Source of the DNA: a virus | Virus record (IMG/VR): IMGVR_UViG_3300007640_000156 | Coordinates: 1 to 29,523 of that record | Reading direction: 5' to 3' (one strand) | Length of the DNA stretch: 29,523 nt | Notes under the pieces: generated by a model | Told to the model about the DNA's origin: nothing | Database searches by the model: none | The model's input: only the letters and a program-made list of their open reading frames with translations | Made by a program: the position numbers and the translations under genes | Shown: piece by piece, positions 1-29,523 of the stretch | How the letters are laid out: the number at the start of each line of letters is the position of its first letter | Numbering within the stretch: the first letter of the stretch is position 1

Positions 1-2
1 TA

Positions 3-740
3 CCAAACTACGCCGAGGACGGCCCCGTCGAGCTGCGCAACTCTGCGCTGGACGATGAGCGTGGCCGGCTCGCCATGCTGCGGGCTAACCGCACCGGCAT
101 TGGTGCCCTTACGGTCCCTGGAGGCTCCCCCGAGGATGCCTTAGGGTTCGACGCACGTGGTACGCAGTCCCTCGCATCGGCACCTATCGCTTCCGGCGGT
201 ATTGTGGGCGGAGCCAACGTAGGCTTACTGCCTTACGGAGTAGGACGCGCACGTAGCGGCGTCTCTCAGTCCGGCAGCGGCGGTCGCACAACCATTGACG
301 GACCTGCCAGCACCTACGGCGGCGGACCGGGCTCATCGCCTGACGGTCGCACCACCCTGCCTCTGGACCAGTACCCGAATCTCCGCAACCTGTCCCCGCG
401 GGCTCGTCAGGAGTTCGATGGGCTCGCCGGCGAGCAGGAGCAAGTTGAATACCTGCGTAACGTCAACCACAGCACCGGCCTGAACCTCTTTGATGTACCC
501 ATCGACGAGGGTTCTGTCAACCGCAGCCGGCCCGGTCGAGGTGCAGGGCAGAGTGGCTCCGCTCGTCGCTGGAGTAGCGTCAATCGCTACCTCTCCGAAG
601 ATTCGCCGCAGTATCAGGCATTCACCGGAGGTGGCGACCTCTCTGAGTGGGAGATTCCCGAGCCTGAGCGCGTACGCGGGCGGGCCCCCAACGGTAACCG
701 CCGCATCCGCGGCATGGAAACCTCCGACAACGACGGTTAA
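3..740 (+). CDS. Virion-associated or tail-assembly protein, C-terminal part (5' end outside window)
   Basis: The reading frame is open from the first bases of the window, so this is the C-terminal part of a longer protein; the first internal ATG is at position 75. The visible part is rich in Gly, Ser, Arg and Pro, has no membrane segment and no motif I recognise. It sits directly upstream of the portal gene, where T7 carries 6.7, 7 and 7.3, which encode small virion or tail-assembly proteins. A role in the particle is inferred from position only. The stop is followed 12 nt later by the portal start, so the two are probably co-transcribed. Confidence 0.6.
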   Translation, partial: PNYAEDGPVELRNSALDDERGRLAMLRANRTGIGALTVPGGSPEDALGFDARGTQSLASAPIASGGIVGGANVGLLPYGVGRARSGVSQSGSGGRTTIDGPASTYGGGPGSSPDGRTTLPLDQYPNLRNLSPRARQEFDGLAGEQEQVEYLRNVNHSTGLNLFDVPIDEGSVNRSRPGRGAGQSGSARRWSSVNRYLSEDSPQYQAFTGGGDLSEWEIPEPERVRGRAPNGNRRIRGMETSDNDG

Positions 741-752
741 TAAGGAACCACA

Positions 753-2300
753 ATGACGACAGCCGCAGAACAGTGGGATGAACTCCACAGTAAACGGTCT
801 GGCGTATTGCAGCGGGCGCGTGACTGCGCCGAGCTCACTCATCCGGTCATGCTGCCCCCTGAGGGGCACTCCGAGGACGAAGAGCTGCCAACCCCACGGC
901 AGTCCCTCGGTGCGCGAGGCGTCAACCACCTCGCCAGTAAGCTCCTGATTTCTCTCTTCCCCATGGGAACCTCGTTCGTCCGATTCAAACTCGCTGAAGC
1001 AGTATCTGCTGCTCTGGGTGAGAAGAAGGTGAAGGTCGAGGAAGCCATGCGGCGACTCGAGAACAAGGGCATGGACCGCATGTCTAAGGGCCGGCTGCGA
1101 GCCTGCCTTTACAATGCAATCCGTTACATCATCGTAACGGGTAACGCCTTGCTACACATCCCCACCAAAGGGGAACCGCGGTGCTACCGCATGGACCAGT
1201 ACGTTGTGATGCGGGACCCCCGCGGCGACGTTCTGAAAATCATCATCAAGGAAAAGGTACACGTTGCCTCTCTGGATGATGACGTCAAGGAAGCCTGCGA
1301 AATCACCACGCCAACCGGCGAAGGTGACAAAGCCGAAAGCGACATCGACCTGTACACCATCGTGTGCAAGGACGGCAAGCGGTTCAAGTGGCACCAGGAA
1401 TTGAACGAGAAGAAAGTTCCCGGTTCTGAAGGACGCACCAAGGCTGACCTCAACCCATACATCGCTCTGCGTTGGAACGACAACGTAGGTGAGGACTATG
1501 GCCGCGGTCTCGTCGAGGAATACCTCGGTGACCTGCGGAGCCTCGAGGCTCTCTCGAAGGCAATCGTTGAGTTCTCAGCGGTGGCCGCAAAGATTGTCGT
1601 ACTGGTGAAGCCTAACGCAGCCACGGACCCCGACGAGCTTGAAGACGCCGAGTCCGGTGACATCGTCGAGGGCGACCCGAATGATGTGAACATCCTGCAG
1701 CTCGACAAGTATGCAGACTTCCGCGTAGCTAAGTCCGTAGTGGACGAGCTCTCGCTGCGGCTGTCTCATGCCTTCCTGCTGCGCGGTGGAGTCACTCGGG
1801 ATGCCGAGCGGGTAACCGCAGAGGAAATCCGTCAGGTTGCTCAGGAGCTTGAAGAGGCGCTGGGCGGTGTGTACACCATCCAGACTAACGACTTCCAGCT
1901 TCCCGTCGCCAAGCGGCTTGTCGCCCAGATGAAAGCAGCCAAGGAATTCCCTTCGCTGCCGGACGGCAAGGCAATCGAACTTACCATCATCACCGGCTTC
2001 GCGGCCTTAGGCCGTGGACACGAGCTCAATCGGATGCGGGCATTCCTTGCGGATGCACAGCAGCTCTTTGGGCCGCAGGTACTGCAACGTCTGAACATCT
2101 CCGAAGGTCTCATGACGCTCGCTACGGCCCACAACGTGGACGCAGAGAGTCTCATCAAGACCGACGACCAAGTCATGGCGGAGCAGGAGCAGGCGCAAAT
2201 GGCGCAGCTCGGTGGTGAAATGATGAGCAACGCAGTGAAAGGTGCAGCCGGCCCTGTGGCCGCTGCTGCTGCGGAAAACTTAAAACCAACTGAGGAGTAG
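753..2300 (+). CDS. Portal protein (head-tail connector, T7 gp8-like)
   Basis: 515 aa, close to the usual length of T7-family connectors (about 530 aa). The N-terminal region (AEQWDELHSKRSGVLQRARDC, then a PTPRQSLGARGVNHLASKLL block near residues 45-65) is typical of this family, as is the central segment around LRWNDNVGEDYGRGLVEEYLGDL. The C-terminus is a Gln/Ala-rich tail. Portals form the dodecameric ring at one capsid vertex through which DNA is packaged and ejected, and they nucleate capsid assembly with the scaffold. The ATG at 753 has AAGGA about 6-10 nt upstream. The stop is 2 nt before the next start, indicating translational coupling. Confidence 0.95.
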   Translation: MTTAAEQWDELHSKRSGVLQRARDCAELTHPVMLPPEGHSEDEELPTPRQSLGARGVNHLASKLLISLFPMGTSFVRFKLAEAVSAALGEKKVKVEEAMRRLENKGMDRMSKGRLRACLYNAIRYIIVTGNALLHIPTKGEPRCYRMDQYVVMRDPRGDVLKIIIKEKVHVASLDDDVKEACEITTPTGEGDKAESDIDLYTIVCKDGKRFKWHQELNEKKVPGSEGRTKADLNPYIALRWNDNVGEDYGRGLVEEYLGDLRSLEALSKAIVEFSAVAAKIVVLVKPNAATDPDELEDAESGDIVEGDPNDVNILQLDKYADFRVAKSVVDELSLRLSHAFLLRGGVTRDAERVTAEEIRQVAQELEEALGGVYTIQTNDFQLPVAKRLVAQMKAAKEFPSLPDGKAIELTIITGFAALGRGHELNRMRAFLADAQQLFGPQVLQRLNISEGLMTLATAHNVDAESLIKTDDQVMAEQEQAQMAQLGGEMMSNAVKGAAGPVAAAAAENLKPTEE

Positions 2301-2302
2301 CA

Positions 2303-2647
2303 ATGGCTACAGCAGAGGAGAAAATCGCAGAGGTCAAGAAGGTCTCCGCGATTGTCAAGCAGGAGTACACAGTCGAAAACGGTCAGAACATCGAGACGAC
2401 TGAGTACGCCAACGGCACCATCAAACGGCAGGTTCTGCACAAGGAACACCCGAAGTTCAAGTCCGCTGAAGAAGTGGCACGTGAAGGTAATACCGCTGAA
2501 CAGCTCGCGATTGCAGATTTGCAGGCGCAGGTAGCGGCCCTCACGGAGGCACTCAAGCAGGGCTCCGGTGACTCGACCGGCGACGACGGGGCTGCAACCA
2601 AGAAGGACGCCAAGGGCAAAGGCAAGGCCGAGCCCAAGGCTGACTAA
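2303..2647 (+). CDS. Small charged protein between portal and scaffold
   Basis: 114 aa. It starts 2 nt after the portal stop, with GAGGAG inside the portal end as ribosome-binding site, and its TAA overlaps the next ATG (TAATG), so it is embedded in a coupled operon. The C-terminal third is a low-complexity Gly/Asp/Lys tail (KGKGKAEPKAD), and residues 65-88 look like a short amphipathic helix. I do not recognise the family. Position suggests a head-assembly accessory or virion decoration role, but nothing in the sequence proves that. Confidence 0.75.
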   Translation: MATAEEKIAEVKKVSAIVKQEYTVENGQNIETTEYANGTIKRQVLHKEHPKFKSAEEVAREGNTAEQLAIADLQAQVAALTEALKQGSGDSTGDDGAATKKDAKGKGKAEPKAD

Positions 2648-3564
2648 TGGTTGAGCGCGTTGTCATGCAGGCTGCCGACCCTGAAGCATCCGAAGAGGCC
2701 AAGAAGAAGGCCGACGAGGAAGCCCTAAAGGCCGGCGAGCAGGTGGACATCTCGGGAACCAAGCGGAATGCTGACGGTTCCGAGGAGTCCGTGGCCGTAG
2801 AGGCGGATGTCAAAGAAGAAGAGAAGGACGACATTGCCGGCGCGGCAGCCGAAGCCCAGCTCGACGTACCCGAGAAGTTCCAAAACGAGGACGGCTCGCT
2901 GAACGTCGAGGCCCTGTTGAAGTCTCAGCAGGAACTCGAGAAGCAGTTCACGCAGGAACGCCAGAACCAGGAGAAGGCTGATGAGTCTACTACTGAGAAG
3001 GCGGAGGAAAGCGAAGAAACTAGCGAAGAGGCTGGGACTGAAGCTGGGGAATCTAAGGAACAGGTCGTCGTCCGTGCGCGTGAAGAGTTTATCAAAGACG
3101 GCAAACTCTCCGAAGAGACATACAAGGGCCTTGAGGCTTCAGGCTATACGAAGGACGAAGTCGATACCTACATCAAAGGGCTCGTAGCTCAGGCTGCCGA
3201 AGTCCAGCAGCAGGTGTTGGGTCCCATCGGTGGTATCGAAGAGTACGACAAGCTGGTCGATTGGGGCAACGACAACTTCACGGACGAAGAGAAGAAGGAG
3301 TTTAACGACGCCGTCTTCGGTGAGGATGTGAAGCTGGCGAAAGCCACCGTTGCCGCGGCCTATGCCCGCTACCAGCGTGAAGCCGACGTTGAGCCCGAGA
3401 AGGTCCTCGAAGGCGGCCTCAGTCAGGACGCCGGCGAAGGCTATGCTTCTCAGGCAGAGATGCTGCGAGACATGGCGAAGCCCGAGTACAAGACTGACCC
3501 TGCATTCCGTAACAAAGTATCGCGGAAGATTGCTCGGGCCAAAGTCAACCTGTTCGAGCAATAG
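2647..3564 (+). CDS. Capsid assembly scaffolding protein (T7 gp9-like)
   Basis: 305 aa, strongly acidic and helical with long Glu/Lys-rich stretches (residues about 5-125), as in scaffolding proteins that fill the procapsid core and leave before DNA entry. The C-terminal part near residues 262-300 (GYASQAEMLRDMAKPEYKTD, then FRNKVSRKIARA) matches the conserved end of T7-type scaffolds that contacts the coat protein. It lies between portal and coat genes as in T7. The ATG overlaps the preceding stop by one base. Length is similar to T7 gp9 (about 307 aa). Confidence 0.9.
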   Translation: MVERVVMQAADPEASEEAKKKADEEALKAGEQVDISGTKRNADGSEESVAVEADVKEEEKDDIAGAAAEAQLDVPEKFQNEDGSLNVEALLKSQQELEKQFTQERQNQEKADESTTEKAEESEETSEEAGTEAGESKEQVVVRAREEFIKDGKLSEETYKGLEASGYTKDEVDTYIKGLVAQAAEVQQQVLGPIGGIEEYDKLVDWGNDNFTDEEKKEFNDAVFGEDVKLAKATVAAAYARYQREADVEPEKVLEGGLSQDAGEGYASQAEMLRDMAKPEYKTDPAFRNKVSRKIARAKVNLFEQ

Positions 3565-3566
3565 CC

Positions 3567-3974
3567 GTGAAGTTCTCCGTTCGCCGCACCGACGATGAAG
3601 CTGCAGTTGAAGCACTGCATACACTCATCTTCCCGCTGGATGAATGGGAGGACGCCGACGCCATGTGGCTCGTGTGGGACCCCTCAGGTACCCCTGTAGG
3701 GTTCTGCACTGCCCGCAAGCTGAAGCAAGAGGACGCAGTGTTCCTCGCTCGAGCCGGCGTACTGCCATGTGCTCGAGGTCACAAACTACAACGGAGGTTG
3801 CTGCAGGTTCGGGAGAGCTGGGCACGTAAGCTAGGCGTGGAGGTCTGCATCACATACGTGCTCCATTCAAACTTCCCGAGCCTCGCGAACCTCATCAAGA
3901 GCGGGTACGAAATGTACAAGCCGCCATGGAAATACGCAGGCGACGTACAGTACCTGCAGAAGTCCCTCCGGTAG
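3567..3974 (+). CDS. GNAT-fold acetyltransferase-like protein in the capsid operon
   Basis: 135 aa with a GTG start 2 nt after the scaffold stop. A GNAT-like pattern is visible: a strand (GTPVGFCTARKL, residues 41-52), then VLPCARGHKLQRRLLQVRE (about 69-87), which resembles acetyl-CoA-binding motif A (RGxGxGxxLL), and a late NFPSLANLIKSGYEMY segment like the GNAT C-terminal N...GF/GY element. The motif-A glycine pair is degenerate (RGHKL), so catalysis is uncertain. T7 has no gene here, so this is an insertion between scaffold and coat. It could modify a virion or host protein, or be a structural paralogue of the gp13-like protein at 8058. The fold call is moderately sure; the function is open. 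Confidence 0.7.
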   Translation: MKFSVRRTDDEAAVEALHTLIFPLDEWEDADAMWLVWDPSGTPVGFCTARKLKQEDAVFLARAGVLPCARGHKLQRRLLQVRESWARKLGVEVCITYVLHSNFPSLANLIKSGYEMYKPPWKYAGDVQYLQKSLR

Positions 3975-3995
3975 TGTCCTCCTCCACTACCACCC

Positions 3996-4018
3996 GCCCT
4001 CGGTGCAATGCCGAGGGC
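3996..4018 (+). terminator. Hairpin upstream of the capsid gene
   Basis: A perfect 8-bp stem (GCCCTCGG with CCGAGGGC) closes a 7-nt loop in the 205-nt gap between the GNAT-like gene and the capsid gene. No T-run follows, so it is a weak candidate for rho-independent termination. RNase III processing or mRNA 5'-end stabilisation of the capsid message are alternatives. The sequence GGGCACCCTA starts inside its 3' arm and resembles the GGGCCCACCCTAGG motif seen at 18487 and 28430, so a phage promoter for the capsid operon may lie here. The remainder of the gap shows no other clear element. Confidence 0.45.
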
Positions 4019-4179
4019 ACCCTATTCCCCGCGAGTGGGCCTCATGAACCCGCTCCACCCGTCCCAACAGACACATAACGAACAACCTTTGGCTCCCTGA
4101 GGGGAACAACCTGAGGAAGGCGTGAAGTGAATCGGGGCACATCAACCCTCCCTTTAACCTACCAAAGGAGTCACGCAAC

Positions 4180-5133
4180 GTGGCTAACGCAACTGTCTCG
4201 CGCCTCGGTCAAGTCAAGGCCGCTGGTAGCGAGTTTGCGCTTTTCCTGCAGCAGTTCGGTGGTGAGACGCTGACGTCGTTCAACGCCAACACCATCCTGA
4301 AACCGCTGCTGCGGTGGCGCAACATCTCGAACGGGCGTACTGCATCGTTCCCGGTAATCCACAACGCAAGTGGTGGTTACCACACGCCCGGCGAAGAAAT
4401 TGTCGGCAACGCAATTCAGCACAACGAGCTGACCGTAACCGCAGATGACCTGCTCATCTCGGATGTCTTCATCGCTAACATCGACGAGGCAATGAACCAC
4501 TACGAAGTACGTGCACCGTACTCCGAAAAGCTGGGCGCATTCCTCGGTGAGAGCCTCGACAAGAACCTGTCGCGCTGTATCTACCGCGCAACGGCTGCTG
4601 CCGAGCTGTTCGCTGGTGACGGTGGTGGTACGCAGTTGACCAACGCTAACTACGACACCGTAGCTACTACGTTGGCCGGCGGCATCTACGACGCCAAGCG
4701 CACCATGGAAGAGGCGAAACTGCCGGTGGACAGCACTCCTGTCTACGCTGCATTCCAGCCGCTCGAGTGGTACATGCTGGCACAGGAAGACACGCTGGTC
4801 CTGAACAAGGACGTAGACGGCGACGGCTCGTACAGCAAAGGCACCCTCAACATGATTGGTGGTGTGAAAGTGCTGAAGAGCAACAACCTGCGCTGGGGCA
4901 ACAACGACGCCAACGTCGGTCCGACGACCGACCTGACGAAGTACGACGCTGACATGTCCAACACTGTCGGCTGCGTGTTCACTCAGGACGCCGTTGCTTC
5001 TGTCCAGTTGCTGGGCCTCGCTCTCGAAAGCGATTACGACATCCGCCGTCAGGGCACCCTGATGGTTGGTAAGTACGCTATCGGCCACAGCGAGTTCCTG
5101 CCGAAAGCGGCTGTTGCACTAAACACCGCGTAA
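4180..5133 (+). CDS. Major capsid protein (T7 gp10-like)
   Basis: 317 aa. The N-terminus (MANATVSRLGQVKAAGSEFA) and the segments LFLQQFGGETLTSFNAN, GRTASFPVIHNASGGYHTPG and HNELTVTADDLLISDVFIAN are typical of T7-family coat proteins with the HK97 fold, which form the icosahedral shell. It is somewhat shorter than T7 gp10A (about 345 aa) and shows no gp10B-like frameshift extension. The start is GTG at 4180, supported by a strong AAAGGAG 9 nt upstream; the in-frame second residue is Ala, as expected. A strong intrinsic terminator follows at 5141-5174, the same arrangement as the T7 late terminator after gene 10. Confidence 0.95.
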   Translation: MANATVSRLGQVKAAGSEFALFLQQFGGETLTSFNANTILKPLLRWRNISNGRTASFPVIHNASGGYHTPGEEIVGNAIQHNELTVTADDLLISDVFIANIDEAMNHYEVRAPYSEKLGAFLGESLDKNLSRCIYRATAAAELFAGDGGGTQLTNANYDTVATTLAGGIYDAKRTMEEAKLPVDSTPVYAAFQPLEWYMLAQEDTLVLNKDVDGDGSYSKGTLNMIGGVKVLKSNNLRWGNNDANVGPTTDLTKYDADMSNTVGCVFTQDAVASVQLLGLALESDYDIRRQGTLMVGKYAIGHSEFLPKAAVALNTA

Positions 5134-5140
5134 AGCTGAT

Positions 5141-5174
5141 GGCGGGGGGTCCACTAAGGGCTCCCCGCCTTTTT
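5141..5174 (+). terminator. Rho-independent terminator after the capsid gene
   Basis: A 7-bp GC stem (GGCGGGG at 5141-5147 with CCCCGCC at 5163-5169) is followed immediately by five T residues. It is placed 8 nt after the capsid stop and before tail tubular A, mirroring T7 T-phi. It probably reduces tail and internal-protein expression relative to coat protein. Confidence 0.9.
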
Positions 5175-5190
5175 ACCTTTTGGAGACACC

Positions 5191-5796
5191 ATGGCTTACG
5201 ACCCAATGGTCGCTACGACCAAACTTGACGCTGTAAACCAGATGCTCATGAGTATCGGACGGAACCCGGTGTCAACCATTACCGATTCCACCATCACTGC
5301 GGTGCGAATTGCTATCGAACAACTTGACCGGACGGTACGCGAGGTACTCGCTATCGGCTGGCAATTCAACACGGATACCGAGTATGAGCTTACCGTTGAC
5401 GGGTCGGGCGAGATTCCTGTACCCGCCGGCCTCATCGACTTGGCACCCTGCGACCGCCTCCGCGACATCACAATCCGCGACGACAGTGGGACTCTCAAGC
5501 TGTATGACCGTGACGAGCAATCGTTCACGTTCGCTGCCTCCGTCGAGGCCGACGTCATTTGGGCGTTTGAGTTCGAGGAATGCCCTGAGGCTGTACGCCA
5601 GTACATCTTCACTCGCGCAGCTCGCCGGTTCCAAAAGACCAACGTGGCCTCTCAGGTGCTCCACGAGTTCACTCAGGACGACGAGATGTTTGCCGAGCGG
5701 CTCGCACGTAAGCGCGAAGGACGCCGGCGTCGTCGCAACATCCTGACGCACGGCTCGAACCAGATTGTTCACCTGCGACACATCAACCCTACCTAA
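5191..5796 (+). CDS. Tail tubular protein A (T7 gp11-like adaptor)
   Basis: 201 aa, close to the T7 gp11 length (196 aa). The N-terminal TTKLDAVNQMLMSIGRNPV followed by EVLAIGWQFNTDTEYEL near residues 50-66 is characteristic of this family; the Arg-rich stretch (ARKREGRRRRR) near 170-181 is also commonly seen. The protein forms a ring between portal and nozzle. The ATG at 5191 has TGGAG 8-11 nt upstream. It is immediately followed by tail tubular protein B. Confidence 0.93.
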   Translation: MAYDPMVATTKLDAVNQMLMSIGRNPVSTITDSTITAVRIAIEQLDRTVREVLAIGWQFNTDTEYELTVDGSGEIPVPAGLIDLAPCDRLRDITIRDDSGTLKLYDRDEQSFTFAASVEADVIWAFEFEECPEAVRQYIFTRAARRFQKTNVASQVLHEFTQDDEMFAERLARKREGRRRRRNILTHGSNQIVHLRHINPT

Positions 5797-5805
5797 GGAA
5801 TCCCC

Positions 5806-8058
5806 ATGGGCAGCGTAGTAAGTAAAATCATTCCGGCCCTGTACAACGGACAGAGCCAACAGTCGAGTGCGCTACGCCTCCCCACGCAGACGGACACGCA
5901 GATTAACTGCTCGTCCTCCATTGCCCGCGGCGTGTCCAAGCGGCCCGCCAGTAAGCACCTGCAGCTCCTCTCGGACAACACGATGTGGGACGATGAGGTC
6001 ACCTACCCTGACTACATCTCGGATTGGGAGGACGCCAAGTACCACCTGCTCGAGACTCAGACCGGCGAGCTCTTCTTCGTTGTGGTCACAGATGGTGACC
6101 TCAGAGTGTTCGACAAGAACACCGGCGCAGAGAAGACGGTCAACACTCCGGTCGGTACGTCTTACTTGGGCATTCCCTCGGGTACCAAGGCTCGCAAGAA
6201 GTTCTCCCTCATGACCGTGTGCGCGTACACCTTTGTGGTGAACCGTACGGTTGAGGTAGAGACCACTACCCCGCCCTCCTCGGCTCCGGCTGATTGGGCC
6301 GATTGGTACTTCCCCGAAGCATGGGGCGCTGCCTTCGACCAAGAGCAGTACTACAACCCAACGACCGGTACATACGCCGATACCCTGCAGTCCTTCGAGG
6401 ACCTGCCGGACCCGCGTACGATTGGTGACATCTACGAGATTACCGGTACGGACAAAGACTCGTTCTCCAAGTACTACGTTGAAGCCATCTCGACGAAGGC
6501 TGTGACGGAGCGGTGGGACTACGGACTTACAGGCTCTCTCGGCCTCGACGAGACCACGATGCCTATGGCTCTGGTTTATGATTCGGTTGCCGACGAGTTC
6601 ATCCTGACGTACTTCCCCTGGAAGGTCCGTAAGGTGGGTGACGACAACACCAACCCTCCCCCGTCCTTCGTAGGGCAGACTCTCGAGGATGTGTTCTTCT
6701 ACAAGAACCGACTCGGCTTCCTCGCCGGCGAGAATGCAATCATGTCGGTGGCTGGTGACTTCGGTAACTTCTGGCGTCAGACGGTCACGGACCTTCTGGA
6801 CACTGACGTCGTGGACATCGCCGTGGCTGGTTCGCAAATTTCCAACCTGCGCTATGCTGTCCCGTTCAACAACACGATGATGTTGTTTGCTGAGAAGGGC
6901 CAGTACGCGCTGAACGTGGACGAAATCCTCAGCCCCTCTACGGTCTCCGTAGACAAGGTGACGAGCTACACGATGGACCGTAATGCTCGGCCTGTCGGTA
7001 TTGGCTCCGAGGTGTACTTCACGGAGAACCGCGGGGATTACTCAGTGGTCCGCGAGTACTTTGTGTCGGACGATACGAACGCCACCGAGGCCAGCGACGT
7101 CACAGCCCATGTACCAGAATTGGTACCGGGGTCCGTGCTCAGTCTGGCCGGCAGCTCTAACCACGGCATGTTGGCAATCCCTTCAGCCGATTCGGGCAGC
7201 AGCAACCGCCTGTCTGTCTACCAGTTCCGCTGGGGCTCGAGCGGCAAGACGCAGTCCGCGTGGACCATTTGGGAGTTCCAAGAGACAAACGCGGAGATTC
7301 TCTTCGCGGAGGTTGTTGATGACGACATGTACCTCGTGGTCAAACGACCTGACGGCGTCTCTCTCGAGAAGATTGTCCTCGTGCACAAGCAGGACTCCGG
7401 CAGCGGCATTGAGGTTCTACTGGACCGCAAGAGTAACGTCGATAGCTCAGAGCTGTCGTGGACCGGTACGAACACGCGGATGAATCTGCCGTATCGAATC
7501 GACATGGGCGACGTCTCCCACTACCGAGTGCTCCGGTACGCAGGCCGCATGTACGACCCCGACTTGGTCACCTTCGAGGATACGGATGCTGACGGCTTTG
7601 CTGACCGCATCACCTTCGATGCCTCTTTAGGGGACATCAGCGGCTCATCGCTGTGGGTAGGCGCTAACTACACGCAAACCCTGCAGCTTTCTCGCCAGTA
7701 CGTACGTGCCGGCGACGACGCTGTAATTGACGGCGACCTGCTGCTCACCAAGATGACCCTCCAGTACAAGGACGGTGCTCATGTGGGTTACGCAGTGTGG
7801 CCTTACGGGTTCTTCGGACAAGCCGGCGTCTCGGGCGCATACATCACTGAGCGGTACTATCGCGACGATGCTTACGACCTTGGCACCGATTGGTTCTACT
7901 CCAATGCCCCTGAGTTCCACGACGGACACATGACGATTGACATTGGCGGTGACACTGAGGACCTCGTACTGCTGTTGCAGAATAGTATGCCATACCAGTG
8001 CTACATCGAGAGCCTGGAATGGGAAGGCTTCTTCACTAAACGCTCGCGGAGCATCTAA
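5806..8058 (+). CDS. Tail tubular protein B (T7 gp12-like nozzle)
   Basis: 750 aa, slightly shorter than T7 gp12 (794 aa). Family-typical segments are visible: IPALYNGQSQQSSALRLPTQ at the N-terminus, CSSSIARGVSKRP near residues 32-44, and the central block FFYKNRLGFLAGENAIMS at about 297-314. The protein is predicted to build the hexameric beta-propeller nozzle at the tail tip. Start is ATG with AAGGA 9 nt upstream. The stop codon overlaps the start of the next gene by one base (TAATG). Confidence 0.95.
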   Translation: MGSVVSKIIPALYNGQSQQSSALRLPTQTDTQINCSSSIARGVSKRPASKHLQLLSDNTMWDDEVTYPDYISDWEDAKYHLLETQTGELFFVVVTDGDLRVFDKNTGAEKTVNTPVGTSYLGIPSGTKARKKFSLMTVCAYTFVVNRTVEVETTTPPSSAPADWADWYFPEAWGAAFDQEQYYNPTTGTYADTLQSFEDLPDPRTIGDIYEITGTDKDSFSKYYVEAISTKAVTERWDYGLTGSLGLDETTMPMALVYDSVADEFILTYFPWKVRKVGDDNTNPPPSFVGQTLEDVFFYKNRLGFLAGENAIMSVAGDFGNFWRQTVTDLLDTDVVDIAVAGSQISNLRYAVPFNNTMMLFAEKGQYALNVDEILSPSTVSVDKVTSYTMDRNARPVGIGSEVYFTENRGDYSVVREYFVSDDTNATEASDVTAHVPELVPGSVLSLAGSSNHGMLAIPSADSGSSNRLSVYQFRWGSSGKTQSAWTIWEFQETNAEILFAEVVDDDMYLVVKRPDGVSLEKIVLVHKQDSGSGIEVLLDRKSNVDSSELSWTGTNTRMNLPYRIDMGDVSHYRVLRYAGRMYDPDLVTFEDTDADGFADRITFDASLGDISGSSLWVGANYTQTLQLSRQYVRAGDDAVIDGDLLLTKMTLQYKDGAHVGYAVWPYGFFGQAGVSGAYITERYYRDDAYDLGTDWFYSNAPEFHDGHMTIDIGGDTEDLVLLLQNSMPYQCYIESLEWEGFFTKRSRSI

Positions 8059-8525
8059 TGAGGACAGAGGTTGTGCGGGCCACGTTTCAGCATTGTCTGG
8101 ACATGGCCCCCAACCTGCGCCAAGTGGACCGAGATGAGGTAATGGCGAGTTCGGGCGATGAGCCCCTCTCGTCCCTCATCTCGTCCGTCCATTTCTCTGA
8201 TTACGACATGTGCTGGACCGGGCTCTCCGAAGGGGAACCGGTGTGTATGTTCGGTGCAGTCGAAATGGCGCAGGAGGGAACAGGAGCAATCTGGATGTTG
8301 GGCACTGACGGGCTCTACAGAATCCAGAAGACGTTCCTTAAGGAGGCGCGGAAGCACGTGACAATCATGCACACTCGCTACCGCCGGCTAGTCAATCTAG
8401 TCGATGCACGAAACGAAGTAACACTACGTTGGCTGCGCTGGTTGGGATTCAACACCGACAAGGTAATCCCTAAAGCAGGCGTTGCCCAAATCCCTTTTAT
8501 ATACGTTGAGAGTAACCATGTGTAA
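8058..8525 (+). CDS. Internal virion protein A, T7 gp13-like (GNAT-fold)
   Basis: 155 aa, near the T7 gp13 length (138 aa) and in the same position after gene 12. The family has a GNAT-like fold without established catalysis, and gp13 is needed for assembly of infectious particles. Here the C-terminal VDARNEVTLRWLRWLGF (about residues 114-130) is the recognisable family element, preceded by LGTDGLYRIQKTFLKEARK. The start overlaps the gp12 stop, and its end overlaps the gp14-like start by 8 nt, consistent with tight translational coupling. Confidence 0.85.
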   Translation: MRTEVVRATFQHCLDMAPNLRQVDRDEVMASSGDEPLSSLISSVHFSDYDMCWTGLSEGEPVCMFGAVEMAQEGTGAIWMLGTDGLYRIQKTFLKEARKHVTIMHTRYRRLVNLVDARNEVTLRWLRWLGFNTDKVIPKAGVAQIPFIYVESNHV

Positions 8526-9048
8526 TCCAGTACTTGTTGCCATGGCGGCGATGCAAGGCTTGTCCGTTGCCTCAGAGCAAATGGCAGCCAACGCACAGGC
8601 GGGTGCTATCGAGAAGAGCCTCGACATCAACACCGAGAACAAAGCAGCCGTTGCCTCTCAGCGAATGAACAACCGCCGCCGCCAGAACCGCCGAGACCGT
8701 GCGGCTCAGTTGAATGCTCAATTTCACACAGGCATTCGAGCCGATACAGGCTCCGCTGTTCATCAGCAGCAGCAGATTCAGTTCCGCTCTTCTGAGGAAG
8801 TATCCACTATCGACTCCAACTTCAAGCGAGGGCTGGAGGCTGATGTAGCTCAGGCTCGTGCGCAGGTTGCCGGCTTAGGCGTATCTCCCCTACAGGCTGC
8901 GGCCCGTATTGGCGGGACCGTGCTGAGTGGAATGGCTGCTCAAGGAATCACCGGAGCTGCCAGCACTAACGCTCTGGACGGCGTTGGTGAGATTGCAGAC
9001 ATCGGGTCCATCCGCGACCTCCCCAACTCAGGAGTGCGATTAGGCTAA
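8518..9048 (+). CDS. Internal virion protein B, T7 gp14-like
   Basis: 176 aa (T7 gp14 is 196 aa). I choose the ATG at 8518 because MCNPVLVAMAAMQGLSVAS matches the hydrophobic start of gp14 proteins, beginning Met-Cys, and GAGAG lies 5-9 nt upstream. An in-frame upstream start at 8482 would lie deeper within the preceding gene. The middle is Arg/Gln/Asn-rich (MNNRRRQNRRDRAAQLNAQF), then helical with Ala/Gly. gp14 is ejected into the host envelope and forms part of the DNA channel. The stop overlaps the next ATG by one base. Confidence 0.85.
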   Translation: MCNPVLVAMAAMQGLSVASEQMAANAQAGAIEKSLDINTENKAAVASQRMNNRRRQNRRDRAAQLNAQFHTGIRADTGSAVHQQQQIQFRSSEEVSTIDSNFKRGLEADVAQARAQVAGLGVSPLQAAARIGGTVLSGMAAQGITGAASTNALDGVGEIADIGSIRDLPNSGVRLG

Positions 9049-10781
9049 TGGCTATCAACCGCGAAGAACTCGCTCGGCTCCTTGGGGGCACCTCCCGCGC
9101 CAAGAAGGCCAAAACCAAGAAGCGGAATGTGAACGTAACGGCGGCCCCTCAGGTGCAAGTAACGGCACCTCAGGTGAACCTTGCGCCCGATACGTCTGCC
9201 GCTAAAACCGCGGATGCCCTCGCGAGTTTCGCAGAGGGTGGTGTCGATATTCTCGATGCCCGCGACAAGAAGCAGAAGGCCGAGAACTACGACCAAGGCA
9301 AGCTCGACTTCCAGATGGGTGCCGTTGACCGGCTCCGCCTGACCCAGGATAAGGAGTACCGCACCGGTGTCGAGGAGCTCGAGGTTGTCAATGAATGGCG
9401 CGATGCGAAGTTCGACATCGAGCGCCGGATGCATGAAGCCTTCCCCGACTTGGCTAACGCTGACCCCCAACAGGTGGATGCGTGGCTCAACCAGCAGTAT
9501 CGTCAGTTTGACGGGGTTACCCCCGAGCAGGCGGCGTTGCTGGCACCGGAGCTTGAACTCTTCCGTGAGGAAGTTAGCCAGACTCTCTTTGATGAAGCCC
9601 TTGCGGCTGACCATGCGAACACGCTGAGTCAGATTCAGCAGAACTTCAATGGCGAGATGGGTGAAGCGGCGGACCCCGCGCAGTTCCTCGATGCCTTCCT
9701 CGGTGTACATGAGGACCTCAAGGAGGTTCCGTGGCTCACCGGCGCGGAGATTAACGAGAAGCTGTTCGACTTCGTACACGCTCGTGGCATTCAGGACGGT
9801 GTCGATTACTGGACGCTGTTCCCTCAGTCCTACGCAGACGGGACGCCTTCCATCATCAACGGCACACCCGAGATGATTCAGCAGATTGTCAGCAGCCGCC
9901 AGCAGATTGCAGGCATTGCCGCCGGCAGGGCCGCCGAGATTGACGACGCCAACAAAGAGGCCGCTCGCTTGACGGGCATGGCCGCTGTGTTGTCTGGCTC
10001 TCTCGGGACCGAGGCCGGTATGCGGTCTGCCTACACTCACATCATGAAGCTCTCGCAGAACCCCAGCGTGAACCCTTCGGACATCACTACGCTCATGAAC
10101 TACGTTCAAGGCCAGCTCAAGTTTGGCGAAGAGCGTTCAGTGGACTTCGATTACTCCACGCAGGTGCGTCTCCTCGCTCACATGGGCATCGTCCCGGTGT
10201 TTGAAGAGGACGGCGTGACGCCTGTGCTAGGCGAAGACGGCCAGCCGGTATTACGCGACATGACTTACCTTGACGTACTCAACATGAGTTCGGACCCTCG
10301 TATGGGTCAAGGTAAGGCTAACCGTAACGAGACCTCGACCGTCGCTGAGATTCTCGAGCAGACCTTACAGAAGACCAGCCGCGAAGTGGCCGGCCATGTG
10401 GGCCAGCTCCGTCGTCAGATTACCCGCCGGTACACCAAGGTGGACCAGATGGGTATGCCGACTGATTATGGTACGCCATCGGCTGGTATCGCACTGGCTG
10501 CACTGGAAGAGCTCAACGACCGCCTCACTCCTGAAATGAAGCGAGGTGATGTTGATGCTCTGTACCGCGAGATTATCTCTAAGTACGACACCGAGGCAGA
10601 CGCTGCCGGCGTATCGACCACCGGTCAACACGCCCGTAATGCTCAGGCCAACATCGAGAAGAGAGAGATTGCGGCTGAACTCGAGCAGGCCCGTAGGGAC
10701 CTCGAAGAGCTCCAAGCTGAGATGCGAGCAAGCGGCGAAGCTGGCTACTACTATCAACAAGTCTCACAACAGGTGAACTAA
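9048..10781 (+). CDS. Internal virion protein C, T7 gp15-like
   Basis: 577 aa, shorter than T7 gp15 (747 aa). Assignment rests on position between the gp14-like and gp16-like genes, on size, and on a long helical, charged sequence with no membrane segment. The N-terminus is basic (TSRAKKAKTKKR, about residues 16-27), followed by a segment (DTSAAKTADALASFAEGGVD) typical of gp15-like proteins. gp15 forms part of the internal core and the ejected trans-envelope conduit. The C-terminal 40 residues are predicted coiled coil (EQARRDLEELQAEMRASGE). Confidence 0.8.
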   Translation: MAINREELARLLGGTSRAKKAKTKKRNVNVTAAPQVQVTAPQVNLAPDTSAAKTADALASFAEGGVDILDARDKKQKAENYDQGKLDFQMGAVDRLRLTQDKEYRTGVEELEVVNEWRDAKFDIERRMHEAFPDLANADPQQVDAWLNQQYRQFDGVTPEQAALLAPELELFREEVSQTLFDEALAADHANTLSQIQQNFNGEMGEAADPAQFLDAFLGVHEDLKEVPWLTGAEINEKLFDFVHARGIQDGVDYWTLFPQSYADGTPSIINGTPEMIQQIVSSRQQIAGIAAGRAAEIDDANKEAARLTGMAAVLSGSLGTEAGMRSAYTHIMKLSQNPSVNPSDITTLMNYVQGQLKFGEERSVDFDYSTQVRLLAHMGIVPVFEEDGVTPVLGEDGQPVLRDMTYLDVLNMSSDPRMGQGKANRNETSTVAEILEQTLQKTSREVAGHVGQLRRQITRRYTKVDQMGMPTDYGTPSAGIALAALEELNDRLTPEMKRGDVDALYREIISKYDTEADAAGVSTTGQHARNAQANIEKREIAAELEQARRDLEELQAEMRASGEAGYYYQQVSQQVN

Positions 10782-10782
10782 T

Positions 10783-13700
10783 ATGGCTGAACCTCAACAG
10801 AGTGAGGAGTTTCTCTCAGGTGCACTTACTGCCCAGCAGAAAGTAGACCTGCTCGAGCAACGGTTGAGTAACGCTGAAACGAAACAGGAAGTATACCGGC
10901 AGGTCACTGCGACCATCGAGGCTCAAGAGCAAAAGAACCTCGAGGAGGAAGCCGGTGTAGGTTTCTGGGGCGGAACGAAGGACGTCCTTATTGATGCCCC
11001 TATCAGGGGTGCCGTCAATTCGGTAACCGAGTTTGGTATCGCCTACCTGGATTTCGCCAGTGCGTACGCTAAGTACGAGGCGATGAGCAACCCGCACATT
11101 CAGAAACAGTACCTCGACAGCGGCCTAACCCAAGCCGACCTCGAGGCTGACGCTGCTCAGGCATCCGAAGACTTCTCGAAGGTCAACGATGTAATCCGCG
11201 GTACGGTGCAGGACTTCACGCCCGACGTCGATACAACTGGCGGCAAGGTAGTGGAAGGCATCACGCAGTTCGCGCTACCGTTCATGAAGATTGTCAAACC
11301 TCTTCGGACGGTCAATGCACTACGAGGCTCTCTCTCGAACCGGGTGCTGCAGGATACGGTGGCCTCAGCCATTGTGTCCTCCACCTTCTTCAATCCCAAC
11401 GACCCCAACTTGGCTAACTTCGCGTCTAACTTTGTGGACAAGGAGAGCCCTGCGTACGAGCACGTGCTCCAGTATCTGGAAGCAGACCCCGACGACCCTG
11501 ACGCGCTGAACCGCCTGCGTAACGGTACGGTCGATATGATTATCGGCCCCTTCTTTGACCTGTTCATCGAAGGTATCCGGCTGGGTAAGGCTACGCTGGT
11601 ACGTCGCTGGGAGTCCAAGCTGGACGAAGCAGCAGAAGCGAGTAACGCAATCAACCTGCGCGAAGGTGCTGAGGAGGGTACTGGCAGTGGTGCCTCAAAA
11701 GCCGAGGAAGCAGACGCTGACGGTGTCGCCGTTAAGCCTGAAGGCGAATCAGCCGAGGGTGGCCTGAAGTTCCGTCGAGCTGGTAAGTCCGACGAGGCTG
11801 CGCCGGCGCGTGACGGTGACGAACCCGAGCCGCCCAAGAGCCCCGAACGGGAACCCGAAGGCGACCGCATGAACCCCCGCTCACCCGACGAGCCCGCTGC
11901 GAACCGTACGGCAGATTGGGAGCAACAGCGGAGCAACCGCCGGCACACCACCCGCACCATCGTGCAGGAATCCATCAGTTCAGTTGACAAGCAGAAGCTC
12001 ATCGACGTCGTCATGAACGGCGGCAAGGGAGCCGAGAAGCTGAGTCTGGACATCTTCAACTGGGAAAAAATCGACACGGATTCGTTTGAGAATCCCGACG
12101 ACCTCGAGCAATTCCTGGCTGGGTTCCAAGATGTGGTGGCGGACATTCTCTCCGACATGCCCCGAGACGGTGTGCAGACGGAAGAGATGACGCGGCGTAT
12201 TGCTGAGTCCATTGGCTTCAGCGCCGAGGAAGTTGCGAAGTACGCAGCCGACACGGCAGCCAACGGCGGCCTTGCAGCTCGTGCGTTCGCCGCACAGCAG
12301 GCCCTCGTTTCTTCCGCCAAGCGCACCATGAAGCTCATCGAGGACGCCAAGAAGGACGGCGGTAACGCTGAGAAGCAGGTACGTGCACACCAAGCTATCG
12401 AGCTCCACGCAGGGCTAATGGCTCAGGTGAAGCGAGGTCAGCGCGAGGTTGCTCGTGCCCTCAATGCCCACAAGTACATGCGAGATGCAGCCGGTGAGAG
12501 CTTCGATGAGTTCAACCAAATCATCCGCACCATCGGTAAGCACGGTGACTCCAAGCGAGTCTTCGACGACATCCTGTCGAACACCGACAACCTCGCTGCG
12601 TTCAACCTCCGCATCAAGCGGACGGCTGGCCGGCGGGCATCGGACATCGCCATGGAGGTTGCCCTTATGGGCCTCCTGTCGAGTCCTGCGACTCAGGTTG
12701 TCAACCTTGCATCGAACGCAGTGATGCCTGTACTCCACGCTGTGGAGGATACACTGGCTTCTGCTATCGGTAAGGGCCGCACCATGCTCGGCATGGGGCA
12801 GGCGGAGCGCATCTACCTGCGTCAGGCTGGCTACAAGTGGACCGGCATGGCATCGAAGTTCTGGCTGGCTACCATCAACGCTGCGAAAGCGGCTGCGCGT
12901 GGTGAGCCCATCACGGACTTCAAGGCCAAGGCTGAAATCTCCACCCGTAAAGCTATCGAAGCGGACGCTGTCTCGGACCTGACGAACGGTGTTGTGGTTG
13001 TCCCTAACGACTCTTGGCTGGGTAAGACCATCAACGTCGTTGGTGAAATCAACCGCTTACCGGGACGGGCCCTTGTGACGGGTGACGAGTTCTTCAAGAC
13101 CATCCTGAAGCACTCCGAGCTCGAAGCTCTGGCATATAGCAAGGCTCGCACCGAAGCTGACATGCTGGGACTGACGGGCAAGAAGCGCCGGAAGTACATC
13201 AAGAAGTGGCAGAAGCGGCACTACGAAGAGCCAACGATTGAGATGGAGCAGGACGCTATCGACATGGCCCGCCGCGGTACCTTTCAGGAGGTTCCGCAGA
13301 CAGGCTTCGGCGCTCAAGTGGAGCGTATGCTCAACTACAGCCCTATCGTCAAGCTGCTTATCTCGCCGTTCGTTCGTACACCCCTGAACATCTTGCGTCA
13401 GGGATTCGTTGAACGTACTCCGCTGGCTATCGCTACTCGTAAGTGGCGGCAAGACATCGCAAAGGGCGGTATCGAGGGTGACCGAGCAATCGCTCGCATG
13501 ACCATCGGAACCGGTATGGTGCTGTCTGCCTACGCACTGACCGACCCCGACAACTCAGGGCCGGACAAGTACTTCGAGGTGGTGGGTAAGCAGGACTACC
13601 GGATGTCTGGGCGCATCGAAGGTGTGCCGGACTACTCCATCCGCATTGGCGAGAAGTGGTATCAGTTCAACCGCTTCGACCCGCTCGGCTCATGGCTGGG

Positions 13701-14679
13701 CTTTGCGGCTGACGTACGTCACGTAATGGCAGCTCGAGACCCGCACGACCCGACATCAGAAGGTGAGGTGGAGAACTTCCTTAAGGCCAGCCTGTATGGC
13801 TTCATGAATAACTCCCTGAACAAGGTGTTCCTGAAGTCGTTCTATGACCTTATCGAGACCACGAAGGTCCTGATGGACGGCAACGCCAACGCGGCTGAAC
13901 GTGCCGGCGATAAGTTCATTGCTGACCAACTGTTGAAGCTCACCCCGTTCAGCTCGCTGCAGCGTGGTATCTCTAACGAAGGTGGCCTTGAGCAGGTAGC
14001 CAAGAAAGCTGTCAACCGCATCACCGACACAGCGTGGCGTGTGGAAGCATTCGACGTATCTGACCCTGACCTTGTCAATCGCGAGGCTTGGGAGTGGCAG
14101 GAACGGCTGGGCAATGTGATTGTCTTCGGCATTCCGGGCATCGACCTCATCCCTGACCGCAAGGACTTAGCTGTCCGGCGGGACTACTTGGGCCGCGAGG
14201 TTACCCCTGAGTACAACGAGAACTATCTCATCAACCCCTTCCGTGCCAAGCCGGACTCTGACGACCCCCTCGAGGTGGAACTGTCCCTGCTGTCATTCAC
14301 CATGGACCCTCTCGATAAGACGTTAGGGAACGGTAAGGTGCCGCTCACGGCTCAACAGTATTCCGACTACAAGTACTTCATCGGCCAGAAGCGTTATCCA
14401 GGTTTGGGTAACAAGAATCTGGAGGAGTACCTGCGGGAGTACATCGAGAGCCCTGAGTACAAGGAAATGCCAACCGACGCACTGCGTGGTGAAGCTATCA
14501 AGGAAATCTGGGGCGGCGTCAAGAACGGCGTAGCCAAGCGTGAGCTGCTTCGTAAGTACCCCGACCTGTTCACCGACGAGGTTGTCTACGACCGTTACGA
14601 GCTCAGTCAGAGACTCGGTCAGGACCTCTCGGCTACCCAGCAGGAGCTCGAGGCACTGCGGAAGTTCATCTCTCAGTAA
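10783..14679 (+). CDS. Internal virion protein D, T7 gp16-like, without visible transglycosylase motif
   Basis: 1298 aa, almost the length of T7 gp16 (1318 aa) and the last gene of the internal-protein group. T7 gp16 begins with a lytic transglycosylase domain (catalytic Glu plus a GLMQ-type motif); I see no such signature in the N-terminal 200 residues here, so the peptidoglycan-cutting activity may be absent or carried elsewhere. Residues about 295-385 form an acidic and Pro-rich low-complexity linker. A more hydrophobic stretch lies near 625-660 (LMGLLSSPATQVVNLASNAV). The protein is expected to be ejected and to ratchet phage DNA into the cell. It starts 1 nt after the gp15-like stop. Confidence 0.88.
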   Translation: MAEPQQSEEFLSGALTAQQKVDLLEQRLSNAETKQEVYRQVTATIEAQEQKNLEEEAGVGFWGGTKDVLIDAPIRGAVNSVTEFGIAYLDFASAYAKYEAMSNPHIQKQYLDSGLTQADLEADAAQASEDFSKVNDVIRGTVQDFTPDVDTTGGKVVEGITQFALPFMKIVKPLRTVNALRGSLSNRVLQDTVASAIVSSTFFNPNDPNLANFASNFVDKESPAYEHVLQYLEADPDDPDALNRLRNGTVDMIIGPFFDLFIEGIRLGKATLVRRWESKLDEAAEASNAINLREGAEEGTGSGASKAEEADADGVAVKPEGESAEGGLKFRRAGKSDEAAPARDGDEPEPPKSPEREPEGDRMNPRSPDEPAANRTADWEQQRSNRRHTTRTIVQESISSVDKQKLIDVVMNGGKGAEKLSLDIFNWEKIDTDSFENPDDLEQFLAGFQDVVADILSDMPRDGVQTEEMTRRIAESIGFSAEEVAKYAADTAANGGLAARAFAAQQALVSSAKRTMKLIEDAKKDGGNAEKQVRAHQAIELHAGLMAQVKRGQREVARALNAHKYMRDAAGESFDEFNQIIRTIGKHGDSKRVFDDILSNTDNLAAFNLRIKRTAGRRASDIAMEVALMGLLSSPATQVVNLASNAVMPVLHAVEDTLASAIGKGRTMLGMGQAERIYLRQAGYKWTGMASKFWLATINAAKAAARGEPITDFKAKAEISTRKAIEADAVSDLTNGVVVVPNDSWLGKTINVVGEINRLPGRALVTGDEFFKTILKHSELEALAYSKARTEADMLGLTGKKRRKYIKKWQKRHYEEPTIEMEQDAIDMARRGTFQEVPQTGFGAQVERMLNYSPIVKLLISPFVRTPLNILRQGFVERTPLAIATRKWRQDIAKGGIEGDRAIARMTIGTGMVLSAYALTDPDNSGPDKYFEVVGKQDYRMSGRIEGVPDYSIRIGEKWYQFNRFDPLGSWLGFAADVRHVMAARDPHDPTSEGEVENFLKASLYGFMNNSLNKVFLKSFYDLIETTKVLMDGNANAAERAGDKFIADQLLKLTPFSSLQRGISNEGGLEQVAKKAVNRITDTAWRVEAFDVSDPDLVNREAWEWQERLGNVIVFGIPGIDLIPDRKDLAVRRDYLGREVTPEYNENYLINPFRAKPDSDDPLEVELSLLSFTMDPLDKTLGNGKVPLTAQQYSDYKYFIGQKRYPGLGNKNLEEYLREYIESPEYKEMPTDALRGEAIKEIWGGVKNGVAKRELLRKYPDLFTDEVVYDRYELSQRLGQDLSATQQELEALRKFISQ

Positions 14680-14680
14680 A

Positions 14681-14707
14681 CCCTCGGGGGCCTTCGGGCC
14701 CTCGGGG
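14681..14707 (+). terminator. UUCG-capped hairpin after the gp16-like gene
   Basis: A GC stem of about 11 bp (14682-14692 with 14697-14707, G-U pairs allowed) is closed by a TTCG tetraloop, 1-2 nt after the gp16-like stop. There is no T-run, so it is either a weak terminator or a transcript-stabilising or processing hairpin. The sequence ACTCCCTAGGAAA directly after it resembles the CCCTAGG motif at 18494 and 28437. Confidence 0.5.
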
Positions 14708-14741
14708 ACTCCCTAGGAAACCTCACCCATTTGGATTAAAC

Positions 14742-14951
14742 ATGCCCTTGTCCTTAACAGCAGACGCGCTTCAAACCGCTGTCATTAAAGGGTTGGCCCT
14801 CGCCTGCGTTGTCGGCGGCGGTACAACCGTTGCGGGTAACACCGCGGCAATCATGATGATGAAGAAGGACCTCGAAGTGATTCGATGCGCCGTCTTCAAA
14901 GATAACGACCACGACAAGTTGGAGTGTATCGCCAATGAGCAAAGCCACTAG
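14742..14951 (+). CDS. Holin-like small membrane protein
   Basis: 69 aa with one hydrophobic segment (about residues 12-40, rich in Ala, Gly, Val and Met) followed by a charged C-terminus (MMKKDLEVIRC...DNDHDKLEC). Size and topology resemble the T7 17.5 holin (67 aa, one membrane segment), and it lies exactly where the T7 holin lies, before the small terminase. Holins permeabilise the inner membrane to trigger lysis. No convincing Shine-Dalgarno is visible before the ATG. The end overlaps the small terminase start by 17 nt. Function is inferred from topology and position only. Confidence 0.65.
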   Translation: MPLSLTADALQTAVIKGLALACVVGGGTTVAGNTAAIMMMKKDLEVIRCAVFKDNDHDKLECIANEQSH

Positions 14952-15195
14952 CACTGAGCTCGACGACCTCCACGGTCTACAGGCCGAGGCCCTCAAAGAG
15001 GAGCTGAGGCGACAGAAGGAATCCGGCGAGGGAATCTCCCCAGCCCTACTCGCACAAGTAAACAAGTTTCTGAAGGACAACGGCATCGACCGTCCTAAGG
15101 CAGAGGGCAACGGCCCTGACCTGCTGAACGACGAGCTCGAGGAGCTTGAGTTCGACGAGACAGTAGTTCAATTCGACCAAACAGGAAATTCATAA
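14935..15195 (+). CDS. Terminase small subunit (T7 gp18-like)
   Basis: 86 aa, like T7 gp18 (89 aa). The pattern ALKEELRRQKESGEGISPALLAQ then VNKFLKDNGID (about residues 18-52) is the family hallmark, followed by an acidic tail (NDELEELEFDE). The small subunit selects phage DNA for packaging with the large ATPase subunit. GGAG lies about 10 nt before the ATG. The stop overlaps the next start by one base (TAATG). Confidence 0.87.
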   Translation: MSKATSTELDDLHGLQAEALKEELRRQKESGEGISPALLAQVNKFLKDNGIDRPKAEGNGPDLLNDELEELEFDETVVQFDQTGNS

Positions 15196-16400
15196 TGACG
15201 GTCCATACAAATGCAGCGGGCACTAAGACCGTTGACCCCCGATTCAAGAGCCGCCTCCGCGAAGGCATTCAGAAGGTACTGAAACCCGAAGCCGAGCATT
15301 GGATGAACGGCTGGATTGAGTCCAATGACGTCGTTCAGGGCCACATTGGCTGGAACGTAATGGCCTCGTGTAACGGCGACGTAATCGTTGAAGACGGCGG
15401 AGGCCAGAGCTCTTACGGTGAGGACTTCACCGGGGATACCATCATCAACCTGAGCACCATTGCCCGCTACTACTTCCGTTACGCCCTGATGAAGCTCGTG
15501 GAAGACGGCGACATTGCCAGCTACTCGACTACTGTCGAGAGCATCCTGAGCACCGGCGGGACCCAGATGGGCGGCCTTACGATTGACCACCTGCTGTCCG
15601 GCACTGCCGGCTGGTCTCCGTTCGACGCGTCCCTGTGGGACCTTGGGGACTCATGGTTCAACACGCAGTACACCAAGCAGGACCGCATTGACCTCTTCAA
15701 GGACCTTGCGCCGCTGTCCACGCACGGCGACATCGCGTACTACGCCGATGGTAACCGCGTTAACGATTGGGTAATAGCCCATGTCATCGAAGCGGTCACC
15801 GGCCAGGATTGGCAGGACGCCATTCAGGACGTAGTACTGACCCCGCTAGGCCTCACGGACACCTACCCGACGTACGCTCACGCTCGTCAGGCGGGCCGCG
15901 CCGTCCACCAGCTCGGTCAGGGCGAACTGACCGGCGGTGCAGGAGACCCCCGCGTTCCCTTAGGGTACGTCGAGGGCATCACGCGTGGCACCTACTCGCT
16001 GGACGTCGATTACGGCATCCGAGGCATGTATGGCTCAATCCGCGACCTGCACAAGCTGTTCCGCGCCGGCGTGGTTCTGAATGCCACAAAATGGGGCACG
16101 GACTTCCGCGGTGAGGGCAACTACACCAACACCGCGGGCTGCGGCTTGTTCTATCTGGGCAACCTGCAGGGCGTATCGCCGGCGGTGCCAAACCAGACGA
16201 CGTACATCAACGACGGCAACCTCGGTGGGCGGCTTATCTACTGCCCGACGCAGGATGTATTCGTCACGCTGTTGGAAGCGGGCTTCACGGAGACCGCGGA
16301 CCTCAACGAAGAGACCATCCAGCGTGTCGTGGGTCAGGCCATCACCGGTGAGCAGTTCACCGAGGCTTCCTACATGACGGATGGAGTCTACACAGGCTAA
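15195..16400 (+). CDS. Serine beta-lactamase/penicillin-binding-fold protein with degenerate catalytic motifs
   Basis: 401 aa. Several landmarks match the class C beta-lactamase / D,D-peptidase / esterase superfamily: ALMKLVEDGDI (about 97-107), LTIDHLLSGTAGW (about 128-140), a NDWVIAHVIEAVTGQDW helix (about 190-206) and LTPLGLTDTYP (about 214-224). The active-site motifs are altered: the SxxK position reads STIAR (about 87-91, Lys replaced by Arg), the YxN position reads YAD (about 182-184), and the late KTG/HxG region reads NDGNLGG (about 339-345). Loss of enzyme activity is therefore likely. No signal peptide is seen. It sits between the two terminase genes, where T7 has the Rz spanin gene, and no gp17-like fibre gene exists nearby. 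Receptor-binding, lysis or wall-binding roles are possible. Confidence 0.75.
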   Translation: MTVHTNAAGTKTVDPRFKSRLREGIQKVLKPEAEHWMNGWIESNDVVQGHIGWNVMASCNGDVIVEDGGGQSSYGEDFTGDTIINLSTIARYYFRYALMKLVEDGDIASYSTTVESILSTGGTQMGGLTIDHLLSGTAGWSPFDASLWDLGDSWFNTQYTKQDRIDLFKDLAPLSTHGDIAYYADGNRVNDWVIAHVIEAVTGQDWQDAIQDVVLTPLGLTDTYPTYAHARQAGRAVHQLGQGELTGGAGDPRVPLGYVEGITRGTYSLDVDYGIRGMYGSIRDLHKLFRAGVVLNATKWGTDFRGEGNYTNTAGCGLFYLGNLQGVSPAVPNQTTYINDGNLGGRLIYCPTQDVFVTLLEAGFTETADLNEETIQRVVGQAITGEQFTEASYMTDGVYTG

Positions 16401-16413
16401 TCCCCTCAGAGCT

Positions 16414-16442
16414 CCTCTGTGGCCCTCTACGGGCCGCAGGGG
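16414..16442 (+). terminator. Long perfect hairpin after the beta-lactamase-fold gene
   Basis: A 12-bp stem (16414-16425 with 16431-16442, including two G-U pairs) closes a 5-nt loop (TCTAC). No T-run follows. It is a strong RNA structure, fitting a processing site or a stability element that separates the beta-lactamase-fold gene from the zinc-ribbon gene and terL. Confidence 0.6.
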
Positions 16443-16508
16443 GGTACCCTGTGGGTTGGCCTCAGTGGCCCCCTAATATCCCCATATGCGTACACTGAGG
16501 AGGAATTT

Positions 16509-16754
16509 GTGCCCATATATGCATACAAGTGCCCCAACGGGCACCGATTCGACGCCCTGATGCCCCTGGATAAGCGGAATGACCCTCAGGTCTGTCAGGA
16601 ATGCGGCAAGGTTGCCGAGCGGCAGCTCACATCCGTGCCGACCACCTTCAAATTCGCAGACGAGAAGTACAAGGGCCACGCTGACCCTGCCTATCTGGCG
16701 GTTCTGGCGTTCATCTCGTTGTTTTTCTTCTGGTTAGCAGCGAATGGCGGCTAA
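16509..16754 (+). CDS. FmdB-like zinc ribbon joined to a C-terminal membrane segment
   Basis: 81 aa from a GTG at 16509. This start is chosen because AGGAGG lies 5 nt upstream and the sequence then begins PIYAYKCPNGHRFDAL, the classic start of FmdB-type zinc ribbons (PIYEYxCxxCGHxFE). Metal ligands are Cys and His in CPNGH plus a CQEC pair near residues 38-41; the second Cys of the first knuckle is replaced, leaving His as a possible ligand. Residues about 62-78 (YLAVLAFISLFFFWLAA) form one transmembrane helix, unusual for this family. A start at 16419 would fall inside the hairpin above. The 3' end overlaps terL by 11 nt. A lysis or membrane-anchoring role is speculative. Confidence 0.75.
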   Translation: MPIYAYKCPNGHRFDALMPLDKRNDPQVCQECGKVAERQLTSVPTTFKFADEKYKGHADPAYLAVLAFISLFFFWLAANGG

Positions 16755-18468
16755 GTACCCCTCGTGGGTCGTCGAGAAATCCCACAAGCGGATGTACGAC
16801 GACTTCCGGTACTTCCTTTACTTCATCTGGAAGGAGCTTGGACTCCCTCCGCCCACCGAAGTCCAGTATGACATCGCCCTGTACCTCCAAACGGGGGACC
16901 GGCGCATCATCATCGAGGCTTTCCGTGGTGTAGGGAAGAGCTGGATTACCGCAGCCTTCGCTTTGTGGCTGCTGTGGCGCGACCCGCAGCACAAGATTGA
17001 GGTCGTGTCTGCCGCCAAAGAGCGAGCCGACGCATTCTCCATCTTCGTCAAGGCTCTCATCGTGGAAATCCCCATGCTGAAGTTCCTTGAGCCACGTACG
17101 GACCAACGAACGTCCAACTTGGCCTTCGATGTAGCGCCGGCGAAGCCCGACCAGAGCCCCTCGGTGAAATCCGTGGGCATCAACGGGCAGCTTACGGGCT
17201 CCCGCGCCGACACAATCATCGCGGATGACATCGAAGTACCGAAGAACTCGGGCACGGAGACGCAACGCTACAAGATTTCGGAGGCCGTGAAGGAATTTGA
17301 CGCGGTCCTGAAGCCCAATGGGCGGGTGATTTACCTTGGTACACCGCAGGTTGCGGAGTCCTTGTACCCCCGATTGGAGTCTCGTGGCTATGTGCCCCGC
17401 ATCTGGCCCTCTCGGTACCCCGAGGACCCCTCGGTCTACCGCGGGTTCCTCGCTCCGATGCTCCAGAAGAAGCTCGACGGGGACCCGAGTATCGTCGGGA
17501 AGCCCACTGACCCTGTCCGGTTCGACGACTTGGACCTACAGGAGCGCGAGGCATCGTATGGACGCAGTGGTTTTGCCCTGCAGTTCCAGCTTGATACCTC
17601 CCTCAGTGACGCCAACAAGTACCCGCTGAAGCTGAAAGACCTCATCGTGATGGATACCGGGAAGACCAACTTCCCTGTCCAGCTCGAGTGGGCCGGCGGA
17701 CGCAAGCAGCGCCTCGAGGACATCGAGAACCTCGGGCTCAACGGCGATTGCCTGCATGAGCCCATGTACATCTCCGAAGAGTACGCCGGCTACACCGGTT
17801 CGCTCATGGTCATCGACCCCTCCGGTCGAGGTAAGGATGAAACGTCCTACTGCGTGACCAAGATGTCGAAGGGCATGATTGTCTGCCGGCGCTCAGGCGG
17901 CCTGAAAGGCGGCTACGATGACACCACCCTCAAGGCCCTTGCGGTCATCGCGAGGGACGAAGGTGTCAGCTTAGTGCGCATCGAGGACAACTTCGGTGAC
18001 GGCATGTTCATCGAGCTGTTCAAGCCGGTACTCCGCAAATACCACAGATGCACCGTGGAGCCCTACAAGGTCTCCGGCCAGAAGGAGGCGCGTATCATCG
18101 CCGCCCTCGAGCCCACGATGAACCAGCACCGTCTGGTCATCGACCGGAGCATCATGGAGGAGGACGTACGTCAGGCCAAGGAGTGCTCCGAAGAGGGAGC
18201 CCACAGTGCCCTCTTCTACACCCTGAGCTACCAGCTCACCCACATCACCAACGACCGCGGTTGCCTCAATCATGACGACCGCATCGACGCTCTCGCTGAG
18301 TCGGTGAAGTACTGGAATGAGCAGGTAGGGCTTGACATCACTGCCCAGGAGGAGGCCCACATGGACAAGCTGCGGGAGGAAGACTTCCGTGACTTCATGA
18401 AGAGCTGCAAAGCTCTGGGCGGCAGGGTCCGCAAGAACAAGAACTGGATGGGCAAGGCCCGCCGGTAA
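16744..18468 (+). CDS. Terminase large subunit (T7 gp19-like DNA packaging ATPase/nuclease)
   Basis: 574 aa (T7 gp19 is 586 aa). The ATPase half has Walker A FRGVGKSW (about 60-67) and Walker B TIIADDIE (about 157-164), then a motif III-like VIYLGTP. The nuclease half has the acidic residues of an RNase H-like site: LMVIDPSGRGKDE (about 353-365), VRIEDNFGDG (about 411-420) and HDDRIDALAE (about 509-518). It docks on the portal, pumps DNA and cuts concatemers to generate the genome ends. The start overlaps the zinc-ribbon gene. All key residues appear intact. Confidence 0.96.
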   Translation: MAAKYPSWVVEKSHKRMYDDFRYFLYFIWKELGLPPPTEVQYDIALYLQTGDRRIIIEAFRGVGKSWITAAFALWLLWRDPQHKIEVVSAAKERADAFSIFVKALIVEIPMLKFLEPRTDQRTSNLAFDVAPAKPDQSPSVKSVGINGQLTGSRADTIIADDIEVPKNSGTETQRYKISEAVKEFDAVLKPNGRVIYLGTPQVAESLYPRLESRGYVPRIWPSRYPEDPSVYRGFLAPMLQKKLDGDPSIVGKPTDPVRFDDLDLQEREASYGRSGFALQFQLDTSLSDANKYPLKLKDLIVMDTGKTNFPVQLEWAGGRKQRLEDIENLGLNGDCLHEPMYISEEYAGYTGSLMVIDPSGRGKDETSYCVTKMSKGMIVCRRSGGLKGGYDDTTLKALAVIARDEGVSLVRIEDNFGDGMFIELFKPVLRKYHRCTVEPYKVSGQKEARIIAALEPTMNQHRLVIDRSIMEEDVRQAKECSEEGAHSALFYTLSYQLTHITNDRGCLNHDDRIDALAESVKYWNEQVGLDITAQEEAHMDKLREEDFRDFMKSCKALGGRVRKNKNWMGKARR

Positions 18469-18486
18469 CTTCTTGATTCTTGCGTA

Positions 18487-18500
18487 GGGCCCACCCTAGG
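18487..18500 (+). promoter_or_regulatory. GGGCCCACCCTAGG motif after terL (candidate phage promoter)
   Basis: This 14-mer recurs exactly at 28430-28443, and at both places it is followed within a few bases by a palindromic stem-loop and then a gene. Related shorter forms occur before the capsid gene (GGGCACCCTA near 4015) and before the holin-like gene (CTCCCTAGG near 14709). A promoter for the phage polymerase is the simplest idea, but no T7-consensus sequence is visible. Confidence 0.4.
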
Positions 18501-18504
18501 AGAG

Positions 18505-18577
18505 CGAGATACCTCTAAAGAGACACCTAAGGGGAACCCTAAGGGGGAACCTTAGGAGCTCTTTAGGGGGACTCTCG
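18505..18577 (+). repeat. Large stem-loop built of CCTAAGG/CTAAAG palindromic repeats
   Basis: Nested pairing is seen: CGAGA (18505-18509) with TCTCG (18573-18577), an 11-bp stem CCTCTAAAGAG (18512-18522) with CTCTTTAGGGG (18559-18569), and an inner perfect 7-bp hairpin CCTAAGG (18538-18544) with CCTTAGG (18550-18556). Units of about 12 bp (CCTAAGGGGAA, CCCTAAGGGGGAA, CCTTAGGAG, CTTTAGGGGGA) repeat along it. It resembles in style the short CCTAAAG repeats near T7 ends, and in architecture the element at 28441-28492. Confidence 0.65.
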
Positions 18578-18628
18578 ATTCCCTGCTTACTGCTGAACTA
18601 CTACTGACTACCAGAATGGGAGTTACCT

Positions 18629-18907
18629 ATGTATGCATTCATCATGGGTATACACCTATGGTGGGCTGTACCCGAGATGCCCCCTGCGAGTATCGCTGGG
18701 TATTGTGTGTACCGCAGGGATGCCTCTCAGGGCTCTCTGGACTACCTCAGGTACGACTGTGTGTCGGCCCCTGAGAGGTCCTATACGCTGCCGGCAGACT
18801 ACACCAACTTCTGCTGGAAGGTGTCCACCGTGGAACTCTCGCCGGCACTGCCAGAGTCTGAGTTGTCTCACGCGGTGTGCCCCGGAGAGACCATGTGTCA
18901 TCAGTAG
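18629..18907 (+). CDS. Small fibronectin type III-like protein
   Basis: 92 aa, starting at ATG 18629 with GGGAG 6 nt upstream. After a hydrophobic N-terminus (FIMGIHLWWAV) the sequence reads IAGYCVYRRDASQGSLDY, a Thr/Pro turn, NFCWKVSTVELS and SELSHAVC, which follows the strand pattern of a single fibronectin type III domain (GYxVYR ... YxWKVxAV ... ESxxSxxVC). Such domains occur in phage virion and adhesion proteins. It is downstream of terL and before the gene-free terminal region. A competing frame starting at 18633 overlaps almost completely and shows no such pattern, so it is rejected. Confidence 0.65.
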   Translation: MYAFIMGIHLWWAVPEMPPASIAGYCVYRRDASQGSLDYLRYDCVSAPERSYTLPADYTNFCWKVSTVELSPALPESELSHAVCPGETMCHQ

Positions 18908-18916
18908 GAGAACCTA

Positions 18917-19060
18917 ATGGCTCACGCTAAGGACGGGGTGAGAGCCCCCGAGTGGTGGAAGCACCTCCGCAAGTTCAACAAGAGGGCGTACCACAAGAAG
19001 GCTAGGAAGAGCTGCAAGGGGGCCCTGAGGGGGACCCAAATATTTGACCGGAATTTCTGA
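18917..19060 (+). CDS. Small basic protein, 47 aa
   Basis: The ATG at 18917 has a strong AGGAG 6 nt upstream. The 47-residue product is very basic, with APEWWKHLRKFNKRAYHKKA as its core and further Lys/Arg after it, suggesting nucleic-acid or membrane contact. I do not recognise a family. It is the last gene before the 1.4-kb terminal region. Translation signals are good; function is unknown. Confidence 0.6.
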   Translation: MAHAKDGVRAPEWWKHLRKFNKRAYHKKARKSCKGALRGTQIFDRNF

Positions 19061-19354
19061 CAGGTGAACCGCCTCTCTCTCCGGCACTTTTTCCCCCATG
19101 GCCTCACGCCGCAACTGAGCGGGACGGGGCCCCTTTCTGGCACGAACGGCGCACACGCAGCGCCAAGCGGGGCCCTTCAAGGGATTGCGGAACCGTTGCG
19201 GGGGCCGCATGGGGCCTAGAGGGGCCGCAAGGGGCCGCCGCCATGGGTGGCCGTCCGTGAGTGTGTACCTGTTTCGACAGACTCCGGCGGGGCCTCTTAA
19301 GGGGCCCTTTCCGGCTCCGCTCCGGCTCACTGGCGGGGCCCGCTCCGGCTGCGG

Positions 19355-19398
19355 TCCGGCGGGGCTCCGGCGGGGCTCCGGCGGGGCTCCGGCGGGGC
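19355..19398 (+). repeat. Four tandem copies of an 11-bp GC repeat
   Basis: The unit TCCGGCGGGGC occurs four times back to back without mismatch (19355, 19366, 19377, 19388). Imperfect copies are scattered upstream (about 19280-19345). The period is close to one helical turn, so a phased protein-binding array is possible; replication slippage is the simpler alternative. Confidence 0.9.
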
Positions 19399-19486
19399 TC
19401 GGTTCGGTGCCACTATAAGAGCAGCCCAAAAGGGCCCGCGGTGGGCCCGCTCCGGCCCTGTTGGTTTTCGCGTTGTTTTCACACCA

Positions 19487-19690
19487 TGCAAATCGCCTGA
19501 AACCCGCCAGGGGCCTACGTTTCAGCCGTTTTGGGTCTCGTTAAAACGCTGTTATAGCACCACTGCAAATCGCCTGAAAGGCCCGCCCGGTAAGGCTTTC
19601 AGCCGTTTTGCGTACCACGCAACAGCGCCGTTTAACGCACTGCTGACGCGCTGAGAGCCTTACGGGGCCTACGTTTCAGCAGTTCACTAC
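19487..19690 (+). repeat. Imperfect 77-bp tandem repeat, about three copies
   Basis: TGCAAATCGCCTGAAA is at 19487-19502 and again at 19564-19579, while TTTCAGCCGTTTTG is at 19520-19533 and 19597-19610, both with an offset of exactly 77 bp. A third, degenerate copy continues at the same offset (TTTCAGC at 19674). Each unit contains an inverted pair CTGAAA...TTTCAG able to form a hairpin. Candidate roles are a packaging or end-processing signal, a replication origin iteron, or a regulatory array. Confidence 0.8.
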
Positions 19691-19718
19691 CTGCAAACAT
19701 AGCAGAACAGCCCAAAAC

Positions 19719-19749
19719 GGCCCAAAAAGGGCCCAATTGGTTATTTTTT
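19719..19749 (+). terminator. Hairpin plus T-rich tail in terminal region
   Basis: GGCCC-AAAAA-GGGCC (19719-19733) is followed after several bases by a T-rich tract ending in six Ts (19744-19749). The gap before the T-run makes it weaker than the next element. It could end late transcription. Confidence 0.45.
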
Positions 19750-19790
19750 GACCAGCAAAACTGCGGAAATCGTCCCGCTAGTGGGCCCTT

Positions 19791-19814
19791 TTGGGCCTAT
19801 CGGCCAATTTTTTT
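19791..19814 (+). terminator. Rho-independent terminator ending the late region
   Basis: A stem TTGG(G)CC / GGCCAA with one bulged base and a TATC loop is followed directly by seven Ts (19808-19814). It lies downstream of all late genes and upstream of the early region, a fitting place to stop late transcription before it enters the early genes. Confidence 0.7.
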
Positions 19815-19878
19815 GCATCCGTAAGCTGCTGTTTCTAGGGGACTTTGTAAAAAAGTTTGAAAATATCGCCCGAATTGC

Positions 19879-19906
19879 TTGCACTCGCGGGAAATATCCT
19901 TACATT
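19879..19906 (+). promoter_or_regulatory. Possible sigma70-type early promoter
   Basis: TTGCAC, a 16-bp spacer and TACATT are found in an AT-richer stretch downstream of the terminator at 19814 and upstream of the early operon. Match to consensus is only partial (3/6 and 4/6). Position fits early transcription by the host polymerase; no better candidate was seen between 19815 and 20460. Confidence 0.35.
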
Positions 19907-20320
19907 GCTCACCAACGGCGGCGGCCACGAAACAGCGCGACCAAGGGGACAGCCCAAGGCGATGCAAGAGTTTCGGAACCGCTCACCGTGAGGGGCTCAT
20001 AAGCCGGACCCAAGTCCGCTGAGAATCTCGCTCCGGCTTCGTAGGCCGGACCAAGGCCACCGGACCGACAGACGGTGAGTCTCAGACCAGCTACCAGCGA
20101 TTGAGCTTTGGACCGCAGCCAGTAGGGCCGCGGCGCTGAGGGATTGCAAGGGGCTGGCGTGACAATCTCAGAATCCGAGCCCGAAACACACCAATGACGG
20201 GCCGCACATGGCAGGGGCCGAGTGTGATTCTGAGGGAACCCGTCAGCTAGGCATGGCCGAGCCTTGCATGAATACCAGCGCAGGAAATCCATTTAGGTAC
20301 TGAGTCAACTAAAACGGCGA

Positions 20321-20443
20321 CAAGCTACCGCCTCGCGTGGTTCTGCGTGGGCTGAGAGGTCCGCGGTCTGCCCTGAGTGACAGTCAGGGCAACGGGAGGC
20401 GGTGGCTTGGTAGTGGTCCTGTACTGAGGGGCCACCACCAAGC
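20321..20443 (+). promoter_or_regulatory. Structured leader with overlapping hairpins before the first early gene
   Basis: CAAGCTACCGCCTC (20321-20334) pairs with GAGGCGGTGGCTTG (20396-20409) across one G-U, enclosing a 7-bp hairpin GCCCTGA/TCAGGGC (20370-20390). The 3' arm overlaps a second strong hairpin (20405-20419 with about 20430-20443). Bases 20405-20409 can pair in only one of the two, giving a switch-like or processing-type leader that ends about 18 nt before the ribosome-binding site at 20461. Confidence 0.6.
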
Positions 20444-20460
20444 TAATTCTGGCTTGATTT

Positions 20461-20474
20461 CGAGAGGTGCTAAC
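20461..20474 (+). promoter_or_regulatory. Shared 14-nt ribosome-binding site, copy A
   Basis: CGAGAGGTGCTAAC ends 2 nt before the ATG at 20477. Identical copies precede the genes at 21044 and 23401. The exact complement lies in the hairpin loop of the tRNA-like RNA at 28303-28316. The GAGAGGTG part is a strong Shine-Dalgarno; the TGCTAAC part is not needed for ribosome binding, so its conservation suggests an additional role. Confidence 0.85.
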
Positions 20475-20476
20475 TC

Positions 20477-20653
20477 ATGAAAATGTTTGTAATTGAAGGC
20501 CATGTGACCTACCGCGGCGTTGTGCGGAAGGTTCGCGATTTCGTTGATGCACGTAACCGCCGCGATGCACTGAGCAAAGCGGTTGACGCAATGGCAGCCA
20601 TGGGCATCCGGCCCGAGGCTGTACTGAGTCTGGAGGCGCACACCAATGGCTAA
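20477..20653 (+). CDS. First early protein, 58 aa, unknown
   Basis: The ATG at 20477 follows the shared 14-nt ribosome-binding site by 2 nt. The product begins MKMFVIEGHVTYRGVVRKVR and continues FVDARNRRDALSKAVDAMAA; it is a small, mixed-charge protein without Cys or membrane segment. It reads as a beta strand pair followed by a helix, like many small early phage proteins, but I recognise no family. As the first gene after the terminal region it would be among the first to be expressed. It overlaps the next gene by 8 nt. Confidence 0.75.
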   Translation: MKMFVIEGHVTYRGVVRKVRDFVDARNRRDALSKAVDAMAAMGIRPEAVLSLEAHTNG

Positions 20654-20969
20654 ACGCAAAGCATGGACTCGCGACGAAAACGTCGCACTGGTTGGCCTGT
20701 ACAGCGCGATGCTGAACGAAGTGCTGGCAGGCCGTAAGTACAACAAGGCGGCGATGATTCGGGTGGCTCAGGCGGGCTCCCTGAGTGACCGCAGCCGCGG
20801 CAGCATCGAGGCCAAACTGATGAACCTGACGGCGGTATATCGTGACCTTGGTCAGGCGTACACCATGGAGCATCACGGCTACAAGGCCCTGAGCGGCTAC
20901 CAAAAGGGGCTCCGCGAGGTTGCGGAGGCCTTCATCTATGACGCAGTTAAACAGGCCAACGCGGCCTAG
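20646..20969 (+). CDS. Early protein with SIEAKLMN...GYKAL..YQ motif
   Basis: 107 aa. It begins with RKAWTRDENVALVGLYSAML, reminiscent of a SANT/Myb-like helix start, followed by KYNKAAMIRVAQAGSLSDRS and then GSIEAKLMNLTAVYRDLG and GYKALSGYQKGLRE. The 'RSxxSIEAKxMNxxAV...GYKxxxxYQ' pattern is found in phage and restriction-associated proteins next to nuclease or modification domains, from memory of such sequences. Here no catalytic domain is attached, so it may be a stand-alone DNA-binding module. It overlaps the preceding gene by 8 nt. Exact function is unknown. Confidence 0.8.
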   Translation: MAKRKAWTRDENVALVGLYSAMLNEVLAGRKYNKAAMIRVAQAGSLSDRSRGSIEAKLMNLTAVYRDLGQAYTMEHHGYKALSGYQKGLREVAEAFIYDAVKQANAA

Positions 20970-20979
20970 TGGCTCAATT

Positions 20980-21008
20980 AGGGCCCCTGAGTTACCGGCG
21001 GGGGCCCT
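20980..21008 (+). promoter_or_regulatory. Hairpin in the leader of the gene at 21044
   Basis: A perfect 8-bp stem AGGGCCCC (20980-20987) / GGGGCCCT (21001-21008) encloses 13 nt. It lies 20 nt upstream of the second shared ribosome-binding site. No T-run follows, so mRNA processing or stability is more likely than termination. Confidence 0.5.
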
Positions 21009-21028
21009 TGTGGATTCACTACCATTCA

Positions 21029-21042
21029 CGAGAGGTGCTAAC
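21029..21042 (+). promoter_or_regulatory. Shared 14-nt ribosome-binding site, copy B
   Basis: CGAGAGGTGCTAAC ends 1 nt before the ATG at 21044. Here complementarity to the tRNA-like RNA extends two bases further (16 nt, CGAGAGGTGCTAACAA). It fixes the gene start at 21044 rather than at an earlier in-frame codon at 20969. Confidence 0.87.
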
Positions 21043-21043
21043 A

Positions 21044-21790
21044 ATGGCGAATGGAATTGAGGTATGGCGGGGCCCTTCCCGCCTCGACGGGGAGCCTATC
21101 GTGGTCATTGCGACCGGCGTAAAGGGCTCAAGCAAAAACGCCAAGACGGGCGGCATGGTGCAGACCTACATCCTGCGGCAGGACATTGCGCCGCACGAGG
21201 CAGTAAAGGTTGGCGCGGATGCCAGCATCTGCGGCGACTGCAAACACCGCGGCGACGGGACCGGCAAGGGCCGCACGTGCTATGTGACGGTTTTCCAGGG
21301 GCCGCTCAGTACGTGGAAGGCGTGGACCCGCGGGGCCTACCCGATAGCCTCACACGGTGAAGCCCGCCGCACCATGGCCGGCAAGCGTGTACGGCTTGGG
21401 ACCTACGGGGACCCTGCGGCGGTGCCGCTTGAGGTATGGGAGTCTCTTCTGGTCGATGCCTTAGGCTGGACCGGATACACCCACCAGTGGCAGAATCCCA
21501 CGAATGCAGAGTATGCCGACTACCTCATGGCCTCCGCGGATACACCAGAAGAGGCCCGCGAAGCATGGGCCGAGGGCTGGCGCACGTTCCGAGTGTCGAT
21601 GCCGCTGCACGATGCCCGAATGAGCGGCGAGGCTGTCTGCCCTGCATCCGAAGAGGCCGGTAAGAAACTGCAATGTGCGGACTGCATGGCGTGTCACGGC
21701 ACGGCATTAGGCCGCCGAGGCTCTATCACCATCAGGGCGCACGGCAGCAGCGCCGTCATGAAAAACGTAAGAGAGAGGTACGCAGCATGA
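21044..21790 (+). CDS. Early protein with two Cys clusters, unknown
   Basis: 248 aa from ATG 21044, chosen because the shared ribosome-binding site lies immediately upstream; an in-frame start at 20969 lacks one and would run through the hairpin. Two cysteine groups stand out: ICGDCKHRGDGTGKGRTC (about residues 63-80) and CPAS...LQCADCMACHG (about 200-223). Such spacing suggests a zinc- or iron-sulfur-binding site shared between both ends. Similar proteins occur in other phages and plasmids as conserved hypotheticals, to my recollection. No nuclease or helicase motif is visible. It overlaps the next gene by the ATGA motif. Confidence 0.85.
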   Translation: MANGIEVWRGPSRLDGEPIVVIATGVKGSSKNAKTGGMVQTYILRQDIAPHEAVKVGADASICGDCKHRGDGTGKGRTCYVTVFQGPLSTWKAWTRGAYPIASHGEARRTMAGKRVRLGTYGDPAAVPLEVWESLLVDALGWTGYTHQWQNPTNAEYADYLMASADTPEEAREAWAEGWRTFRVSMPLHDARMSGEAVCPASEEAGKKLQCADCMACHGTALGRRGSITIRAHGSSAVMKNVRERYAA

Positions 21791-22392
21791 ACACCGAAGA
21801 AATCTACGCAGACACCGCAGACCGCCGCAAGTTTAACGGGCTGCCTCGTATGGACTTCACACTCGAACCGCGGCCCTTGGAGGATGGAACCTTAGTCCGC
21901 CCTCGGGTCAAGTTCGACACTCTGGAGGGCGTGAATCAGGCGCCCTACTTAAGCATAACCTGCGACCTGCTGGAGCAACGCGGGAGCCGGTTCGTTGACG
22001 TAGGCGGAGGTGCAGCCCATGAAGCTCTCGCTGAGGCGTTCCCCGAGCTTGCGCCATTCATCAAGTGGCACCTAGTCAGCGCCGAAGAGCCCCTTCACTA
22101 CATCGCGAACACCATGTACTGGACTGAGCGAGCCATCAAGGGCACCTGTAGGTATGACGGGGAGCTATCCGAGCGGGACCGCGAGACTGCCGCCAAACAC
22201 GCAGCGAGCACCGCTATCTGGTCCCAGCTAGGCGAGTACATCGCCATGGCGCGGGCCAATGGCCTTGATTGGTCAGTGGCGGGGCCTCGGCTCGAAGAGG
22301 CTCTGAATCTGAGACTGCCCGCCCTGATGAGGGCTTTTAGGGAAGACCTGGAAAAGCTGGCCTCGATGAAGGCCGAGGAGGTGACTGCATGA
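21787..22392 (+). CDS. Conserved phage protein with IKWHL...HYIANTMYW motif
   Basis: 201 aa from ATG 21787, in an ATGA overlap with the preceding stop and with AGAGAGG upstream; a longer in-frame start inside the previous gene is rejected. The stretches APYLSITCDLLEQRGSRFV (about 59-77), GGGAAHEALAEAFPEL and FIKWHLVSAEEPLHYIANTM are a recognisable block found in unrelated tailed phages, whose function is not known to me. The C-terminal half is helical. It is within the early operon, which suggests host takeover or replication support. Confidence 0.85.
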   Translation: MNTEEIYADTADRRKFNGLPRMDFTLEPRPLEDGTLVRPRVKFDTLEGVNQAPYLSITCDLLEQRGSRFVDVGGGAAHEALAEAFPELAPFIKWHLVSAEEPLHYIANTMYWTERAIKGTCRYDGELSERDRETAAKHAASTAIWSQLGEYIAMARANGLDWSVAGPRLEEALNLRLPALMRAFREDLEKLASMKAEEVTA

Positions 22393-22544
22393 GTAACAAC
22401 GAATGGAAACTGGACAGAGAGCTATGCCAAATGGCCGCCCACTGCATCATGGAGGGCTTCGAGTGGGAAGCCACTAAGGAAGGCGGCGACTACTGGTACG
22501 AGGTATACAGCAAGCTCGAAGAGCTCGCCGAGGAGGAGGACTAA
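22389..22544 (+). CDS. Small acidic early protein, 51 aa
   Basis: Begins in an ATGA overlap with the previous gene and ends in a TAATG overlap with the next one, so it is translationally coupled on both sides. The sequence starts MSNNEWKLDRELCQMAAHCI and ends in acidic residues (KLEELAEEED). Small, acidic early proteins often inhibit host enzymes or mimic DNA, but no specific role can be read here. Confidence 0.6.
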   Translation: MSNNEWKLDRELCQMAAHCIMEGFEWEATKEGGDYWYEVYSKLEELAEEED

Positions 22545-22684
22545 TGGAAATCTACTGCGGAACATTCGAGGAGTGGACGCGAACGTGTGCCGCTCTGGTA
22601 CGGGAAGGCGTGACGTTCAAAGCCTACACCGAGGACAGCAACAGGCACCACGCCTACTACATCGAGCTCACCGGAGGGTACTAG
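22544..22684 (+). CDS. Small early protein, 46 aa
   Basis: Starts on the last base of the previous stop (TAATG), with GAGGAGGA 4-11 nt upstream. The product begins MEIYCGTFEEWTRTCAALVR and ends ATYYIELTGGY-like (HHAYYIELTGGY). It is short with a balanced charge and no recognised family. The tight spacing (1 nt before the next ATG) supports that it is a real gene. Confidence 0.58.
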   Translation: MEIYCGTFEEWTRTCAALVREGVTFKAYTEDSNRHHAYYIELTGGY

Positions 22685-22685
22685 C

Positions 22686-22916
22686 ATGAAACAGCATCCG
22701 AGAAACCAGCAACGGGCCGAGCGAGCCCGCGCCGCCTTGGGCACGTACATCGGCACGGACTTGCCTGATTCCTGCCACCTTCAGGACCTCTTGACGGACC
22801 TCATGCACCTGCTGGATGCGGAGCCCGAATATCTGCACGGTCAGCTAACCAAGGGGTGCCTGTATGCAAAGGCGAGCGTCAACTATCACTACGAATTGGA
22901 AGAGCCAGAAGGATGA
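22686..22916 (+). CDS. Small early protein, 76 aa
   Basis: ATG 1 nt after the previous stop. The product starts basic (KQHPRNQQRAERARAALG) and becomes acidic towards the end (YHYELEEPEG), with a helical middle (LQDLLTDLMHLLDAEPEYLH). No family recognised. It ends in an ATGA overlap with the following reading frame. Confidence 0.65.
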   Translation: MKQHPRNQQRAERARAALGTYIGTDLPDSCHLQDLLTDLMHLLDAEPEYLHGQLTKGCLYAKASVNYHYELEEPEG

Positions 22917-23158
22917 AACGCACCGGCTGGGCCCGCTCATGCCGGACTCACCGAGACCGGACGAAATACCACCGCCCTGATGGAGGGAAACACATGGACG
23001 ACCTTGACAAACTGCACGACGCCAACGATGTGCTCGACGAGCTGCATCCGCGGTGCCCCAACTGCGACGGGCGGGAAACCTACCGCCGCCCTGACAGCAC
23101 CATCACCTGCTACGACTGCGGTCGTAACTATCCTGAAGACTACGAGCCGGAGGGCTAA
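22913..23158 (+). CDS. Small zinc-ribbon protein
   Basis: The C-terminal part holds CPNC (17 residues) CYDC, a compact zinc ribbon, after a MDDLDKLHDANDVLDELHPR helix. Two starts are possible. ATG 22913 gives 81 aa, fits the ATGA-overlap habit of this operon, but adds a very basic N-terminus. ATG 22994 gives 54 aa and has a strong GGAGG 7 nt upstream. Both may be used; the zinc ribbon is present in either. Possible roles are nucleic-acid binding or protein bridging. Function unknown. Confidence 0.6.
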   Translation: MKRTGWARSCRTHRDRTKYHRPDGGKHMDDLDKLHDANDVLDELHPRCPNCDGRETYRRPDSTITCYDCGRNYPEDYEPEG

Positions 23159-23161
23159 CCT

Positions 23162-23374
23162 GTGTGCGGACGAACAACCATCACCTGCAAGGTGATGCAC
23201 GACAGCGAGTACTTTCTTGCGGTGAACCCTACGCAGGAGGACCTGCGCGAGGTGGAGCCCGAGAACTTTGACGGCGTACTGCTCGGCGCATACATCGTGC
23301 TGATGGGCGGAGCGGTGCAGTGTCTCGCATCCTTCGACTCCCTTGAGGATGCCCTTGAGTGGCTTGACGACTAA
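23162..23374 (+). CDS. Small early protein, 70 aa
   Basis: GTG start 3 nt after the preceding stop, with GGAG about 9-12 nt upstream. The product has an acidic profile: PTQEDLREVEPENFDGVLLG, then IVLMGGAVQCLASFDSLEDA and LEWLDD. It looks like a compact alpha-beta fold but no family is recognised. It ends 11 nt before the third copy of the shared ribosome-binding site, so it may close the first translational sub-operon. Confidence 0.6.
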   Translation: MCGRTTITCKVMHDSEYFLAVNPTQEDLREVEPENFDGVLLGAYIVLMGGAVQCLASFDSLEDALEWLDD

Positions 23375-23385
23375 CAACCAGACAA

Positions 23386-23399
23386 CGAGAGGTGCTAAC
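23386..23399 (+). promoter_or_regulatory. Shared 14-nt ribosome-binding site, copy C
   Basis: CGAGAGGTGCTAAC ends 1 nt before the ATG at 23401. It fixes that start over an in-frame start at 23392, which would lie inside the site. It is identical to copies at 20461 and 21029 and complementary to 28303-28316. Confidence 0.87.
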
Positions 23400-23400
23400 C

Positions 23401-23844
23401 ATGAAAGTCTTTGTCTACTACAACCTGCACAAATCCTGCTGGTCCGTGAGGGCCAGTGACGGCCCCCTCAAGGGCAAGGTGATTGCCCATGCGGGCAGCG
23501 TGTTCTTGCGTGATGCCACCTTCAAGGTCAGCGAGGCTGGCCGGCAGCGGGTGCTGAAGGAGCAGCGCAAGAACGTACACGCCGGTGTCGAGGGCGAACT
23601 GATGGGCCTATATGAAATCCAGAAGCTCCGCTACGAGTTCGAGGTACCGCAGAGCTTCATGCTCTACGCCACCAACGAGGAGTACGGGCGGGGCTACGTC
23701 AGCTACAACCCCTACCGCGGCCCGCACTTCTACCAGAAGGGCCGGGACCTGGATGTACACAAGGCGGACCTCGTGAACCTGCGCACTGACCGGCGCGTGT
23801 ACGCTCGACACATCACCTACCACCCCAAGTACGCTGCTGCCTAA
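23401..23844 (+). CDS. Conserved phage protein, unknown function
   Basis: 147 aa. It begins MKVFVYYNLHKSCWSVRASD, followed by GPLKGKVIAHAGSVFLRDAT and SEAGRQRVLKEQRKNVHAG. This N-terminal block is familiar from conserved hypothetical proteins of phages of proteobacteria. The middle is rich in aromatic residues (GYVSYNPYRGPHFYQK), and it ends in HITYHPKYAAA. No catalytic motif is evident. It follows ribosome-binding site copy C and is thus a predicted target of the antisense RNA. Its first residues (MKVFV) resemble those of the 58-aa protein at 20477 (MKMFV). Confidence 0.85.
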   Translation: MKVFVYYNLHKSCWSVRASDGPLKGKVIAHAGSVFLRDATFKVSEAGRQRVLKEQRKNVHAGVEGELMGLYEIQKLRYEFEVPQSFMLYATNEEYGRGYVSYNPYRGPHFYQKGRDLDVHKADLVNLRTDRRVYARHITYHPKYAAA

Positions 23845-23871
23845 ACGTACCCACAACTAGGAGATACCCAC

Positions 23872-24804
23872 ATGAGTGACGCTATCACTTACGGCTCGGT
23901 GTGCTCAGGCATCGAGGCTGCCACCGTGGCATGGGACCCGCTCGGGTTCAAGCCGCAGTGGTTCAGCGAGATTGAGAAGTTCCCTTCCGCCCTGCTTGAG
24001 CAGCGGTACCCACACGTTCCCAACCTCGGGGACATGACGGAGATTAAAAATGACGCACGATTCACAACTCGACCTCTTGACCTGCTCGTCGGAGGCACAC
24101 CATGCCAAGCCTTCAGTGTCGGAGGATTCCGCAAGGGGCTGGCTGACCCGCGTGGCAACTTGGCCCTCGAGTACCTCGCACTTGCTGATATGGCTCGGCC
24201 TCGATGGGTCGTGTGGGAAAACGTCGCCGGAGTCCTTGACTCCAACGGAGGACGGGACTTTGGTTCCTTCCTCGGGGCGCTGGGGAAGCTCGGGTATGGG
24301 TGGAGTTACAGGGTGCTGGACTCTCAGTACTTCGGAGTCGCCCAGCGACGTCGTCGGGTGTTCGTTGTCGGACATCTTGGAACGTGGGCCCCTGCCGCCG
24401 GAGTTCTCTTTGACGGAGCGGGCGCTAAGGGGACATCTCCGCCGGTCCCTACGCTTAACCCAACAGGTGCGAGATTTTTTATGCCAGGAAATCGAGCGCG
24501 TGACCACGAGTGGCCCGAGACGTTAGCCGCACGTGACTACAAGGACCCGCAGGTCGTCATCAACGAGGGCACCATCCGCCGCCTGACTCCGGTCGAGTAC
24601 GAGCGGCTGCAAGGATTCCCCGACGACTACACCCGCATCAACTGGCGGGGCCGAGGGGAGGACAAGTGCCCCAACGGTCCCCGCTACAAGGCGCTGGGTA
24701 ACTCAATGGCTGTCCCCGTCATGCGGTGGATAGGCGAACGCATCAAAACCACGGACGCAATTCTCAAGGAGCAAGGTCATGGACGCACCGCGTTATCTGC
24801 TTAG
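23872..24804 (+). CDS. DNA (cytosine-5) methyltransferase
   Basis: 310 aa with the ordered C5-methyltransferase motifs: I VCSGIEAATVAW (residues 10-21), IV GGTPCQAFSVGG with the catalytic Cys near 77, VI WENVAG near 114-119, VIII QRRRRVFVVGH near 158-168, IX RRLTPVEYERLQGFPDDY near 238-255 and X YKALGNSMAVPV near 274-285. All key residues (Cys, ENV, QRRRR, GN) are present, so it should be active. The segment between VIII and IX, which reads the target, is short, and the specificity cannot be told from sequence. In an early phage operon it most likely protects phage DNA from host restriction. GGAG lies about 10 nt before the ATG. Confidence 0.96.
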   Translation: MSDAITYGSVCSGIEAATVAWDPLGFKPQWFSEIEKFPSALLEQRYPHVPNLGDMTEIKNDARFTTRPLDLLVGGTPCQAFSVGGFRKGLADPRGNLALEYLALADMARPRWVVWENVAGVLDSNGGRDFGSFLGALGKLGYGWSYRVLDSQYFGVAQRRRRVFVVGHLGTWAPAAGVLFDGAGAKGTSPPVPTLNPTGARFFMPGNRARDHEWPETLAARDYKDPQVVINEGTIRRLTPVEYERLQGFPDDYTRINWRGRGEDKCPNGPRYKALGNSMAVPVMRWIGERIKTTDAILKEQGHGRTALSA

Positions 24805-25006
24805 CGAAGTACCCAACAACGACGAGGGCAAGGCCTTCATCAAGACACTGCGGCAGCACCTGAACAAGGACCGCTACCGCATCCGACTGAGGGGCAACGC
24901 TCCGCCCAAGGGGGAGTGGCGCAAGTACACCTACGGGGTGCCGCTGTACGCAGCGACGAAGCTCCGTGTGTACGTGGAAGAAATCAAGAAAGGAGGACGG
25001 TCATGA
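24779..25006 (+). CDS. Small basic early protein, 75 aa
   Basis: Overlaps the end of the methyltransferase gene by 26 nt in another frame, with AAGGAG 8-13 nt before the ATG. The product (MDAPRYLLSEVPNNDEGKAF start, then KTLRQHLNKDRYRIRLRGN) is basic and ends in ATKLRVYVEEIKKGGRS. The RYRIRLRGNAPPKG stretch looks like a beta-rich nucleic-acid-binding surface. No family recognised. It ends in an ATGA overlap with the next gene. Confidence 0.65.
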   Translation: MDAPRYLLSEVPNNDEGKAFIKTLRQHLNKDRYRIRLRGNAPPKGEWRKYTYGVPLYAATKLRVYVEEIKKGGRS

Positions 25007-25188
25007 CTGTCGAAGTAATCAAGAAGTTCCGAGTGCTGGCGCTGGGTGAGGTGGTCCAGAAAGGCGACCAAATCTACTGCCCCAACCAGTGCAAGTACAG
25101 GTCGGCTGACGATTGGGCCGGCCAGACACACACCGACACGAGCGGATGGATTCAGTTCATCCGCCCAATTCCTGGAGAAGCAGCATGA
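25003..25188 (+). CDS. Small early protein, 61 aa
   Basis: ATG 25003 has GGAGG 6-10 nt upstream and overlaps the preceding stop (ATGA). The product starts MTVEVIKKFRVLALGEVVQK and contains two Cys in YCPNQCKYRS, then ends WIQFIRPIPGEAA. It is probably a small beta barrel, but no family is recognised. Longer upstream in-frame starts lie inside the previous gene and are rejected. Confidence 0.65.
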   Translation: MTVEVIKKFRVLALGEVVQKGDQIYCPNQCKYRSADDWAGQTHTDTSGWIQFIRPIPGEAA

Positions 25189-25355
25189 ACAACCACATGG
25201 GACCGCAGGGGTACCCGACGACAAACTCCCTGTACCTGTTCAACACCCGTCACCTGCTCGAGATGTGCCCGCTGCGTGAGCAGCAGGAGTGGGAGCTGCG
25301 AGGCTTCTGGTCCGAGCGGGAAAACCAACTGACCATCAAGAGGAGCAAGCGATGA
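25185..25355 (+). CDS. Small early protein, 56 aa
   Basis: ATG 25185 in an ATGA overlap with the previous stop, with GGAG 10-13 nt upstream. The product starts MNNHMGPQGYPTTNSLYLFN and ends basic (ENQLTIKRSKR). It ends in an ATGA overlap with the next gene. No family recognised. Confidence 0.55.
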   Translation: MNNHMGPQGYPTTNSLYLFNTRHLLEMCPLREQQEWELRGFWSERENQLTIKRSKR

Positions 25356-25684
25356 TTACGTACTCACTGAAGCGCACTAAGAAATCCGAATGGTTTCCCT
25401 ACCTCGAAAATGGGATGGACAGATTCGAGTCGCCCGACAAGTCCATCTCTATATGCAGAGCTGGGCTGCGAAGGTACATCGAGCTGCCTACGTACGCCAA
25501 AGAGGTCAGCATCCACTTCGTCAAGAGGCGTAACAACTACACCTTCGAGTTCGAGCCGGCTGGATACAAGACAGGGCGTCTTGTTGAGTATCCCCGTTTG
25601 GCACTTACAGTCTCATTCGAGAAGACGCTGTTCTCCCTGTACAGGCAAGGCTACCGCCACTTTTACTTCACGGTGGGGGCATAG
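25352..25684 (+). CDS. Early protein, 110 aa, beta-rich
   Basis: ATG 25352 (ATGA overlap) with GAGGAG upstream. The product begins MITYSLKRTKKSEWFPYLEN and alternates short strands rich in Tyr, Phe and Arg (EVSIHFVKRRNNYTFEFEPA, then LFSLYRQGYRHFYFTVGA). No Cys cluster or nucleotide-binding motif. It may be a nucleic-acid- or protein-binding beta-sandwich; function unknown. The longer in-frame extension from 25289 lies inside the previous gene and is not used. Confidence 0.65.
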   Translation: MITYSLKRTKKSEWFPYLENGMDRFESPDKSISICRAGLRRYIELPTYAKEVSIHFVKRRNNYTFEFEPAGYKTGRLVEYPRLALTVSFEKTLFSLYRQGYRHFYFTVGA

Positions 25685-25686
25685 CC

Positions 25687-25935
25687 ATGGACGACGACAA
25701 GTGGCTGTTCGCCAAGTGCATCGGCGTGGTGCTCGTCTGGCTCGCCTTCATCGGCTGGCTGTCGTACGCATCGGCGTCCTCTCGTCCACTCAAGGAACCC
25801 GAGCCGCTCGCGCAGTGCCACTGCGTGACCATCGAGTGCCAAGTGTGCCCTGACCCTGACACCACGGTGGACCTGAGGTGGTGCGAGGCACGGCAGTACG
25901 CATACAACTGGAACGGAAAGGAGTGGGCGCTATGA
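25687..25935 (+). CDS. Small membrane-anchored Cys-rich protein
   Basis: 82 aa. One N-terminal membrane helix (KCIGVVLVWLAFIGWLSYAS, about residues 10-29) is followed by a mainly polar domain with CHCVTIECQVC and a later Cys, which could form disulfides or bind metal. With a short charged N-terminus (MDDDKW) it is probably a signal-anchor protein with the Cys-rich part outside the inner membrane. In early operons such proteins may act in superinfection exclusion or host membrane modification; that is inference. It ends in an ATGA overlap with the next gene. Confidence 0.65.
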   Translation: MDDDKWLFAKCIGVVLVWLAFIGWLSYASASSRPLKEPEPLAQCHCVTIECQVCPDPDTTVDLRWCEARQYAYNWNGKEWAL

Positions 25936-26093
25936 CCCAACAGTACCGCGTCAACCTGACGCTTGAAGAGATACAACAACTCGACGACCTGCTGCGCTAC
26001 GAGGAAAAGATACGCGGCAAGTTTGGACGAGTCCGCCGTGAACTGAGGGCTGCCGAGGACGTAGCCCTGACTGACATCAACGAAGGAGAGTAA
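25932..26093 (+). CDS. Small helical early protein, 53 aa
   Basis: ATG 25932 overlaps the preceding stop (ATGA) and has AAAGGAG about 9-15 nt upstream. The product MTQQYRVNLTLEEIQQLDDL followed by YEEKIRGKFGRVRRELRAAE is one or two charged helices, likely a small coiled coil. No family recognised. Two nt separate it from the SWIM protein. Confidence 0.62.
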   Translation: MTQQYRVNLTLEEIQQLDDLLRYEEKIRGKFGRVRRELRAAEDVALTDINEGE

Positions 26094-26095
26094 CC

Positions 26096-26464
26096 ATGAC
26101 TGACAAAACATACCTCAAGCACACCGAAGGACAGAAGCGTAGCCATGCTGTCATCGAGACCTGCCTCGACAACGTCCACGAGAGGCTCAACACTCTCGAA
26201 CGGTTGGCCGGCCTTGACGCTGACACTCCGCCCATCAAGCACAGCAACGACAACCCGCCGGTAATCCAGGAACCCGGTCACAACTCGAACGACATCTACG
26301 TGGCCGGCGACAACGGCGTTGGCTACTGGATTACCAACCTGTTCAGCCGTGACGCCGAGCCTGAGTGCACGTGCCCCGACTTCCAGCATCGACACAAGGG
26401 CAACGGCGGCCAGTGCAAGCACATCCGCAGACTGCGGGAGGTGGTGCGTATCGCCGGCACCTAA
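26096..26464 (+). CDS. SWIM-type zinc-finger protein
   Basis: 122 aa. Residues about 90-109 (CTCPDFQHRHKGNGGQCKH) match the SWIM pattern CxCx(n)CxH, a zinc-binding module used for DNA or protein binding. The N-terminal half is polar with a helix (VIETCLDNVHERLNTLERLA). SWIM fingers usually belong to larger proteins such as transposases or Snf2 helicases; this is a rare free-standing short version. GGAGAG lies about 6 nt upstream. Possible roles are recombination or repair modulation; not proven. Confidence 0.75.
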   Translation: MTDKTYLKHTEGQKRSHAVIETCLDNVHERLNTLERLAGLDADTPPIKHSNDNPPVIQEPGHNSNDIYVAGDNGVGYWITNLFSRDAEPECTCPDFQHRHKGNGGQCKHIRRLREVVRIAGT

Positions 26465-26594
26465 AGTCTGGCAGGGTGTTACCACATATGGTCCTGAGGG
26501 ACACTAAATTCACTTGTGGCATCACCTTTGCTGCACCACAATACAGCAGGGCAGGAGCCGCCTGCTGGGGGAACTCAACGGAAGGAAGTTAGAG

Positions 26595-26879
26595 ATGTCT
26601 TTGTGCGTAATACCTAAACGTGTAGAATTTGCAGTAGTGGTAACGAACTCTCGGCGCTGGGGGCGCTGGGATTACGAGGTTCGTCAGGTCAACGGGTACG
26701 GCCTGCTCGAACTGAGGGCGATGGTGCATGGGGCATACGTCCTCTGCTCAATCCGATTACGGAGAAACGACAATGAATCACCAACAGATACGAGAGGCAA
26801 GGGAAGCTCTCGAAGAAGCGGTAAACACTCTGGGCGATGTACCTATCGTGCAGCTCATAGTGCTCCTCCGCATTGCTGA
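26595..26879 (+). CDS. Doubtful small ORF overlapping the MarR-like gene
   Basis: ATG 26595 with GGAAG about 8-12 nt upstream could give a 94-aa product. The first 60 residues (RVEFAVVVTNSRRWGRWDYE, then VRQVNGYGLLELRAMVHGAY) look protein-like, but the last 35 residues overlap the next gene by 107 nt in another frame and become Arg/Ser-rich, as shadow frames do. It may be a degraded gene or one whose 3' end was overwritten by the MarR-like gene. The 130 nt before it (26465-26594) have no clear gene. Confidence 0.4.
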   Translation: MSLCVIPKRVEFAVVVTNSRRWGRWDYEVRQVNGYGLLELRAMVHGAYVLCSIRLRRNDNESPTDTRGKGSSRRSGKHSGRCTYRAAHSAPPHC

Positions 26880-27120
26880 GGGTGAACTCAAGGAGGAGGA
26901 CCTCGACGGCAACACACTGGCTGACATGTTGCACATCAGCCAAAGCGCAGCATCTCGGCACGTGTCCGCTCTGGGTGAGTGGTCATGGCGCAGAAAACCT
27001 GGGCTGCAGCTAGTAGGTGCAACGCCGGACCTGAACGACAGACGTCGGCTCAAGTTCAAGGTGACACCCAAGGGGAATCGTTTCCTCAAGCGGTTCATCT
27101 CTCTGATACGAGGTAAGTAA
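26773..27120 (+). CDS. MarR-like winged-helix regulator upstream of the integrase
   Basis: 115 aa from ATG 26773 with GGAG 10-13 nt upstream. Residues about 49-67 (LADMLHISQSAASRHVSAL) form a helix-turn-helix with recognition helix SAASRHVSAL, followed by a wing with the MarR hallmark DLNDRRRLKFKVTPKGNRFL (about 89-108). The N-terminal and C-terminal helices typical of MarR dimers are short. It lies 1 nt upstream of the integrase, which suggests control of lysogeny genes or a repressor/excision role. No CI-type repressor is seen in the window, making this the best protein candidate for such control. Confidence 0.8.
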   Translation: MNHQQIREAREALEEAVNTLGDVPIVQLIVLLRIAEGELKEEDLDGNTLADMLHISQSAASRHVSALGEWSWRRKPGLQLVGATPDLNDRRRLKFKVTPKGNRFLKRFISLIRGK

Positions 27121-27121
27121 C

Positions 27122-28126
27122 ATGCGATTGACAACACGCAGTAACGGTATGTTCGTACTGGAATACCGTGACGTAAACGGCACCCGCCGGCGCAAGTCGC
27201 TGGGTACCAAGGACCGCAAGCAAGCCGAGCAGAAGGCCGGTGCCTACCTGCGAGGCGAGCACGTGGATGGAGGTGTGGCCGGAGTGCACACCCTCGAGGA
27301 ATCCTTACGCAACACCTACTCCCGCATCTGGGACAAGCAGAAGGACGCCATGCGGAAGGCCAGCATGGTCAACGCACTGTGCCGTGATATAGGACACTGG
27401 AAGTTGCACGAGGTGACGTACGAGAAGCTCACCACGTGGGCCGAAGAGCTGCACCAAGGGGGCAACTCGGGTGCCACCATCAACCGCAAGCTGGCGTGTA
27501 TCAGCAAGACACTCAACGAGGCGGTGAAGCTGGGTCACCTCAAGGCGGTGCCGGCGATGCCTCGGTACAAGGAGGCACCTCCGAAGGACCGCTACCTATC
27601 CCGCGAGGAGGAACTCAAGCTGCTGAGGGCCACCAAGCAGATGCAGTGGGACTACGCTACCCAGCGGGGTATGCACAACCTGCTCGTGTTCCTGCTGGAC
27701 ACTGGCTGTCGCTTTGGTGAAGCCATGCGGGAGCTCGAGAAGAACCAGCCCACCGGCTTCACCATCACCATCAGTGTCAACAAGGCCGACAAGCCTCGCA
27801 CCATACCGCTCACATCCAGGGCCCGGCAGGCGCTGGTCGAGGGCTGGCCGGTGTGGGATGCCAGCTCTGCAGGCCACCGGTTCAAGAACCTGTGCCGGCG
27901 GGCAGGGACTGAGGGCGTCACGCTGCACACCATGCGGCACACCTGCGCGTCCCGTCTGGTTGCCGGCGGTATGGACCTGTACCGTGTGAGGGATTGGCTC
28001 GGCCACCGCACCATCACCACGACGGAGCGGTACGCTCACCTGAATCCCGACGCACTGAATGAGGGCGTGGCCCTGCTCGAGGCTGCCGGCGTTAATCCTG
28101 AGCCGACTCTCTCACTTGTGAGATAG
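27122..28126 (+). CDS. int: Tyrosine recombinase / phage integrase
   Basis: 334 aa with the complete catalytic set: Arg in TGCRFGEAM (R197), Lys in NKADKPRTIPL (near 221-224), HxxR in LHTMRHTCASRL (H269, R272), His in WLGHRT (H295) and Tyr nucleophile in ERYAHL (Y304). The N-terminal part has an arm-binding-like basic segment (RNGTRRRKSLGTKDRKQAE-like, residues 17-37), then a core-binding helical domain (about 55-150). It starts 1 nt after the regulator, with GAGG upstream. The tRNA half and short repeats just downstream fit its attachment site. Its position before the RNA polymerase gene is as in T7-like podoviruses with integrases. Confidence 0.95.
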   Translation: MRLTTRSNGMFVLEYRDVNGTRRRKSLGTKDRKQAEQKAGAYLRGEHVDGGVAGVHTLEESLRNTYSRIWDKQKDAMRKASMVNALCRDIGHWKLHEVTYEKLTTWAEELHQGGNSGATINRKLACISKTLNEAVKLGHLKAVPAMPRYKEAPPKDRYLSREEELKLLRATKQMQWDYATQRGMHNLLVFLLDTGCRFGEAMRELEKNQPTGFTITISVNKADKPRTIPLTSRARQALVEGWPVWDASSAGHRFKNLCRRAGTEGVTLHTMRHTCASRLVAGGMDLYRVRDWLGHRTITTTERYAHLNPDALNEGVALLEAAGVNPEPTLSLVR

Positions 28127-28185
28127 ACGACGCAACTTTGAGACACCTTGGATTATTCCACTGGTGCAAGCAACTGTGCCAAAGT

Positions 28186-28214
28186 GTGACACAGACGAGC
28201 AGCATGGGTAGAAT
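28186..28214 (+). promoter_or_regulatory. Sigma70-type promoter for the tRNA-like RNA
   Basis: GTGACA (5/6 match), a 17-bp spacer and TAGAAT (5/6 match) predict a start near 28221, about 21 nt upstream of the first base of the tRNA half. This is the best sigma70-type match I found in the window. It indicates that the element is transcribed by the host polymerase, and a short leader would need RNase P processing as for a normal tRNA. Confidence 0.7.
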
Positions 28215-28241
28215 TGTCCCTCTGAAAGCTAGTAAATACAC

Positions 28242-28285
28242 GGGCCTGTAGCTCAGTTGGTTAGAGCAGGGGACTCATAATCCCC
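28242..28285 (+). other. attP: Probable attP core (5' half of a tRNA gene)
   Basis: Forty-four bases with the sequence of a bacterial CAU tRNA gene from base 1 to the end of the anticodon stem lie directly downstream of an intact integrase gene. Tyrosine integrases commonly cross over in tRNA anticodon arms, and GGGGA-CTCATAA-TCCCC is a symmetric core. Carrying the 5' rather than the 3' half is less common; it needs a phage-borne promoter to keep the host tRNA expressed, and one is seen at 28186-28214. Confidence 0.7.
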
Positions 28286-28346
28286 CGCCACACGAGGAGT
28301 TTGTTAGCACCTCTCGCTTCGTGTGCCACTGGGTTACGGGCCCACC
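28242..28346 (+). ncRNA. tRNA-like chimeric RNA presenting an antisense loop
   Basis: 28242-28285 is a flawless 5' tRNA half: acceptor strand GGGCCTG, T8 A9, D stem GCTC/GAGC with GG in the loop, A26, anticodon stem GGGGA/TCCCC and loop CTCATAA (anticodon CAT; tRNA-Met or lysidine-type Ile). CGGGCCC at 28337-28343 pairs with all seven acceptor bases (one G-U) and is followed by ACC. In between there is no T arm; instead a 9-bp stem (28289-28297 with 28317-28325) carries a 19-nt loop (28298-28316). Loop bases 28303-28316 (GTTAGCACCTCTCG) are the exact complement of the ribosome-binding sites at 20461, 21029 and 23386. It is proposed to be an antisense repressor on a tRNA scaffold; not a functional tRNA. 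Confidence 0.7.
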
Positions 28347-28429
28347 TTTCCCAGACCCATTAACCGTGCCCATTCAGGGGTGTGCCACTGTGCCTCTGAC
28401 TGTGCCACGTGTGGGTGTGTCCCATGTGC

Positions 28430-28443
28430 GGGCCCACCCTAGG
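28430..28443 (+). promoter_or_regulatory. GGGCCCACCCTAGG motif before the RNA polymerase gene
   Basis: Second exact copy of the 14-mer found at 18487-18500, again followed immediately by a palindromic stem-loop. It lies 85 nt upstream of the polymerase start, a place where auto-regulation of polymerase transcription would act. Confidence 0.4.
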
Positions 28444-28492
28444 GGGAATGACCACTTAAGAGAATCTTAAGGACCTCTTAAGGATTCCCCTT
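28441..28492 (+). repeat. CTTAAG-repeat stem-loop before the RNA polymerase gene
   Basis: GGGGAAT (28443-28449) pairs with ATTCCCC (28484-28490), extendable by two pairs. Inside are three CTTAAG palindromes at 28455, 28466 and 28477, spaced 11 bp; the first two also form a perfect 7-bp hairpin CTTAAGA-GAA-TCTTAAG. The 11-bp period and palindromic units could bind a protein on one DNA face, or form an RNase III-type RNA structure in the polymerase leader. Confidence 0.65.
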
Positions 28493-28528
28493 ACGTATCC
28501 CCTAAAGACATCCTATGGAGGATTACTG

Positions 28529-29523
28529 ATGACGGTAGTCATGGAAGAACGACAGCTCGAACTGGAAGCGGAAGCACTCGGCATGGGTGCCCTTCGCTAC
28601 CGCAAAGAGAAGCCTATGCCATGGCGGGAGGAAGCAGCCCGTCTGTCTGAGCTCACCGAGCTGCCGCCCGGAAAGGAACTCATCCGTCGTGCCGTGCCGG
28701 TTCTCGCTAAGGCCCTCGAGGAGGACTTCGAGAAGGTCGAGGCAGGTGAGGCAGGCTACAAGCACTCCGCCTACTCACGCATCACAGGTGCTGACCCATG
28801 GGCACTGGCCTACATCGCCTGTCGTGTGTGTATCAACTCACTGTCGGCTCCGGCCATGCTGCAGACCATCTTGGTCCGCGTAGGTCAGCAGGTATGTGAC
28901 CACCTGCAGTTCGAGGAGCTGGCCCAGACCTCACCTGGATTGTACGAGGTCATCAACCGCAAGCTCTCCCGCACCACCAAGGGGAAGACTCGTGCCCGCA
29001 TCCTTCGGGATGCCACACGGTACTCCGAGGTGCACTGGGAGGAGTGGGATGCGCATGACAAGTTCCGCGTTGGTGAGTTTCTCGTCTTCCGGTTCATCGA
29101 CTACTGCAACCTGATGGAAGTCACCGACTCCAACAACACCCGCCGCAGCACCAAGCGGCTGACACCCACCGCACGGACTCAGGAGTGGCTCGACAAGGCT
29201 CACTCACGGTCCGAGCTGATGTCTCCGGTGCTCATGCCAATGGTATGCAAGCCTCGTAAGTGGTCCAACCCACTCAACGGGGGCTACCTCACTATCCGCC
29301 GGTACCTCGTGAAGACACTGAGCGCCGGCTATCGTGACGAGCTGTTCTCCATCGAGATGCCTGAGGTCTACGCCGCCCTGAACGCAGCGCAGGAGACGGG
29401 CTGGCGTGTCAACAGCCGTGTGCTCGGCGTGATGCGTCAGGTATGGGACAACGGCGGTGCGCTGGGCAAGCTGCCTCCCCGTGAGGATGCCCCTCTGCCG
29501 GCCCGTACGTGGGCTGAGGGCGA
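28529..29523 (+). CDS. T7-like single-subunit DNA-directed RNA polymerase, N-terminal part (3' end outside window)
   Basis: The frame is open from ATG 28529 to the window edge (331 codons). GGAGG lies 7 nt upstream. The visible part has the N-terminal domain pattern of T7 RNA polymerase: a start rich in Glu/Arg helix (MEERQLELEAEALGMGALRY), WALAYIACRVCINSL near residues 91-105, SRSELMSPVLMPMVCKPRKW near 229-248, NPLNGGYLTIR, EMPEVYAALNAAQETGWRVN near 278-297 and a VWDNGGALGKLPPRED block near 307-322. T7 RNA polymerase is 883 aa, so the palm and catalytic residues lie beyond the window. It would transcribe the middle and late genes. In T7 it is also the last main early gene. Confidence 0.95.
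   Translation, partial: MTVVMEERQLELEAEALGMGALRYRKEKPMPWREEAARLSELTELPPGKELIRRAVPVLAKALEEDFEKVEAGEAGYKHSAYSRITGADPWALAYIACRVCINSLSAPAMLQTILVRVGQQVCDHLQFEELAQTSPGLYEVINRKLSRTTKGKTRARILRDATRYSEVHWEEWDAHDKFRVGEFLVFRFIDYCNLMEVTDSNNTRRSTKRLTPTARTQEWLDKAHSRSELMSPVLMPMVCKPRKWSNPLNGGYLTIRRYLVKTLSAGYRDELFSIEMPEVYAALNAAQETGWRVNSRVLGVMRQVWDNGGALGKLPPREDAPLPARTWAEG

Follow-up and report, generated by a model that had tools for sequence, protein, structure and literature searches.

A beta-lactamase-fold protein with a degenerate active site encoded between terS and terL of a T7-like phage contig

The virus record analysed here (IMG/VR IMGVR_UViG_3300007640_000156; its whole length of 29,523 bases is referred to below as the window) contains, between terS and terL, a gene for a 401-aa protein that, on the evidence of a family profile and a predicted structure, is a full-length serine-beta-lactamase-fold protein of the PF00144 superfamily, and in which the SxxK motif and the His of the third motif have been lost. 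The explanation that we put forward, and to which we would give somewhat less than an even chance as a whole, begins with the capture, by a temperate-type T7-like phage, of a bacterial enzyme from the class C/family VIII esterase/DD-peptidase lineage of serine hydrolases, whose gene came to lie in the cargo slot flanked by the two terminase genes. The fold and the Tyr of the catalytic region would have been kept, while the nucleophile and the Lys that serves as general base disappeared, as did the His of the third motif and probably the Asn of YxN. The product would be made late, in translational coupling with terS, and as a pseudoenzyme it would bind an envelope ligand (a wall peptide, a glucan or an ester-type ligand) in its former substrate cleft without cutting it, most likely at the particle or the cell surface, where it may partly make up for the missing gp17-type fibre.

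The window is linear and its gene order and family matches are those of a T7-like phage (Table 1); it is a fragment of a genome whose size, judged from relatives, is probably about 40-45 kb. Among annotated phages, the closest are autographiviruses of Roseobacter (CRP phages), Limnohabitans (YIMV22061) and Caulobacter (S2B), the TerL proteins of which are about 50-56 % identical to that of the window, and an alphaproteobacterial host would be our guess from these phages. Integrases occur frequently in the Roseobacter group (PMC11092137). Several other features of the window were recorded. A GNAT acetyltransferase (PF00583) is encoded at 3567-3974, between the scaffold and capsid genes, and a member of the mycobacteriophage L5 gp82 family (PF25735, 2e-38) is encoded at 23392-23844, adjoining the DNA C5-methyltransferase gene. 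The stretch of about 2.2 kb on the 3' side of terL (18469-20645) holds no convincing gene and may be a genome end, a terminal repeat or a control region preceding the early/integrase block. Residues 70-255 of the gp16-like protein are matched by the gp020c region of Caulobacter phage S2B (L085:15526-16500) and the same protein has a long match in S2B gp015c, which suggests, from sequence comparison, that the N-terminal part of gp16 is duplicated in that phage.

Table 1. Positions of the genes and motif sites discussed in the text, numbered from the first base of the window
Feature	Position	Strand	Evidence
Portal	753-2300		
Scaffold	2647-3564		
Capsid	4180-5133		
Tail tube	5191-5796		
Nozzle	5806-8058		
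Internal virion proteins	to 14679		
gp16-like internal virion protein, 1298 aa	10783..14679	+	phrog_6651; tblastn to CRP and S2B phages
69-aa ORF, one hydrophobic segment	14742..14951	+	hydropathy 1.67 at residues 13-31
terS	14935..15195	+	phrog_891, 3.4e-12
Beta-lactamase-fold protein, 401 aa	15195..16400	+	PF00144, 70.7 bits; AF2 pTM 0.81; PDB matches
SxxK site: S87-T88-I89-A90-R91	15453..15467	+	alignments A1 and A5
YxN site: Y183-A184-D185	15741..15749	+	Y183 invariant in alignments
H/KxG site: N339-D340-G341	16209..16217	+	alignment with 67 relatives
FmdB-type zinc ribbon, C-terminal hydrophobic segment	16509..16754	+	PF09723, 43.4 bits; TIGR02605 over cut-off
terL	16744..18468	+	phrog_38, 2.4e-112; PF22530
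DNA C5-methyltransferase	23872-24804		
Tyrosine integrase	27122-28126		

The coordinates, reading frame and fold landmarks given for this gene in an initial annotation, made from the sequence alone, proved correct when the ORF and its translation were checked. PF00144 covers residues 49-372 with an E-value of 1.6e-19, and a chance match is ruled out by a bit score so far above the Pfam cut-off of 27. An AlphaFold2 model, for which an alignment of 67 cellular relatives served as input, has a mean pLDDT of 74; confidence is low at 243-271, 301-330 and the C-terminus, and reaches a pLDDT of 88-94 in the blocks near residue 88. Comparison of the model with the PDB by Foldseek gave 336 chains at E<=0.001, with a match at E 3e-12, and VIA-align gave Z scores of 25.9-28.4 among the best 50 matches listed (28.4 over 324 residues), headed by macrolactin acyltransferase, EstCE1, EH7, EstG, EstB and AmpC-type enzymes. 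The structural match extends over residues 12-386, so that all of the protein except its termini is accounted for by the fold and no room is left for a separate tail-anchor domain. The calculated pI is about 4.6, and hydropathy analysis revealed neither a signal peptide nor a membrane segment.

The active site was described in the initial annotation as that of a dead fold with degenerate SxxK and HxG motifs, and both the alignments and the predicted structure support this description, although not every detail of the motif assignment could be retained. In two separate alignments T88 occupies the position of the nucleophilic Ser and R91 that of the general-base Lys, so that SxxK is replaced by TIAR; the serine of the proposed STIAR equivalent, S87, precedes the nucleophile position by one residue. 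The replacement of HxG by NDG stands, the His being present in 88 % of the 67 relatives and replaced here by N339, with Gly341 kept. The Tyr of the YAD string is likewise retained, and the position of the Asn of YxN is ambiguous because the loop is three residues longer in the 401-aa protein: the aligned residue is D185 or R188, depending on the alignment, with N187 and N190 in the vicinity. The Ser and Lys of motif 1 are conserved in 100 % of the 67 aligned relatives (alignment A5), SxxK is kept in all 80 of the nearest cellular relatives (genome scan loci) and also in mycobacteriophage ZM2, and Thr or Arg at these positions was found in no relative examined; the altered TxxR site is known from one sequence. 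A model with an intact catalytic triad in a different register had been named as the observation that would overturn the dead-fold reading; at the sequence level an intact SxxK of this kind was rejected, as a regular-expression search of the whole protein found no S-x-x-K in any register. An active resistance-type beta-lactamase was also rejected, SxxK, the His of the third motif and a signal peptide all being absent. Among the 50 columns conserved at >=70 % in the relatives, 25 are unchanged in the 401-aa protein, for the most part structural Gly, Leu, Pro and Thr positions together with Y183 (G68, L101, G139, Y183, T202, P217 and G341 are among them), a pattern that fits retention of the fold with loss of catalysis. 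With half of its conserved columns changed, the protein is strongly diverged.

It is important to consider whether such a protein might still be an enzyme with altered chemistry, in which T88 would act as the nucleophile aided by Y183, and R91 and D340 would replace the usual Lys and Gly. The exchanges of Ser for Thr and Lys for Arg are conservative, the position of Y183 is invariant and the fold has been preserved. However, the guanidinium group is a poor general base, Thr and Arg occur at these positions in none of the relatives, and the third-motif His has been lost as well, and we regard residual catalysis of this kind as highly improbable.

The ATG start codon of the 401-aa gene shares a base with the TAA stop codon of terS (TAATG), and an AGGAA lies about 7 bases upstream. 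The codon usage of the gene correlates with that of the other late genes at r 0.889, genuine late genes spanning 0.83-0.96, and its GC3 is 0.776, values that indicate a reading frame that is not visibly decaying. A chimera or a foreign piece of contig is unlikely, given the overlap with terS and the phage-like composition. The closest sequences that were found are cellular serine hydrolases with 22-32 % identity. PF00144 was detected in none of 85 TerL-related phage records (80 IMG/VR contigs, many of them fragments, and five isolates) in a scan in which both positive controls, ZM2 and the record itself, were matched. Scans of IMG/VR with single-protein patterns returned no relative, and two alignment-based pattern scans returned 102 and 39 pattern matches with zero relatives among them; such scans rely on short conserved peptides, and distant viral homologues may escape them. 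An exact-peptide scan of bacterial genomes similarly gave 16 pattern matches and zero relatives, and a search for sister phages by way of the gp16-like protein found none. In annotated phages, the matches obtained by tblastn were confined to mycobacteriophage ZM2 and two contigs of faecal origin, with identities of 21-24 %. As far as could be seen from these sequence searches, the gene would thus be a singleton acquisition in its lineage. Such isolation, together with the change of half of the well-conserved columns, is what would be expected of a neutral passenger, that is, a recently captured host hydrolase whose active site has decayed by drift and which is heading for loss. Against this, the frame is intact, codon usage and GC3 are phage-like, the ribosome-binding site is clean and the residues that determine the fold have been kept, and we consider a passenger to be a rather improbable explanation.

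The gene lies, as the initial annotation had it, between terS and terL: terS is directly upstream, and a small zinc-ribbon gene, with a GTG start and an upstream AGGAGG, intervenes before terL. In relatives the interval between the two terminase genes ranges from zero to about 2 kb and carries mixed cargo, including SleB-type and M15_3 endolysins, FmdB-like and HExxH-type metallopeptidase-like proteins, PhoH, endonuclease VII and Band 7. FmdB-like ORFs, lacking the C-terminal hydrophobic segment, occupy this slot in five related loci (L039, L046, L055, L057 and L066), so that their pairing with the packaging genes is recurrent. A Band 7/SPFH protein lies between terS and terL in the T7-like contig L019 (9457-9969), and likewise in L020. 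The endolysins in the slot belong to Hydrolase_2/SleB in L035 and L037 and to Peptidase_M15_3 in L073.

The location of the 401-aa gene is therefore that of the lysis slot of related phages, and the protein might belong to a lysis module, as a cytoplasmic late protein that is released through a holin, attaches to peptidoglycan or to enzymes of the wall and contributes to lysis. Besides the endolysins of relatives, the absence of any endolysin family from the scanned ORFs of the window would be consistent with this, as would the presence of a small transmembrane protein on the 3' side and of the 69-aa ORF two genes upstream, which is holin-like only in position and size and gave no informative family match. 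However, PF00144 is the only family over cut-off in the 401-aa protein, which is accordingly not a recognised endolysin, and the loss of the canonical catalytic residues argues against an enzyme. To our knowledge, moreover, DD-carboxypeptidases alone do not lyse cells, and the genome may encode its endolysin outside the sequenced part, as the T7 lysozyme is a middle gene. A part in lysis thus seems to us doubtful at best. The non-lytic cargo of the slot (PhoH, Band 7, endonuclease VII) bears on a further possibility, namely a host-directed cytoplasmic accessory that serves as a decoy and, late in infection or in lysogeny, would sequester a small ligand or a partner, such as a precursor of the wall or a hydrolase of the host. 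That the protein is a standalone domain without signal peptide or membrane segment, and that the window encodes an integrase, would suit this role, whereas the overlap with terS suggests production along with the packaging genes; on balance we think it unlikely.

The proposed action of a pseudoenzyme at the particle or cell surface draws on the missing fibre. The initial annotation had reported that no gp17-type fibre lies between the gp16-like gene and terL, and a scan with PF03906 and comparison with relatives both bear this out. The first gene after gp16 encodes a T7-type fibre with PF03906 in 13 of 13 relatives scanned; the window gave no match to this family anywhere at E<=0.1, the reference records being matched in seven of seven cases. 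The interval from gp16 to terL measures 2.5-9.1 kb in the 17 other loci in which gp16 could be placed and 2.07 kb in the window, where the 401-aa protein is the only one of more than 111 aa in that interval. The argument from fibre absence is by elimination only, the window being a fragment outside which a fibre may lie. A GC-rich hairpin with a TTCG loop was noted at 14680-14741, downstream of the gp16-like gene and upstream of the 69-aa ORF, exactly at the place of the missing fibre; it is possibly an RNA processing site or a deletion scar.

The evidence for a receptor-binding or spike role of the 401-aa protein is circumstantial. In its favour are the missing fibre and the fact that most of the other phage proteins found with this fold belong to tails, one of them having been detected in virions by mass spectrometry: the tailed-phage proteins of this fold that bear a name in BFVD are from mycobacteriophages, four of them being minor tail proteins (the remaining BFVD proteins of this fold are mainly giant-virus hydrolases), and the best phage family match is phrog_382 (8.1e-09), annotated as 'minor tail protein with lysin activity'. 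Against it, the protein has neither the N-terminal anchor of a fibre nor a trimerisation domain, and its gene follows terS, where relatives carry endolysins and non-virion cargo. The more specific proposal that a T7-like phage has dropped its gp17-type fibre and turned a dead beta-lactamase/esterase fold into its adsorption protein, receptor binding thus arising from a wall-enzyme scaffold, appears to us improbable.

Comparison with known proteins places these observations in context. With the family VIII esterases, acyltransferases and class C beta-lactamases (6KJR, 7ATL, EstB 1CI8, IS11 7SPN, Caulobacter crescentus EstG 7U1C and AmpC) the 401-aa protein has the whole fold and the conserved Tyr in common, yet these enzymes use Ser-x-x-Lys, exemplified by Ser68 and Lys71 of CcEstA (PMC5131357), where it has Thr-x-x-Arg. 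If the protein is indeed catalytically silent, an annotation as 'beta-lactamase' or 'serine hydrolase' would here wrongly suggest drug resistance or lysis activity. The endolysins of L035, L037 and L073 share its genomic slot but have unrelated folds of recognised families, whereas the 401-aa protein has no catalytic site. With the gp17-type fibres of T7 (PF03906) it may share a function in adsorption, but it has no PF03906 domain and no collagen or fibre repeats, and its gene follows terS rather than gp16. A literature search gave no direct precedent for beta-lactamase-fold pseudoenzymes in phages. The closest phage counterparts are the late gene products of mycobacteriophages ZM2, TChen, Raela and Omega (gp39), which share the fold (BFVD E 2.5e-11 to 1e-10). 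Omega gp39, with its beta-lactamase-like carboxypeptidase motif, was identified as a virion component by mass spectrometry (PMC3706429), and such carboxypeptidase domains have been proposed to remodel the wall during adsorption (PMC5831693). In tailed phages the fold is known mainly as a domain of such large mycobacteriophage proteins (the named minor tail proteins compared here have 651-1,417 aa and Omega gp39 has 629 aa); ZM2 keeps SLTK, YSN and HDG in a domain embedded in a tail protein of 1,400 aa, and its intact motifs in that setting count against the explanation that we propose. The 401-aa protein, in contrast, is encoded by a podovirus, stands alone without fusion to tail modules and has lost SxxK and the His of the third motif; a free-standing copy of this kind, silent in catalysis, in a T7-like phage with no recognisable fibre would, if this explanation is true, represent re-use for binding of a fold that ZM2 carries with its catalytic motifs intact.

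Follow-up and report, generated by a model that had tools for sequence, protein, structure and literature searches.

The phage and its integrase-RNA polymerase region

The DNA analysed here, referred to at its full length as the window, is a virus contig of 29,523 nt. It represents a temperate T7-like podovirus. Besides a T7-type terminase and a phage head-to-tail connecting protein, it encodes a MarR-like regulator, a tyrosine integrase (int) and a T7-like RNA polymerase (RNAP). The nearest phages by terminase showed just 50-55% identity to the window phage, and no near relative was found in the viral collection by integrase (using an int pattern search) or by capsid, where the best match had 42% identity. 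A prophage search at E<=1e-30 in 47 genomes from the order of a tRNA-matching host found none; having no positive control, it is uninformative.

The features of the region from int to RNAP, which include a sequence complementary to a start-associated sequence (SAS, see below) and a putative integrase attachment site (attP), are as follows.

27122..28126, + strand: tyrosine integrase gene, int (PF00589)
28175..28181, + strand: TGTGCCA, candidate integrase arm-type site, P arm
28186..28214, + strand: sigma70-like promoter GTGACA-17-TAGAAT (10/12 match), 27 nt before tRNA nt 1
28242..28284, + strand: putative attP core, a 43-nt exact match to the tRNA-Met(CAU) 5' half of Gammaproteobacteria; also the 5' strand of the putative RNA
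28285..28346, + strand: phage-specific pseudo-3' half of the putative RNA
28289..28325, + strand: 9-bp hairpin (stem 28289-28297/28317-28325) with a 19-nt loop (28298-28316)
28303..28316, + strand: anti-SAS, 14 loop nt exactly complementary to all three SAS copies
28322..28328, + strand: TGTGCCA, candidate arm-type site, P' arm, within the hairpin 3' strand
28328..28343, + strand: 3' strand, 16 contiguous pairs with tRNA nt 1-16 (28242-28257), 3 of them G-U
28381..28387, + strand: TGTGCCA, candidate arm-type site, P' arm
28401..28407, + strand: TGTGCCA, candidate arm-type site, P' arm
28529..29523, + strand: T7-like RNA polymerase gene, RNAP, cut by the window end

Some other elements of the window may be recorded here. 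The sequence GGGCCCACCCTAGGRG, a candidate phage RNA polymerase promoter, occurs twice, once before the structures of the gap between terL and the early genes (18487-18502) and once before the RNAP gene (28430-28445). The same gap, which is 2 kb long, carries four tandem GC-rich 11-bp copies of GCTCCGGCGGG (19342-19400). In the structural region, a gene at 15195-16400 encodes a beta-lactamase-family protein (PF00144, serine hydrolase fold), for which we consider a role as virion or surface esterase likelier than one in resistance.

A start-associated sequence before three early genes

We observed that a 14-nt sequence, CGAGAGGTGCTAAC, occurs on the plus strand at 20461, 21029 and 23386, in each case immediately before a gene.

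20461..20474, + strand: SAS copy 1; the ATG of a 58-aa gene (20477-20653) comes after 2 nt
21029..21042, + strand: SAS copy 2; the ATG of gene 21044-21790 (phrog_2554) comes after 1 nt, and the complementarity to the hairpin loop extends to 16 nt
23386..23399, + strand: SAS copy 3; the ATG of gene 23401-23844 (Phage_L5_gp82 family) comes after 1 nt

This is the only dispersed 14-mer with at least three copies in the window. Its exact reverse complement is found at 28303-28316, and all other window sites have at least two mismatches. The preliminary description of this DNA had reported the three copies before starts, the exact complement within a 19-nt hairpin loop and the 9-bp stem enclosing it, and we could confirm all of these features. 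The site at 28316 was also considered as a minus-strand ribosome-binding site (RBS); this was rejected, as no start codon lies in range. A gene for a C-5 cytosine DNA methylase (23872-24804), also among the early genes, lies immediately 3' of the third SAS gene.

SAS motifs have been described in the cluster K mycobacteriophages, as a conserved asymmetric 13-14-nt motif that some of the non-structural genes share at their RBS (PMC3203893). The class is defined by several non-structural genes having one and the same asymmetric 13-14-mer at the RBS, and the window has three exact copies placed 1-2 nt before ATG. We therefore conclude that the window 14-mer is an SAS. It is alike in kind to the cluster K motif, but the sequence differs, the phages are unrelated, and there are 3 copies as against 11-19. 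The SAS reaches beyond the part that pairs with 16S rRNA. No intermediate copies were seen before starts in the window, and a search for the 14-mer followed by ATG across all viral contigs gave a single match, which was unrelated.

The tRNA half as an attachment core

The 43-nt sequence begins 116 nt after int. An exact copy is present in no fewer than 117 genome contigs, most of them from Gammaproteobacteria, and in each of them the identity ends at nt 43. Four of the five TGTGCCA copies of the window fall within 235 bp around this core, and relatives, too, have repeats of this kind after int, a pattern that would be expected of arm-type sites. When we built mock junctions with host 3' halves, ARAGORN found tRNA-Met in 10/10 attR and in 0/10 attL sequences. 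From these sequence comparisons, the tRNA half is best explained as the core of attP. The upstream promoter at 28186-28214, which the preliminary description had correctly pointed out, would serve the rebuilt host tRNA at attR.

The arrangement of a tyrosine integrase before a T7-like RNAP gene, with tRNA sequence beside int, is shared with LUZ100, YIMV22061, TRX32-1 and IMG/VR relatives. Many loci of related integrase-bearing T7-like phages have a complete tRNA-Leu just 3' of int, as is the case in the LUZ100-type phages, whereas in the window the tRNA-Met sequence stops after its 5' half and gives way to a self-pairing, unrelated 3' part. Attachment sites in which tRNA-Leu, tRNA-Arg or tRNA-Met is represented beside int by its 5' half alone were seen at L018:10350, L021:9634, L061:1895 and L008:1587. 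A pattern search for an over-long tRNA-Met half returned one attP (L008) and one chance match (L007). The pseudo-3' halves of the other half-tRNA attPs showed no excess pairing to the tRNA half. In Rhizobium phage TRX32-1 (L006:884-955), a match to the type II hammerhead ribozyme was seen below threshold (32 bits, threshold 37).

In tRNA-dependent lysogeny, a phage that integrates into a tRNA gene must see to the tRNA supply (Guerrero-Bustamante and Hatfull 2024, PMC10865867). The window likewise has a tRNA-gene site, but with this phage the tRNA is made whole again at the mock attR through the 43-nt core, and we detected no complementing phage tRNA in the window.

The RNA is predicted to fold as a long hairpin

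The preliminary description had proposed a tRNA 5' half closed by a matching acceptor strand. The half is indeed present; the 3' match, however, is not limited to the acceptor and consists of 16 contiguous pairs, a length that was reached in 0/3000 shuffles of the 3' part. The minimum-energy fold was predicted at -53.1 kcal/mol, as against -21.5 kcal/mol for the best fold in which the acceptor, D and anticodon arms were forced, and it combines the 16-pair stem with the 9-bp hairpin, which bears the 19-nt loop, and with an anticodon-like arm. As the 16 contiguous pairs go beyond the acceptor, the structure of minimum energy is not a cloverleaf but a long hairpin carrying a side arm. The fold energy of the RNA had a z of -4.8, and of -6.1 when the 5' half was held fixed.

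The Rfam tRNA model scored 28242-28284 at 30.4 bits (threshold 29), and ARAGORN found 0 tRNA genes in the window. A functional tRNA or tRNA-like scaffold was rejected on the basis of the fold energies and the ARAGORN result. The earlier suggestion of a tRNA-like scaffold processed by RNase P was not supported, the half being best explained as the attP core. In the predicted fold the 16 pairs sequester the tRNA 5' strand, and the RNA departs from the tRNA form.

A stem as stable as this could also act as an insulator, at which transcripts arriving from int or the host tRNA promoter would be ended or processed ahead of the RNAP gene at 28529. Its position, 3' of int and 5' of RNAP, is that of a LUZ100 terminator to which control of lysogeny has been ascribed (PMC10134795). 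We consider this role improbable, since a U-tract is absent, no terminator-like site was found (0 intrinsic terminators, searched as a GC-rich hairpin with a U run, in 28000-28600), and the sequence of the loop is left unexplained. The reading of the hairpin itself as a terminator was rejected for want of a U run.

Pairing of the loop with the three leaders

The loop was predicted to pair with the three target leaders at a mean of -27.5 kcal/mol, and the pairing covered the Shine-Dalgarno segment in all three. Among the other window starts with a Shine-Dalgarno-like core, 0/34 reached the SAS median of pairing energy, and none of 200 shuffled loops was as good as the real loop at pairing with the SAS. 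The loop was also by far the best non-coding match in the window (z -7.7), in a ranking where the coding mask hid the main hairpins of the relatives L009 and G078 (see below), so that those rows carry no weight.

Exact pairing alone leaves the sense of the regulation unfixed. The SAS mRNAs might titrate the RNA, or the pairing might protect or activate the mRNAs; we regard such a reverse direction as highly improbable, because the Shine-Dalgarno segment is covered in all three leaders, and this normally blocks initiation.

We further estimated how often such a match would arise by chance. The preliminary description had held that a 14-mer match is very unlikely in a window of this size. As a general statement this was too strong, as two exact dispersed 14-mer inverted pairs unrelated to the SAS occur in the window; it holds for the triplicated motif, for which the chance of a complement anywhere in the window is about 1e-4. 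The longest SAS complement in 3000 shuffles of the int-RNAP gap was 10 nt.

These numbers bear on the view that the locus is an attP and nothing else. In that case the hairpin would be two inverted arm-type sites, and the 14-nt match would have arisen by coincidence or as an inverted copy not under selection. The attP anatomy is well supported, the arm-type motif GTGTGCCAC does sit in the hairpin 3' strand, and the unrelated inverted pairs just mentioned show that 14-mers of this kind occur. The complement, however, is to the sole dispersed triplicated 14-mer, at a chance of about 1e-4 even before the match is required to fill a loop, and neither the 16-pair stem (0/3000) nor the parallel hairpins of L009 and its kin would be explained. 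An attP alone therefore appears unlikely to us.

Hairpins with anti-SAS tips in T7-like relatives

Start-linked repeated motifs, different in each phage, were common in the T7-like group. Among the integrase-bearing T7-like contigs, L009, L339 (BB8), L066, L050/L053/L055, L036, L016 and L012 each have their own 11-15-nt motif just before 3-11 early genes. SAS-like motifs thus look common outside the actinobacteriophages.

The contig L009, which was the best integrase match, has the SAS ACAAGGGAGACCACC ahead of 10 genes. We observed that a 12-nt complement of this SAS lies at the tip of the strongest hairpin in its terL-early region, the tip being partly paired in the predicted fold. A tip scan recovered the L009 kin (L526, L529/L542 and L538; terL 73-77% nt identity), with the same tip directly after terL. 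Among these phages the 22-nt tip anchor is invariant, and the identity of the 28-nt 5' arms from one phage to another is only 29-39%. Nevertheless, all of the hairpins fold at -54.6 to -59.6 kcal/mol, and at most 1/200 arm-shuffled controls were as stable. In G078, the one L009 kin read as a genome-length contig, we counted 9 start-linked SAS copies. The identical 22-nt tip sits there on an unrelated, fully paired stem, as it does in two further kin; in the early region of G078 this is the single hairpin complement of the SAS on the transcribed strand. We take these comparisons as good evidence that the hairpin of L009 and its kin is a selected RNA with an anti-SAS tip.

Across the start-linked repeats of 26 contig-strands, a complement beyond chance by length was found only in the window (14 nt, ~1e-4 expected) and in L009 (12 nt, 0.011 expected). 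Most other phages with repeated start motifs had no complement above chance.

The 14-mer might instead be a protein site, either for an SAS-binding translational regulator or as a stoperator-like DNA site, with the attP copy as a decoy or an extra operator. Asymmetric repeated 13-14-mers of phages can be protein sites, for example the L5 stoperators, as far as these are cited in PMC3203893, and the SAS is longer than its 16S rRNA-pairing part. A protein that binds the mRNA, on the other hand, would not recognise the complement, and it is the complement and not the motif that the attP loop exposes on the transcribed strand. In the L009 kin, moreover, the tip stays constant and the stem may vary provided that pairing is kept, which points to an RNA. 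For these reasons we think it improbable that the 14-mer is a protein site.

The reverse SAS of cluster K mycobacteriophages

Four K1 phages carry one reverse SAS copy, away from any start, and some cluster K copies have an extended SAS (ESAS) with 17-bp inverted repeats upstream (PMC3203893 for the reverse copies). We found that the K1 reverse SAS forms the loop of a hairpin of ~18 bp between right-end genes. In the K1 phages CrimD and Anaya (L497:40836 and L496:41871), the hairpin that holds the single reverse SAS as its loop is conserved. Both-sided changes were seen in 2/18 pairs of the K1 hairpin, and other subclusters retain its stem around different loops that are rich in pyrimidines. 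In AnnaSerena (cluster EF), no reverse SAS was found within two mismatches.

Our prediction, fixed beforehand, was that the cluster K loop and SAS change together. This failed in four phages, Amgine, Ekdilam, Tierra and Shandong1, where the homologous hairpin has another loop and the standard SAS is kept in 4/4; in 3/4 of them the loop-SAS pairing was no better than with shuffled loops. The loop changes in cluster K, along with the few above-chance complements elsewhere, indicate that the pairing is either not general or has been lost in several lineages. Divergence of loop and RBS without compensation had been named in the preliminary description as evidence that would speak against an antisense RNA. 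Such divergence is seen in part of cluster K, whereas L009 and G078 keep the tip and SAS together, with covarying stems.

A possible antisense RNA embedded in attP

We propose, at a probability of roughly 0.6, that an attP-embedded antisense RNA acts in trans on the SAS to block translation of the three early genes. A hairpin RNA of ~105 nt would be formed from the phage sequence after the core, with its 19-nt loop exactly antisense to the 14-nt SAS. Acting in trans, the loop would pair with the SAS and cover the Shine-Dalgarno sequence, so that translation of the three genes would stop and lytic early expression would be limited. Since tRNA-Met was rebuilt at the mock attR and not at attL, the host tRNA-Met promoter would, in a lysogen, drive the RNA at attL, and the phage promoter the rebuilt tRNA at attR. 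The element, the exact complementarity, the predicted fold, the attP anatomy and the parallel hairpin of L009 and its kin are features read from sequence, and from them we infer the transcription of the RNA and the translational block. The core of the preliminary description, a structured RNA whose loop is antisense to repeated start motifs, is supported by the -27.5 kcal/mol pairing and by the same design, in another sequence, in L009 and its kin and in the K1 phages.

The similar hairpins in other phages suggest what may be a general way of switching off genes that carry a start motif. More tentatively, and in our view with the odds somewhat against it, unrelated phage lineages might control an early regulon by a pair made of a phage-specific SAS and one antisense hairpin RNA. 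In the present phage this RNA would lie in attP on a tRNA 5' half, where the host tRNA promoter, after integration, would couple lysogeny to early-gene repression.

Close known systems are the c4 antisense RNA of phages P1 and P7 and the CI RNA of satellite phage P4. The c4 RNA is a small RNA with complementary segments, probably in loops, that pairs around an RBS and blocks translation in immunity (PMC12197685). It is the nearest known case in action, being antisense at a ribosome-binding site as the window RNA would be. However, c4 targets the ant message, whereas the window RNA matches three dispersed genes, is located at attP and takes its 5' strand from a tRNA half. What is new is thus the matching of one RNA to several genes through an SAS, and its place in attP with the tRNA half as one strand. 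We found no published proposal of an antisense RNA to SAS in the open-access papers searched.

The role of SAS has been open since 2011, and it was still called unknown in 2024 and 2025. An anti-SAS hairpin RNA offers a concrete and testable answer to this question, both in the culturable mycobacteriophages and in the present, uncultured phage. Should the attP version work as we propose, integration itself would turn on an immunity RNA from a host promoter. This would be a simple tie of insertion to repression in the T7-like phages, whose control of lysogeny is poorly understood.
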